Assembly: GCF_000687835.1 (NCBI RefSeq)
Contig: NZ_JHYB01000002.1
Location: 62,001-126,000 of the forward strand
Origin: Haploplasma modicum ATCC 29102
Lineage (GTDB): Bacteria > Bacillota_I > Bacilli_A > Acholeplasmatales > Acholeplasmataceae
Direction of reading: 5' to 3'
Length of the DNA: 64,000 nt
In this document: positions 1 through 64,000 of the stretch, one piece after another
How the letters are laid out: each line of letters starts with the position of its first letter
Numbering within the stretch: position 1 is the first letter of the stretch
Notes under the pieces: generated by a model
Database searches by the model: none
The model's input: the letters and a program-made list of their open reading frames with translations, nothing else
What the model was told of the DNA's origin: nothing
Position numbers and translations under genes: made by a program

Positions 1-76
1 TTGGTATAGTAATACTAAACAAAAATATAAGAAAATAATTAAAATATTATAAATATTAAACAAAGGGGGAATTAAG

Positions 77-1354
77 ATGGCAGCCTTAATAGAATTAAAG
101 GATGTTACTAAAGAATTTAATGGACAAGTCGTACTTCGTGGAATTGACTTAGTTATTGAACAAAATGAGTTCGTTACTCTTCTCGGTCCTTCAGGATGTG
201 GAAAAACAACTACACTTAAAATAATTGGTGGGTTCACTGAGGCCAATTCAGGACAAGTTATATTTGATGGTAAGGATATTGCACATATTCCGGCTCATAG
301 GAGACCTACTAATACGGTATTCCAAAGATATGCTTTATTCCCACATTTAGATGTTTATGAAAATGTTGCTTTTGGTCTTAGAGTAAAGGGAAGAAACGTT
401 GGACAAAAAAGACAAATTAATAGTATTGAAAAGAACTTTAAAAAAGAAATTACAAAGTTAGATAATGCTTTAAATCAAAATATTTTAGAATTAAAGGCTA
501 AAGGTTATGACTATGATGAATATAAAGTAAAAGAAGATGCCTTATATGAAAAATATGATTTAAAAGTAGAAAAAGCAACAGAGAAGAAAAATGATAAAAT
601 TAGCCATTTAGAAAATACATTTATTAATAAAAAAGATTTTGAACATTTAATTAAAAATAAAGTAACAAAATATTTAAAAATGGTTGGTTTAGAAGGTTAT
701 GAACACCGTGATATTAGCAAATTATCTGGTGGACAACAACAAAGAGTTGCAATTGCAAGAGCGCTAATTAATGAACCAAAGGTACTTTTATTAGATGAGC
801 CACTTGCAGCACTTGACTTAAAACTAAGACAAGAAATGCAATATGAATTAAAAGAATTACAAAAAAGTGCTGGAATTACTTTTATTTTTGTAACACATGA
901 TCAAGAAGAAGCTTTAACAATGAGTGATAAGATTGTTGTTATGAATAATGGTGAAATTCAACAAATTGGCACCCCTGAAGATATTTATAATGAACCAATC
1001 AACACATTTGTTGCTAAGTTTATTGGTGAATCAAATATTATTGAAGGAATTATGAAAGATGATTATTTAGTAAACTTTGATGGACAAGATTATACATGTG
1101 TTGATAAAGGGTTTGCTAGAAATGAAAAAGTAGATATCGTTATTAGACCAGAAGACATTGATATTGTTAAAGTAGGTAAAGGTTTATTAACTGGTGTAGT
1201 AGATAGTGTTGCTTTTAAAGGAGTACACTATGAAATTGACGTTATAACAAATGATAGAACATATACAATCCATACAACTGATTATAGTAAGGTAGGAGAA
1301 AAAGTTGATATTACATTTAATCCAGAAGATATTCATATCATGGAGGAATGGTAA
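77..1354 (+). CDS. potA: Spermidine/putrescine ABC importer ATPase PotA
   Basis: ATP-hydrolysing subunit of a polyamine importer, acting at the inner face of the membrane. Visible are the Walker A motif GPSGCGKTT (about residues 37-45), the Q-loop around residue 83, the signature LSGGQQQR (about 216), Walker [12 protein letters not shown] and the THDQEEA switch, followed by a TOBE-type C-terminal domain from about residue 290. At 425 residues it is longer than the usual 350-380, because a charged lysine/glutamate-rich stretch of roughly 80 residues sits between the Q-loop region and the signature (about 107-195); inserts here are known in mollicute PotA proteins. The start has a GGGGGAA ribosome site. 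It is the first gene of potABCD, whose order supports the assignment. Confidence 0.93.
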
Positions 1355-2226
1355 TGCCTTTAATTATTGATAAGTTTAAGAAAAACAAAGATGAAGAATC
1401 AAAAATTAAAAAAACAATCTTATCTAACAATAGTACACTTCTTGGAATTCCATATTATATTTTATTGTTTGGTTTAATTGTTTTTCCATTTTTTATAATG
1501 GTTCTTTATGCATTTAGTAGTACAAGCGGCAGTATTTTTCAAATTGAATTTACTTTAAAAAACTTTGCAATGTTTTTTAACGAAAAATTGTTTGTTAAAA
1601 CAATGTTTGAATCACTTTATTTAGCTGCTCTTTCAACAGTTTTTACTCTTCTTGTAGGTTATCCTTTAGCATATTTTATAACTAAACAATCAAGAAGAAA
1701 ACAAGCTTTATTAATAGCATTAATAACATCAACAATGTGGGTTAATATGCTAATTAGAGCGAATGCTTTAAAACAAGTAACAGAAATGTTTGCTCCTAAA
1801 TTATTAGGGACAGATTTTATAATTATTTTAGGTAATGTTTATATGTTCTTACCATTTATGGTACTGCCAATTTATACAATATTATCTAGAATTGATAAAA
1901 GTTTATTAGAAGGTGCAGCAGATTTAGGTGCAACACCACTCCAAACTTTTAGACGAGTTGTTTTACCACTTTCATTATCAGGTGTTGTATCTGGATCTAT
2001 GATGGTATTTTTACCAGCAGCGACAACCCTTATTGTTCCTAAGTATTTGGGTGATGGTAAAAGAATTTTAATTGGTAAATTAATTGAAGATGCAGTTTTA
2101 CAAAGTCATAATTATGGTTATGGAGCAGCTGTATCAATTGTAATAGGAGTAATATTAATTGGTTTTATCGTATTACTTAAAAAAGTAGATAAATATGATG
2201 AGGTGCTTTCAAATGAAGAAGACTAA
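1354..2226 (+). CDS. potB: Spermidine/putrescine ABC transporter permease PotB
   Basis: Membrane permease with about six hydrophobic segments and the binding-protein-dependent transport signature LLEGAADLGATPLQTFRRVVL (EAA loop, split here only for description: AADLGATP core) that contacts PotA. I chose the ATG at 1354 over the one at 1348 because GGAGG at 1342-1346 lies 7 nt before 1354 but only 1 nt before 1348; the start then overlaps the potA stop as TAATG. The tandem position between potA and potC confirms the role. The product imports polyamines together with PotC. Confidence 0.9.
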   Translation: MPLIIDKFKKNKDEESKIKKTILSNNSTLLGIPYYILLFGLIVFPFFIMVLYAFSSTSGSIFQIEFTLKNFAMFFNEKLFVKTMFESLYLAALSTVFTLLVGYPLAYFITKQSRRKQALLIALITSTMWVNMLIRANALKQVTEMFAPKLLGTDFIIILGNVYMFLPFMVLPIYTILSRIDKSLLEGAADLGATPLQTFRRVVLPLSLSGVVSGSMMVFLPAATTLIVPKYLGDGKRILIGKLIEDAVLQSHNYGYGAAVSIVIGVILIGFIVLLKKVDKYDEVLSNEED

Positions 2227-2992
2227 TCGTTTAATTGAAAACATTTATTTTATAATAATAATATTGTTTACTTACATCCCAATGGCATCAATGATCATAT
2301 TTTCTTTTAACAAGAGTAAATCTCTTACCAAATGGACAGGATTTAGTTTAGAGTGGTATGTTAAACTATTTCAAGATAGAGATATAATTGAGGCAATTAC
2401 AAATACAATTACAGTTGCTGTAATTTCAACATTAGTTGCAACAATAATTGGGACATTAGTTTCAATTGCCCTAACTAAACATAAGAAATTATTTAAAGAG
2501 ACAATTCTAGGATTAAGTAATATTCCAATATTAAGTCCAGAAATTGTAACTGCTATTGCATTTTTCGTATTCTTTGGTGCGTTTGCAATTCAAAAAGGTA
2601 TGACAACAATGATTTTAGCGCATATTGCATTTAGTACACCATATGTAATACTTGCAGTTTATCCTAAGGTTAAAAGCTTAGATAAAGACTTAGTTAATGC
2701 AGCCTATGATTTAGGTGCAACGCCTAGACAAGCATTATTCAAGGTGATTTTACCGCAAATTAAAGTAGCAATTTTTGCTGGTGCAGCAATTGCTTTTGCG
2801 ATGAGTTTTGATGACTTTGTTATTTCCTATTTTGCCTCAGGCGGAATGGTTAAAAACATCTCAATTTATCTTTATACATTAAAAAGAGGAATTGAACCAA
2901 CTGTTAATGCACTATCAGCAATAATTATGATAGGAGTTGGAATTAAAGTAGCATTTGATTATATTAAATCAGGGAAGGAAAATGAAGAATAA
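2213..2992 (+). CDS. potC: Spermidine/putrescine ABC transporter permease PotC
   Basis: Second permease of the polyamine importer, about 259 residues with six membrane segments and the EAA-loop core AAYDLGATPRQALF near residue 165. The ATG at 2213 is preferred because AGGTG lies just upstream; it starts inside the end of potB (14-nt overlap), indicating translational coupling. An alternative upstream ATG at 2195 would add six residues without a ribosome site. The stop overlaps the potD start. Confidence 0.9.
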   Translation: MKKTNRLIENIYFIIIILFTYIPMASMIIFSFNKSKSLTKWTGFSLEWYVKLFQDRDIIEAITNTITVAVISTLVATIIGTLVSIALTKHKKLFKETILGLSNIPILSPEIVTAIAFFVFFGAFAIQKGMTTMILAHIAFSTPYVILAVYPKVKSLDKDLVNAAYDLGATPRQALFKVILPQIKVAIFAGAAIAFAMSFDDFVISYFASGGMVKNISIYLYTLKRGIEPTVNALSAIIMIGVGIKVAFDYIKSGKENEE

Positions 2993-4065
2993 TGAAAAAA
3001 ATATTAATGTTTATAGGTATTTTTGCAGTAACATTATTGTTAACTGCTTGTGGAAATAAAGAAAAATTAAATTTATATATTCCAAATGAATATATTGATA
3101 GTAGTTTAGTAAAGGCTTTTGAAAAAGAGCATAATGTTAGAGTTAAAATTATTACATTTAATTCAAATGAAGTTGCACTTGGTCAAGTTAGAGCAAACAA
3201 ATACGATATTGTTGTTCCTAGTGATTATGCAATTGAAGAATTAGCAAAAGAAGGATTACTTGAAGAATTAAATGGTAGAGAATTTTTTGAAGAAGGGTTC
3301 GAATTTGCTCCAGGTCTAGAAGCATTCTTCGAACAATTAAATGAAGATGGATTTGATTTCTTAAAATATTCAGTTCCTTATTTCTGGGGTTCACTTGGAG
3401 TTTTATATAACCATAATAAAATAACTTTAGATAGAATGGAAAAAGATGGCTATAAAGTGATTGCTGATCAATCATTAGAAACAATTATTTATGACTCATC
3501 AAGAGATGCAATAATGGTTGGCTTACTAGCAAATGGTAAAATGTTACATGATGCAAATAGAGATGAAGCAACATTAAAAGCTGATTTAAAACAAGCTGAA
3601 GAATGGTTAGTAAGTGCAAAAGGACCAAAAACAAGTATTTTATCAGATGAAATCTTAACAGATATGTTATCAGGAACTAAATATGATGCTGCAATTACAT
3701 ATAGTGGTGATGCTGCATATATTATGAGTGAAAACGAAAATTATAGTTTCTATATTCCTGAAAATACTAATGTTTTTGCTGATGGTTTTGTTATTCCTAA
3801 AAATGCTCAAAACAAAGAATTAGCAAAAAAATTCATTGAATTTATGTCAACTTATGAAGCATCATTAGATAATACAATTGAAATTGGCTATACATCAGTT
3901 AGAAATGATGTTTATACAGAAATGACTAAAGAAGGTGGAGATTTTAGCGAACCAAGATTAAAATATGCTTATGAAACAAAAGTTAGTTTGTTCCAAATTT
4001 TTAGATATGATCAAAAATTAAAAGAACTAATTGACCAAGCATGGCAAAGAGTATCAGTATCTTAA
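2992..4065 (+). CDS. potD: Polyamine-binding lipoprotein PotD
   Basis: Extracellular substrate-binding protein of the importer, anchored by lipid. The N-terminus has a hydrophobic signal ending in the lipobox LTAC with Cys at residue 20. The rest resembles the bacterial solute-binding fold of PotD/PotF (357 residues, normal length), including the stretch YDIVVPSDYAIEELAKEG typical of these proteins. The start overlaps the potC stop (TAATG), so all four genes form one operon, closed by a terminator hairpin at 4082-4105. Which polyamine it prefers cannot be read from the sequence. Confidence 0.9.
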   Translation: MKKILMFIGIFAVTLLLTACGNKEKLNLYIPNEYIDSSLVKAFEKEHNVRVKIITFNSNEVALGQVRANKYDIVVPSDYAIEELAKEGLLEELNGREFFEEGFEFAPGLEAFFEQLNEDGFDFLKYSVPYFWGSLGVLYNHNKITLDRMEKDGYKVIADQSLETIIYDSSRDAIMVGLLANGKMLHDANRDEATLKADLKQAEEWLVSAKGPKTSILSDEILTDMLSGTKYDAAITYSGDAAYIMSENENYSFYIPENTNVFADGFVIPKNAQNKELAKKFIEFMSTYEASLDNTIEIGYTSVRNDVYTEMTKEGGDFSEPRLKYAYETKVSLFQIFRYDQKLKELIDQAWQRVSVS

Positions 4066-4081
4066 TAATTTAAGTAACATT

Positions 4082-4105
4082 AACCTCTCTAAATTGAGAG
4101 GTTAT
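4082..4105 (+). terminator. Rho-independent terminator after potABCD
   Basis: AACCTCTC, six-base loop, GAGAGGTT, then ATTCTTTT. The position directly after the potD stop and before the nusB promoter region supports an operon end. Confidence 0.85.
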
Positions 4106-4156
4106 TCTTTTATAAATGACTGATTTATGTTAAAATAAAATACGAGGTGTAATCAT

Positions 4157-4516
4157 ATGAATAAGTTTGAGAAACTAGATAGAGAAAAATTAATAATAGC
4201 TTTATATCAATATGATTTAATGAAAAAAGAAGACTTCGAAATTGAAGAATTAAAAAACATTATTGAAAAACTTGATGAAATAGATGATATTATTGTAAGT
4301 AACCTAACAAATTATACAATTAATCGATTATCATTTATTGACCGTGCAATTATTAGACTAGCAACATACGAATTAAGATACAAAGATTTAGCGGTTGCGA
4401 TAATAATTGATGAGGCTGTAAACTATACAAAGAAGTATAGTGATTTAGATGACGAAAAGCAACACAAATTTACAAATAGACTATTAGATAATATCGCAAA
4501 AGATATAAGGGGTTGA
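4157..4516 (+). CDS. nusB: Transcription antitermination protein NusB
   Basis: Small helical RNA-binding protein (119 residues, slightly short for the family's 130-140) that acts with NusE in rRNA antitermination. The C-terminal half carries the family pattern IDRAIIRLATYELRY, followed by AVIIDEAVNYTKKYS and the end NRLLDNIAKD, all typical of NusB. The ribosome site is GAGGTG. It is directly followed by xseA with a 4-bp gap, a nusB-xseA-xseB order common in Firmicutes. Confidence 0.92.
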   Translation: MNKFEKLDREKLIIALYQYDLMKKEDFEIEELKNIIEKLDEIDDIIVSNLTNYTINRLSFIDRAIIRLATYELRYKDLAVAIIIDEAVNYTKKYSDLDDEKQHKFTNRLLDNIAKDIRG

Positions 4517-4520
4517 TTAT

Positions 4521-5924
4521 TTGTTAGATACGGCTTTAACAGTTAGTCAGTTAACGTATAAAATTAAATATTTACTCGAAAACGAAAATTCATTTAAAGG
4601 ATTTGTTTTAAAGGGTGAAATATCAAATTTAACAAATCACCGCTCAGGTCATTTGTATTTTGCACTTAAAGATGAAAATGCACAAATTAAGGCAATCATG
4701 TTTCAATCAAGTGCGCAAAAATTAAAGTTTAAACCAAAAGATGGTGACAAAGTAATTGTTACAGGAAGTATTACACTATATGCACCACAAGGTTCATATA
4801 GTATTCAAGTAAACTCAATGTCATTATCTGGTGCCGGTGAATTATATTTAAAATATTTAGAACTAAAAGATAAGTTAAAAAATCTTGGTTGGTTTGATAA
4901 GCCTAAAAGAGAGTTACCTAAATATCCAAAAACAATTGGTGTAGTTACATCACCAACTGGTGCAGTTATTGAAGATATAAAAAATACGATTAATAGGAGA
5001 TACCGTTTAGTCGATATTATTTTATATCCCGCACTAGTACAAGGTGCCCAATCAAGTTTAAGTATTAGTACGCAAATTGAAAAAGCAAATAGTGATAATA
5101 TTTGTGATGTTTTAATTGTTGGACGCGGTGGTGGTTCAATTGAAGATCTTTGGGGTTTTAATGAACTTGCAACAATTAGTGCAATCTATAATTCAAAGAT
5201 ACCGGTTATCACTGCAATCGGTCATGAGACTGATGATACAATCTCAGATTTAGTAAGTGACCTAAGGGCACCAACACCAACTGCAGCTGCAGAACTTGCA
5301 ACACCAAGTAGTCTTGTTTTAAGTAATAACTTAGTTGATATATACAGAAAAATTAGTTATATGTATCAAAATATTTTAAATACAAATCAAGCAAACCTTT
5401 TAAATATAATTGAACGTCTAGATTTATCAAGTCCCGTTAAAAAATTAAATGTTTTAAGTGAAAAACTTGATAAAAATGAAAAATTTATAAAAACTTATTA
5501 TACTTATAAGCTTAATGAAAGTAAAAGTAATTTAGCAAAATTAGAACTTAAGCTAAAGAGTCTATCTCCTAAGAATAAATTAGAGTCAAGTATTAAAGAT
5601 TTAAATAATTTAAAAGTAAATCTTGATCTATTTTATAATTATAGATTAGAAACAGTTAATAAGAGACTAGTTGATAATATTAAAAAGTTAGACAATAACT
5701 ATCAAAATAATATAGTTTTAAAAATTCAAAAATTTAACTATATTACCGATATCTTAGAAAAAGTAAATCCAACTAATATTATGAAACGGGGATTTTCTCT
5801 AGCTATTGATAAAGATTTTAAAATTATTACAAGTATTAAAGAAGTTAGTGTTAATGACTTAATAAAATTTAAGTTTCATGATGGAAGTGTTACAACTAAA
5901 GTAATTGATAAGGAGGAAAAATAA
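4521..5924 (+). CDS. xseA: Exodeoxyribonuclease VII large subunit XseA
   Basis: Large subunit of the single-strand-specific exonuclease VII. Residues 1-100 form the OB-fold with SNLTNHRSGHLYFALKD; the catalytic domain includes GRGGGSIEDLWGFNE and AIGHETDDTISDLV DLRAPTPTAAAE, followed by a long lysine-rich coiled coil (about 290-420) that in the family binds XseB. The start is TTG at 4521 with AAGGGGTTG upstream; no ATG is available near. It overlaps xseB as TAATG. Confidence 0.93.
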   Translation: MLDTALTVSQLTYKIKYLLENENSFKGFVLKGEISNLTNHRSGHLYFALKDENAQIKAIMFQSSAQKLKFKPKDGDKVIVTGSITLYAPQGSYSIQVNSMSLSGAGELYLKYLELKDKLKNLGWFDKPKRELPKYPKTIGVVTSPTGAVIEDIKNTINRRYRLVDIILYPALVQGAQSSLSISTQIEKANSDNICDVLIVGRGGGSIEDLWGFNELATISAIYNSKIPVITAIGHETDDTISDLVSDLRAPTPTAAAELATPSSLVLSNNLVDIYRKISYMYQNILNTNQANLLNIIERLDLSSPVKKLNVLSEKLDKNEKFIKTYYTYKLNESKSNLAKLELKLKSLSPKNKLESSIKDLNNLKVNLDLFYNYRLETVNKRLVDNIKKLDNNYQNNIVLKIQKFNYITDILEKVNPTNIMKRGFSLAIDKDFKIITSIKEVSVNDLIKFKFHDGSVTTKVIDKEEK

Positions 5925-6109
5925 TGGAAAATAAATCATTTGAAGTTTTAATGGCTGAATTAGAACAATTAGTAAAAGAATTAGAAAACAAAGATATACC
6001 ATTAGACGATGCAGTTAAAAAATACCAAAAAGGTTTAGAATTAACCAAAGTTTGTCATCAAATGTTAAAAGATGCCGAAGAAGTAATTGTAAAGGAAGTA
6101 AAAGAATAA
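5924..6109 (+). CDS. xseB: Exodeoxyribonuclease VII small subunit XseB
   Basis: Short helical partner of XseA (61 residues). The pattern SFEVLMAELEQLVKELE, then DDAVKKYQKGLEL and a second helix, matches the family. The ATG overlaps the xseA stop and GGAGG precedes it. The recN start follows at the stop codon, so the three genes are co-translated. Confidence 0.9.
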   Translation: MENKSFEVLMAELEQLVKELENKDIPLDDAVKKYQKGLELTKVCHQMLKDAEEVIVKEVKE

Positions 6110-7744
6110 GTGATAACAACACTAAAAGTTAAAGACTTTGCTTTGATTGAAGATATTGTTGTTTCTTTTGATCAAGGACTAACAGTTTTAACAGGAGAAA
6201 CCGGTGCGGGTAAATCAATCATCCTTGAAGCACTTTATTTAATCTTTGCTAAAAGATCTGATTCTCAGATGATTAGACATGGGAAAGATAAAGCTTTAGT
6301 TGCTGCGGATTTTATTTTATCGGATGAGTTAATGACGATTTTTGAGCTTCCTAAGCAAATTGAAATTAAAAGAGAAATAGATATTCAAGGTAAACATAAA
6401 ATAACGCTCAATGATAAAGTTATTACTTTAGCATATTTAAAAAATTTAACTGATAAAATCGGTAGCATATTTGAACAAAATGATATGGTTCAATTAATTG
6501 ATGAAAAGTATTATTTATCCTTTATTGATCAAATGGATTTAGAAAAATCAAGTTCTTTATTAAATAACTACTTATTAAAAAGAAGTGACTACTTAGAAGC
6601 TAAGCGTCATTTAGAATCACTAAAATTAAAAAAGAATGATACGTTAGAACAAAAAGAGTTCCACGAATATCAACTAAATGAATTAAAAAATTACAATTTA
6701 GTAATTGATGAAAAAGAAGAATTAGAAGAAAATATTAGTAAGTTAAAAAACTTTGATAAAATCTCAAGCGGTCTTGCTGAAATAAAAGATAGCTTTAATA
6801 CTAAAGTTGGTGTTGATTATATTTATGATATCAGTAAAATACTAAAAGACTTAGCTAGATTTGATAGCGACTTTAAAGATAAGGATACAAGTCTTTTAAA
6901 TGCATATTATGAAATTAATGATATTCAGTCATTTATTGATGACAAAATATATAATTTAGATTTTAATGAAATAGAATTTAATGAAATGAATGAAAGACAC
7001 TATAGTTTAGTAAAGTTAGAAGAAAAGTACAAAAAAACAGTAAATGAACTTATTAATTATGCTAAGGAATTAGAAGAGAAAATTGAACTAGTTGATAATT
7101 ATGATAACTATATTAGTACCTATGAAAAAAAGGTTAATAACTTATATGAAGAATCATTTAAAGAAGCGGAAAAACTCTCTATTTATCGTAAGAAATTATC
7201 AACTAAGTTTATAGAATTAATTATTAATGAACTAAAAGACTTAGATTTACCCAATGCAAAATTTGAAGTTGCATTTAACAAATCTAATACGTTACTTGAA
7301 GATGGAATTGATCAAATTGATTTTTTAATATCGCTTAATGAAGGTGAACCAATAAGACCACTGTCTAAGGTTGCTAGTGGGGGCGAGAAAGCAAGATTCA
7401 TGTTTGCAATTAAAAGCTTACACGCTAAACAGCACAATTTAAAGCTTTTAGTTCTAGATGAGATTGATATTGGTATAAGTGGTAAAACAGCGGCAAAAGT
7501 AGCGAATAAGATGCTAGAACTAAGTAAAAGCTTGCAACTAATTGTTATAAGTCACTTACCACAAGTTGCTGCAAAGGCAAACACGCATTTTGGGATAAGT
7601 AAAAGATTAGAAAATAATCGAATGATTACAATTATTAATAAATTAAATTATGACGAAAGAATATTAATGATAGCATCAATGTTATCTGATGAGTCATTAA
7701 GTGAGTTTGCTATTTCTCAGGCGAAGATGTTACTAAAAAAATAA
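6110..7744 (+). CDS. recN: DNA repair ATPase RecN
   Basis: SMC-like ATPase used in double-strand-break repair. Walker A GETGAGKS lies at about residues 29-36, the ABC signature ASGGEKAR near 420 and Walker B LLVLDEIDIGISG near 445; long coiled coils separate the two halves. It has 544 residues, near the family's 550. The start is GTG at 6110, directly after the xseB stop, with AAGGAAG upstream. Last gene of the nusB-xseA-xseB-recN operon, closed by a hairpin at 7745. Confidence 0.93.
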   Translation: MITTLKVKDFALIEDIVVSFDQGLTVLTGETGAGKSIILEALYLIFAKRSDSQMIRHGKDKALVAADFILSDELMTIFELPKQIEIKREIDIQGKHKITLNDKVITLAYLKNLTDKIGSIFEQNDMVQLIDEKYYLSFIDQMDLEKSSSLLNNYLLKRSDYLEAKRHLESLKLKKNDTLEQKEFHEYQLNELKNYNLVIDEKEELEENISKLKNFDKISSGLAEIKDSFNTKVGVDYIYDISKILKDLARFDSDFKDKDTSLLNAYYEINDIQSFIDDKIYNLDFNEIEFNEMNERHYSLVKLEEKYKKTVNELINYAKELEEKIELVDNYDNYISTYEKKVNNLYEESFKEAEKLSIYRKKLSTKFIELIINELKDLDLPNAKFEVAFNKSNTLLEDGIDQIDFLISLNEGEPIRPLSKVASGGEKARFMFAIKSLHAKQHNLKLLVLDEIDIGISGKTAAKVANKMLELSKSLQLIVISHLPQVAAKANTHFGISKRLENNRMITIINKLNYDERILMIASMLSDESLSEFAISQAKMLLKK

Positions 7745-7765
7745 AAAAAGGCTTATAGCCTTTTT
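7745..7765. terminator. Bidirectional terminator between recN and the small membrane gene
   Basis: AAAAAGGCT, 3-base loop, AGCCTTTTT. The stem is symmetric with A and T runs on both sides, so it can serve recN on the + strand and the convergent small gene on the - strand. Confidence 0.8.
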
Positions 7766-7785
7766 ATATTATCTGTATTAAACTT

Positions 7786-7965
7786 TTATTTAAGTGCGTC
7801 TATTAAAGCGATGATAAGACCAACAATAACTGTTCCAACCATCCCAATCAGTAAAAACCAAATAATGATTTTACCCCATAAAGTTTCACTTGGATTTTTA
7901 TATGTTTTTGTTTCTTTGTTATTTACTTTCTTTGTTTGTTTAACTGGTTTAGTGTTTTTTGACAT
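7786..7965 (-). CDS. Small single-pass membrane protein, unknown function
   Basis: A 59-residue protein: a basic, lysine/threonine-rich N-terminal half and one C-terminal membrane helix (IIIWFLLIGMVGTVIVGLII). I chose the internal ATG at 7965 (MSKNTKPVKQ) because GAGGTG lies just upstream on the - strand; a longer reading from 8004 lacks a ribosome site. The layout resembles the small DUF4044-type membrane proteins of Firmicutes, but this is resemblance only. It is convergent with recN and shares its terminator. Confidence 0.6.
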   Translation of the reverse strand: MSKNTKPVKQTKKVNNKETKTYKNPSETLWGKIIIWFLLIGMVGTVIVGLIIALIDALK

Positions 7966-8032
7966 TCTGTTCACCTCAAGTATTATCTTTATATATATTA
8001 ACATAAATTTTTAATAATTAAAAGGAGAAAAA

Positions 8033-9136
8033 ATGAAAAGTGCGGCTAAAGTAATATTTCACATCGATTTAAATGCTTTTTTTGCATCTGTTGCAAGCAT
8101 TAATGAACCTTATTTAAAAAATAAGGTGTTTGTTGTTGGGGGAACTAACTTAACAACAAGAGGTGTTATTACAACCGCTTCATATAAAGCAAGAAGAAAA
8201 GGAATTAAATCAGGAATGTCAATTGTTGAGGCAACTAAGATTTATCCTAAGCTTTTAGTAGTTCCAACTGATTATAGTGAAAATAAAAAGTATTCAGATA
8301 TATTTTTTAATGTGCTTAAAGAATATTCAGATTTAGTTCTTAAAGGATCAATCGATGAAGCATATGTTGATATGACGGAGTTATCAAAAAGGTATCATCC
8401 ACTGCAAATAGCAAAAGATATAATGAACCGCCTAAACAAAGAATATAGTCTACCAGTTTCAATTGGTATTGCTCCAACGCTATTTTTAGCTAAAATGGCA
8501 TCTGATTTAAAAAAACCATTAGGAATTACGGTTGTTAGAAAGAAAGATATTGTAAAAAAAATCTTACCACTGCCAATTAAAGATTTATTTGGTTTAGGAA
8601 TAAAGACTTATCCTATCTTAATGAATAAAGGGATTAATTTAATTGGTGATTTTATTAAGGAAGAAAATAAGGAAACTATATTAAGTGTTATGTCAATTGA
8701 TTCTTATAATCATTTTTTAGAAAATATTAAAGGATTAAGCTCAGATATTGTCAATCCTAGTAAATATGATATTCCTAAGTCAATTAGTAGTGAGACGACA
8801 TTTAATTATGATGTTAGTAACGTTGAGGCAATTATGCTTGAAATGAAAAATCTTTTTGATGAATCATATAATAGATTAATTAAGGAAAAAGTAATTTGTA
8901 AAACTGTTACTATTAAAATTAGATATAGTGATTTTCAGACAATTACTAGATCTAAATCAATTGAAGATTTTACAAAAGATTATCATACATTAGAAACATT
9001 AATGGAAGAAATCTTTTATGATAATTATAATAGTGAAGAGCTAAGATTAGTTGGTGTTGGTTTTTCTAATATGATTTTAGAAGAGGATTATAGGGAAGAT
9101 TTTAATCTTTTTACATATCAAAAACTAATAAAGTAA
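8033..9136 (+). CDS. dinB: DNA polymerase IV (Y-family)
   Basis: Translesion DNA polymerase. The N-terminus HIDLNAFFASV carries the first metal-binding Asp, and GSIDEAYVDMTEL carries the catalytic Asp-Glu pair; the steric-gate region and the helix-hairpin-helix (LFGLGIKTYPILMNKGI) follow. Length 367 residues is typical. AAAGGAGA precedes the ATG. It lies in a stretch rich in repair genes (recN, xseAB, nfo). A PCNA-type clamp-binding motif could be in the C-terminal FNLFTY. Confidence 0.9.
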   Translation: MKSAAKVIFHIDLNAFFASVASINEPYLKNKVFVVGGTNLTTRGVITTASYKARRKGIKSGMSIVEATKIYPKLLVVPTDYSENKKYSDIFFNVLKEYSDLVLKGSIDEAYVDMTELSKRYHPLQIAKDIMNRLNKEYSLPVSIGIAPTLFLAKMASDLKKPLGITVVRKKDIVKKILPLPIKDLFGLGIKTYPILMNKGINLIGDFIKEENKETILSVMSIDSYNHFLENIKGLSSDIVNPSKYDIPKSISSETTFNYDVSNVEAIMLEMKNLFDESYNRLIKEKVICKTVTIKIRYSDFQTITRSKSIEDFTKDYHTLETLMEEIFYDNYNSEELRLVGVGFSNMILEEDYREDFNLFTYQKLIK

Positions 9137-9141
9137 TATCA

Positions 9142-9150
9142 TGATATAAT
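9142..9150 (+). promoter_or_regulatory. Extended -10 promoter before the DEAD-box helicase gene
   Basis: TGATATAAT lies 25 bp before the ATG, an extended -10 (TGnTATAAT). No clear -35 was found. The same nonamer pattern precedes other genes in this window. Confidence 0.5.
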
Positions 9151-9174
9151 AATATAGCAAGAAAGAGGAATAAT

Positions 9175-10416
9175 ATGGTAAAACAAGAATTATTAGACAA
9201 ATTAAAATTTAAAAAACTAACGCCAATTCAAGAAATGGTTATTAAAAATTTCAATAACAACAATAATTTAGTTGGTGTAGCACCAACTGGAACTGGTAAG
9301 ACTCATGCTTATTTACTACCTTTAGTAAGTAACATAGATAGTACTAAAAAAGAACTACAAGCAGTTATTTTAGTACCAACAAATGAGCTTATTAATCAAG
9401 TTAGAGAAATGTTAGAACCACTCTTAGAAGATGATTTAAAGGTTAGAATTTATAACTATAAAACCGATAAGAAAAAAGAAGAAGAATGGCTTTTAAATAA
9501 TACCCCACATTTAGTTATAGCAACTCCAAGTAAACTAATTGAAATGAGAGCACTTGGACTTAACTTAAATAACTTAAAATATTTAGTCTTAGATGAGGCT
9601 GATATGATGTTTGATGAGTTATTTTTAGGGGAAATCGATAAAATTATTAAAAATTTAACTAAAACTAAATATTTATTATTTTCAGCATCAATTAGTGAAA
9701 CAATGTATTCATTTATTAAGCAGTATTTTGGTAACTACGATTTAATTGATTCAAGTAAACTTCATGAATTAAATATTAGTCATAGACTAATAAAAATACA
9801 GCCAGAAAATAGATTAGATAATTTAGAAAAACTTGTTAAAGTATTAAATCCTTATTTAGCAATTATTTTTGTTAGCAAGAAAGAAAATCAGGCTGAGATT
9901 TATCAAAAAATGTTGAAAGACAATTATAATGTGGTCTTACTTTCAGGAAACTTAACACAACACCAAAGAAAAAACATTTTAAGAGATATTCACAGTCTAA
10001 AATATCAATATATTATAGCAAGTGATTTAGTAGCAAGAGGTATAGATTTTGATGCAAGTCATATTATTAACTATGATCTTCCATATAAACTAGAGTTTTT
10101 CAAACACCGTAGTGGTAGAACTGGTAGAATGGAAAAAGAAGGTATTGTAATTACTTTTGCAACTAATGATGAAAGAAACAAAATAACAAGACTTAGAGAA
10201 ATGGGCTTTGATTTTGTTGATTATAGAATAACAAGTTCAGAAATTGTCAAAGTTAAAAAAGAACAAACTAATAAACTTACAAAAAATGAAGTTGATGCAA
10301 TTAAAAAAATTGCAAAACCTAATAAGGTAAAACCAAACTATAAAAAGAAAAATAAAGATAAAGTTAAAAAAGCGCTAAGGAGTGAAAGATATGAAAAATA
10401 TGGTAAAAATAGGTAG
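9175..10416 (+). CDS. DEAD-box ATP-dependent RNA helicase (CshB-like)
   Basis: RNA helicase of superfamily 2 with all core motifs: Q motif FKKLTPIQEMVI, Walker A APTGTGKT, PTNELINQV, Walker B VLDEADMMF, SAS, and ASDLVARGIDFDASHIINYDLP followed by HRSGRTGR. The tail from about residue 355 is strongly basic, as in RNA-binding extensions. At 413 residues and followed immediately by nfo it matches the cshB-nfo pairing of Firmicutes. Probable role is RNA remodelling at low temperature or ribosome assembly; this is by family only. Confidence 0.88.
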   Translation: MVKQELLDKLKFKKLTPIQEMVIKNFNNNNNLVGVAPTGTGKTHAYLLPLVSNIDSTKKELQAVILVPTNELINQVREMLEPLLEDDLKVRIYNYKTDKKKEEEWLLNNTPHLVIATPSKLIEMRALGLNLNNLKYLVLDEADMMFDELFLGEIDKIIKNLTKTKYLLFSASISETMYSFIKQYFGNYDLIDSSKLHELNISHRLIKIQPENRLDNLEKLVKVLNPYLAIIFVSKKENQAEIYQKMLKDNYNVVLLSGNLTQHQRKNILRDIHSLKYQYIIASDLVARGIDFDASHIINYDLPYKLEFFKHRSGRTGRMEKEGIVITFATNDERNKITRLREMGFDFVDYRITSSEIVKVKKEQTNKLTKNEVDAIKKIAKPNKVKPNYKKKNKDKVKKALRSERYEKYGKNR

Positions 10417-11287
10417 TCATGTTTCAATGAGTGGAACAGAAATGTTTCTAGGCTCAGTCAAAGAAGCACTTAGTTATAATGCGAACTGTTTAATGATATA
10501 TACAGGTGCACCACAAAATACAATTAGAAAAAGCATTGATGCTTTAAGAATTAAAGAGGCAGAAGAGTTAATGAAAGAACATAATCTTTTATTAGAAAAT
10601 GTTGTTGTTCATGCTCCTTATATTATTAATCTTGCAAATCCAGATCAAGAAAAACGTGATTTTGCAGTTAGTTTTTTAACTAAAGAAGTTGAAAGAACTG
10701 ATAAAATTGGTGCAGGCCAAATCGTACTTCATCCAGGAAGTGCAGTCGGGTTAGACCGCGTGCAAGCAATCAAATGGATTGCTGAAGGTGTTAATCGAGT
10801 AATTAATAACACAAAAGAATCAAAAGTTAAAATTGCTCTTGAAACTATGGCTGGAAAAGGCAATGAAGTTGGTAGAACATTCGAAGAGATTGCTGAAATA
10901 ATTAGTCTTATTGACGATAAAACTCGTGTTAGCGTTTGTTTTGACACATGTCATGTTCATGATGCAGGCTATGACTTAAAAGGTAATTTTAACCAAGTTT
11001 TTGATGAATTTGACAAAATTGTTGGATTAGATAAAATTAGTGTAGTCCACGTTAATGACTCTAAAAATGTGATGGGAGCAAGAAAAGACCGTCACGAGAA
11101 TTTAGGTTTTGGTGAAATTGGTTTTGATGTTTTGACAGATATTATTTATAGTGAAAGATTAGTAAATATTCCAAAAATACTAGAAACACCATATGTGTTA
11201 AAAAAACCACCATATAAATTTGAAATTGAAATGATTAAAGAACGTAAGTTTGATAAAGACTTACAAGATAAGATTGCTAATTCATAG
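10391..11287 (+). CDS. nfo: Endonuclease IV (AP endonuclease)
   Basis: Zn-dependent apurinic/apyrimidinic endonuclease of base excision repair, a TIM barrel. Metal-binding patterns seen: VVHAPYIINLANPD, IVLHPGSAVG, ALETMAGKGNE, CFDTCHVHDAGYD, VVHVNDSKN and RHENLGFGEIG. About 298 residues, the normal size. I place the start at ATG 10391, behind AGGAGTG at 10378-10384; the gene therefore overlaps the end of the helicase gene by 26 bp and is translationally coupled to it. Confidence 0.93.
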   Translation: MKNMVKIGSHVSMSGTEMFLGSVKEALSYNANCLMIYTGAPQNTIRKSIDALRIKEAEELMKEHNLLLENVVVHAPYIINLANPDQEKRDFAVSFLTKEVERTDKIGAGQIVLHPGSAVGLDRVQAIKWIAEGVNRVINNTKESKVKIALETMAGKGNEVGRTFEEIAEIISLIDDKTRVSVCFDTCHVHDAGYDLKGNFNQVFDEFDKIVGLDKISVVHVNDSKNVMGARKDRHENLGFGEIGFDVLTDIIYSERLVNIPKILETPYVLKKPPYKFEIEMIKERKFDKDLQDKIANS

Positions 11288-11297
11288 GGGTTAAAAA

Positions 11298-11750
11298 ATG
11301 AAAAAAATCCAAGAAAAAATAACAATAGTAATATTATATATATTAGCACTACCATTTTTAATTGGTTTTTTATTGTTGTTTTTCTTAGGATATGTATTAA
11401 TATTTCCGTTTGAAATAATTCCATACAGAAATTCTTTCTACTATAAGGAATTAAAGGAGAAGTATTATCTATTAATTAGTATTACTAAGAGCTATAAAAC
11501 TTTTAATAAGTTTTATAAGTCTGGAACAAAGTTAAAATTAGCGGAATTTGCTTTAGTAAAACTAGGTGACAAATATCTAATTAAATACGATGAATCATTT
11601 GTTAAAATAGATTTAAGTGGAACTTTAACAATAACTAATGATATTTTAAAACCTTTAAATTTATTAATAGTCTTAAGGAAAGACTTACTTTCTAAAGAAC
11701 AACTAAAAAATCTTAAGACAAACGAAAATATATTGCTATATAACAAATAA
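11298..11750 (+). CDS. Membrane-anchored protein, unknown function
   Basis: A 150-residue protein with a basic N-terminus and one long hydrophobic segment (about residues 8-40), probably a hairpin or two helices, then a soluble tail of about 100 residues rich in Lys and Leu. I do not recognise the family. It follows nfo by 10 bp with AGGGG upstream and is likely part of the same transcript; a terminator comes directly after it. Confidence 0.55.
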   Translation: MKKIQEKITIVILYILALPFLIGFLLLFFLGYVLIFPFEIIPYRNSFYYKELKEKYYLLISITKSYKTFNKFYKSGTKLKLAEFALVKLGDKYLIKYDESFVKIDLSGTLTITNDILKPLNLLIVLRKDLLSKEQLKNLKTNENILLYNK

Positions 11751-11776
11751 AGTGACTAAAGTCACTTTTATTTTTT
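11749..11776. terminator. Bidirectional terminator
   Basis: AAAGTGACT and AGTCACTTT with a 2-base loop, followed by TTATTTTTT. It separates the nfo transcript from the convergent kinase gene. Confidence 0.8.
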
Positions 11777-12430
11777 ATTTATTTCATTTAATTTTTCTTT
11801 TATTAAGTTGATAACTTTTTGCTTATCTAAAGGATTATCTACAATATTGTAAAGGTCAGTATTAATTACTAAGACCTCACTTGCATTGTAAAATTTTTTT
11901 AACCAATCACCATAACCACTATGTAATAGTTTATAATAATCAACTAAATCTTCCTCTAATTCATATTCTCTACCGCGACGTTTAATTCTGTCAATTACTG
12001 TATCAAACGAACCATCTAAATAGACCATTAAGTCTGGAGCTTTTTTAGGTAATGAATCAATTTCTTCCATCATATTATCTAATAATTTTTTATAAATGGA
12101 AAACTCTAAATCACTCATTCTACCTAATTCATAATTAATTTTAGCAAAATACCAATCTTCATATATTGAGCGATCAATTATACTTGCATTTGTAACACCG
12201 TTTAATGCAGCTTGTTTTAATGTTTCAAATCTACTATTTAAAAAGAAAAGCTGCAATAAAAAAGGATATCTGTTTGCTTTTATCTCTTCAGCAGTAGCAG
12301 TATAGTATAGTGGTAATATTGGATTATCATCAACTTGTTCATAATAAACCTTCCCCTTAAATTCATCTGCTAATATTTCTGCCAGCGTTGTTTTCCCTAA
12401 ACCTATCATTCCACCAACTACAACTAACAT
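11768..12430 (-). CDS. Deoxynucleoside kinase (dGK/dAK type)
   Basis: Phosphorylates deoxynucleosides in the salvage pathway. The P-loop GGMIGLGKTT is at residues 6-15, the substrate region has VDDNPILPLYY and YPFLLQLFFLNSRF, and the IDRSIYED motif (about 97) carries the conserved DRS-type Arg; a lid region with RIKRRGREYE follows. At 220 residues it matches the dNK family of Firmicutes and mollicutes. Whether it prefers deoxyadenosine or deoxyguanosine cannot be told. GGGAGTGAG precedes the ATG. Confidence 0.85.
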   Translation of the reverse strand: MLVVVGGMIGLGKTTLAEILADEFKGKVYYEQVDDNPILPLYYTATAEEIKANRYPFLLQLFFLNSRFETLKQAALNGVTNASIIDRSIYEDWYFAKINYELGRMSDLEFSIYKKLLDNMMEEIDSLPKKAPDLMVYLDGSFDTVIDRIKRRGREYELEEDLVDYYKLLHSGYGDWLKKFYNASEVLVINTDLYNIVDNPLDKQKVINLIKEKLNEINKK

Positions 12431-12508
12431 TTACTCACTCCCATTCTTATATACATTTGATTTTAACTAAAATACTAGTTAAAGTCAAATGGTTTTTATG
12501 ATATTTTA

Positions 12509-12517
12509 TGATATAAT
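12509..12517 (+). promoter_or_regulatory. Extended -10 promoter before the hydrolase gene
   Basis: TGATATAAT ends 22 bp before the ATG at 12540. It has no obvious -35 partner, as expected for an extended -10. Confidence 0.5.
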
Positions 12518-12539
12518 TTAATTGTTAGGAGGGATAGAA

Positions 12540-13313
12540 ATGATTTATCAAAAAGATTACCTTATAGAAAACCCTAAAGCTACAGTAATTATTACTCATG
12601 GGATAGGCGAACATTCAAAAAGATATGAATATTTAGCTTTTAAATTAAACGATCATGGTTTTGATGTTATTACATATGATAACTTAGGCCATGGTAGAAG
12701 TAGTGGTAAAAGAGGTAAAATCAAGTCATTTAAAGATCATATTGAAACTCTTAGAAATATTGTTTTAAAAGAGAGAGAAAGAACTTCAAATAAAATTATT
12801 TTACTTGGTCATAGTATGGGTGGAGGAATCGTTAATTTATATGAAGCGATGTACCATGATAGTGATTTAATTGTATCTGTCGCTGCTGCAACTGATACTC
12901 CAAGCAATATGAAAATTTTTAAATATACTGGGTTTTATTTGTTAAGATGGGTTAGAATAAATACAAAGATATTTAAAAATGATTTGGCAAAAAATCCAAA
13001 TATTTACTTAGCAACCAAAAACGATCCCCTTCAATTAAAATATATGTATTTAAGTTTACTTGGTGAAATGTTTATTAAAGGAATAAAATATTTAAAAGAA
13101 AATATTGGTAATTTCAAAACTCCAATCTTATATGTACACGGAACATCAGATAAAATTGTTGATTATAGATTTAGTCAAAATATGTATGATAGTATTAAAA
13201 CTAAAGATAAAACAATTAAACTTTATGAAGGTGAGTACCATGAATTATTAAATGATTATAATAAAGATATAATAATCAAAGATATTATCAATTGGATTAA
13301 TGATAGAACATAA
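12540..13313 (+). CDS. Alpha/beta hydrolase, monoacylglycerol-lipase type
   Basis: Serine hydrolase of about 257 residues. Oxyanion region THGIGEHSKRY, the pattern YDNLGHGRSSGKRG, nucleophile elbow GHSMGG (Ser near residue 92), a late Asp in HGTSDKIVDY and His in EGEYHELLND complete the triad. This set is that of lysophospholipase/monoglyceride lipases (Hydrolase_4). I chose ATG 12540 because AGGAGGG lies 6-7 nt upstream. It stands alone between its own promoter and terminator. The lipid substrate is unknown. Confidence 0.82.
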   Translation: MIYQKDYLIENPKATVIITHGIGEHSKRYEYLAFKLNDHGFDVITYDNLGHGRSSGKRGKIKSFKDHIETLRNIVLKERERTSNKIILLGHSMGGGIVNLYEAMYHDSDLIVSVAAATDTPSNMKIFKYTGFYLLRWVRINTKIFKNDLAKNPNIYLATKNDPLQLKYMYLSLLGEMFIKGIKYLKENIGNFKTPILYVHGTSDKIVDYRFSQNMYDSIKTKDKTIKLYEGEYHELLNDYNKDIIIKDIINWINDRT

Positions 13314-13314
13314 A

Positions 13315-13346
13315 AATGGTTAGCATTGCTAACCATTATTTTTTTA
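13315..13346 (+). terminator. Terminator after the hydrolase gene
   Basis: AATGGTTAGC, 3-base loop, GCTAACCATT, followed by a T-rich run. It lies between convergent genes and may serve both. Confidence 0.85.
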
Positions 13347-13359
13347 TTTTCTCTTTAAT

Positions 13360-14016
13360 TTAATTTAAAAAATCATTAACGTTTTCAATTAAAGCATCTT
13401 TTGCTCTAATTGGTAAAATGAATAAATTATTATGTTTTAGTTTATTAAATAATTTAAACTGTTCAAAATGAATTGACTCTTTCGTTTTAAGATATAATTT
13501 TTTAATTTCTCTAGCAAAGTTCATACTATTTAGAAAGTCAAAAATAATCAAACTAAATAAACCTCCCATAAAAAAGATGAATAAAATATTTGAATAATCT
13601 AAGATGTTTATTAGACTAACTATTCTTGGATTAATTAAAAAAATATAAATGACTCCAAGTATTAACCAATAAAAGCTAAATTCTAGACTTATTATTCCTT
13701 GTATATTAAATTTTTTATTACTATAATCCCAAAGTTTTATTTTAAAAAACTTAATAAAGATTAATCCTGTGATGTATTCAATTAAGGTCATTAAAACTAA
13801 GATTAATAAGAGTTTATAGTAAATACTAATTTCAAGTGATGAAACTAAATATAAAATTAAAATACCAAAACCATAAAGAGGTTGCCATGGTCCTGTTAAA
13901 AATCCAGGATTAATCCAACTACCTACACTAAAATATCTACGATAAAAAAGTTCAATAATAAAACCTAAGATACTACCTATAATAAATATCAAAAAATAAT
14001 TTATGAAAAGTTCCAT
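13360..14016 (-). CDS. Multi-spanning membrane protein of the ABC_trans_CmpB type
   Basis: A 218-residue integral membrane protein with about five hydrophobic helices. The pattern NPGFLTGPWQPLYGFG near residue 37 is characteristic of the family annotated as putative ABC-transporter type IV (CmpB). No ATPase gene is adjacent, so transport is not shown; the function of this family is not established. A short basic tail follows the last helix. AGGTGATAA precedes the ATG on the - strand. Confidence 0.7.
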   Translation of the reverse strand: MELFINYFLIFIIGSILGFIIELFYRRYFSVGSWINPGFLTGPWQPLYGFGILILYLVSSLEISIYYKLLLILVLMTLIEYITGLIFIKFFKIKLWDYSNKKFNIQGIISLEFSFYWLILGVIYIFLINPRIVSLINILDYSNILFIFFMGGLFSLIIFDFLNSMNFAREIKKLYLKTKESIHFEQFKLFNKLKHNNLFILPIRAKDALIENVNDFLN

Positions 14017-14072
14017 ATTATCACCTAAATTTATTATATCACTTATTTTTTTTATTTAAGTAGATATTATTA

Positions 14073-14081
14073 TGTTATAAT
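14073..14081 (+). promoter_or_regulatory. Extended -10 promoter before the zinc-ribbon gene
   Basis: ATGTTATAAT (TGnTATAAT pattern) lies about 33 bp before the likely TTG start at 14114. Confidence 0.45.
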
Positions 14082-14113
14082 TTATTTAGATAATATATAA
14101 AGGGGTGACTACT

Positions 14114-14500
14114 TTGAAAAAAATGTCAAATAAAACTAGAAATACAATTAGAGTAATAGGTATTATTGGTGCTATAATTGGAATTATTCTAATAGTAAGT
14201 GGATTTACAAACCTTAGTTTTGCTGCATCTGCTTTAGGTATGGTTTTATTATTTATTTCAACTATTTTTTTGAATTTTGGTTTTATGGGAAAAACTCATC
14301 AAATAACAGTCTCTGAGACAATAGAAACAAATACGGAGGCAACTAATTATATGTTAGATAAAACTAAAGGTAATTTAAAAGAAATTATTGGTTCAGTTAA
14401 TAACAATGATACACCAAAAAGAATTTGTAAACATTGTGGAGCAATCAATGATATTACTAATAATTATTGTTTTGATTGTGGCAAGAAAATTAAAGAGTAA
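14114..14500 (+). CDS. Membrane protein with C-terminal zinc ribbon
   Basis: About 128 residues. Two hydrophobic helices near the N-terminus (IRVIGIIGAIIGIILIV and the following segment), a hydrophilic linker, and a C-terminal zinc ribbon with two CxxC pairs: CKHCGA and CFDCGKK. I prefer the TTG at 14114 because AGGGGTG lies 6-7 nt upstream; the GTG at 14105 sits inside that ribosome site. Such zinc-ribbon membrane proteins have no defined role. Confidence 0.6.
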   Translation: MKKMSNKTRNTIRVIGIIGAIIGIILIVSGFTNLSFAASALGMVLLFISTIFLNFGFMGKTHQITVSETIETNTEATNYMLDKTKGNLKEIIGSVNNNDTPKRICKHCGAINDITNNYCFDCGKKIKE

Positions 14501-14552
14501 TTTAATACTTAATTAATTTTAAGTTTAATAAATAATAAAACAGGATAACATA

Positions 14553-15005
14553 ATGCAAGAATCAAACAAGGTTTTAGAATTACTAGAAGAAGTATGTGGC
14601 AATAAAGACAATGCAATTTCACTTGCAACAATTAGATTGACAAACGGAAAAAACGGATTAGTTAACCCTGCTGTAAGAGATGTATCAGCTTATTATGAAG
14701 ATGGAATCTTTTATGTTACAACGCATGCTAAATCAAATAAAATATTAGAAATTGAAGAAAATGAAAATGTATCATTCACAGTACACTTTGAAGGTATATC
14801 AGGAAATGCAGTAGCAAAAAATCTAGGTTGGGTTATGAAACCAGAAAATGCTGAATTAAGACTTAAATTAAGAAAAATATTTGAACCATGGTATGATCAT
14901 GCAAATAATGAAGAAGATGTTAACTGTTGTATACTTGCTGTAAAGGTAACTAGAGTTAGAGTATTTAGAAATGAAGGAACAATAAACGAAGAGTACTTCA
15001 TTTAA
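14553..15005 (+). CDS. Pyridoxamine 5'-phosphate oxidase-like split-barrel protein
   Basis: A 150-residue protein of the FMN-binding split-barrel fold: SLATIRLTNGKNGLVNPAVR then YYEDGIFYVTTHAKSNKILEI, the usual strand pattern of PNPOx-like proteins. It lacks the features of a true PdxH (short, no C-terminal substrate loop), so it is likely a general flavin or F420-type oxidoreductase. AACAGGATAA precedes the ATG, a weak ribosome site. A terminator follows. Confidence 0.65.
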   Translation: MQESNKVLELLEEVCGNKDNAISLATIRLTNGKNGLVNPAVRDVSAYYEDGIFYVTTHAKSNKILEIEENENVSFTVHFEGISGNAVAKNLGWVMKPENAELRLKLRKIFEPWYDHANNEEDVNCCILAVKVTRVRVFRNEGTINEEYFI

Positions 15006-15015
15006 AAAAAGAAGT

Positions 15016-15054
15016 AAAAATCCCTTGCTAAGAAAACTTAACGAGGGATTTTTT
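15016..15054. terminator. Bidirectional terminator
   Basis: AAAAATCCCT and AGGGATTTTT separated by 18 bases that can pair further (TAAG/CTTA). It lies between the PNPOx-like gene and the convergent elaA remnant. Confidence 0.8.
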
Positions 15055-15059
15055 GTTTG

Positions 15060-15496
15060 TTATAGTGATAGTTCCATATCAATATGAGGAATATCATCTA
15101 ATAAATATTCTTCTTTTGTAAGTTTAAAATCTAAACTTGAATAAAAACCTTGTGCATAGACTTGAGAATTTAGTTTTATTTTCTTAGCCTTTAATTCATT
15201 TTTTGCATAATTTATAGCATTAGTCATAACTTCTTTACAAAACCTTTGTTTTCAATTTTGGAAACAACCCGACCTATCTTAAATACATCAGGTTCACTAG
15301 AGTCATTAAATAATCTTAAATAAGAGTAGAGATTAAAATCATCTCTTAAATAAACATGATATGAATGTTTATCAATATCATCCATGTCAAGATAGATACA
15401 GTTTTGCTTAACAACAAAGATTTCAGATCTAAGCTTTAAGATATCATAAAGTTCGTTATTTGTTAGTTCATTAAATTTTTTTATATAAGTCTTCAA
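15060..15496 (-). pseudogene. elaA: Frameshifted ElaA-family GNAT acetyltransferase
   Basis: The first 84 residues on the - strand read as an ElaA-type N-acetyltransferase: ELYDILKLRSEIFVVKQ near the start, CIYLDMDDIDKHSYHV, then KIGRVVSK. The frame ends at 15224 shortly after this. One frame over, the sequence goes on as KEVMTNAINYAKNEL, KIKLNSQVYAQGFYSSLDF and ends DIPHIDMELSL at 15060, the expected family C-terminus. Loss of one base near 15238 in the GFGK loop explains both parts; this is the acetyl-CoA binding loop, so the protein is probably inactive. A sequencing error cannot be excluded. Repaired length would be about 145 residues, normal for ElaA. Confidence 0.8.
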
Positions 15497-15660
15497 AATT
15501 AATCACCTTTCTTTAATAAGTATTATACAATAATTAAAATAGTAATTGTTCATAGATTAATATTTTATATTTAAATTTAGTTTTTAAACAATAACATATC
15601 AATTGTTAAAAAAGTATAAAAATGATAAAATTATAAACAGTAAATACTATAATAATTAAT

Positions 15661-15680
15661 AAGTATTGATTTAAATACTT
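15661..15680. promoter_or_regulatory. Inverted repeat upstream of the native uvrB start
   Basis: AAGTATT, six-base spacer, AATACTT, 15 bp before the ATG of the leftmost uvrB copy. It is not present upstream of the other two copies. It could be an operator or the leader of the original uvrB; it has no T-run, so it is not a terminator. Confidence 0.3.
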
Positions 15681-15695
15681 GGAAGTTGGTGAAGA

Positions 15696-15971
15696 ATGTT
15701 TAAATTAGTATCTCCGTATAAACCAAGTGGTGATCAACCAGAAGCGATAGAAAAGTTAGTAAGTAATTTTAATAACGGTAAACATGAACAAATCTTACTT
15801 GGGGCAACAGGTACCGGTAAGACTTTTACGATTGCAAACATTATTGAAAAGATGGGTAAAAAGACATTAGTTCTTGCTCATAATAAAACCCTTGCCGGAC
15901 AACTTTATGGTGAATTAAAGGCACTTTTTCCTGAGAACAGGGTAGAATATTTCATTTCTTATTATGGTTAA
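15696..15971 (+). pseudogene. uvrB': uvrB 5' fragment, copy 1 (original chromosomal 5' end)
   Basis: Encodes the first 91 residues of UvrB, including Walker A GATGTGKT (about 36-43) and [10 protein letters not shown], and stops with a TAA at 15969 right after YFISYYG, at the point where the full UvrB goes on as [16 protein letters not shown] ribosome site precedes the ATG. By its position next to elaA, this is probably the native 5' end that was cut off when an element integrated. The third base positions differ widely from the other two copies while the protein is nearly the same. Confidence 0.88.
15960..15970. other. Candidate attachment core, left end of element 1
   Basis: TATTATGGTTA at the uvrB break matches TATTATGATTA at 19727 and TACTATGATTA at 41816 (consensus TAYTATGRTTA). 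Homology to uvrB ends here on one side and element DNA starts. The exact crossover within this stretch is inferred. Confidence 0.6.
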
Positions 15972-15977
15972 AACGCT

Positions 15978-16090
15978 AAAAACACCAACAAACGAAGACA
16001 AACAGGGAATATTTAAGCTTATAATGACTATAAAAACTATTAGTGACCAATAGTCCATGTGACCTAGAAGGGGTAAAAATTCGTCTCAGT
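15978..16090. repeat. Left-end repeat of element 1 (113 bp)
   Basis: Aligns without gaps to 19745-19857; I count six differences. It includes ACTATT-7 nt-AATAGT (hairpin), two TGACC motifs 17 bp apart, and the bipartite motif GTGACC, 12 nt, AAATTCGTCTCA at its right edge. Lying directly inside the attachment core of both elements, it is a good candidate for integrase or excisionase arm sites. Confidence 0.75.
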
Positions 16091-16244
16091 GTATAACTAC
16101 ATTTAAAAATCGTAAAATATCAAATACATTATTAACTATAACACATTAGAAAATTGCACTTTTATTGTAAGTTTATAGTCAATAAATATTTTTTGTAATA
16201 GTTATAATCCCAGTCCGATTGTTGTTAGTAATTTTAACAATTTG

Positions 16245-16253
16245 TGATATAAT
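16245..16253 (+). promoter_or_regulatory. Extended -10 promoter of element 1 cargo
   Basis: TGATATAAT, about 40 bp before the ATG at 16294, with a weak TTGTTA further upstream. The bases between 16091 and 16240 hold no gene that I can support. Confidence 0.5.
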
Positions 16254-16293
16254 AAATTCAAATGATACAATTCATCAAGCAAGGTGATTAGTT

Positions 16294-16713
16294 ATGAATA
16301 AAGAAAGAAAACTTTACATTAACTCAGGATATGCACTAGCAACTTATATTGGTTTAAATATAGGTTTAGCTTTTATTGGAATACACTTTAATTTTCCTGG
16401 AAGAGTTAATATTTATTTTTTGTTTATATATACATTAGTTGTTATATTTCTAATATTATCTATAATAAGGTTCTATAAAAATAGAAGTAACATAGAGGTT
16501 ATTAAAGGAATTAGTAAAATCGAATCAACGTTAATAATTATTAATCAAGTATTCCTTTTTATAATTAATTATTTTTGTTCAGAATTAATAATTGCAGATA
16601 ATGAGATTCAGAAAATAAAGGGAATGAATCTTTTTTATTTTACTCCAATGATAATAATATTAATTTATATAAGAATTAATTCTATTAGATTTAAAGTAAA
16701 TAAAATGTTTTAG
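16294..16713 (+). CDS. Small multi-pass membrane protein, unknown, element 1 cargo
   Basis: A 139-residue protein with four predicted membrane segments (roughly residues 10-35, 45-65, 80-100, 108-128) and short polar loops. AAGGTGATTAG precedes the ATG. No family recognised. It is followed after 38 bp by the large gene at 16752 and very likely co-transcribed, so the pair may act together at the membrane. Confidence 0.6.
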   Translation: MNKERKLYINSGYALATYIGLNIGLAFIGIHFNFPGRVNIYFLFIYTLVVIFLILSIIRFYKNRSNIEVIKGISKIESTLIIINQVFLFIINYFCSELIIADNEIQKIKGMNLFYFTPMIIILIYIRINSIRFKVNKMF

Positions 16714-16751
16714 GCATACACTTTAAGTGTTTTATATGAGGGAAATAAAAT

Positions 16752-19133
16752 ATGAAGAATATATTAAATAGTTTAAAAAGAATAATAGTTAATGCAACTA
16801 TAAATATAGGCAATTTTTTTAAGATGTTGTCCAAAATTGTTTGGAATTATTTCCTTTTCTATATTTATATGTTTTTTAACATTATATTTAAATTTGTATT
16901 TAAATACTTAATCAAAACACCTTCAACAATTCTTTTTAACTACATACTTAAACCAACATATAAAGGGGTAGAAGCAGGTACAGTCAAAGTTTATAGCATC
17001 TTAAAGAAAGTTGCTTTATTTATATATTCTAATTTTATATATAAAATATTTTTAGGATTAAAACATGTACTTAAATATATAAAAAAGCTTTTTAATTTAA
17101 TTGGTATAGGTATAAAAAACATTTTTAAATATATAAATAGTTTTTTTGTTAAAGTTTATCTAACCATAAAATTTATTTATTATAAAACGCCTGACTTCTT
17201 ATATAATTTAGTATATTTGTTATTTATATACACTTATCTTATTATTCATTTTATAGTAATTGAAACTGTATTTGTTATATTTATTAAAATACCATATAAA
17301 TTGTTTTATAAATTATTTAATGTAGCAGCTAATTTGTTTATAAAATTTTTTACTTGGATATTTAAAGGTTTTAAATTAATATATATTTATGTTAAAAAAT
17401 TCTTTTATAAACTATATTTAATCTTCAGAGATTTTAATGAATATTTTGTTGTAATAATATTAATTCCTTTATTACTACCAATATTTATACTATCAACTAT
17501 TATAGTTTTGATTGCTGAAGTTCCGAAATATTTTAATATTATATTTAAAGGTATAATAGGAAGAAGAGTATATAGTGATCATGAATTACTCTCTGTTAAA
17601 TATAGGTATAATCCAATTAAGACAATGTATTTAAATAATTATAGTTATTATATTGATCTTAAAATAGGGGATGTTAAACTAACAAATGTCAAACAGTTAA
17701 TAAATAATTTAAAGATTATAAATAACAGATTTATCTATAATCTTATTATATTACCTACTATAACGATATTATTAAGTCCTCTTTTAATTTTTAAAATATT
17801 TAGAAGAGATAATGAAATTAATAAACACGATTTAATTATCCTAAATACTACAACAAACGGAATCATATACACAAAACCAATAAAGATTGGAAAAAACATA
17901 TTAAGAGTTGAATTATTAACGGATTATACTAATCTAATAATTGATAATTTATATATTGTAAATAGTCAAGAGAAAAAGATAAAAATAAATATATTGATTA
18001 ATAATGAAGTAGTTCAAGAATTAACACTAAACTATGTTAATGATGAATTTACAAATGGACTTAATCTATTAAATGAAATAACAATATTATTACAAAAGGA
18101 GAAGTACTATAAATTTGAATTACCAAAATTAGAAGGTGATTATATAGTTTCTTATAATAAAGTTTATAAGAGAGATGATATTAATGATAATGTCTTTACT
18201 TTAAGAAGCGGATTTACTTTTACTGACATTAAAGTAATAATTAAAAAAGATAATACGACTGTTTTAGAACAAATAGTAAATATTAAAGGTCTTAATAATA
18301 TAAAGGACTTAAATAAAGCTATTAAAGCAAAAATACTAATTAATCCAAATGATTACTTGTCTAATTATCTTCCTAAACAATATGATTACAGCTTTATTGA
18401 ATCTATCTATATAGATAAAGAAGGAAAGATATTAACAGAAGACAATATAAATTTTGAAGCAAAGTTTTATATAGTGGGTTTTGAAAACTATATTTATAAT
18501 GTAAAAATAGAAGTGCTTGCTAATGAATTAAAGTTATTTGAATATATTAAATCTTTAGAAGAGAACTTTTTAGATTTAGAAAACGAAATTATTATGTTAA
18601 ACGATTTAGTGATTAGTGACTCTTATGAAAAAGAAGTAATATACTACATTAATAATGAAGAAATTAGGAAAGAGTATGATTATAGTATTGCCTACAATAA
18701 AATAATGTCGGATCCAAATGCAGAAATATCAATAATGTTTTTATTTAATAGTAAGTATATTTACAAGAAATTAAATATTGAAAGAGAAATTACTCAGTTA
18801 GACTTGTTAAGTGAAGTGTTAGGTTTAAGATTTAAATACAAAGATAATATTATTTTAATAAACAATTTTAATGTTAGAGAAATATTTAAAAATAAAAATT
18901 ACATCAGTTTCCCAAAACTAATTAAAGATAAACTATATATAGTAAGATGGAAGTCACTTAACAAGAAGCTAATTAAGAGTACGGGTTACATCATTAATAA
19001 CGATTTTAAAGAAGTAGAATTTAAAATTGTTGTATATAAAAAACTATTTAAAAAGAAAACTTATGAAGTAAAACTTTATAACAAAATAAAGATTGATAAT
19101 ATTAACCCATTAAACAACATTAATTTAGAATAA
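16752..19133 (+). CDS. Large membrane-associated protein, unknown, element 1 cargo
   Basis: A 793-residue protein I cannot assign. The first 230 residues are an unusual run of aromatic, isoleucine- and lysine-rich stretches (FxxFxKxxxKxxxY-like spacing), suggesting long amphipathic or re-entrant helices; clear hydrophobic segments follow near 228-255 and 330-350. The remaining 440 residues are hydrophilic and beta-rich-looking, with repeated Asn/Asp/Lys. There is no signal peptide cleavage site, enzyme motif or P-loop. GAGGGAAA precedes the ATG and a terminator follows. As the main cargo of element 1 it could be a defence or surface effector, but nothing in the sequence proves this. Confidence 0.6.
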   Translation: MKNILNSLKRIIVNATINIGNFFKMLSKIVWNYFLFYIYMFFNIIFKFVFKYLIKTPSTILFNYILKPTYKGVEAGTVKVYSILKKVALFIYSNFIYKIFLGLKHVLKYIKKLFNLIGIGIKNIFKYINSFFVKVYLTIKFIYYKTPDFLYNLVYLLFIYTYLIIHFIVIETVFVIFIKIPYKLFYKLFNVAANLFIKFFTWIFKGFKLIYIYVKKFFYKLYLIFRDFNEYFVVIILIPLLLPIFILSTIIVLIAEVPKYFNIIFKGIIGRRVYSDHELLSVKYRYNPIKTMYLNNYSYYIDLKIGDVKLTNVKQLINNLKIINNRFIYNLIILPTITILLSPLLIFKIFRRDNEINKHDLIILNTTTNGIIYTKPIKIGKNILRVELLTDYTNLIIDNLYIVNSQEKKIKINILINNEVVQELTLNYVNDEFTNGLNLLNEITILLQKEKYYKFELPKLEGDYIVSYNKVYKRDDINDNVFTLRSGFTFTDIKVIIKKDNTTVLEQIVNIKGLNNIKDLNKAIKAKILINPNDYLSNYLPKQYDYSFIESIYIDKEGKILTEDNINFEAKFYIVGFENYIYNVKIEVLANELKLFEYIKSLEENFLDLENEIIMLNDLVISDSYEKEVIYYINNEEIRKEYDYSIAYNKIMSDPNAEISIMFLFNSKYIYKKLNIEREITQLDLLSEVLGLRFKYKDNIILINNFNVREIFKNKNYISFPKLIKDKLYIVRWKSLNKKLIKSTGYIINNDFKEVEFKIVVYKKLFKKKTYEVKLYNKIKIDNINPLNNINLE

Positions 19134-19145
19134 AAGAATAATTAT

Positions 19146-19178
19146 AAGTTCGGTTATTAAAACAACTGAACTTTTCTT
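19146..19178 (+). terminator. Terminator after element 1 cargo
   Basis: AAGTTCGGTT, 8-base loop, AACTGAACTT, then TTCTTTA. One G-T pair in a 10-bp stem. Confidence 0.75.
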
Positions 19179-19189
19179 TATATAAAAAG

Positions 19190-19226
19190 ATGAACGCCAA
19201 ATAGTGTCGCGATGAACCTTTATAAT
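19190..19226 (+). promoter_or_regulatory. 23-bp box R1 with -10 hexamer
   Basis: A 23-bp box starting ATGAACGCC and ending GTGTCGCGA (19190-19212) is followed after 8 bp by TATAAT (19221). The same box occurs at 27150 and 38508 with the same 8-bp spacing. No TTGACA-like -35 exists; the box covers the -35 region. In element 1 no gene follows it: AAGGAG at 19242 is not followed by a usable start, so this looks like a leftover promoter. Confidence 0.65.
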
Positions 19227-19462
19227 ATATACGTAAACAGATAAGGAGCTGTTTAAAATATATTAGTTTAATACTCTGAAACCTAAAACTTTTAACTTGT
19301 TAAAGTTAACCTTAAATGATAAAATAAATATTAGAAAAATACAAATGTGACCTAGAGGCACTTGAAATTCGTCTCAGTCAAAATATTATAATATATTTTT
19401 CGATAAAGCGGGCCAAAATAATTATAAAAAGAAGCTAAAGTTAGTTAGGAAGAGTATAATAA
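19227..19462. other. Non-coding right end of element 1
   Basis: No open frame worth calling. It holds the bipartite motif GTGACC (19347-19352), 12 nt, then AAATTCGTCTCAG ending at 19376, 116 bp before the next uvrB start. In the right end of element 2 the same motif lies 118 bp before uvrB. The rest is AT-rich. Confidence 0.6.
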
Positions 19463-19738
19463 ATGTTTAAATTAGTAACAGATTTTACGCCAAGTGGAGA
19501 TCAACCACAAGCAATCAAAAAGTTAATAGAAAACTTTAATAATGGCATCAATGAGCAAATATTACTTGGTGCGACTGGTACAGGTAAAACTTTTACTATC
19601 GCTAACATTATTAAAGATATGGGCAAGAAGACATTGGTGCTAGCACCTAATAAAACTCTTGCTGGTCAGTTATACGGTGAGCTAAAAGCTCTTTTTCCTA
19701 TGAATCGTGTTGAATACTTCATATCTTATTATGATTAA
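19463..19738 (+). pseudogene. uvrB': uvrB 5' fragment, copy 2 (carried by element 1)
   Basis: Again the first 91 residues of UvrB (Walker A GATGTGKT present), ending YFISYYD and TAA at 19736. It has its own ribosome site AGGAAG. It was presumably the working uvrB 5' end after element 1 alone had integrated, and was cut off when element 2 inserted at the same codon. Many synonymous differences separate it from copies 1 and 3. Confidence 0.88.
19727..19737. other. Candidate attachment core between elements 1 and 2
   Basis: TATTATGATTA, identical in nine or more positions to the cores at 15960 and 41816. It marks the junction of the uvrB copy with the left-end repeat of element 2. Confidence 0.6.
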
Positions 19739-19744
19739 TGTGAC

Positions 19745-19857
19745 AAAAACGCCAACAAACGAAGATAAACAGGGACTATTCAAGCCTATAATGACTATAA
19801 AAACTATTAGTGACCAATAGTCTATGTGACCTAGAAGGGGTAAAAATTCGTCTCAGT
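19745..19857. repeat. Left-end repeat of element 2 (113 bp)
   Basis: Partner of 15978-16090 with six differences and no gaps by hand alignment. It is better conserved than the flanking uvrB copies are at silent sites, as expected for a protein-binding site. Confidence 0.75.
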
Positions 19858-19872
19858 TAGACGTAATAATAT

Positions 19873-19929
19873 AAAACACAATAATATAGAAAATATAATT
19901 ATATAAAATCTATATGTTGTGTTTTTTTT
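19873..19929 (+). terminator. Terminator at the left end of element 2
   Basis: AAAACACAA pairs with TTGTGTTTT across an AT-rich 35-base interior that contains ATATAG/CTATAT, followed by T-run. It would stop transcription coming from the truncated uvrB copy before it enters the cargo genes. Confidence 0.65.
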
Positions 19930-19954
19930 ATTTATATAGTTACATAAATCAATA

Positions 19955-19983
19955 TTGTGAAAACAACGTAAAAATGCTATAAT
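19955..19983 (+). promoter_or_regulatory. Promoter of the HEPN gene
   Basis: TTGTGA, 17-bp spacer, TATAAT with a TGC extended -10. It is one of the clearest promoters in the window and lies 60 bp before the ATG. Confidence 0.65.
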
Positions 19984-20043
19984 TTCTTAAAGAGTTATAG
20001 TTCATTTATATTGCTTAAAAATACTTATAAGGTGGTGTTATTG

Positions 20044-21384
20044 ATGGTTGGAAAATTAGAATTGTTTGGTAAAGTTAGAGATTTTTCTTATAGCGAGAAT
20101 AGTAAGGAATTAACGGTTACCATATTTAATAATAATGATTCGGATATTTTGGAAATAGTTTTCGGTGATAAACAAATAGATTTTTCTGTCTTATATGGCC
20201 ATGATAATATTAGCAATTATATTTTTGAGTTTAATAGAATGTGGGTTAATCGTGATCAAACTAATGATATAACTGGACAAGTTCCGAAATATAATAAAAC
20301 TGTTTTGACGTTTAACATCGTTAGTGTATTTAAATATGAAGAGGGTCATTTTAAATATAATAAAAACACATTAATTATTCGAGATGATATTATAAATTAC
20401 TTATTCAGTCCGATGAGAAAAATTAAAGTGGAAAAAGAAGAAGTTAAAACTAATTTTGATTCCTTAAGAACTTATAAAGATTTAAAAGAAGAAGACTATA
20501 TAAGAATATATAATTTCAAGAACAATAACAATATTTTATCTCTGAAATTTGGAATTAGCAGTAATGTTTTTAATAGGTATGATAAAACCTATTTAGATAA
20601 ATATAATTCCTACATAATGTTAACATTTAATGAAAAACCAGTAAGTTATTTAGACATAATTAGAGTAACTAATTATTTAAAAAATATTTTTCAATTTTTA
20701 TTTAGATTGGAAATTGATGGGTTTGAATATATAGAATATAATGGAGATCTTATTGAAAGAGATAAAACGATTAATAGCAAAGGAATTTTAAATTTATTTA
20801 ATAATAGTAACGTAGGAAATTTAACTAAAGTAGTTAATTTTGATAAACTTGATAATTCAATACCAAAAATTTTAGAGTATTTTTTCTTGGATAATAATTT
20901 TCCATATTACTACGATAAAACAACTAATGAATATAATGTTTTGAAACAATTTGTTATGTTTTCAAACTTTGATGTTTTAACAGAAAAAATGGTTTTAAAT
21001 AATACTAAATTATTAGAACTTAGTAAAATTGCAAAACATATAGTTGAAATAATAAATGAAGATGAGAGTTTTGACAACTATGATATAGATATTATTGAAA
21101 GAACTAAAGGCAAACTTTTAGATATAAGAAGTTCTTACAGAGAAAAAATGATTATGGTAACTAAACTGTATAACTATTTTACAAACTTAGATATAATAGA
21201 GTACACTAAAAAAATGACAAACTATAGAAATAAACTAATGCATGGAAAGATAGAAAAATCATTAATACATTATAAAGATTTAAGAACTTTTGAAAAAATA
21301 ATTTATATCATTATGATGAATTTAATCGGATTGTCTAACGAAGATGCAATTGATTCTATTAATGCATTGTTCTTAATTCACTAA
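20044..21384 (+). CDS. HEPN-domain protein, ApeA-like, probable abortive-infection defence
   Basis: A 446-residue soluble protein. The C-terminal helical region contains YRNKLMHG (Arg 395, His 400), the Rx4H motif of HEPN ribonucleases, and the N-terminal two thirds is beta-rich followed by helices (YLDIIRVTNYLKNIFQFLF). This layout resembles ApeA-type anti-phage proteins, in which an N-terminal sensor precedes a HEPN RNase. ATG 20044 is chosen because AAGGTGGTG lies upstream. It has its own promoter and terminator, so it is an independent cargo unit. The defence role is inferred from domain and position beside a restriction system; the assignment to ApeA is tentative. Confidence 0.55.
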   Translation: MVGKLELFGKVRDFSYSENSKELTVTIFNNNDSDILEIVFGDKQIDFSVLYGHDNISNYIFEFNRMWVNRDQTNDITGQVPKYNKTVLTFNIVSVFKYEEGHFKYNKNTLIIRDDIINYLFSPMRKIKVEKEEVKTNFDSLRTYKDLKEEDYIRIYNFKNNNNILSLKFGISSNVFNRYDKTYLDKYNSYIMLTFNEKPVSYLDIIRVTNYLKNIFQFLFRLEIDGFEYIEYNGDLIERDKTINSKGILNLFNNSNVGNLTKVVNFDKLDNSIPKILEYFFLDNNFPYYYDKTTNEYNVLKQFVMFSNFDVLTEKMVLNNTKLLELSKIAKHIVEIINEDESFDNYDIDIIERTKGKLLDIRSSYREKMIMVTKLYNYFTNLDIIEYTKKMTNYRNKLMHGKIEKSLIHYKDLRTFEKIIYIIMMNLIGLSNEDAIDSINALFLIH

Positions 21385-21401
21385 ATTTTAAGATAAATTT
21401 T

Positions 21402-21429
21402 AACAGCGATGATTATTGCTGTTTTTTTA
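21402..21429 (+). terminator. Terminator after the HEPN gene
   Basis: AACAGCGAT, 4-base loop, ATTGCTGTT and seven T. A single G-T pair. Confidence 0.75.
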
Positions 21430-21496
21430 GAATTCAAAAAAAATTACTTTTGTAAATTTAACTTTAGTATAATTGTTATAAAGGAGGTTTTTATAA

Positions 21497-21973
21497 ATGA
21501 ATACGAACAACAAATTAGTAATATCTGCAACAAATTATGCTAGGGTAAAACTGAATTTAGATGAAAATTTTTGGGTAGTTATAAGTGAAGGCAAACACTT
21601 TCTATCTAATAATCATTCTGGAATGTATGACAAAAATCATTTTCTTATTAGATACAATGAAGAATGGTTAAAGAATTCGACTTCAGAAAAAACAATTAAA
21701 TGTGCGTTTCATGAAGTTTTTCATGCATTTCAACATCAAGAAATTATTAAAAGAAAGCTTGGTTTGGAAAGTATTTATTTTACGAACGAAGAGTTAGATA
21801 AGATAGAATATGAATTTCAAGATGAAGTATACAATGTTGATAAATGGGAGTCGTTTTTGATAGAACAACAAGCTGAATATTTTTCTGATTATTTATATTC
21901 AATCTTCATCAAGAACAATGATACATTGTCAGTTATTAAAGAGTATTATGAACTTTTTGAAAATGTGAAATAA
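21497..21973 (+). CDS. Zinc metallopeptidase-like protein (HExxH), ImmA/IrrE-like
   Basis: A 158-residue soluble protein with the zincin motif HEVFH (His 72, Glu 73, His 76) and a later EQQAEYFSDYL that fits the third zinc ligand (Glu) of ImmA/IrrE-type peptidases. It lacks a signal peptide and an HTH domain. ImmA-type enzymes in mobile elements cleave the element's repressor; an XRE-type regulator is encoded at 37356, but not next to it. A strong ribosome site (AAAGGAGG) and a TATAAT at 21468 precede it. Other zincin roles are possible. Confidence 0.55.
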   Translation: MNTNNKLVISATNYARVKLNLDENFWVVISEGKHFLSNNHSGMYDKNHFLIRYNEEWLKNSTSEKTIKCAFHEVFHAFQHQEIIKRKLGLESIYFTNEELDKIEYEFQDEVYNVDKWESFLIEQQAEYFSDYLYSIFIKNNDTLSVIKEYYELFENVK

Positions 21974-22000
21974 ATAATACTAAAGTGTAACTTAATATTA

Positions 22001-22009
22001 TGATATAAT
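22001..22009 (+). promoter_or_regulatory. Extended -10 promoter of the restriction-modification genes
   Basis: TGATATAAT 26 bp before the probable start at 22035. Confidence 0.5.
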
Positions 22010-22034
22010 GTTATTAAGTATTTTGAATGAATAG

Positions 22035-22979
22035 GTGATCTATATTTTTGACATAACAACAATTGACCAAAACATTATAAAATTATTACTTAAAGATAAA
22101 ACAACAGAAAAAAATATTATTTGGGCTTCTAACGATTATGAGCATTTAAATAATTTTTTTGTGTTTAAAAATCAAATAAATTATAGTGATCTTTTTTTGA
22201 AGAATGAGGTTATTATACAACCACGTATTTACAAATTAAAAGCTATTTACGAAAACAGAACTAAGATTATGGGGGAAGTTTTTACTCCCTCGTGGATTTG
22301 TAATAAGCAAAACAATTTAATTGATAATATTTGGTTTGGAAAAGAAAATATTTTTAATTTTGAAGATAATGAAAAATGGGTTCTTAACCCTTCTAAAATT
22401 CCTTTTAATAATTTGAATAAGAAGTGGGAAGATTATGTAGAAGATATTCGTCTTGAAATCACTTGCGGTGAGGGACCTTATTTAGTTAGTAGATATGATG
22501 CAAGCAGTGGTGAGAATATAGATTTAAATAATAGAATTGGAATTCTAGACAGAAAAATTAGAGTTATTAATGAAAACGTAACTGATGACGTATCATGGTT
22601 TGAATGGGTAATCAGAGCTTATAAATCAACTTATGGATATGAATGGCAGGGAGATAATCTAATAGTTGCAAGAATAAATTTAATTCTAACATTTATTGAA
22701 TATTATAACGAAAGATTTGGGTCCGACCCAAGCTATGAACAACTAATGATCATTGCAGATATAATTGTTTGGAATATATTTCAAATGGATGGAATTAAAG
22801 GAGTTGTTCCTAATAGTTGTATAAGTAGAACAATCGGACCTAATTTATTTGGAGAGATTGAAGAGTTTGAGTGTTACGGATGTAAAACACCTGACATCAA
22901 TTCACATAATGGAATTTATAGTTTGATAAAAGATTGGACTAAAAATATTACTGTTAAGTTTGTAGACATTATCAAGTAG
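22035..22979 (+). CDS. Restriction-modification subunit with methyltransferase motifs X and I
   Basis: About 314 residues. It holds GEVFTPSWICNKQ (about residue 78; the GExFTP motif X of N6-adenine methylases) and ITCGEGPYLVSRYDA (about 140), which fits the SAM-binding motif I, but no NPPY catalytic motif. The missing NPPY is found near the C-terminus of the next gene, so the two may form a split methylase. The start is unclear: GTG 22035 lies inside an AGGTGAT that would itself serve as ribosome site, and no in-frame ATG follows nearby. It is followed by the large gene after 13 bp. Confidence 0.65.
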   Translation: MIYIFDITTIDQNIIKLLLKDKTTEKNIIWASNDYEHLNNFFVFKNQINYSDLFLKNEVIIQPRIYKLKAIYENRTKIMGEVFTPSWICNKQNNLIDNIWFGKENIFNFEDNEKWVLNPSKIPFNNLNKKWEDYVEDIRLEITCGEGPYLVSRYDASSGENIDLNNRIGILDRKIRVINENVTDDVSWFEWVIRAYKSTYGYEWQGDNLIVARINLILTFIEYYNERFGSDPSYEQLMIIADIIVWNIFQMDGIKGVVPNSCISRTIGPNLFGEIEEFECYGCKTPDINSHNGIYSLIKDWTKNITVKFVDIIK

Positions 22980-22992
22980 AGGTGACTGAAAT

Positions 22993-25900
22993 ATGATTCT
23001 TAAAAGTTTTGAATATAATTTAATTTATATTTTTAGAATAAACATTCCCACTCACAAAGGAATTCTTAAAATTGGAGAAACAACTTTTACTTACGAAGGT
23101 AATGTTTTAAATGTGAAAGATAATACTGAACTTTTAAATAATTTTGCAAACAAAAGAATTAAGCAGTACACACAAACTGCAAATATAAAATATGAATTAC
23201 TATATACAACTGTTGCAATCGACAATAAAGGAAATATTTTCAATGATAAAAGTGTTCAGAGAATATTAGACAGATCCGGATTTACTAAAGTAAGTTATAC
23301 TGGAGCAGATGAATGGTATAAATGTGATTTATCTACAGCCATAAATGCTCTAGAAGCTAGAAAATTAAATAGAAAATCATTATTATCTTCTGAAATCACT
23401 CAAGGAATGTCACCAATAATTTTTCGTGAAGAACAAGAAGATGCTATTATAAAAACAGTCAGAAAATTTACGACAAAAAGTAAAGAACTAAAAAAAGGTA
23501 ATGATGTCTATTTATGGAATGCCAAAATGAGATTTGGTAAAACATTAACTTCTTTAGAAGTTATAAAAAGATTAGGTTTTACTAAAACTATAATTGCAAC
23601 TCACAGGCCAGTTGTATCATCAGGATGGTATGAGGAGTTTAATAAAATATTTTATGATGAAAAAAATTATATTTTTGGATCTGAAACATACGGCGAAAGC
23701 TTTGATAATTTAGTTAACTTATCAAAAAAAGGGAAAAACATTGTTTATTTTGCTTCTATGCAATTTTTGAGGAATGCTGAAATGTTTGGCGGGAACAATA
23801 GTAAAACTAACAATATTTTTGATATAGATTGGGATTTTCTAATCGTCGATGAAGCACATGAAGGAATATTAACAAATTTAGGGGATAATGTAATTAATGA
23901 ATTAAGATCGAGTAAAGAAGATACAAAGACATTATTTTTATCAGGAACTCCATTTAATTTATTGAGTGAATCAAGTAAGTATGAATTTGAAAAAGATGAT
24001 GTTTTTACTTGGGACTATATTGCCGAACAACATGCTAAAATAAACTGGGAAGCAAATAACTTTGGTGATCACAATCCTTATGCTGGATTACCAAGATTAA
24101 ATATATTTACTTACGATTTAACTAATGTTTTTACGGGAAATAATTATTTGGATTTATTAGACAGTGCTTTTAACTTCAGAGAGTTTTTTAGAGTTTGGAC
24201 TGGTGTTTATGAAAAAGATAATCCAAGGCCTACTCAAGTTGTTACACCAGGTGAATTTGTATATAAAGAAGATGTTAAAAGATTTTTAGACTTATTAGTT
24301 GACCCAAGTACTAATTATCCATTTTCAACTAGAGAATACAGAGATAATTTTAGACATACATTATGGATGCTTCCAGGAGTAAAAGAAGCAAGAGCTTTAT
24401 CAAAATTATTAAAAGAACACAAAGTTTTTGGTCAAGACGAGTTCATAATTGTTAATGTTGCTGGTGATGGTGATGAGGAAGAAAAGTATGAAGACGCTAA
24501 GTTAAAAGTTGATAAAGCAATTGGTCCTAATCCGGACTTAACTAGAACAATTACGTTATCTTGTGGAAAACTAACTACTGGAGTTACAATAAAACCATGG
24601 ACTGCAGCATTGATGTTATCAGGTTCATCTAATACTTCTGCTAGTTCATATTTGCAAACAATTTTTAGAGTTCAAAGCCCGGCTAATATCAATGGAAGGA
24701 TTAAAACCAATTCGTATGTATTTGATTTTGCACCAGATAGAACTCTCAAAATGATTGCTCAAGCAAGCCAATTATCAATTAAAGCTGGAAATCGTGATGA
24801 GTTTGAAAAAAGAGATGTAATGAGGGAATTTTTAAACTTCTGTCCAGTTATTGGTATTCAAGGATCAAGTGTTAAAGAATACGATGTAAATAATTTATTA
24901 GTTCAACTTAAACAAGCAACAATTGATAGTGTTGTAAGAAATGGTTTTGATGATGTGGGATTATATAATGATGGTATGCTATTGTCACTAACTAATGATG
25001 ATATTTCGTTGTTTAATGGATTAAATAGTATTATTAAAGCATCTGACAGATCAAAGTCTATAAGAGAAATCGTTTTGAATAAACAAGGTTTAGATAATGA
25101 AAAACATGATGAAAAAGAATTGAGGAAGCTTAATAAAAAGCCTAAAAAAGAATTAACTCCAGAAGAAAAAGAAGCGTTGGCTTTATATAGAAAACAACAA
25201 AAAGACAGACTGAATGCCATTAAGTTATTAAGAGCAATTTCTATTAGAATTCCACTTTTAATTTACGGTGCTGATGTTCCTATTGATGAAGAGATTGATA
25301 TTGAAAAATTTTCTTCACTTGTAGATGATAATTCATGGGTTGAATTTATGCCTAGAGGAGTTACAAAGGATGTTTTTAATGATTTTAAGAGATTTTTCGA
25401 TAATGAAGTTTTTGTAGAAGCAGGTAAGAGAATAAGAAAAATTACTCAGCTATCTGATTCTTTACCTGTTTTGGAGAGAGTAGACTCTATTTCAGAACTT
25501 TTTTCAACATTTAAAAATCCAGATAGGGAAACTGTTCTTACGCCTTGGTCTGTTGTGAACAAACACTTAGGAGAAACAATTGGTGGGCATTTATTTTTTG
25601 AAAATGATTACTATACTAAGATATTTATCGATACAAATACAGGTCCTAAACTAAAAATTAAAAACAAAGAACTGTTTAAAGTGATGTATGATAGAGATTC
25701 TAGAGTATTAGATGTTAACTCTAAAACAGGATTGTATCCTTTATTTGTGGCAACGTCAATTTACTTAGAATATAAACATAAGGGAATTATGAAAGACACT
25801 TCAAATTTATGGGAGAAAATCTTGAGTGAAAATATCTTTATAATTACAAAAACAGAAATGGCAGCTTTGATAACAAAAAGAACACTAATTGGATATAAAA

Positions 25901-27075
25901 ACTCGAACGATATCAAAATTAATATACTAACTATTCCAGATATAAATGAAGAAATGAATAAAGGATATAAAGATGATTATAAGGATTTAATCAAAACAAT
26001 ACATAATGGATTTAATCTAAAGGAGGAAAACAAAGTGAAATTTAACGCAGTTGTGGGCAATCCCCCATATCAAACAGATGCTAAACAACAAATATATACT
26101 GACTTTTATTTACTTTCTAGAGAATTAGCAAATGTAGTAAGTCTTATATTTCCTACTGGTTGGCAAGAACCTAAAAATGCTAATAATCTTGCTAAAATGA
26201 ATAACGAAGAAATCAAAAGAGACAAACAAATAGTATTCGTAGATAACAGATTTAATGTGTTTCCAGGTATTAGTGGTGCAGAATGGACTAATTTCATTTT
26301 ATGGGTTAAAAATTATGATAATAATCTTGATGGCCAACAACTTCTTTATACTGATGGATTAAATGAAGAAGAGGTACTATTCCCAATTAATCAAGAAGAT
26401 ATAGAAAAACCAAAAGAATTAGTTGAACTTTCAAAACTAGTAAATAAAATAGAAAGCAAAAATATGATTGATATGGTATCGTCATTAATGCCATATGGAT
26501 TAAGAACTGACTTTTTAAATGATCCAAGCAAGTATAATTTGCCACCAGTTAGTTTCCTAGAAAACAATTCTACAGATATTAGAATATATGGATTATACGA
26601 GAGAAGACAAACAATTGCATATATTGATACAGATTACGATGTTCCAAGAAAGACAATTTCGTTTGATAAGTATAAAGTATTTATTGGTAAAGCTTGGGGT
26701 AATTGGTCTAAGAATTATTTAGGAGGGGCATACTCTGATATTATTGTTGCAAGACCAAGTGAAATATGTACTGAAAACTTTTTAGAAGTAGGTCCATTCG
26801 ATAATATTGAGATGGCAAACAATATGGCAAAATATTTAATGACTCGATTTGCAAGAGGATTATTATATTTAAACAAATATTCACAGGATAATTCAAAACA
26901 AAAATTTAAAGCAGTGCCTATCCAAACTTTTGAAGAAAGTTGGTGGTCAAAATCAATAAAAGAAATTGATAATCACTTATTTGAAAAATATTCTGTCCCA
27001 TCTAATATAAAAAAATATGTATTTGATAACGTCCAAGAAAAAACAACAGATAATATTTTAATTACAGAAAAATAA
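22993..27075 (+). CDS. GIY-YIG / SF2 helicase / N6-adenine methylase restriction polypeptide
   Basis: A 1360-residue multidomain protein. Residues 5-110 look like a GIY-YIG nuclease (LIYIFRI ... GILKIGETTF). A type III-like SF2 helicase follows: WNAKMRFGKTLT (about 176-187, a Walker A variant), IVDEAHEG (about 285), SGTPF (about 317) and a motif VI region YLQTIFRVQSP. Near residue 1017 FNAVVGNPPYQT gives the NPPY catalytic motif of an N6-adenine methylase (Eco57I type), followed by FPTGWQEP. No motif I precedes the NPPY; this is supplied, I infer, by the upstream gene. Likely role: DNA restriction and modification protecting the element or host. AGAGGTGACTG precedes the ATG. Confidence 0.75.
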   Translation: MILKSFEYNLIYIFRINIPTHKGILKIGETTFTYEGNVLNVKDNTELLNNFANKRIKQYTQTANIKYELLYTTVAIDNKGNIFNDKSVQRILDRSGFTKVSYTGADEWYKCDLSTAINALEARKLNRKSLLSSEITQGMSPIIFREEQEDAIIKTVRKFTTKSKELKKGNDVYLWNAKMRFGKTLTSLEVIKRLGFTKTIIATHRPVVSSGWYEEFNKIFYDEKNYIFGSETYGESFDNLVNLSKKGKNIVYFASMQFLRNAEMFGGNNSKTNNIFDIDWDFLIVDEAHEGILTNLGDNVINELRSSKEDTKTLFLSGTPFNLLSESSKYEFEKDDVFTWDYIAEQHAKINWEANNFGDHNPYAGLPRLNIFTYDLTNVFTGNNYLDLLDSAFNFREFFRVWTGVYEKDNPRPTQVVTPGEFVYKEDVKRFLDLLVDPSTNYPFSTREYRDNFRHTLWMLPGVKEARALSKLLKEHKVFGQDEFIIVNVAGDGDEEEKYEDAKLKVDKAIGPNPDLTRTITLSCGKLTTGVTIKPWTAALMLSGSSNTSASSYLQTIFRVQSPANINGRIKTNSYVFDFAPDRTLKMIAQASQLSIKAGNRDEFEKRDVMREFLNFCPVIGIQGSSVKEYDVNNLLVQLKQATIDSVVRNGFDDVGLYNDGMLLSLTNDDISLFNGLNSIIKASDRSKSIREIVLNKQGLDNEKHDEKELRKLNKKPKKELTPEEKEALALYRKQQKDRLNAIKLLRAISIRIPLLIYGADVPIDEEIDIEKFSSLVDDNSWVEFMPRGVTKDVFNDFKRFFDNEVFVEAGKRIRKITQLSDSLPVLERVDSISELFSTFKNPDRETVLTPWSVVNKHLGETIGGHLFFENDYYTKIFIDTNTGPKLKIKNKELFKVMYDRDSRVLDVNSKTGLYPLFVATSIYLEYKHKGIMKDTSNLWEKILSENIFIITKTEMAALITKRTLIGYKNSNDIKINILTIPDINEEMNKGYKDDYKDLIKTIHNGFNLKEENKVKFNAVVGNPPYQTDAKQQIYTDFYLLSRELANVVSLIFPTGWQEPKNANNLAKMNNEEIKRDKQIVFVDNRFNVFPGISGAEWTNFILWVKNYDNNLDGQQLLYTDGLNEEEVLFPINQEDIEKPKELVELSKLVNKIESKNMIDMVSSLMPYGLRTDFLNDPSKYNLPPVSFLENNSTDIRIYGLYERRQTIAYIDTDYDVPRKTISFDKYKVFIGKAWGNWSKNYLGGAYSDIIVARPSEICTENFLEVGPFDNIEMANNMAKYLMTRFARGLLYLNKYSQDNSKQKFKAVPIQTFEESWWSKSIKEIDNHLFEKYSVPSNIKKYVFDNVQEKTTDNILITEK
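26035..27075 (+). CDS. Possible internal translation of the methylase domain
   Basis: Inside the large restriction gene, AAAGGAGG (26019-26026) is followed 8 nt later by an in-frame GTG at 26035, giving a 346-residue product that begins MKFNAVVGNPPYQ, just at the methylase domain edge. Stand-alone methylase subunits commonly start this way. The Shine-Dalgarno match may be chance, since it encodes Lys-Glu-Glu in an AT-rich gene, so this is a hypothesis about an alternative product, not a separate gene call. Confidence 0.3.
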   Translation: MKFNAVVGNPPYQTDAKQQIYTDFYLLSRELANVVSLIFPTGWQEPKNANNLAKMNNEEIKRDKQIVFVDNRFNVFPGISGAEWTNFILWVKNYDNNLDGQQLLYTDGLNEEEVLFPINQEDIEKPKELVELSKLVNKIESKNMIDMVSSLMPYGLRTDFLNDPSKYNLPPVSFLENNSTDIRIYGLYERRQTIAYIDTDYDVPRKTISFDKYKVFIGKAWGNWSKNYLGGAYSDIIVARPSEICTENFLEVGPFDNIEMANNMAKYLMTRFARGLLYLNKYSQDNSKQKFKAVPIQTFEESWWSKSIKEIDNHLFEKYSVPSNIKKYVFDNVQEKTTDNILITEK

Positions 27076-27106
27076 TAATTTAATTATTGTTCATAAATAA
27101 AAAAAG

Positions 27107-27136
27107 AAACAACTCCAATGTCGAGTTGTTTTTTTA
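27107..27136 (+). terminator. Terminator after the restriction genes
   Basis: AACAACTC, 7-base loop, GAGTTGTT and a T run. It separates the defence part from the phage-like operon. Confidence 0.85.
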
Positions 27137-27149
27137 TGCATTAAAAAAG

Positions 27150-27186
27150 ATGAACGCCAAATAGTGTCGCGATGAACTTATATCAT
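27150..27186 (+). promoter_or_regulatory. 23-bp box R2 with -10 hexamer, phage-like operon
   Basis: Same 23-bp box as at 19190 and 38508 (ATGAACGCC ... GTGTCGCGA), then 8 bp and TATCAT. It sits between a terminator and the first small gene of the phage-like operon, where the operon promoter is expected. Confidence 0.7.
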
Positions 27187-27242
27187 ATATGTGGGTCAAG
27201 GGAAATAATGACTCAAAATAATGAAAAGGAGGAGTGGTAACC

Positions 27243-27398
27243 TTGAAGAAATTAAAATGGGTTGGAAAGTTTACGACAGTTTTAGAAATGATAGATGTTC
27301 CAAAAGGAAAAATAGAAAAAGCAATTGAGCTATATTCAAAAACTAATCAAGAACTTTTAAACCAAAGAGCAAAAGAAAACTACGTAATAAAAAAATAA
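27243..27398 (+). CDS. Small basic protein, first gene of the phage-like operon
   Basis: A 51-residue frame from TTG 27243 to TAA 27398, with AGGAGG 9 nt upstream, which is a strong ribosome site. The product is basic and helical (KWVGKFTTVLEMIDVPKGK ...). I do not recognise it. Its position directly behind box R2 and before the putative single-strand-binding protein suggests a small regulatory or DNA-binding role. Confidence 0.5.
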   Translation: MKKLKWVGKFTTVLEMIDVPKGKIEKAIELYSKTNQELLNQRAKENYVIKK

Positions 27399-27415
27399 GA
27401 AAGAGGTGCAATTAA

Positions 27416-27844
27416 ATGCAACAAGTTAAAGTAGATTTTACGCTAAGAGCAGTACAAAGAAGAGGTATGAATCCTAGATATGAATTGAATGTTATTTTAA
27501 AAGACATTAATGCAGACCAAAAAACATTTGGTAAAAATTACTCAAACATTGAGTTACAACCAGCAAGACCTTTAGAAATGGGAGATTATCAATTAATTTT
27601 AAATGAAAGAGGATTAGGTGATCTTAAACAAAACTCCAAAGGATTTAGAATTACCGATGCTGATGCAGAAGTAGGGATTGGTACTTATGCAGAAACTGGT
27701 GACAAGTATTATTTTGTAAGAGTTGAACTTTGCAAGGATTTATACAGAACATGTTATTTAAGTGAATCACAAATTAGAAACTTAAAATATGTTGATTTAG
27801 GTTACAAATTTAAAGAAGAAGATATTGATCCAGTCGTTGAATAA
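27416..27844 (+). CDS. Soluble phage-like protein, possible single-stranded-DNA-binding protein
   Basis: A 142-residue soluble protein, beta-rich in appearance, with evenly spread charged residues and an acidic tail (KEEDIDPVVE). No membrane segment or enzyme motif. In filamentous phages a small ssDNA-binding protein precedes the coat genes, and acidic tails are common among SSBs, so position and shape suggest that role; I see no OB-fold signature to prove it. AGAGGTG precedes the ATG. Confidence 0.45.
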   Translation: MQQVKVDFTLRAVQRRGMNPRYELNVILKDINADQKTFGKNYSNIELQPARPLEMGDYQLILNERGLGDLKQNSKGFRITDADAEVGIGTYAETGDKYYFVRVELCKDLYRTCYLSESQIRNLKYVDLGYKFKEEDIDPVVE

Positions 27845-27847
27845 TAT

Positions 27848-28015
27848 ATGATAACAATATTTCTATTGATAAAATCCTTTTTCTTGATTTTGACTAGAAT
27901 CTTATTGGTTATATTATCAACGATTGGTTGGGGGTTGGCGATGATACTTAAGGTCATCGCTAGCCCATTTAATAGAATATTTAGAAGAGGAGAAAATAAT
28001 GAAATTAAAGATTAA
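27848..28015 (+). CDS. Short membrane protein, candidate major coat protein
   Basis: A 55-residue frame: short start, one or two hydrophobic stretches (residues 4-38, including FFLILT and LLVILSTIGWGLAMIL), then a basic part NRIFRRG. The order hydrophobic core then basic C-terminus is that of inovirus major coat proteins, where the basic end faces the DNA. It begins 3 bp after the previous stop and overlaps the next gene by 17 bp, so it is probably translated by coupling; no good ribosome site of its own. It has no signal peptide, as in coat proteins of some mollicute filamentous phages. Confidence 0.45.
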   Translation: MITIFLLIKSFFLILTRILLVILSTIGWGLAMILKVIASPFNRIFRRGENNEIKD

Positions 28016-29510
28016 AGTTTTAACATCATTTATACTTTTAATTTTTGCATTTATCTTTGTTCCTTTGGTGTCAGCTGCAAGCTTTCATGATGAAATATAT
28101 GATGAAGTAAGTCAACATGTTAGAGATGGTAATTTGCCCTCTTGGCATAAAAGTTATGCGCTAATACCTGAGTATCAAACATTTTATACAAAAATGGTAA
28201 GGTTGATGAGTAGTACCCATGGAGTTAGTTATTTGGCTTCCTTTGAAAAAGAAGATCTAATTTCACTGCTTCAACAATATAAATCTGAAATAGATGAAGT
28301 TTGGGAAGACATGATCGAAAACTTAGACTTAGAATTAACTAATTTAGCTCCTGCACAAATTGTGGGACTTTATTGGGAAACCAATGTTAATGAATATGCC
28401 TCTTATTTATACTTTATCTGGACTAGTGAATATATTCCAAATGAATTTAATACTCTAAGAGAAATTAAAATTAATGGCAAGCAGTATAAACAATTCGAAA
28501 CGCAACAAGATATAACGAATTATACACCAACTTGGGATACAACAGATAGTCTTCATTTTCCTAATTCGAACATTTCTGTTCATAGGACTGCTATTGGAGG
28601 ATTTGTCTTAGGTGAGCAATTTGGAGTCCCCTTAACTCAAAAATACCAAATAGATGGATTTAAGGGTGGAATAGAAGTTGAAGAGTTTTATGGAAGTGTT
28701 CCTGATGAAAAGAAATACGAAACAATGTCCAGTCATTCAGTAACATTTGACTTAGGATTTGTTCCAAAACAAGATGGAAAAAGAGCATTCCAATTAGTTA
28801 CTAAAGCTTATGAGATTTTAAAAGATGTTGAAGCTCAAAGTTATCACAGTGTTGCTTTCGGTGGATATGTTCATAATGTATATTTTAATACAACAATTGA
28901 TATTGATCGTATTTATCGTGTAGACGTTAACTACACCCTAACAAGCGATAATAAAAATTGGTATGAATTTTGGTTAGATACAGATGAATATAATGTTACT
29001 AAATCTTTAACAACTGAAAGAAAGTCGAGTGGATATTTTGGATTATTTAATTATCAAGGATTTGAAGAAGGTAATTATAAATCAAACGTAAAAGAATCTA
29101 AATATTATAAATATAGATTAACTCTTAACTATGATGATGAAAATTGGAAAATATTTCATCCAAATCCAGAAGCCGAAGGAAATTATAAGAGATTTAAAGA
29201 ATTTAAAGTTTTAAGGTTGAATTATGTAGTCGATGATGTTGTCTATGATGTACCAGTAAAAATGGATACAGTAGATAGTGAAACATTACATATTTTAGAT
29301 AGAGATCTAATATTAGACACTGAATCAACAGGATGGAAGGCCAAAGAAACAATTTATGATTTCTTTGACCAGGTTAAAGAAAAGTTTGAGGCATCAAAAA
29401 AAACCCTGATTATTATAGCTTCAGTTATTGTTGGATTAATACTTTTCTATATTGTTTATAAAATTATTAGATTTATAAACATAATATTTTCAACAAAAGA
29501 AAGGAAATAA
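27999..29510 (+). CDS. Secreted, C-terminally anchored protein, candidate phage minor coat protein
   Basis: 503 residues. Signal peptide (basic MKLKIK, hydrophobic core, cleavage near VSAAS, about residue 27), a long extracellular part with no enzyme motif, and one C-terminal membrane helix (TLIIIASVIVGLILFYIVY, about 468-486) followed by basic residues. This is the layout of phage minor coat/adsorption proteins such as pIII of filamentous phages. GAGGAG precedes the ATG; the next gene starts 3 bp after the stop. The family is not recognised. Confidence 0.55.
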   Translation: MKLKIKVLTSFILLIFAFIFVPLVSAASFHDEIYDEVSQHVRDGNLPSWHKSYALIPEYQTFYTKMVRLMSSTHGVSYLASFEKEDLISLLQQYKSEIDEVWEDMIENLDLELTNLAPAQIVGLYWETNVNEYASYLYFIWTSEYIPNEFNTLREIKINGKQYKQFETQQDITNYTPTWDTTDSLHFPNSNISVHRTAIGGFVLGEQFGVPLTQKYQIDGFKGGIEVEEFYGSVPDEKKYETMSSHSVTFDLGFVPKQDGKRAFQLVTKAYEILKDVEAQSYHSVAFGGYVHNVYFNTTIDIDRIYRVDVNYTLTSDNKNWYEFWLDTDEYNVTKSLTTERKSSGYFGLFNYQGFEEGNYKSNVKESKYYKYRLTLNYDDENWKIFHPNPEAEGNYKRFKEFKVLRLNYVVDDVVYDVPVKMDTVDSETLHILDRDLILDTESTGWKAKETIYDFFDQVKEKFEASKKTLIIIASVIVGLILFYIVYKIIRFINIIFSTKERK

Positions 29511-29512
29511 AT

Positions 29513-32032
29513 ATGAAAAAAATAACTATATTTTCATTTTTAACTTTATTAGCGTTTGTTTTATTGGGAACACAAACAACATATGCTAATACAAACAACC
29601 AAATTAATATAAACCACAATTTACCTAATGTTCCACAACAATTGGCAAAATATGATCATAATGGTTTTCAATATACTTTATCTACTAGTGGTGATACCTT
29701 AATGGCATCTTTAATTACTGAAAATCCTGAAGAAATTGAATATATAGTGGTATACAACAATATTATGGATTTTCCTGTTATGTACACAAGTATCACTGAC
29801 TTAAGTAGTTATACTAATTTAAAGGATGTAATTATATTTGAGCAACCACGTCATTTTGGAGGTTTATATAATTTTGAGGGAACAATACAAAATTTATATT
29901 TAGGTCATGGTAATCATCTAGATGAATCGTTTGAGAATTTAAATATTACAAATTATCATTTTGTAACACCGTATTTTAACTATTATACAGAATTTGATAA
30001 ATCAAATGGTAAAGCAAAGATTGATGAAATGAATTTTTCTAATGGATATTATTATGATTTTACCAAAGATGTTTTTGAAAAAGGTCTTGCTGATTACAAC
30101 ACAAGATCAAATAAGAAACATAATTTTATATTAAAAAGCAACTCGACACTGAAGTATACAATAGAAAGTTTTTTACCAAGTAAAGATTTTCAATTAAGAT
30201 ATTCAAAAGCCGGTGTTGATTATGAAGTAGACACATACATGGAAAAACATAAGCTATACAAAAGTTATCTTGATATGAAAGCTAATATTATAAAAATTGA
30301 TCAAAGAGTTAAATCATTTCATGGTGCTAAGCTTATTAGAGGTATAGAACCATTAAGAAACATTGAATTTAAAACATTGGATTTAAGAGGATTAGAAGGT
30401 CTAACTCAACTTCAAAATATTAAAGCAGAAACTTTATATTTGTCTAATAAAGGTGATACTTTTAATAACAATCAAACAATATATGTAGATGACTTATATT
30501 TTGTTGCAGATGAATTAGCGACACCAGTTGGTAATGTTTTTGGCTCTTATCCTAATATTAAAAATGTTCATATCCCTAATGATAACAAAGAACTTTTTCA
30601 AACAATAATTGATAGTGATGATTTTTCATCAAAAATCAAATATTATACTAACCTTATTCCAACATATAATATCTTTGAATTTACTAATGATGAAGGAGAT
30701 AAATTATATAAGAGTTCTGATGATTATATTGACATAGACACTATTTTAAATAGTATCGAAGAATTTGAAACATTAACAGGTGTAGATTTAGAAAAGTTTT
30801 ATGTCAATCAAATATTAGAGTTATATAACTTTCCGATTTATGCTGAGAACAGCGGAAGATCAGTAGAAGCATATCCAATAATTCCTTCTACAATACATTT
30901 AAATATTGGTATGGATCCAAGAACTGTTTTAGAAACTATAGTAGAAGATATGGTTGCAGGAGAATATGAAACAGTAGAAATAACATTTGAAGATGAAGAC
31001 TTTGAACTAGATAAAGATGGTGATTTAGTAATAAAGGTAACAATAAATGAGAGATTATCTCAAATTTCAAGAGTAGATATTTTATATTATGATTTCAAAG
31101 AAGTTGTATCATTTATTAAATTTTATGAATCAATGTTTGTTTTAACGAATATTTCTGATACTAAAACACTAGAAGACTTGATTGACATTTATAATGAACA
31201 TGTTGAAGATCCACGAGGAGAAGCAGTAGTCAATAAAAATCATGATCTTAAAATTGAAAAGAAAGTATTAAGCAGTTATGAAAATGATTGGGATTCTAAT
31301 GTTATAAGATTATTTGTTACCAATGACAACATTGGAGAAAAACAAGTCTACTATGAATTACCAGACTCATTTGTATTTACTGAAAACATTGATATTGAAA
31401 AAGCAATAACAGTACTTCATAAAGAAATGTTATTTAAAGATGATTTACTATCAAATGAAGCTTACATATTAGAAATCACAGTTAAATCAGCAGTTATTAA
31501 TCTAAAGGGTGAATTTCCAAATGAGAAAGAATTTGATTTAGATATCCCTTATACAGTTATTGAATCTGAAATAGGTGAGTATCTAATAGCAAAACACAAT
31601 AACTCTAATACATTTATTTTATATGTAGAAGCCGGAACGATAAAAGAAGATGTAAATGCACAATCAATATTAGATTCTTATTTCGAGAATAAACAACTTG
31701 AAGATTATATTGATCAGTACAAGTTACCAATTACATTAACAAGAAAAGGTGAATTAACAAAAACAATCGAATTAGAAGAAACAGAAGAAGAATTCACAGT
31801 TAAAGTTGTAGTAACAAATAAAGATTTAAATCCAGAAGGATTTGAAGATCCTTTTAAAACAAAAAAAGATGAGTTTGGATCAAGTAGTATATTAGACCAA
31901 ATAAAAGATAAATTTGCAGAAAATGATGCATTAAAATGGTCATCAATAGTAGTATCATCATTATTAGGAATTGGATTAATTTATTTAGTATACTTATTCA
32001 TTAGAAAATTTATTAAGTGGATAAGAAAATAA
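29513..32032 (+). CDS. Large secreted, C-terminally anchored protein, candidate adsorption protein
   Basis: 839 residues with a signal peptide (cleavage near TYANT, about residue 26) and a C-terminal membrane helix (SSIVVSSLLGIGLIYLVYLF) with a basic end. The N-terminal half has irregular leucine-rich-like stretches (LKTLDLRGLEGLTQLQNI, then AETLYLSNK), the second half repeated acidic segments. Together with its neighbour it would form the virion end that binds the host in a filamentous phage. GAAAGGAAAT precedes the ATG. A surface adhesin of a non-phage element is the alternative. Confidence 0.55.
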   Translation: MKKITIFSFLTLLAFVLLGTQTTYANTNNQININHNLPNVPQQLAKYDHNGFQYTLSTSGDTLMASLITENPEEIEYIVVYNNIMDFPVMYTSITDLSSYTNLKDVIIFEQPRHFGGLYNFEGTIQNLYLGHGNHLDESFENLNITNYHFVTPYFNYYTEFDKSNGKAKIDEMNFSNGYYYDFTKDVFEKGLADYNTRSNKKHNFILKSNSTLKYTIESFLPSKDFQLRYSKAGVDYEVDTYMEKHKLYKSYLDMKANIIKIDQRVKSFHGAKLIRGIEPLRNIEFKTLDLRGLEGLTQLQNIKAETLYLSNKGDTFNNNQTIYVDDLYFVADELATPVGNVFGSYPNIKNVHIPNDNKELFQTIIDSDDFSSKIKYYTNLIPTYNIFEFTNDEGDKLYKSSDDYIDIDTILNSIEEFETLTGVDLEKFYVNQILELYNFPIYAENSGRSVEAYPIIPSTIHLNIGMDPRTVLETIVEDMVAGEYETVEITFEDEDFELDKDGDLVIKVTINERLSQISRVDILYYDFKEVVSFIKFYESMFVLTNISDTKTLEDLIDIYNEHVEDPRGEAVVNKNHDLKIEKKVLSSYENDWDSNVIRLFVTNDNIGEKQVYYELPDSFVFTENIDIEKAITVLHKEMLFKDDLLSNEAYILEITVKSAVINLKGEFPNEKEFDLDIPYTVIESEIGEYLIAKHNNSNTFILYVEAGTIKEDVNAQSILDSYFENKQLEDYIDQYKLPITLTRKGELTKTIELEETEEEFTVKVVVTNKDLNPEGFEDPFKTKKDEFGSSSILDQIKDKFAENDALKWSSIVVSSLLGIGLIYLVYLFIRKFIKWIRK

Positions 32033-33942
32033 TATTTAAAAGGCTAGGCATAGCACTATTCGTAGTGCTATGTACTATGCTTTTAATATTCAATCTCAAT
32101 GTATTTAAAGAAGCCACCGATAGATTCTTAGAAATTTTTGATTTCAAAGAATTGAAAAATTTCTTCCAATTATATGTGGATAAAAACACTAAAATATTCG
32201 AAGATTTTTCAGATAGTATTTCAGATAGCATCGATAATATCCAAGAAGTGTTAAGTGATAAAGAACAGATAAAAGAAGCACTTTTAACGCTACTATTAAA
32301 CTTCATTACTCTATTCTTTAATTTTTTAAATTACTTCTTAAATATAGGTGTTAATATTCTGTTTTTATTAATGATCTTCTTTAACGAAACTTTTAATGCT
32401 ACTAATTTAAATATTAAGTATTCTAAGAGTTCTTTGTTATGGATAAAGTTTCAAAAGTTTTTATCTAAAGTAAAATCAATCTTAAAAAACATTTATAAGA
32501 AAATAGTTAAATGGCTTAATGAACGTAAAAGAAAGATTTTATTAATTTTTTTAATCGTTCTGTTTTCTAAAGGTGTCGTATATCAAGTTTTAGTAGAAAT
32601 AATAATATTTTTAGTTACATATATTTCTGCTGTGTTTAGATTTGAAACATATATAGCAATAATGGATATAGCTAAGGCAATCTTAATATTCTTATTACCT
32701 TATATCGAATCACTGTCTAAAGGAACAATTATTGTTATACTAATTTTTATAATATTCATTAGAGCATTTAACAGAGCTAATTACAAACTAAAAAAGAATC
32801 ATGAAAGATTAAAAATATTTGCTAAAGATAGACTTACTCAAACAACATTTATAAATGGTGCTCCTGGTGTGGGGAAAACATTACTTAACGTATCTTTATC
32901 CTTAGCTAGTGAAGAGAATTTTATTGATGAATTGGAATTAATGATGCATGAATATCAAGCTAAACATCCATATTTAAATTTTGCTAATATTAGAACTAAA
33001 GATATTGATCAAGAGCATCAAGAATATATTGATATTTACAATTTTTTACTGAACAGATCGAGTTATTTAATTTCTAACTTTGCAATCTATAGTCCTTACT
33101 TTGATGAGTACTCAAAAATTTTTGATTTTAATTTTATGCGTAAAAATATAAAGTCAGATATTTATGCTTTAGAAGAATATACAATAATTTCGATTTCAGA
33201 ACTAGATAAAGAATACAATTCTCATGATGATATGAAAATTGTTGGTGCAGATGGTGCAGCAACATTTTTCTCAACGGTATCACACGATTTAAAAAGAACT
33301 GCCAAAATCTTTTGTGATTATCAGTTAAAAGACCAGGTACCATTACGTATTAGAGGAAACTCCGAATACTTTTTAACTGTTAAATCACGAAAAAAGAAAT
33401 ATCCAGTTCTATTATATTTATATTATTATCCATTTATTTTGATGGATAAATTAGTATCAAGATTAATATTCAAATATGAAACAAAGAGAAAAACGATTAA
33501 TAAAAACACAAAAAGAAAATCCTTATCAAAATATAAAAGAAATGATTATACATTAGTCTATGGGATTCTACGATCGTTACAGTTTCAATTAAATAAGATT
33601 AAAAATTTCTTTGATAAATACTGGTACTTTAGAATAACCAGTATTTTATCAGAGGAAGATGGCGGCAAAGGAAAAAGTGTTGCAATCAATATTAACTTAT
33701 GTGATTTAAAGTTAGATGATCAGCAGCTATATGATTCAACATTTTTATCTCATGCTTATGAACAAAAGAAAAATACTAAGTTTAAAGATTTAGATAAGTT
33801 TACTAGCATAACCCCATCAATCGAAGAATTAACAAAATGTAATTCCAGATTTTATAACAAAATTAATGGAATAAAGAATGAAGAAACTGAAAAGAAAAAT
33901 AACAGAGGTACTAATGATGATGATGACTTTATTACAATATGA
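32017..33942 (+). CDS. Membrane ATPase, candidate phage assembly protein (pI/Zot-like)
   Basis: 641 residues. Membrane segments near residues 8-27, 95-125, 172-205 and 222-250 precede a cytoplasmic ATPase with Walker A GAPGVGKT (about 281-288) and a Walker B-like IISISELDKE (about 395). Zot/pI-type assembly ATPases of filamentous phages have the ATPase first and the membrane helix after it; here the order is reversed, which is unusual. A coupling-protein-like ATPase is an alternative, but no FtsK/VirD4 motif is seen. Start GTG 32017 overlaps the previous gene by 16 bp and has a poor ribosome site, so it may be downstream. Confidence 0.55.
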   Translation: MDKKIIFKRLGIALFVVLCTMLLIFNLNVFKEATDRFLEIFDFKELKNFFQLYVDKNTKIFEDFSDSISDSIDNIQEVLSDKEQIKEALLTLLLNFITLFFNFLNYFLNIGVNILFLLMIFFNETFNATNLNIKYSKSSLLWIKFQKFLSKVKSILKNIYKKIVKWLNERKRKILLIFLIVLFSKGVVYQVLVEIIIFLVTYISAVFRFETYIAIMDIAKAILIFLLPYIESLSKGTIIVILIFIIFIRAFNRANYKLKKNHERLKIFAKDRLTQTTFINGAPGVGKTLLNVSLSLASEENFIDELELMMHEYQAKHPYLNFANIRTKDIDQEHQEYIDIYNFLLNRSSYLISNFAIYSPYFDEYSKIFDFNFMRKNIKSDIYALEEYTIISISELDKEYNSHDDMKIVGADGAATFFSTVSHDLKRTAKIFCDYQLKDQVPLRIRGNSEYFLTVKSRKKKYPVLLYLYYYPFILMDKLVSRLIFKYETKRKTINKNTKRKSLSKYKRNDYTLVYGILRSLQFQLNKIKNFFDKYWYFRITSILSEEDGGKGKSVAININLCDLKLDDQQLYDSTFLSHAYEQKKNTKFKDLDKFTSITPSIEELTKCNSRFYNKINGIKNEETEKKNNRGTNDDDDFITI

Positions 33943-33958
33943 ATTATAAACATATCCA

Positions 33959-34041
33959 GTTTGATTTCCAAAGTTTAGTATCCGTTGCGGAACGTGGCTA
34001 TACTAATAGCCACGTTATCGCATACTAAACTGACGTCAAAC
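33959..34041. other. Nested inverted repeats, candidate single-strand origin / packaging signal
   Basis: Three nested perfect inverted pairs share one centre: GTTTGA (33959) with TCAAAC (34036); AGTTTAGTAT (33972) with ATACTAAACT (34022); and an 11-bp innermost stem AACGTGGCTAT with ATAGCCACGTT around the 4-base loop ACTA (34002-34005). It has no T run and lies in the 150-bp non-coding gap between the ATPase and the Rep gene. In filamentous phages and rolling-circle replicons this is where the replication origin and the packaging hairpin lie. Confidence 0.65.
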
Positions 34042-34095
34042 GTAATGTTTAATCATTATCTAAGTACTTAATTGAAAATGAAAGTAGAAGGTATA

Positions 34096-35226
34096 ATGAC
34101 TAATTTAGATATTAAAACAGGTGTACATATTGTGATTGATTATTTCTCAGCTACATTTCCTCTAATAGTACACGAAAATGATTATGAACTTAAAGTTATT
34201 GAGGATGTAATAGAAATAATTAGTAAATTTTTAGGATACGACAAATCTAACATAACAAAAGAAGAATATGCACAAAATAGATTTGAGTATCAATACTTAA
34301 TTGGATCAGATATTGTATTAAGAATGAATGGTCCAAGATTGAAATCTGGATATAAGTCCTGCTCTATAGAACTTAAAGGATCTGGATGTAGAGAGTTTGA
34401 AAATAACAATCCCGATAAAACATGGATTGATTTCTTTGAATTCTTTTTAGTTAGATTAAATGCATCACCCTCAAGATTTGATATAGCTATTGATGATTAT
34501 GATGGAAGTCATTTAACTATTGATGAAATAAAGGCCAAATTAGATAAGGGGTTCTATACTACTAATTTTAGAGATAAAGATTATACTCTTTACAATTCCA
34601 AAAAAGGAATGACTCTGCAATTCGGAAGTAGAATATCAACTCAAATGTTGGTTATTTATGATAAAAAAAGAGAACAACTATCACAAGGAATAGCTGTTCC
34701 GGAAACGTATTGGACAAGATTTGAGATGAGATATTACAAAGAAAAGTCTTATAACGTATGTATGAATATTTTAAAAGGTGGTTCATCTAAATATAAAGAA
34801 TATGTATTAGGTTTACTGTATGAAATGTTAGATATAAAAGAAGACAACAATTTCAGTAAATCTAATATTTACAAAGCTGATACAGATGAGCGATGGTTAT
34901 CGTTTTTAGGTGAAGTGAAAAAGGCGAAAATAGTTAAATATAAAATAAGAAAAAGCTCATATGAATCATATTATAAATGGGCTAGTCCACATGCCGCCTT
35001 TTTCTTCCTAAGTATATATACTCATAGCAATTTTGATCTAAATTCAACATTAATTGAAATTGTAGAAAACGGCATATCATTAATGGAAGATTTGAACAAT
35101 AATAGGCTTAAAAAAATAAATCAATTTTTGAGTGAATCTTCACTGAAGAAAACAAATTTAGTTGAGTTAAACAACAAAATAAAAGAATTAGAAAAATTTA
35201 TAGAAATAAAGGAGTTGCCATTTTAA
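34096..35226 (+). CDS. Replication initiation protein, Rep_trans family
   Basis: About 376 residues. Typical patterns of the Rep_trans family (RstA of CTX-type phages, plasmid Rep proteins, Tn916 Orf20): IDYFSATFP at the N-terminus, RFDIAIDDYDGSHLT near residue 130, LQFGS then MLVIYDKKREQ, and TRFEMRYYK near 210. These enzymes nick one strand to start rolling-circle replication, and in some elements start transfer. I chose ATG 34096 with AGAAGG upstream; an upstream ATG at 34078 is possible. It lies 55 bp behind the nested inverted repeats, a likely nick site, and overlaps the next start by one base. Confidence 0.8.
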   Translation: MTNLDIKTGVHIVIDYFSATFPLIVHENDYELKVIEDVIEIISKFLGYDKSNITKEEYAQNRFEYQYLIGSDIVLRMNGPRLKSGYKSCSIELKGSGCREFENNNPDKTWIDFFEFFLVRLNASPSRFDIAIDDYDGSHLTIDEIKAKLDKGFYTTNFRDKDYTLYNSKKGMTLQFGSRISTQMLVIYDKKREQLSQGIAVPETYWTRFEMRYYKEKSYNVCMNILKGGSSKYKEYVLGLLYEMLDIKEDNNFSKSNIYKADTDERWLSFLGEVKKAKIVKYKIRKSSYESYYKWASPHAAFFFLSIYTHSNFDLNSTLIEIVENGISLMEDLNNNRLKKINQFLSESSLKKTNLVELNNKIKELEKFIEIKELPF

Positions 35227-35492
35227 TGATAAAACATTTAAATACGAGGTTAGGTTTTGATAGTTTAAAAAACTATCAAGTGCCTCAGTTGCACAAAATT
35301 ATTACGAGTTATGTAGTAGACAACCCTGAATATGTTGAAAGCATAAAGAAATATATAAACAATATAGACTTTATACTAGAACATTTGTATAATTCATTTA
35401 ATGGGTCAATAGAATATACTGAAAAAGCTGTTTTAGATCTGATATTAGATTTAATAAATAATACAGATAAAAGAGGTGCTTTTGATGGATAA
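35226..35492 (+). CDS. Small helical protein, unknown, in the replication operon
   Basis: 88 residues, mostly helical, acidic, no motif recognised. It starts at the stop of rep (overlap of one base, GGAGTTG upstream) and its end overlaps the helicase start by 8 bp, so the three are co-translated and probably act in replication together. Confidence 0.6.
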   Translation: MIKHLNTRLGFDSLKNYQVPQLHKIITSYVVDNPEYVESIKKYINNIDFILEHLYNSFNGSIEYTEKAVLDLILDLINNTDKRGAFDG

Positions 35493-37329
35493 ATTAAACA
35501 ATAAGCAATATGTAGCAGTCACAGACAATTCTAAAAATACTTTAGTTCTGGCTGGTGCAGGAACAGGAAAAACAAGAGTACTAATAAATAGAATAATTCA
35601 CTTATTAAATCAGGGAGTTAATCCTAATAATATTTTAGCTTTTACCTTTACAAATAAAGCAACAAATGAAATGAAATATCGTATATCAAATTCTGGCAAA
35701 AATTTTGAGGGAATAACCATTTCAACTTTTCACAGTTATTGTTTCTCATATTTGGTTGAATTACCAGAATACATTGGATATGAAAAAGGATTTAATATCA
35801 TAGATGATAATGAAAAATTAAAAATAGTAAAAAAAATTATAGTAGATAATGAACTTAAGATTTTAGATCGAGAGGCAATGAAATATATCTCTAACATAAA
35901 AAACCATACTGAGATTAATTATGAAAACATTAATGAAGCTATGATAACTAATTTTATATTTTATGAATATCAAAAAACTTTAATAAATAATCAAAAAATG
36001 GATTTAGATGATTTACAATATTATTTTCTCAAATTATTAAAAACAAACGATGGATTAGCAGAAGCAATTCAAAACACATCAGAATATATTTTAGTTGATG
36101 AGTTCCAGGATACTAATGTTATTCAATATGAAATATTAGATATTTTATCAAAAAAACACAATAATTTATTTCTTGTTGGTGATCAAGATCAGTGCATTTA
36201 TACATTTAGAGGAAGTAACCTAAGTAATATTGATAATTTTACTGAAAATAAAGATCCTAAAATCATTACGTTAGAAACTAATTACAGATCAAACAAACAT
36301 ATCCTAAATTTAGCTAACGATTTAATTAAAAGTAATGTAGGTAGAATTGAGAAGAATTTATATCCAACTAAATACGCTAGAGACTACCAAGTTATATATT
36401 CTGAATTAGCTAGCGATTACGATGAAGCCAAATATATTTCAACTTTAATATTAAAGTTACTTGAAAAAGATTATAAAGAAAATGATATTTGCATCTTGTT
36501 CAGATCGCATAATATATCTTCTAAAATTGAAACAGAATTTTTAAAGGCCAAAATACCTTATCACTTATTAGGAAGGAATAAATTTTTTGATCATAGTGAA
36601 ATAAAAACTTTAATTAATTATTATTTCTTTTTAAAAAATAAAGATGACATATCTTTATCAGAAATATTTAATAAGCCTACTAGAAACATAGGAGAAATAA
36701 CTTTTAGCAGGCTTGCATTAGAGGCAGAGAAACAAAAAAAGTCGATTTATAAAGTTATGGAAGAAAGTTCAAATGAGGATTTGAAAAAATTTGTAAATCT
36801 GATTGAATCATTAGATTTAAAATTTACACAAAACGATCCAAGTGAATTTGTAGATTTATTATTAGAAATAATTGAATATGAAACTTTTATTTCTAAACAA
36901 GAGAAAGCTAAAGAGAAATTACAAAGAGTCTATGAATTTAAAAACATGTTTTCTAACATCAATTCAAATATAGATTATAGAGATGCTACTATTGAATTTT
37001 TAAACCAAATTTATCTATATGAAAAGGAGGAAGAAAAAGAAGACGCGGTAAAAATGATGACAATTCATCAAGCAAAAGGATTAGAGTTTAAAGTAGTTAT
37101 TATTGCTGGATGTAATGAAGGTGTATTACCATCGTATAAAGCTTCCAGAATTGATTTAGAAGAAGAAAGACGAATATTTTATGTGGCTATAACTAGAGCA
37201 AAAGAGAGACTCTATTTGCTAAGTTCTAAGCAAAGGACGTTGTATGGTAAAAGACGAAGATACAAACCTTCATCATTCCTAAGTGATATTGATTTAGATT
37301 TAATGTATTTCGATGTACAAATTTTTTAA
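35485..37329 (+). CDS. UvrD/PcrA/Rep-type DNA helicase
   Basis: 614-residue superfamily 1 helicase. Motifs in order: NNKQYVAV and LAGAGTGKTRV (Walker A, about 22-31), AFTFTNKAT, STFHSYC, LVDEFQDTN (Walker B), VGDQDQCIYTFRGS, LETNYRS, TIHQAKGLEF and FYVAITRAKERLYL. It is shorter than chromosomal PcrA (about 720-740) because the C-terminal extension is absent. M13-type phages borrow the host Rep helicase; this element encodes its own beside its Rep protein. ATG 35485 follows AGAGGTG. Confidence 0.88.
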   Translation: MDKLNNKQYVAVTDNSKNTLVLAGAGTGKTRVLINRIIHLLNQGVNPNNILAFTFTNKATNEMKYRISNSGKNFEGITISTFHSYCFSYLVELPEYIGYEKGFNIIDDNEKLKIVKKIIVDNELKILDREAMKYISNIKNHTEINYENINEAMITNFIFYEYQKTLINNQKMDLDDLQYYFLKLLKTNDGLAEAIQNTSEYILVDEFQDTNVIQYEILDILSKKHNNLFLVGDQDQCIYTFRGSNLSNIDNFTENKDPKIITLETNYRSNKHILNLANDLIKSNVGRIEKNLYPTKYARDYQVIYSELASDYDEAKYISTLILKLLEKDYKENDICILFRSHNISSKIETEFLKAKIPYHLLGRNKFFDHSEIKTLINYYFFLKNKDDISLSEIFNKPTRNIGEITFSRLALEAEKQKKSIYKVMEESSNEDLKKFVNLIESLDLKFTQNDPSEFVDLLLEIIEYETFISKQEKAKEKLQRVYEFKNMFSNINSNIDYRDATIEFLNQIYLYEKEEEKEDAVKMMTIHQAKGLEFKVVIIAGCNEGVLPSYKASRIDLEEERRIFYVAITRAKERLYLLSSKQRTLYGKRRRYKPSSFLSDIDLDLMYFDVQIF

Positions 37330-37355
37330 AATAAAAATTAAGGGGATTTGTATAG

Positions 37356-37826
37356 ATGATAAGAAGAAAAAAGTATTATGAACGATTAAAATACTTACGA
37401 TGTATTTTAGCTGGCTTAATGATTGAACGAGATGAACAACATCCTGTCTTCATCGTTGTTGAGAAAAGATATAAACAAATTCGATATATTGAAATAGACG
37501 AATATAATCTAACTAGTTTTGATGAAAGAAATTTTATTATTTATAAATCAACATTAAAAAAATCTTTTTTGTATTTTTTGCAAATAAGTTATCCGGATCT
37601 ACCTAAAACCAACTTAGTAATCGCTGCTAACAGAAGATTAAAGAGGTTGTCTTTTGAATCTGCATCTAGACTTATAAAATGCTCGATAGAAGATTATATC
37701 AAAATGGAAGAAGGTCACAAGACAAAGATTAACTTAAAAGAGATATCAAATAATTTAAATTTTTCAAATGAAGAATTTTATTATACTTTTGAAGATATCT
37801 TTGAAAAATATAATAACGGGGATTGA
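37356..37826 (+). CDS. XRE-type HTH regulator of element 2
   Basis: 156 residues. The C-terminal half has an XRE/Cro-like pattern: RRLKRLSFESASRLIKCS, IEDYIKMEEGHKTKINL and KEISNNLNFS, with the usual helix spacing. The N-terminal part is basic with strand-like segments and is not recognised. AAGGGGA precedes the ATG. As the only CI-like candidate in the element it could bind the 23-bp boxes; this is inference. It overlaps nothing but is followed at once by another putative DNA-binding gene. Confidence 0.55.
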   Translation: MIRRKKYYERLKYLRCILAGLMIERDEQHPVFIVVEKRYKQIRYIEIDEYNLTSFDERNFIIYKSTLKKSFLYFLQISYPDLPKTNLVIAANRRLKRLSFESASRLIKCSIEDYIKMEEGHKTKINLKEISNNLNFSNEEFYYTFEDIFEKYNNGD

Positions 37827-37828
37827 TT

Positions 37829-38080
37829 ATGGATGATTTAAATTGCCGTCATTATGATGAAATAATTTTAAAAGATGAAAAAACTTTGACAGTGTTTTTA
37901 ATGTTACAATCTGGACAAAAAGTTAATTATGATATTTTTTATGATTATTTTGAATCATCTAGGCGAACATTTAATAGAGTCATAGCTACAATAAGAAGTG
38001 CTTTATATATAACTGAATCTAATAGCTATGTGAAATATTGCAAAGAAACCGACAATTATGCATTAGTAAAAGTACTTTGA
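37829..38080 (+). CDS. Winged-helix-like DNA-binding protein of element 2
   Basis: 83 residues. The pattern NYDIFYDYFESSRRTFNRVIATIRSAL resembles the DeoR/HTH_11 type helix-turn-helix (split here: SSRRTFNRVIATI is the recognition part), followed by a short wing. ATG 37829 follows ACGGGGAT. The stop of the XRE gene lies just before it, so both form one unit, ended by a terminator. Confidence 0.5.
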   Translation: MDDLNCRHYDEIILKDEKTLTVFLMLQSGQKVNYDIFYDYFESSRRTFNRVIATIRSALYITESNSYVKYCKETDNYALVKVL

Positions 38081-38097
38081 AACAAACTTAGCTTTTA

Positions 38098-38126
38098 ACA
38101 GGAATCTCATGTTCCTGTTTTTTTTA
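38098..38126 (+). terminator. Terminator after the rep-helicase-regulator genes
   Basis: AACAGGAA, 7-base loop, TTCCTGTT followed by eight T. Confidence 0.88.
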
Positions 38127-38229
38127 TAAAGAAAATAAAAATAAAAAAAGTAAAATCGACTTTTTCTTACTAATATAAAGTAGAGAACAAAAAAAGCAAT
38201 ATAAATATTGCTGGAAAAGAGGAAAAGAA

Positions 38230-38511
38230 ATGAAAAGAATTGAAAATTTTAAAAAGAAGGAATTAATTGTTATGTATCTGCAAACACTAATTGATACAAA
38301 GAAAATTATAACAGCAAATATTAAGAAACAATTAATAGCTTTTGGTTTCGAAGAAGTTGTTATTGGAACAAGAAATGAACATGAAATAAAAAGTAAAAAC
38401 TTTAAACTTAATTTCTATGGTCATGATATCGCTATTGGCTTATCACCTATTCCAATAAGTTATGGATCAAACAGAAAATATATAGCATTAGTTTATAATT
38501 TTAAATCATGA
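38230..38511 (+). CDS. Small protein, unknown, element 2
   Basis: 93 residues, basic N-terminus (MKRIENFKKKELIVMYL, helical), C-terminal half beta-like. Not recognised. A GAGGAAAAG ribosome site precedes it and a separate AT-rich promoter region (TATAAA near 38175) suggests its own transcript. Its stop codon lies inside the third 23-bp box, so its mRNA end and the integrase promoter overlap. Confidence 0.5.
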   Translation: MKRIENFKKKELIVMYLQTLIDTKKIITANIKKQLIAFGFEEVVIGTRNEHEIKSKNFKLNFYGHDIAIGLSPIPISYGSNRKYIALVYNFKS

Positions 38512-38544
38512 ACGCCAAATAGTGTCGCGACCACTTGTTACTAT
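38508..38544 (+). promoter_or_regulatory. 23-bp box R3 with -10 hexamer, xis-int operon
   Basis: Third identical copy of the 23-bp box (38508-38530), then 8 bp and TACTAT (38539). It lies 22 bp before the excisionase start. Flanking bases differ from the other two copies, so the box itself is what is conserved. Confidence 0.68.
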
Positions 38545-38565
38545 TTAAGTACGGAGGTGGACAAA

Positions 38566-38748
38566 ATGATACAAAAGAAGATATATGAAGCCAAAGATAT
38601 ACAGAAGATGCTTGGTTTAGGAAAAAATAAAACTTATGAATTCTTAGAAGAAGTTTATAAGAATAAGAAACCTTTCATGGTTATAAAAATTGGTAATCAA
38701 TATAGAGTATTTAAAGAATCATTTGATAAATGGATCAGCACTCTATAA
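38566..38748 (+). CDS. xis: Excisionase-type HTH protein
   Basis: 60 residues with the small winged-HTH pattern of excisionases: YEAKDIQKMLGLGKNKTYEFL, then PFMVIKIGNQYRVFKESFDKWI. It binds DNA and helps the integrase to excise the element. ATG 38566 is chosen because CGGAGGTGG lies upstream. It is followed by the integrase gene after 19 bp. Confidence 0.78.
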   Translation: MIQKKIYEAKDIQKMLGLGKNKTYEFLEEVYKNKKPFMVIKIGNQYRVFKESFDKWISTL

Positions 38749-38767
38749 TTTAAAGGAGTAGGTCAAA

Positions 38768-39931
38768 ATGAATAAAAGAAAAACACAAACAGGAGTATTC
38801 CAATATAGAGGTTCCTGGTATCACAGAACAAAGGAACTTCAAATTAACGGTAAAACTAAATATGGTAAAATTGGTGGGTTTGAGTCTTTTGAAGATGCAT
38901 TAAAAGCTTATGAAGAAAATAATGAAAAATTTGAATTAGATAAAAAAGCTTATATATTACACACTACTAATTCGGAAATATATTTAATATCTTATTTAAA
39001 ATATTGGTTTGAAAGTATTTATAAAATTAGAGTTAAATCTTCAACAGCAATGGTCGCTTCATATTTGATATATGACATTATTATACCTTCAATACAACCA
39101 GACATAAAAATTAAATTAGTATCAGAAAATTATATAAATAATTTATTAGATAAAATCAATCCAATAACAAAATCAGCATCATCAGAAGCAAGAAAAATTT
39201 TATTTCAAGTTTTTAAAGATGCTAAAGTTGATGGGTTTATATTAAACAATCCAGTTAAAAATTCTAAAAAATATCATTATGATAAAAATACAATCACAAT
39301 ACTAACTGACGATGAGACTAAAAGATTATTAAAAATTTCAAGTACAGATAACTGGTACTTAGAAGTTTTATTAGCTTTATTTTTAGGTTTAAGAAAAGGT
39401 GAAATTAGAGGTTTGAAATTTTCAGATTTCAATTTTCAAGAAAAAACAGTACATATCCAGAGGCAACTAGTAGATGAACATGTATTAGCTGTTGGTGAGT
39501 TTGCAACTAAACAAATTAAAAACATTGAAAGAAGCCCTAAATCTAATAAAGGTATTAGGAAACTTTTTGTTCCTGATGTAATTATTACTGAATTGTTAAA
39601 TAGGAAGAAAGAAATAGAAGAGTTTAAAAGGAGTTCTAGCTTCACTGATCATAATTATGTATCAGTTCAAGAAAATGGTAAACCTCGCACTCCTTCAGCT
39701 TTTAATAGTTATTTAAATAGAACTTGCAGGAGAAATGGTATTAGGAGAGTAACACCCCATGGACTTAGGCATATGTTTGCAACATTACTATTAGAAAATG
39801 GAATTGATCTTTCAACAATTTCAGCAATGCTTGGCCATGAGTCAATTAGAACAACATTCATGATTTATACCGATATGATTAACGAACAAGAAAAAATATC
39901 TGATTTTATCAATGAATTACACGAAATATAG
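38768..39931 (+). CDS. Tyrosine recombinase / integrase 1
   Basis: 387 residues. N-terminal arm-binding part with FQYRGSWYHR and GKIGGFESFEDA (Tn916 integrase-like), SAM-like core-binding domain, and catalytic domain with Arg 209 (LRKGEIRGL), HGLRH (His 331, Arg 334), His 357 (GHESIRTT) and nucleophile Tyr 367 (MIYTDM). All catalytic residues are present. AAAGGAGTAGG precedes the ATG. It is coupled to xis and to the second integrase, which starts 14 bp after its stop. Most likely directs recombination at uvrB. Confidence 0.9.
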   Translation: MNKRKTQTGVFQYRGSWYHRTKELQINGKTKYGKIGGFESFEDALKAYEENNEKFELDKKAYILHTTNSEIYLISYLKYWFESIYKIRVKSSTAMVASYLIYDIIIPSIQPDIKIKLVSENYINNLLDKINPITKSASSEARKILFQVFKDAKVDGFILNNPVKNSKKYHYDKNTITILTDDETKRLLKISSTDNWYLEVLLALFLGLRKGEIRGLKFSDFNFQEKTVHIQRQLVDEHVLAVGEFATKQIKNIERSPKSNKGIRKLFVPDVIITELLNRKKEIEEFKRSSSFTDHNYVSVQENGKPRTPSAFNSYLNRTCRRNGIRRVTPHGLRHMFATLLLENGIDLSTISAMLGHESIRTTFMIYTDMINEQEKISDFINELHEI

Positions 39932-39944
39932 GGGGAATGTTTAT

Positions 39945-41249
39945 ATGGAATACAATAAAGATAGATATATAGATTTTAAAGTATTTAATATAATGAAAAT
40001 TAAAAACAAATATGGTTTTAGATTTGTTTTAATATATTCTAATGGCGAACAATCAACAAAGCAAAAGTCTGGATTTAAAACAATAAAAGAAGCTGAAGCA
40101 ACAAGAAACAAAGTTATAACAGATTTAAATAATGGGTTTTTTTTGGAAGATAATTCATTAACATATATTAGCTTTTTAAATGATTGGTTAGAAAAAGATA
40201 TTAAATTAAGAACTGCAAGCAACACATATATAACCTTTAAAAACATTGTACAAAAATATATAGGTCCAACAATTGGAAATATAAGGCTACAAGAAATAGA
40301 AAGAAATCATATTGTGAAGGTTGTTAATTATGCATCTGGCAAATATAAATCAATGTCAAAAATGGTAAAAACAGTATTAGATATTTCTTTAGATTATGCA
40401 GTTTCTAATCAACTATTAACTATAAATATATCCAGAAATGTAATTATAACTAATGGAAATAAAAACAAAGGAAAAGTAAAAACTAGAAATATAGATATAA
40501 CGAAAACATTAACATTAGATCAAATCAAATTATTGATTAAAAACAGCATGGAAACACCAATTAAATTTTATATAATGTTTTCTGGTTTGATGGGTTTAAG
40601 GATTAGTGAAATAAGAGGCCTTAAATATTCAGATATAAATTATCAAAACAGAACAATAAAAATTCAAAGACAATTAGGTAGAGATATTAAGAACGACGAG
40701 AATATTAATGTAGGGAAAGTGACTAAACAAGAAATACCATTAAAAACTTTTTCAAGTCAACGTGAATTAATAATTCCGGACATTCTATTCGAAGAAATTC
40801 TTAAGGAAAGAAGAAAGTATGAAAAAAATAGAAGCAGAAGAATTAATGATAAACACAATCCTTTTTATGATGGAGATTTTATTTGTTCATCGACATATGG
40901 TAATCCTAGAAGTTCAACATTTCACTATAAGTATTTTAAAGATTTATTAGTTCTTAGTAATTTACCTAATATTAGATTTCATGATTTGAGAGCAAGTTAT
41001 ACAACGATATTAATAAAAAACAAATTTAGTCCCAAAGCAGTATCTAAAATGTTGGGTCATGCAACAGAAATAATATCCATTGATCATTACACAGATTCTA
41101 AAGAGTTAATTAAAGCTGTAGGTAAAGATATTAATTTCATAGTAGATAAATATACATTGAATAATAATGAAAAAGAAATAGAAGAAATACATGTTGATAA
41201 AAATGTAATAAATGCAATTGTTAATATGGAATTAAATCTTTTGAAATGA
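39945..41249 (+). CDS. Tyrosine recombinase / integrase 2
   Basis: 434 residues, distantly similar to integrase 1 and also with complete active site: Arg 219 (GLRISEIRGL), HDLR (His 346, Arg 349), GHA (His 372) and Tyr 382 (DHYTDS). A C-terminal extension (about 400-434) is absent from integrase 1. I chose ATG 39945 behind AGGGGGAATG. Two adjacent full-length integrases are unusual; they may act together at one site, or serve different reactions (integration and accretion). Confidence 0.88.
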   Translation: MEYNKDRYIDFKVFNIMKIKNKYGFRFVLIYSNGEQSTKQKSGFKTIKEAEATRNKVITDLNNGFFLEDNSLTYISFLNDWLEKDIKLRTASNTYITFKNIVQKYIGPTIGNIRLQEIERNHIVKVVNYASGKYKSMSKMVKTVLDISLDYAVSNQLLTINISRNVIITNGNKNKGKVKTRNIDITKTLTLDQIKLLIKNSMETPIKFYIMFSGLMGLRISEIRGLKYSDINYQNRTIKIQRQLGRDIKNDENINVGKVTKQEIPLKTFSSQRELIIPDILFEEILKERRKYEKNRSRRINDKHNPFYDGDFICSSTYGNPRSSTFHYKYFKDLLVLSNLPNIRFHDLRASYTTILIKNKFSPKAVSKMLGHATEIISIDHYTDSKELIKAVGKDINFIVDKYTLNNNEKEIEEIHVDKNVINAIVNMELNLLK

Positions 41250-41251
41250 TA

Positions 41252-41275
41252 GCAGGATTTTATATCCTGTTTTCA
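41252..41275 (+). terminator. Terminator after the integrases
   Basis: GCAGGAT, 5-base loop, ATCCTGT, then TTTC. One G-T pair; weak T run. Confidence 0.65.
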
Positions 41276-41551
41276 TTTATTAAAACCTTATGTCATTCAC
41301 TTGTGATTGACGAGTAAAAGTGATAAAATAATTGATAATAAAACAATGTTAAATAGTATCGTTTTATCTTTAATTTTCCTTTGTTTTTTAATCTGTTTTA
41401 GCTAGTGTTTAAGAGTTTTATTACAAAATATATGTGACCAAAATTCGTCTCACAGCAAAAAAACTACTAAATTCAATCAAAAACAGTTAGGGAAATCCAT
41501 CTTTATTTTAAAGATTACAGTATAAAAAACCTATTGATTAGGAGTGTTTCA
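41276..41551. other. Non-coding right end of element 2 with bipartite motif
   Basis: No gene. At 41434 GTGACC is followed after one base by AAATTCGTCTCA (to 41452). In the other three copies the two halves are 12 nt apart, so this copy is 11 bp, about one helical turn, shorter. The motif lies 118 bp before the uvrB ATG and in the same orientation as the left-end copies. The rest is AT-rich and should contain the uvrB promoter carried by the element. Confidence 0.55.
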
Positions 41552-51813: not shown

Positions 51814-53119
51814 CAATCTTAAAAATTGGATTAAAGTTGGACTTGATAAAGGTTTGTCTGATATACAAATTAAATTAGTTAAGTCAAATAGCCTAAATTT
51901 ATCAGTATATGAAGGTGAAGTTGAAAAAAATGAAATTAGTTATCAAACTATCGCTTTAGTTAAAGGTATTTATAATGGTAAGGCAGTTAATGCAAAATTA
52001 GAAGATTTAAGTTTGGAAAATTTTTCTCATGTAATTGATAGATTAATTGATAATGCAAAAAATATTACTGCAAATGAGCCAGCATTAATTTTTGAAGGTT
52101 CAGAAAAATATGAAGAAGTAGTTAATAAAGAATTTGACTTCTCATTAATTAAACCAGAAGAAAAAGTTTCAATGTTATTAGAAATTGAAAAAGGAATAAA
52201 AGCTAATGAGTTTTGTACAAAAGTAGATACTGTTTACTATGGTGAAAATACTAGTGAAACAACAATTGTTAACTCAAAAGGCTTAAATCTTTTTAGATCA
52301 AGTAAATTTTTACAAATTTATGCAAGTGCAGTTTATGAAAAAGACGGTCAAGTTAAAACTGGTCTTTCATACAAGATTTTAAATGATAATAATGATTTAA
52401 ATATAAAAGATTTAATTGATGAAAACATTAAACTAGGAACAGGCCAATTAGGTGCTAAATCAATTAAGTCAGGTAAATATCCAGTTGTCTTTTCAAATGA
52501 AGAATTTGGTAACATTTTAAGTGTTTTTGAAGGTATTTTCACCGGAGAAGCAGCATTTAGAAATCTTACTAAGTTAATTGGTAAAGAAAACACAAAAATT
52601 GGATCAAGTAAAGTAAACTTAGTAGATAACCCATTCCATGATAAGGCATTGTTTAAAGTTTCATTTGATGATGAAGGAGTTGCATGTAGTAAGAGATATT
52701 GGATTGAAAATGGAGTGTTTAAAGGTTTTGTTCATAACTTAAAAACTGCAGCAATCTTTAGTACAGCACCAACCGGTAATGGTTTTGGTGGAATATCTGC
52801 AGCAAATTTAGTGCTTGAAAGTGAAGATATAAGTCTTGATGAAGTATTTAAGACAATTAATGAAGGTATTTATATTACAGATTTAGTTGGTCTACATGCA
52901 ATATCAGAAACTGTTTCTGGAAACTTTAGTTTAGAAGCATCTGGATTTGTTATTAAAGATGGAAAAATAGAAAGACCAGTTGATTCAATTGTTGTTTCAG
53001 GTAATTTCTTTGAATTATTAAATAACTTAGAGTATGTTGCAAATGACTTTAAGTTTGGTTTATCAGGAATTGGAACTGGTTCTGTGAAAATTAAAGAATT
53101 AACAATCGCTGGAGAATAA
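51806..53119 (+). CDS. tldE: TldE/PmbA-type protease subunit
   Basis: 437 residues, same fold as TldD but without HExxxH, as expected for the TldE partner. Shared patterns: GNGFGGISAANLVLE, NLKTAAIFSTAPTGN and GIGTGSVKIKELTIAGE at the end. Its ATG overlaps tldD by 8 bp with AGGAGG upstream. A terminator follows. Confidence 0.86.
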   Translation: MNNNLKNWIKVGLDKGLSDIQIKLVKSNSLNLSVYEGEVEKNEISYQTIALVKGIYNGKAVNAKLEDLSLENFSHVIDRLIDNAKNITANEPALIFEGSEKYEEVVNKEFDFSLIKPEEKVSMLLEIEKGIKANEFCTKVDTVYYGENTSETTIVNSKGLNLFRSSKFLQIYASAVYEKDGQVKTGLSYKILNDNNDLNIKDLIDENIKLGTGQLGAKSIKSGKYPVVFSNEEFGNILSVFEGIFTGEAAFRNLTKLIGKENTKIGSSKVNLVDNPFHDKALFKVSFDDEGVACSKRYWIENGVFKGFVHNLKTAAIFSTAPTGNGFGGISAANLVLESEDISLDEVFKTINEGIYITDLVGLHAISETVSGNFSLEASGFVIKDGKIERPVDSIVVSGNFFELLNNLEYVANDFKFGLSGIGTGSVKIKELTIAGE

Positions 53120-53148
53120 GATGAATTTGATTCATCTTTTTTTCTTTT
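53118..53148 (+). terminator. Terminator after tldE
   Basis: AAGATGAAT, 3-base loop, ATTCATCTT and a T run. Confidence 0.85.
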
Positions 53149-53176
53149 AGGCAATTAAAATATATTTTGCTATAAT
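53148..53176 (+). promoter_or_regulatory. Promoter of the mgtE pair
   Basis: TTAGGC, 17-bp spacer, TATAAT with TGC extended -10, 21 bp before the ATG. No magnesium riboswitch fits in the short leader. Confidence 0.5.
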
Positions 53177-53196
53177 AGATTGAAGGATGTGATATT

Positions 53197-54507
53197 ATGT
53201 TAGAACAATTAATTAGTGATAAAAAATACCAAGAAGCATATTTGAAGCTTATTTTATTACACCCTCATGACCAGGCAAAGTTTATTGCCAGTCTTGATGA
53301 TGAAGATAAAAAGCAAATTTTAGAATTTTATGATGATAATGAATTATCTAAGATAATGTCTTATTTAGATGAGGACTTTGCGGTTAGGTTACTTACAAAA
53401 TTTGATATTGATAAACAAATTAGTATTATTAAAGAAATGGATATTGATGATGCTGTAAGACTAATTGATGAATTACCTGATTTAGAACAAAAAGAAATTT
53501 TAAATGTTGTTGATGATCAAAACTCACTTGAAAAGTTATTAGATTATGATGTTTTAGAAATAGGATTCTTAATGACTTCTAAGTTTGTTAAAATTGATTC
53601 AACTCTTAATGTAAAAGAAGCAATGAAAATATTAATTGAACAAGCACCAGAAGTAGAATCTATTGGTACGATTTTTGTTGTAAATAATAATAAATATTTA
53701 GGGACTCTTTCACTAAACCAATTAATTAAAGCAAAAGGTAATGTTTTAATTAATGATTTATATAAAGAGACTCCATTTGTTTTTGATAATGATGATATTG
53801 AATATTCAATTAATCAGATGCGTGAATATAATCTCTATGAAATTGCTGTTTGTAATGAATATGATAACTTAGTTGGGATTGTAACATTGGATGATGCGAT
53901 TGAAGAATTTGAGAGATTAAGTAAAGAAAATTTTGCGAGACTTTCAGCAATTAAAGAATTTAAGGAAAAAAATATCTTTAAAGCAGCACTCCACCGTCTT
54001 CCATGGTTAATCATTTTACTATTAACATCGATTCCAATTGCTTTATCTGCCGCTAGATTTGAAGAAATCATTCTTGCAGTAAGCTTACTTGCTTTATTCC
54101 AGCCACTAATTTTAGATGCATCTGGTGACGTTGCAACACAAACACTAGCAGTTACACTTAGAGATTTAAGTTATAACAATAAGGCTAATTTTAAAGAGGG
54201 ATTTAAAGAAGTAGTATCAGGAATGTTAAGTGGTTTTATTCTTGCTCTTGCTGCAAGTATAATTACTTATTTTTTAGCAATATCATTTAAAATGGAAGAA
54301 CCAATGATGGTTTCTTTACTAATTGCTTTATCACTTTTTATTACAATTACGCTTGGACCAATTGTTGGCTTTATAATTCCAGTATTTTTAAATAAAATAA
54401 AAATAGATCCAGCTGTTGCATCAGGTCCATTTATCACAACTATTGTTGACCTTTCTAGTTTATTTATCTATTTTGGGTTAGCAACTTTAATGTTAGGAGG
54501 ATTATAA
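53197..54507 (+). CDS. mgtE: Magnesium transporter MgtE, copy 1
   Basis: 436 residues: N-terminal superhelical domain (about 1-120), CBS pair (about 125-245) and five membrane helices with LFQPLILDASGDVATQTLAV and KIDPAVASGPFITTIVD. Mg2+ closes the channel through the cytosolic part in the family. AAGGATGTG precedes the ATG. Followed after one base by a second mgtE. Confidence 0.9.
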   Translation: MLEQLISDKKYQEAYLKLILLHPHDQAKFIASLDDEDKKQILEFYDDNELSKIMSYLDEDFAVRLLTKFDIDKQISIIKEMDIDDAVRLIDELPDLEQKEILNVVDDQNSLEKLLDYDVLEIGFLMTSKFVKIDSTLNVKEAMKILIEQAPEVESIGTIFVVNNNKYLGTLSLNQLIKAKGNVLINDLYKETPFVFDNDDIEYSINQMREYNLYEIAVCNEYDNLVGIVTLDDAIEEFERLSKENFARLSAIKEFKEKNIFKAALHRLPWLIILLLTSIPIALSAARFEEIILAVSLLALFQPLILDASGDVATQTLAVTLRDLSYNNKANFKEGFKEVVSGMLSGFILALAASIITYFLAISFKMEEPMMVSLLIALSLFITITLGPIVGFIIPVFLNKIKIDPAVASGPFITTIVDLSSLFIYFGLATLMLGGL

Positions 54508-54508
54508 G

Positions 54509-55843
54509 ATGAATTTTAACAGACCAAAAAGTCAAATCTTAAAAGATATTAATAAAATGCATACAGTTGACATTGTAAAATTATATAATGAAGAATCAGC
54601 AGAAAATAAGTTAATTTTAATTGAAATTATGCCATACCGTATTTTAAAAAATATCTTTTTAGAATTAGAAGATGATGATATTTTAAGTTTCTTTAATCAA
54701 CTTGATGATGTAAGAAAAAGAGTGTTATTAAATGAACTTGATAAGTTTGAATTAAAAAGAATTTATGTTGAACTAGATGATGTAGATAAAGAACACTTAA
54801 ATGCATTTTTAGTAAACGATCGTATTTTAGAAATTGAAACATTATTAAAACTAGATGAAACAAAAGCAGTCTCAATTATGCACAGTGACTTCATTAAAAT
54901 TAATATTAATTTAAATGTCGCTGCAGCAATGAGACAGTTAATCGATGAAGTAGATGAGCAAGACGTTATTGATAATTTATTTGTTGTTGATGATAATGAA
55001 GTTTTAATTGGTAAAATAAGTTTAAAGAAATTAATTATTGCAAGAAAAAACGAACAAATAAAAGACTTAGTAATAAAAAATTATGTATCCCTACATAAAG
55101 ATGATAAATTATCACTTGCGATTACTAAAATTAGTAATTATGACTTAAAATTAATACCAATTATTGATGACAATAATGTTTTACTTGGTGTAGTCAGTGC
55201 GGATGATATCTTAGATGAAATTGCATTTGATTATGAAGAAAATGTGCAAAAGTTTGTGGCGGTTGGGGACTTTAAAGAAGAAAGTAGTCCAATTAAACGT
55301 TCAATGCAACGTATACCTTGGTTACTTGCTTCAATTGTCTTAAACTTAGTAATTGCCTTATTTCTATCAATTTTTTCAAACACACTAGAATTAGTAACAG
55401 CACTTGTTTTATTCCAACCTTTAATTTTAGGGATGGCTGGAAATATCGGAACACAATCAATCGCTGTTACCATTTTAAAATTAGACAAGGAAGAAAATTC
55501 TGATAATAAAAAACATATTTTTAAAGAAATAGCAATTGGTTTAATTAATGGTTTGATTATAGCAAGCCTTGGTTTTGTTCTTAGTTTCTTTGTTTTAAGT
55601 CTTGATATTTTCTTAGTTGACAGTGTATTTTTACTTAGTTTAACCGTTGGCTTATCATTATTTTTCTCAATGGTTTTAGCAAACTTATTTGGTGTTTTAA
55701 TCCCAATTATTTTAGTTAAATTAAAAATTGATCCAGCAGCAGCAAGTGGACCAGTAATTAGTACAATAAATGACTTAGTAGCACTATTTATTTATTTTGG
55801 TTTTGCAACATTAATAATACTACCAATGATAAATGTGGTATAA
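54509..55843 (+). CDS. mgtE: Magnesium transporter MgtE, copy 2
   Basis: 444 residues with the same order of domains as copy 1 and the motifs LFQPLILGMAGNIGTQS and KIDPAAASGPVISTIND. The two proteins are clearly diverged, so the duplication is old; MgtE works as a homodimer in the family, and a heterodimer here is possible. AGGAGG precedes the ATG. Confidence 0.9.
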   Translation: MNFNRPKSQILKDINKMHTVDIVKLYNEESAENKLILIEIMPYRILKNIFLELEDDDILSFFNQLDDVRKRVLLNELDKFELKRIYVELDDVDKEHLNAFLVNDRILEIETLLKLDETKAVSIMHSDFIKININLNVAAAMRQLIDEVDEQDVIDNLFVVDDNEVLIGKISLKKLIIARKNEQIKDLVIKNYVSLHKDDKLSLAITKISNYDLKLIPIIDDNNVLLGVVSADDILDEIAFDYEENVQKFVAVGDFKEESSPIKRSMQRIPWLLASIVLNLVIALFLSIFSNTLELVTALVLFQPLILGMAGNIGTQSIAVTILKLDKEENSDNKKHIFKEIAIGLINGLIIASLGFVLSFFVLSLDIFLVDSVFLLSLTVGLSLFFSMVLANLFGVLIPIILVKLKIDPAAASGPVISTINDLVALFIYFGFATLIILPMINVV

Positions 55844-55864
55844 TATTAATGAATAAATTTGGTG

Positions 55865-56857
55865 GTGATTCATATCGAAGTACAAACGAATGGTAAGCTT
55901 TTTCTAACTGGTGAATACAACATTTTAGAAAAAAAAGGTGTATCAATTATTTATAGCGTTTCAAAAAGAATGATATTTAATATTGAAGAATCTTTAAAAT
56001 ATACTTATAAGACAAGAAATCTTATAAGTTATTTTGATATAGTAGAAGATGAAATTGTCTTTGAAAAAGATAATTCAAATATAATTTTAAAAGAAGCAAT
56101 TAAAAATGCTTTATTATATGTAAAAAGTATGAATATAAACTTAGTACCATTTAGCTTAGAGATAAAGACAGAACTAGAAGACAAAAACGGAAACAAGTTT
56201 GGTTTTGGTTCAAGTTCAGCAATTATTATTGGCGTTATAAAGTCGATACTTAAGTTTTATAAAATAGAGTTTGATGAGTTTTTATTATTTAAACTAGGAG
56301 TACTTACACAATATGATGCAAATAAAATTACATCAGGTGGTGATCTTGCCTCTGCTTGTTTTGGTAAAATGGTCTTTTACAAAAGATATAATAAAAAATG
56401 GTTAGAAAAAAATAGAAATAATCCAAGTCTACTAAATAAGAAATGGAAGGATTTAAAAATATTTGAAATAAAAACCGATTTAAAATTTAAGGCAATTTGG
56501 ACTGGTAAAAGTTATAAAACTAAAAATTTAGAATACAAAATTACCAAAAAAGAGTATAAGAGAGCTAAAAAAATTGTTAAAAATACTTATCAAAACTTAA
56601 TTACAAATAATTACTTAGAACTTAAAGAAAATTTAAAAAATTATCAAAGATGGTTAGAAAATATTTTAAAAGTTGATTTATTAAATACGGTAGAATTAAA
56701 AAAAATTATTGAAATAACAAATAAATATTCACTTGGTGCTAAAATTAGTGGCGCTGGCGGTGGAGATAGTGTAATATTATTATATCCAGAAGGTTTTAAT
56801 TTTTATCACATGGAAAAAGAATTATTAGATAACAATTTATATTTAATGGATATTTGA
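55865..56857 (+). CDS. Phosphomevalonate kinase
   Basis: GHMP kinase of about 330 residues. Motif 1 GKLFLTGEYNILE, motif 2 FGFGSSSAIIIG (ATP-binding), and motif 3 ISGAGGGDSVILL. It phosphorylates mevalonate 5-phosphate; fni follows, so this is the mevalonate isoprenoid pathway. The start is uncertain: TTG/GTG/GTG at 55859-55867 lie in a row within GGTGGTGATT, and no ATG is near. The mevalonate kinase and decarboxylase genes are not in the window. Confidence 0.82.
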   Translation: MIHIEVQTNGKLFLTGEYNILEKKGVSIIYSVSKRMIFNIEESLKYTYKTRNLISYFDIVEDEIVFEKDNSNIILKEAIKNALLYVKSMNINLVPFSLEIKTELEDKNGNKFGFGSSSAIIIGVIKSILKFYKIEFDEFLLFKLGVLTQYDANKITSGGDLASACFGKMVFYKRYNKKWLEKNRNNPSLLNKKWKDLKIFEIKTDLKFKAIWTGKSYKTKNLEYKITKKEYKRAKKIVKNTYQNLITNNYLELKENLKNYQRWLENILKVDLLNTVELKKIIEITNKYSLGAKISGAGGGDSVILLYPEGFNFYHMEKELLDNNLYLMDI

Positions 56858-56866
56858 GGTAAGAAA

Positions 56867-57796
56867 ATGAAAATTAGTAAAAGAAAAGATGAACATGTAA
56901 AATATGCAAAATTAAATAAAGTGGGAGAAAATGATTTTGATTTAATTAATCTAGAACATAATAGTCTTCCAAATATAAGTATGGATCAAGTAAATCTTAA
57001 AACTAATTTTCTAGGTTTTGAAATAGATTATCCGTTTTATATTAATGCAATGACTGGTGGATCTAGAAAAACAAAAAAGATTAATGAAAAACTAGCACTT
57101 TATGCAAAAGAGTTTAATATTCCATTAATTCTAGGTTCAAGTAGTGCTTTTTTGAAAGATGAAACGCTACTTGATACATATCTAGTAGCAAGACAAATTA
57201 ATAAAGATGGAATAATTGTTGCTAATGTGTCAGCTAATGCTACTTTAGATGATGCAAAACTGGCAGTTAAAATGATTAATGCCGATGCTTTATCTATTCA
57301 TATTAATGTTATACAAGAACTTGTTATGAAAGAAGGAGACAGAGATTTTACCAAGTGGACTTCAAACATTAAAGACATTGTAAATAACATTAAAGTTCCA
57401 GTCATCGTTAAAGAAGTAGGTTTTGGGATGAGTAAAAAAACTATTACCACTTTAGAAAATCTTGGTGTTAAATATATTGATGTAAGTGGTAAGGGTGGAA
57501 CAAACTTTGCATTTATTGAAAGAGTTCGTAGTAAGAGTCAAAATATGATCTTTGAAAATGTGGGAATATCGACTGTAAAATCACTAGAAAATGCAAAGGA
57601 TTCTAAATCAACAATTTTTGCATCTGGTGGAATTAGAAATGCATTAGATATTTATAAAGCACTAATGCTTGGCGCTAGTGCAGTTGGACTTAGCAAATAT
57701 TTTTTAAATTTAACTAAATACAAAGATGAAGTAGCATTTATGAAAATAAATAATTTAATTAATGATTTGAAAAAGTGTTTTGTAATTTATAAATAA
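56867..57796 (+). CDS. fni: Isopentenyl-diphosphate isomerase, type 2 (FMN)
   Basis: 309 residues. FMN-dependent isomerase: RKDEHVKYA at the start, INAMTGGS, LGSSSAFLKD, VIVKEVGFGMS, DVSGKGGTNF and FASGGIRNALDIYKAL. Interconverts IPP and DMAPP. It follows the phosphomevalonate kinase by 9 bp with GAGG before the ATG. Confidence 0.92.
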   Translation: MKISKRKDEHVKYAKLNKVGENDFDLINLEHNSLPNISMDQVNLKTNFLGFEIDYPFYINAMTGGSRKTKKINEKLALYAKEFNIPLILGSSSAFLKDETLLDTYLVARQINKDGIIVANVSANATLDDAKLAVKMINADALSIHINVIQELVMKEGDRDFTKWTSNIKDIVNNIKVPVIVKEVGFGMSKKTITTLENLGVKYIDVSGKGGTNFAFIERVRSKSQNMIFENVGISTVKSLENAKDSKSTIFASGGIRNALDIYKALMLGASAVGLSKYFLNLTKYKDEVAFMKINNLINDLKKCFVIYK

Positions 57797-57809
57797 GGGG
57801 GTAAATTTT

Positions 57810-59330
57810 ATGGATGAAATTATTAAAGAATATAAAGAACATCGAAAAAAAATAATAGCCTTTCGTTATGTGGACTGGTTGATTAACTGGGATCAAAAAA
57901 CGCAAGCACCAAAGAAATCAGGTAAATTTAGAGCAGAGCAAGTTGAAGTATTATCAGAGATGTACTTTGATTTAAGAAAAGATAGTAAGTTTTTAAGTAA
58001 TATTGATTATCTAAAAGAAAACTTAAATAAAATAAACGATGAAGATTTAAAAAAAGATATTTTAAAAATTGATAAAGAACTAAGAGTAATTAGAAGTGTA
58101 CCAATAAATGAGTATATTGATTATCAAGTAGTTCTTGCTGAGAGTACAAAAGTTTGGCAAGAAGCAAGAGATCAAAATGATTTTGAAATCTTTGTTCCGG
58201 CACTAGAAAAAATTGTCGATTACCACAAAAGAAGAATTAAATATATTGGTTCATCCGATTTATAAGGCTATGATGTTTTATTAGATGAGTATGAAGAAGG
58301 TAAAGATACAAAGTTTTATGATGATTTCTTTAATAATTTAAAAGAGGAGTTAGTACCTTTTGTTGCTTTAATAACTAAGGGCAAGAAAACTAATTATAAT
58401 CGTAAACTTACAACAAGAGAATATCCTATTTATAAACAAAAAGAAATATCTAAATATTTTATTGACCAATTTGCTTTTGATTTAAAAAGAGGAGCAATTA
58501 GAGATACAGTTCACCCCTTTACTTCTGGAATATCAAGTACAGATATTAGAATAACTGTTGACTATGAAATTAATAATTTTACAACGAGTATTACTAGCAT
58601 AATGCATGAAATGGGTCATGCGATTTATGATCAAAACAATGATCCGAAATATAATGGGACATTCTTATTTGGTAGTCCAACTTATGGACTCCACGAGGCT
58701 CAAGCAAGATTTTATGAAAATATGATAGGAAGATCATTTGCTTTTTGGAAAAGACATTATCCAAAATTAGAAGAAGTATTTCCTAAACAATTAGCAGGAA
58801 TTAATTCACTTGAATATTACCGTTTTATCAATCATGCAAAAAGATCAAAAATTAGAACTGAAGCTGATGAGTTAACTTATCCACTCCATATTATGGTTAG
58901 ATATGAAATTGAAAAAGAATTATTTGAAGATAAATTAAAAGTTAGAGATATTCCTAAAAGATGGCGTACACTAATGGCTAATTATGTTGGAGTAAGACCA
59001 AAAGATGATTTAGAAGGACCACTTCAAGATATTCACTGGGCACTTGGATCATTTGGTTATTTTCCAGTCTACGCACTAGCTAATGCTTATGCGGTTCAAA
59101 TATATAATGCAATGAATCGTGATTTAAATGTTGAAAGTGTTATTGAAAATGAAAATATTTATTTAATTAATGACTGGTTAAAAGTTAAAATCAACCGTTT
59201 TGGTGCATCAAAGACTGCAGAAGAATTACTAATTGAAGCAACCGGTGAGGCCTTTAATCCTAAGTATTATATTGATTATTTAAAAAACAAATTTACCATG
59301 TTAAAAAATTTAGAAGAATTAAAAAAATAA
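57810..59330 (+). pseudogene. M32 metallocarboxypeptidase broken by an in-frame stop
   Basis: The reading frame runs through from 57810 to 59330 with one TAA at 58263-58265 (codon 152). Before it, the N-terminus has VDWLINWDQKTQAPKKSG, typical of M32 (YpwA-like). After it, the frame continues GYDVLLDEYEEG, DTVHPFTSG, and HEMGHAIYDQN (His 266, His 270). Family members have an aromatic residue at the stop position, so a single change TAT/TAC to TAA would explain it. Total 506 codons, normal for M32. Inactivation, readthrough and a sequencing error are all possible. Confidence 0.85.
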
Positions 59331-59349
59331 AATCCCGTTTGGGATTTTT
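59329..59349. terminator. Terminator after the carboxypeptidase
   Basis: AAAATCCC, 4-base loop, GGGATTTTT. Symmetric, so it may serve the convergent hydrolase gene. Confidence 0.8.
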
Positions 59350-59947
59350 ACTTTTTAATAAACGGATTGTTTGTAATCTCATGTTTTATTGTTGTAGGTC
59401 TACCATGTCCTGAATAAACGATTGTATTTAAAGGAAGATTATAGATATTTTTAACTGACAATTCAAGCTCTCTAAAACTTCCACCATATAAGTCAGTTCT
59501 TCCCACACTCTCATAAAATAAGAGATCTCCTGAGAATAAGATATCATTAGCATAAAGTGAAATACTTCCTAAGGAGTGTCCTGGTGTTTTAATAATCTTA
59601 AAAGTAGTTCCTAAAATGTCAATTTCTAATTTATCATTTAAATCGACATCAATTTTTGGTAAATACTTAGTAAAAGGATTATTATGATAAAAGTAGTGAT
59701 CTAGACTAGATGCATATACTAACACATTAGGATTACGCTTCAAAAGCTCCTCTAAACCAGTCCAGTGGTCATAATGACCATGGGTTAGAATAATTTTATC
59801 TAAGACTAATTTATGCTCTTCTAAGTAGTTATATAACTTATTATCATTAAATCCGGGATCTATTACGACACATTTATTATCTTTTATTAAAATATAAGCA
59901 TTTGAACTCATATACTCATTTGCTAAAACTTGTTTTACTATTTTCAT
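59348..59947 (-). CDS. MBL-fold hydrolase (glyoxalase II-like)
   Basis: 199 residues. Metal motif THGHYDHWTG (HxHxDH), TPGHSLGSISLY, and FSGDLLFYESVGRTDL, the set of small glyoxalase II-like proteins. Acts on thioesters or related substrates in the cytosol. ATG on the - strand ending at 59947 follows AGGTGATAAA. The 180 bp to its right hold no gene that I can support. Confidence 0.85.
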   Translation of the reverse strand: MKIVKQVLANEYMSSNAYILIKDNKCVVIDPGFNDNKLYNYLEEHKLVLDKIILTHGHYDHWTGLEELLKRNPNVLVYASSLDHYFYHNNPFTKYLPKIDVDLNDKLEIDILGTTFKIIKTPGHSLGSISLYANDILFSGDLLFYESVGRTDLYGGSFRELELSVKNIYNLPLNTIVYSGHGRPTTIKHEITNNPFIKK

Positions 59948-60131
59948 TTTTATCACCTAAATTATTATAACATATTCTTGTTTATATAAAAAAGGTTAGT
60001 TATTTATAATTATTATGATTTGTATTGACTAATAGATAATCAAAGATTAAAATAAAAATAGTAATTAATAAATAGATTCTAGAAATAGAATTTCACATAT
60101 GAAAATTAAATACTAGGAAGAGGAATTTTTT

Positions 60132-60452
60132 ATGTTTGTCGTAGAAAGAACGGTAAAACTTGAAAAAGGATTTATCGATATACACAAAGAAAAGATGAAT
60201 GAGTATTCTCCTATTTTTAAATCACCCGGATTTGTTAAAAGAGAGGTATTAATAAGTACTACTAATAAGGAATTTGATTTAATTAAAACATTAGTATACT
60301 TTAACGATAAGAAAGCTTATTATGTTTGGGAGGGAAGTTCTGAGCATATTAAGATGCATAAAGAAAAGAAAGAAAATCCTGTAAAACCAGTAGGAGTAAT
60401 TTCTGTTGAACGAAATTACTACGAACATTTTATAACTAATATGCATGAATAA
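60132..60452 (+). CDS. IsdG/HmoA-type antibiotic-biosynthesis-monooxygenase-fold protein
   Basis: 106 residues. Strand-helix pattern of the ABM fold: VERTVKLEKGFIDIHKEK, SPGFVKREVL, and YYVWEGSSEHIKMHKEK with a Trp and His as in the haem-degrading monooxygenases IsdG and HmoA. Overlaps the iron permease gene by 8 bp, so a haem-iron release role fits. The key Asn of IsdG is not sure. GAAGAGGAA precedes the ATG. Confidence 0.6.
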   Translation: MFVVERTVKLEKGFIDIHKEKMNEYSPIFKSPGFVKREVLISTTNKEFDLIKTLVYFNDKKAYYVWEGSSEHIKMHKEKKENPVKPVGVISVERNYYEHFITNMHE

Positions 60453-61407
60453 AAAAAGATTTATTTTAAGTCTACTTTTTATTGTTTTTGTTATTGCTTC
60501 ACTACTAATTGGTGTTAGTTCAGAACTAACCCTTAAGAGTTTGTTGTCGGGAAACAAAGAAGCATATAATGTTTTATTTAGAAGTAGAATGCCAAGAACA
60601 CTAGCAATTATACTTAGTGCTTCAAGTCTAAGTATTGCCGGTTTAATTATGCAATCATTAAGCAGAAATAAGTTCATCTCACCACAGACAGCTGGAACAA
60701 ACGATGCAGCTGCTTTTGGTGTTTTAATCTCTTTTATATTTCTTGGTAGTATTCCAAGTTATTATCGCTTAATATTTAGTTTCGTTTTTGCATTAATTTC
60801 CTCATTACTTTTTATTTTCATATTAAATAAAATAAAGTTTAAAAATATTATTTATGTTCCTTTAATTGGATTAATGTATGGCGGATTATTAAGTGCAGTT
60901 ACTAGACTAATTGCTTATGAAACAAATACGCTTCAACTATTATCATCATTAAATTTGGGAACCTTTTCCCATATAAATGTCTTAAATGGTAGTATGTTAT
61001 TAATTTTAGTACCAGTCTTACTTATTGCGATAATTTTTGCTGAAGGGTTTAATGTTGCATCCCTAGGTGAAGAATTTGCAACTAATCTTGGTGTAAACTA
61101 TAAAAAAGTTTTATTTTTAGGCCTAATCGTAACATCATTAATTGCAGCAAGTACATATTTAGTAGTTGGACCACTTCCTTTTTTAGGACTAATTATTCCT
61201 AATATTGTTTCAATGTATTATGGTGATAATTTAAAGAAAAACATTATAGATATTGCATTACTAGGTTCAATCTTTGTTTTAGCTAATGATATTATAAGTA
61301 GATTAGTAATTTTCCCATTTGAGTTATCAGTTGGTTTTACTATGGGAATAACAGGAGCGATAATCTTTATTTTATTAATATTTAAGCAGGTGAAAAATAA
61401 TGACTAA
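60445..61407 (+). CDS. Iron-siderophore/haem ABC transporter permease (FecCD type) 1
   Basis: 320 residues with about eight to nine membrane helices and the FecCD patterns SRMPRTLAIILSA, TNDAAAFG and GPLPFLGLIIPNIV. Imports ferric chelate or haem with the second permease. Overlaps its neighbours by 8 bp on both sides. The order permease-permease-ATPase-binding protein is that of yclNOPQ of Bacillus. Confidence 0.87.
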   Translation: MNKKRFILSLLFIVFVIASLLIGVSSELTLKSLLSGNKEAYNVLFRSRMPRTLAIILSASSLSIAGLIMQSLSRNKFISPQTAGTNDAAAFGVLISFIFLGSIPSYYRLIFSFVFALISSLLFIFILNKIKFKNIIYVPLIGLMYGGLLSAVTRLIAYETNTLQLLSSLNLGTFSHINVLNGSMLLILVPVLLIAIIFAEGFNVASLGEEFATNLGVNYKKVLFLGLIVTSLIAASTYLVVGPLPFLGLIIPNIVSMYYGDNLKKNIIDIALLGSIFVLANDIISRLVIFPFELSVGFTMGITGAIIFILLIFKQVKNND

Positions 61408-62392
61408 GAAGAAATATTTAGTGCTTGCTATTTTAGCAATTTTATCGATTATAACTTTTATGCTTGTTTGGATCTTTAAGTACCGCAATTTAATTGATTT
61501 TAATAATATAGATAAAGAATTATTATTCGTTTTATTAAAGATATCAAGAAGAAGATTTATTCAGATGACTGCAATTATAATTAGTATTGTTTTAATAAGT
61601 ATTTCAAGTCTTAGTTTTCAAACGATTACTAATAATAGAATACTTACACCCAGTGTCTTAGGTTTTGATTCAATCTTTATTATTACTCAAACTTTAATCG
61701 TCGCATTTTTAGGCACCAAAAGTATTTTATATACAAATGATACATTAAACTTTGTTTTAACAACATCAGTCATGATTTTAGTAGTTTTAGTAATGCTTAC
61801 TTCATTACTAAGAAAAAACAAAAACAATATTATTTTATTATTGTTACTAGGATTAGTAGTAACATCACTTGCTTCAAGTATGTCAAACTTTATTCAAGTT
61901 TTAATGAATCCGGAAGACTTTCAGCAAGTAATCTCAATGACTAATGTTAGTATTAATGCAATAAATGAAAAACTTGTTTTACCAAGTTTAGTTGCAACTA
62001 TTATTCTAGTTTTCTTATTTTTTAAAGAGCGTAATAATTATGATGTTATGGCTCTTGGTGAAGATGTTGCTAAAAACCTTGGAGTTAATTATAATAAAAA
62101 AACTAATAAGACTTTAATATTAGTAACAATATCAACGGCAATAGCAACGGCATTAGTTGGACCTTTAGCATTTCTAGGATTAATAGTAGTTAACCTTGCA
62201 AGAGAACTTAGCAAATCAAATAAGCATCGAACCTTAATGGTAGTATCTAGTTTGCTTGCAGTAATCTTAATGTTAGGTGGCCATGTAATTTTAGAGATAA
62301 TTAATTTAAAGACACCAGTTACAATAATTGTCAATTTAATTGGTGGAGCTTATATGATATATCTGTTAGTAAAGGAGAATATTCATGATTGA
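61400..62392 (+). CDS. Iron-siderophore/haem ABC transporter permease (FecCD type) 2
   Basis: 330 residues, FecCD-type permease with RRRFIQMTAI, PSVLGFDSIF and GPLAFLGLIVVNL. Start overlaps the first permease by 8 bp and its end overlaps the ATPase start. Partner in a heterodimeric membrane channel. Confidence 0.86.
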   Translation: MTKKKYLVLAILAILSIITFMLVWIFKYRNLIDFNNIDKELLFVLLKISRRRFIQMTAIIISIVLISISSLSFQTITNNRILTPSVLGFDSIFIITQTLIVAFLGTKSILYTNDTLNFVLTTSVMILVVLVMLTSLLRKNKNNIILLLLLGLVVTSLASSMSNFIQVLMNPEDFQQVISMTNVSINAINEKLVLPSLVATIILVFLFFKERNNYDVMALGEDVAKNLGVNYNKKTNKTLILVTISTAIATALVGPLAFLGLIVVNLARELSKSNKHRTLMVVSSLLAVILMLGGHVILEIINLKTPVTIIVNLIGGAYMIYLLVKENIHD

Positions 62393-63179
62393 AGTTAAAA
62401 ATATAAATCAATTTTACGGTAACAAACAAATCTTAAAAGATGTTAATTTTAAGATTAAAGAAAATGAAATTACTGCTTTAATTGGGCCAAATGGAGCGGG
62501 TAAATCAACTCTGCTTGGTGTAATATCAAGACTTTTAAAACAAAAAAGTGGTGAGGTTTTAATCGATAATGTTAATATCGATAAAATAAGCTCAAATGAT
62601 ATTGCTAAAAAAATGTCAGTACTTAGACAAAGTAATAATATAAATATAAGAATTACAGTAGAAGAGTTAGTATCTTTTGGGAGATTTCCATATTCTAAAG
62701 GTAGACTTAATAATATTGATAAAGCAAAAATTAATGAAGCAATTAAATATATGAAACTAGATGACCTAAGAGATACATATATCGATCAAATGAGTGGTGG
62801 ACAAAGACAAAGAGCTTATATCGCAATGGTTTTAGCACAGGATACAAAATATATTTTCTTAGATGAACCATTAAATAATCTAGACATGAAACATGCAGTA
62901 GAAATGATGACTATTTTAGAAAATCTAGTTAAAGATTACAAAAAGACAATTGTTATTGTTATGCATGATATTAATATTGCATCGGCTTTTTGTAGTCATA
63001 TTGTAGCAATGAAAGATGGAATGATTATTGCTGAGGGCAAAACCAATGATATTATTAATAAAGAAATTTTAGACGATGTCTTTGATCATGATTTTTGTAT
63101 TGCTGGTTTTAATGGAAAAAAGATTTGTGTTTATCATAATTTACTAGAAAAAAATATTACACTAGAGGAGGAAGTATAA
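62385..63179 (+). CDS. Iron-siderophore/haem ABC transporter ATPase
   Basis: 264 residues. Walker A GPNGAGKST, signature MSGGQRQRAYIAM, Walker B IFLDEPLNNLD and switch MHDINIAS. This is the FepC/FecE/YclP type. AAAGGAGAATATTC precedes the ATG. The stop overlaps the binding-protein start. Confidence 0.9.
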   Translation: MIEVKNINQFYGNKQILKDVNFKIKENEITALIGPNGAGKSTLLGVISRLLKQKSGEVLIDNVNIDKISSNDIAKKMSVLRQSNNINIRITVEELVSFGRFPYSKGRLNNIDKAKINEAIKYMKLDDLRDTYIDQMSGGQRQRAYIAMVLAQDTKYIFLDEPLNNLDMKHAVEMMTILENLVKDYKKTIVIVMHDINIASAFCSHIVAMKDGMIIAEGKTNDIINKEILDDVFDHDFCIAGFNGKKICVYHNLLEKNITLEEEV

Positions 63180-64000
63180 TGAAAAAAATATTTTTCATTT
63201 TAAGTATATTGCTTACTACATTACTTTTAACATCATGTAATGTAGAAATTGGTAAAGAAAGAGAAGGAAGACGCATAACCATTAAGCAAACTGTTTCAGT
63301 TTTTGATAAACTTGATGGTAATGGTGAGGCTTTGTATAAAAAAGTTATAGTTGAAAATGATTTTTTAGTTAATCCTAAAAAAGTTGTTACATATAACTTA
63401 GGAGTTGCAGATATATTTTCATATATAGGCTTAGAAAAATTAGGTATAGAAAAATTTGGTCTACCAAAGGGTGGTAATCCGCTACCAGAATCTCTTAGAG
63501 AGTTTGATAATAAAAAATATGCAGATACAGGAACATTATTTTTATTAGACAAAACAGTTCTTGATTTATTTGATGCTGATTTAATTATCTTAGATGGTAG
63601 AAGTGCTAAGCATTATGAGGAATTAAAAAAAGATTATCCTAATGCGGATATCCTTGATTTATCGATAACAACATATAGTTATGAAACACAAAAAAATAAC
63701 TTTGCTGTTCTAGGACAAATCTTCGAAGAAGCAAAAGATATTTTAGATGAAAAAATTAAGGAATATCAAACAAACTTTAATGAAATTAGTTTACTTGCAA
63801 AAGATTTTAGAGCCTTATTTATTCAAGCAAACGGCAAAGGCTTTTCCGTTGGTAGTGGTAAAAAGGGAAGATACGGTTTATTTTTCAATGAATTTGGTTT
63901 CCTAGAAGCAGATCCAAACGGTAATAAGTTTGATGAAAATAGTCACGGTGGTAACCCGTCAAACACTGAATACTTAAAAGACGTTAATCCAGAAGTAATC
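63179..64000 (+). CDS. Iron-chelate-binding lipoprotein, partial
   Basis: Starts as TAATG over the ATPase stop, with GAGGAGGAAG upstream, and runs off the window after 274 codons. The N-terminal signal ends in the lipobox LTSC (Cys about residue 20). Patterns VVTYNLGVADIFSYIGLEK and DADLIILDGRSAK fit the type III periplasmic-binding fold (FepB/YclQ). It would capture the iron chelate outside the membrane. Confidence 0.82.
   Translation, partial: MKKIFFILSILLTTLLLTSCNVEIGKEREGRRITIKQTVSVFDKLDGNGEALYKKVIVENDFLVNPKKVVTYNLGVADIFSYIGLEKLGIEKFGLPKGGNPLPESLREFDNKKYADTGTLFLLDKTVLDLFDADLIILDGRSAKHYEELKKDYPNADILDLSITTYSYETQKNNFAVLGQIFEEAKDILDEKIKEYQTNFNEISLLAKDFRALFIQANGKGFSVGSGKKGRYGLFFNEFGFLEADPNGNKFDENSHGGNPSNTEYLKDVNPEVI

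What the first reader, a model, noticed from the sequence alone, without database searches (positions are those of the whole stretch)
33959..34041. Triple nested inverted repeat between ATPase and rep genes
Seen: pairs of 6, 10 and 11 bp share one centre, the innermost with a 4-base loop; no T run, so not a terminator. Inference: single-strand origin, Rep nick site or packaging signal.
Basis: partly seen in the sequence, partly recalled or inferred. Interest (0 to 1): 0.7.

Follow-up and report, generated by a model that had tools for sequence, protein, structure and literature searches.

The report
Rolling-circle origin shared with toxin cassettes
The nested DNA hairpin looks like the spot where a filamentous-phage-like element starts copying itself, and near-identical copies sit in unrelated toxin-gene cassettes of the same and related bacteria, which suggests (untested) that those cassettes hitch a ride on the element.

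Summary
Confirmed. At 33947-34051, between a membrane ATPase gene and a rep gene, lie nested inverted repeats far beyond chance. The inner hairpin AACGTGGCTAT-ACTA-ATAGCCACGTT carries the CT'AA nick motif of Rep_trans/MOBT initiators in its loop, and the next gene is a Rep_trans protein with the catalytic residues intact. It is therefore most likely the double-strand origin (Rep nick site; predicted nick 34004/34005, + strand). The stems covary in relatives: sequence changes, pairing stays. The upstream ATPase is Zot/pI-like, and the synteny (small TM protein, signal-peptide/TM proteins, ATPase, origin, Rep, UvrD) resembles an inovirus; no conjugation gene was detected. Unexpectedly, a covariance model finds the same hairpin away from any Rep: mostly 266-314 bp upstream, same strand, of large serine recombinases, often in Rhs-tip cassettes, including at least three copies in this genome. 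These copies resemble the Rep-linked origin of the same host family. The origin itself is a new variant of a known kind; the untested inference of Rep-less satellite cassettes with a captured origin is the novel part.

The parts
33991..34016 (+). Inner nick hairpin, 11-bp stem, loop ACTA; predicted Rep nick CT'AA between 34004 and 34005
   Evidence: motif as in PMC9371924; nick position inferred
33972..34031 (+). Outer arms (AGTTTAGTAT / ATACTAAACT) enclosing a 4-bp middle stem and the inner hairpin
   Evidence: covariation; arm-swap test
33947..34051 (+). Outermost layers: 6 bp 33959-33964/34036-34041 and 7 bp 33947-33953/34045-34051
   Evidence: native arms beat permuted arms
34096..35226 (+). 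Rep_trans (PF02486) initiator with Rol_Rep_N domain; probable catalytic tyrosine Y188
32017..33942 (+). Membrane ATPase, Zot/pI-like P-loop domain at the C-terminal end
   Evidence: FtsK control
29513..32032 (+). Protein with apparent signal peptide and C-terminal TM segment (coat/adsorption-like by position)
   Evidence: function inferred
27999..29510 (+). Protein with apparent signal peptide and C-terminal TM segment, 53% identical in G049
   Evidence: function inferred
27848..28015 (+). 55-aa single-TM protein, candidate major coat protein
   Evidence: function inferred
27416..27844 (+). 142-aa protein, candidate single-strand-binding protein by position
   Evidence: function inferred
35226..35492 (+). 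88-aa protein, position conserved after rep
35476..37329 (+). UvrD/PcrA-type helicase
38557..38748 (+). Excisionase-like HTH protein (weak match)
38768..41249 (+). Two overlapping tyrosine integrase genes (38768-39931 and 39912-41249)
19462..19737 (+). Truncated 5' copy of uvrB, likely left border of the element
41551..41826 (+). 5' part of intact uvrB, likely right border of the element

Best explanation
[quoted passage not shown] The Rep_trans protein encoded just downstream recognises the nested repeat, helped by extrusion of the hairpin under negative supercoiling. It nicks the + strand at CT'AA in the loop (34004/34005) through its tyrosine, and leading-strand synthesis is then driven with a UvrD/PcrA-type helicase, perhaps the element's own. 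Shown here: the structure, its covariation, the motif, its position, the Rep identity and its catalytic residues. Inferred: the nick itself, the nicked strand, Rep binding to the outer arms, and ssDNA export by the Zot-like ATPase. Related hairpins in Rep-less serine-recombinase cassettes are probably the same cis signal, captured or shared.
For: Structure z -9.4. Loop motif CT'AA as in MOBT and Rep_trans nick sites (PMC9371924). Rep_trans gene 55 bp beyond the structure with Y188, K190, D129, D133 and E210 invariant in 15 relatives. Hairpin upstream of rep in relatives. Stems covary: 10 of 16 pairs changed on both sides, 0/500 shuffles; native arms beat all swaps in 12 of 14 loci. Known inoviruses have a CTAA-loop hairpin between Zot and Rep (Dulem virus 72) or at the start of rep (fSU1). 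Zot-like ATPase: control.
Against: No nick has been mapped. Two Rep-linked loci (L019, L021) lack the outer arms, so these are not essential in all relatives. Some relatives have GTAA in place of CTAA. The ATPase fold match to Zot is only slightly ahead of RecA-like proteins.
Confidence: 0.9

Rival explanations
1. It is the oriT of an integrative conjugative or mobilizable element: the protein is a MOBT-type relaxase and the ATPase a coupling protein, and DNA leaves by conjugation.
For: MOBT relaxases share the nick motif (PMC9371924). The Rep matches NCBIfam MobT weakly (E 1.2e-16, 60.6 bits against a cut-off of 600). The gene order ATPase, nick site, relaxase, plus xis and integrases, recalls ICEs. 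TcpA is among the fold matches (Z 10.6).
Against: No conjugation gene in the proteins scanned. The ATPase profile fits Zot (probability 80), not FtsK (probability 1.9). The Rep starts directly at its catalytic part, with no N-terminal HTH in sequence. An origin and an oriT use the same kind of nick, so this rival concerns the exit route, not the nick.
Confidence: 0.15
2. The nested repeat is mainly a packaging or export signal on the single strand, with the nick site only at its tip.
For: Pairing extends to about 105 nt and is kept while sequence changes. Ff phages use an imperfect hairpin as packaging signal (established knowledge). The Zot-like ATPase lies next to it.
Against: In Inoviridae relatives only a short nick hairpin was seen. 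Covariation equally fits a binding dyad or cruciform.
Confidence: 0.2
3. The hairpin is a recombination (attachment) site for integrases or serine recombinases, which would explain copies next to recombinase genes.
For: Hairpins sit 266-314 bp from serine recombinase genes on the same strand. Some IMEs integrate into oriT (PMC7563843).
Against: Cassette boundaries lie at the rhs core/tip junction, where the P(V/I)MY codons recur after each recombinase gene, so the hairpin is internal. The window's element seems bounded by uvrB copies.
Confidence: 0.07
4. It is an RNA element controlling rep expression.
For: Transcription of the operon would include it, and it folds stably.
Against: No Rfam family, no T-run, both strands fold equally well, and the loop carries a known DNA nick motif. 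Copies exist without rep downstream.
Confidence: 0.03

Closest known systems
pT181/pC221 plasmid dso (Rep_trans; ICRII nick hairpin, ICRIII binding repeat)
   Same: CT'AA-type nick in the loop of a GC-rich hairpin, Rep_trans initiator, hairpin extrusion expected (PMC5775427, PMC5703833)
   Different: There the binding repeat lies beside the nick hairpin and inside rep; here further repeats enclose it and it lies upstream of rep
oriT of ICESt3/Tn916/ICEBs1 (MOBT)
   Same: Same nick motif in a hairpin loop; related PF02486 protein (PMC9371924)
   Different: In ICESt3 the binding repeat IR2 is 68 bp downstream of IR1 and an HTH domain binds it; no HTH and no conjugation genes were found here
Origins of Inoviridae with Rep_trans initiators (Dulem virus 72, Xanthomonas phage fSU1)
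   Same: CTAA-loop hairpin between Zot and Rep (Dulem 72) or at the start of rep (fSU1)
   Different: Short single hairpins; the window's is a multi-layer structure, and its ATPase carries a long N-terminal membrane region
Origin mimicry: staphylococcal oriT mimics; filamentous-phage satellites such as RS1
   Same: An element without the initiator carries a matching origin and is moved by a helper (PMC8136818); PMC11389934 describes RS1 and cites an inovirus plasmid satellite
   Different: Here the candidate riders are chromosomal serine-recombinase cassettes that swap Rhs tips; no such case was found in the papers searched

Membership tests
Rep_trans double-strand origin | CT'AA nick motif in the loop of a GC-rich hairpin | tested here: met
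   in relatives; a subset has GTAA
Rep_trans double-strand origin | Adjacent Rep_trans gene with catalytic tyrosine and acidic residues | tested here: met
Rep_trans double-strand origin | Stem pairing conserved by compensatory change | tested here: met
Rep_trans double-strand origin | Site-specific nick and covalent Rep adduct | not testable with these tools
   needs biochemistry
MOBT conjugative element (ICESt3/Tn916/ICEBs1) | FtsK-type coupling protein | tested here: not met
   no FtsK_SpoIIIE match for the ATPase; FtsK profile probability 1.9
MOBT conjugative element (ICESt3/Tn916/ICEBs1) | Other conjugation genes (VirB4-like and the rest) | tested here: not met
   no Pfam or NCBIfam match in the proteins scanned; very divergent ones could be missed
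MOBT conjugative element (ICESt3/Tn916/ICEBs1) | MobT relaxase above the family cut-off | tested here: not met
   60.6 bits against 600
Inoviridae-like (filamentous phage) element | pI/Zot morphogenesis ATPase | tested here: inconclusive
   no PF05707 match, but profile E 1.5e-5 and best fold match Zot, narrowly
Inoviridae-like (filamentous phage) element | Small major coat protein and signal-peptide/TM minor coat proteins in order before the ATPase | tested here: inconclusive
   gene order and sizes fit; no homology found
Inoviridae-like (filamentous phage) element | Filamentous virions with circular ssDNA | not testable with these tools
   needs culture
Satellite/hitcher with mimic origin | Helper-like origin in an element without the initiator | tested here: met
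   no Rep match near the cassette hairpins
Satellite/hitcher with mimic origin | Origin matches that of the co-resident or same-lineage helper | tested here: inconclusive
   18 of 18 nearest in the same family, but permutation P 0.04 and cassettes are related
Satellite/hitcher with mimic origin | Helper-dependent replication or transfer | not testable with these tools
   needs experiments

The most novel reading that the evidence does not exclude
Chromosomal cassettes that swap Rhs C-terminal tips by a large serine recombinase carry, without any rep gene, the nested rolling-circle origin of a filamentous-phage-like helper. They act as natural phagemid-like satellites: the helper's Rep nicks the cassette's origin, the single strand is exported by the helper's machinery, and the recombinase inserts it at the core/tip junction of an rhs gene in a new host.
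Probability: 0.35. Interest if true: 0.88.

Novelty: new variant of a known kind. Interest (0 to 1): 0.66.

Why it matters
The origin gives a testable cis signal for a poorly known group of rolling-circle elements in small-genome bacteria. The shared hairpin links two systems not known to be linked: a Rep-bearing, filamentous-phage-like element and recombinase cassettes that exchange Rhs tips. If the cassettes are moved by the helper, it would give a vehicle for horizontal exchange of polymorphic-toxin tips, which a review searched here attributes to recombination with standalone cassettes (PMC3482391).

Tried and rejected
Terminator or riboswitch: no T-run, no Rfam match. tRNA attachment site: no tRNA in the window. 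The GTDB contig scan with the single Rep protein and the IMG/VR scan with the ATPase alignment gave no relatives; whole-genome search worked. The first ATPase model with 7 sequences was poor (pLDDT 50); the ATPase domain alone with 18 sequences worked. Acholeplasma phage L2: its 37.2 kDa protein appears among fold matches, but its profile comparison with the window ATPase is weak (probability 11.5), so no kinship is claimed. Pairing in fixed windows 30-60 nt out from the inner hairpin was no better than swapped arms; the outermost layer only shows when the windows are anchored on the outer stem. The 23-bp repeat at 19190, 27150 and 38508 was first taken for an att site, but two of its copies lie just upstream of genes and it looks more like an operator or promoter. 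Family-label permutation for helper/cassette matching is only P = 0.04, because helpers are few and cassettes related.

Full report
Observation. The centres are offset by up to 3.5 nt because of a bulge on the 5' side. Single-strand folding of 33945-34060 gives -27.4 and -28.1 kcal/mol on the two strands, z -9.4 and -8.3, with no shuffle as good. No comparable nested hairpin occurs elsewhere in the window or in 30 Markov-simulated windows. No Rfam family matches.

What lies beside it. The downstream gene is a Rep_trans (PF02486, 2.8e-26) plus Rol_Rep_N protein, with a match to the solved RepSTK1 structure (name of 4cij from PMC6499999). Across 15 relatives Y188, K190, D129, D133 and E210 are invariant; I read these as the counterparts of the tyrosine, lysine and acidic residues tested by mutation in RelSt3 (PMC6499999), which is an inference from motif order. 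The loop reads ACTA with CT'AA at 34003-34006. CT'AA in the loop of a GC-rich hairpin is the nick site of MOBT relaxases and of Rep_trans plasmid initiators (PMC9371924). In pC221, nicking depends on negative supercoiling and on the nick hairpin (PMC5775427).

Relatives. Of 120 related genomes 18 carry the rep gene. Most have a hairpin with TAA in the loop upstream of it; in the 14 loci examined in detail it is 55-100 bp away. Most loops read CTAA; a subset (L009, L010, L024 and probably L011 and L020) reads GTAA. On an 11-sequence alignment 10 of 16 pairs have changes on both sides and 86.9% of cells pair; the covariation score is 0.468 against 0.158 in shuffles (0/500) and at most 0.149 in slid controls. 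A test that needs no alignment, pairing each 5' flank with every other locus's 3' flank, puts the native pair ahead of all swaps in 12 of 14 loci over 60 nt. The outermost layer, anchored on the outer stem, beat all 100,000 permutations in 12 loci although its sequence is not conserved. L019 and L021 lack the outer arms. So in most of the family the whole nested structure, not only the nick hairpin, appears to be kept. Whether as a dyad for a dimeric Rep, a cruciform or a signal on the exported strand cannot be told here.

The element. The upstream ATPase has no significant Pfam match. Its domain profile aligns with the Zot/pI profile of Inoviridae over the Walker B region (E 1.5e-5, probability 80), against probability 1.9 for an FtsK profile. 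A model with pLDDT 82 has the Neisseria Zot N-terminal domain as top PDB match, Z 12.0 at 3.6 A over 165 residues, but RAD51/RecA proteins follow at 10-12 and TcpA at 10.6, so the fold alone does not decide. Inoviridae Zot proteins are among the best BFVD matches. The highest-ranked phage match of Rep is an inovirus, Dulem virus 68 (record). In Dulem virus 72 a CTAA-loop hairpin lies between Zot and Rep. The order 142-aa protein, 55-aa TM protein, signal/TM proteins, ATPase, origin, Rep, 88-aa protein, UvrD is conserved in G049 and largely in G099; the part up to the ATPase is also seen in G095. Filamentous phage CTX-phi needs UvrD (PMC4439123), and pT181-type replication needs PcrA (PMC5703833). 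No conjugation gene was found in the proteins scanned. I therefore read the element as inovirus-like with moderate confidence (about 0.7) and as a rolling-circle element with high confidence. It seems inserted in uvrB: truncated 5' copies of uvrB lie at 15695 and 19462 and an intact gene starts at about 41551.

Copies without Rep. An exact search for TATACTAATAGCC in the host genome gave five hits against none for the reversed control. The four extra ones lie in arrays of Rhs-like tips, putative immunity genes and large serine recombinases at two contig ends, three of them with the nested arms; the fourth is cut by the contig end. A covariance model finds those three at E 2e-14 to 6e-11; they were in its training set, so this is not independent. 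It also finds hits in 21 of 120 relatives, many in genomes with no match to this Rep (G026, G028, G041, G048, G051, G084, G101, G105), and those were not in the training set. In 12 measured cases the hairpin is on the same strand as a serine recombinase gene, 11 of them 266-314 bp upstream and one 86 bp from a partial match. Rhs cores lie nearby in cassettes of families f1 and f5 and in G112. Downstream of the recombinase gene the next tip resumes at the codons for P(V/I)MY found at the intact core/tip junction, so the cassette boundary is there and the hairpin is internal. The cassette hairpins resemble the Rep-linked hairpin of the same host family in 18 of 18 cases, but with few helpers and related cassettes this is only P = 0.04.

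Interpretation. The simplest account is that the cassettes carry a captured or shared origin that a Rep_trans helper can nick in trans, as oriT mimics do on staphylococcal plasmids (PMC8136818). Satellites of filamentous phages are known: PMC11389934 describes RS1 and cites an inovirus plasmid satellite, whose own paper is not held. I found no report of Rhs-tip cassettes with such an origin, within a library that lacks most subscription papers. Cleavage, mobilization and packaging are all untested, and the cassettes may instead have another, unrecognised partner.

Verdict. Observation confirmed; 'Rep nick site' supported. The origin is a new variant of a known kind (enclosing rather than adjacent repeats). 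The linked Rep-less cassettes are the surprising part and deserve the nicking test.

Noticed in passing
window 15695-19737 and 41551-41826: Three copies of the 5' part of uvrB mark what look like two tandem elements in uvrB: a 3.8-kb one (about 15970-19737) without integrase and the 22-kb one with the hairpin. Each seems to bring its own uvrB 5' end.
   Followed up: partly
window 19190, 27150, 38508: A 23-bp repeat ATGAACGCCAAATAGTGTCGCGA, two of whose copies lie just upstream of genes (27234 and 38557); possibly a shared operator.
   Followed up: no
window 38768-41249: Two tyrosine integrase genes overlap by 20 bp, both with full catalytic domains by Pfam.
   Followed up: no
window 22993-27075: A 1360-aa protein with ResIII helicase and Eco57I methylase domains, probably a restriction-modification or defence cargo of the element; similar genes lie beside the ATPase in G095.
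   Followed up: no
L009, L010, L011, L020, L024 (rep-linked hairpins): The loop reads GTAA instead of CTAA in a subset of relatives, so the supposedly conserved CT'AA may vary before the nick.
   Followed up: partly
L160, L161, L164 (family f3): Here the hairpin precedes two tandem serine recombinase genes and no Rhs core was found, so other cargoes may use the same arrangement; L158 has one recombinase before its contig ends.
   Followed up: partly
G000:C3:238812 end and G000:C6:97543 end (L120, L121): Both Rhs arrays stop at contig ends, so the host genome may hold more cassettes and hairpins than the assembly shows.
   Followed up: no
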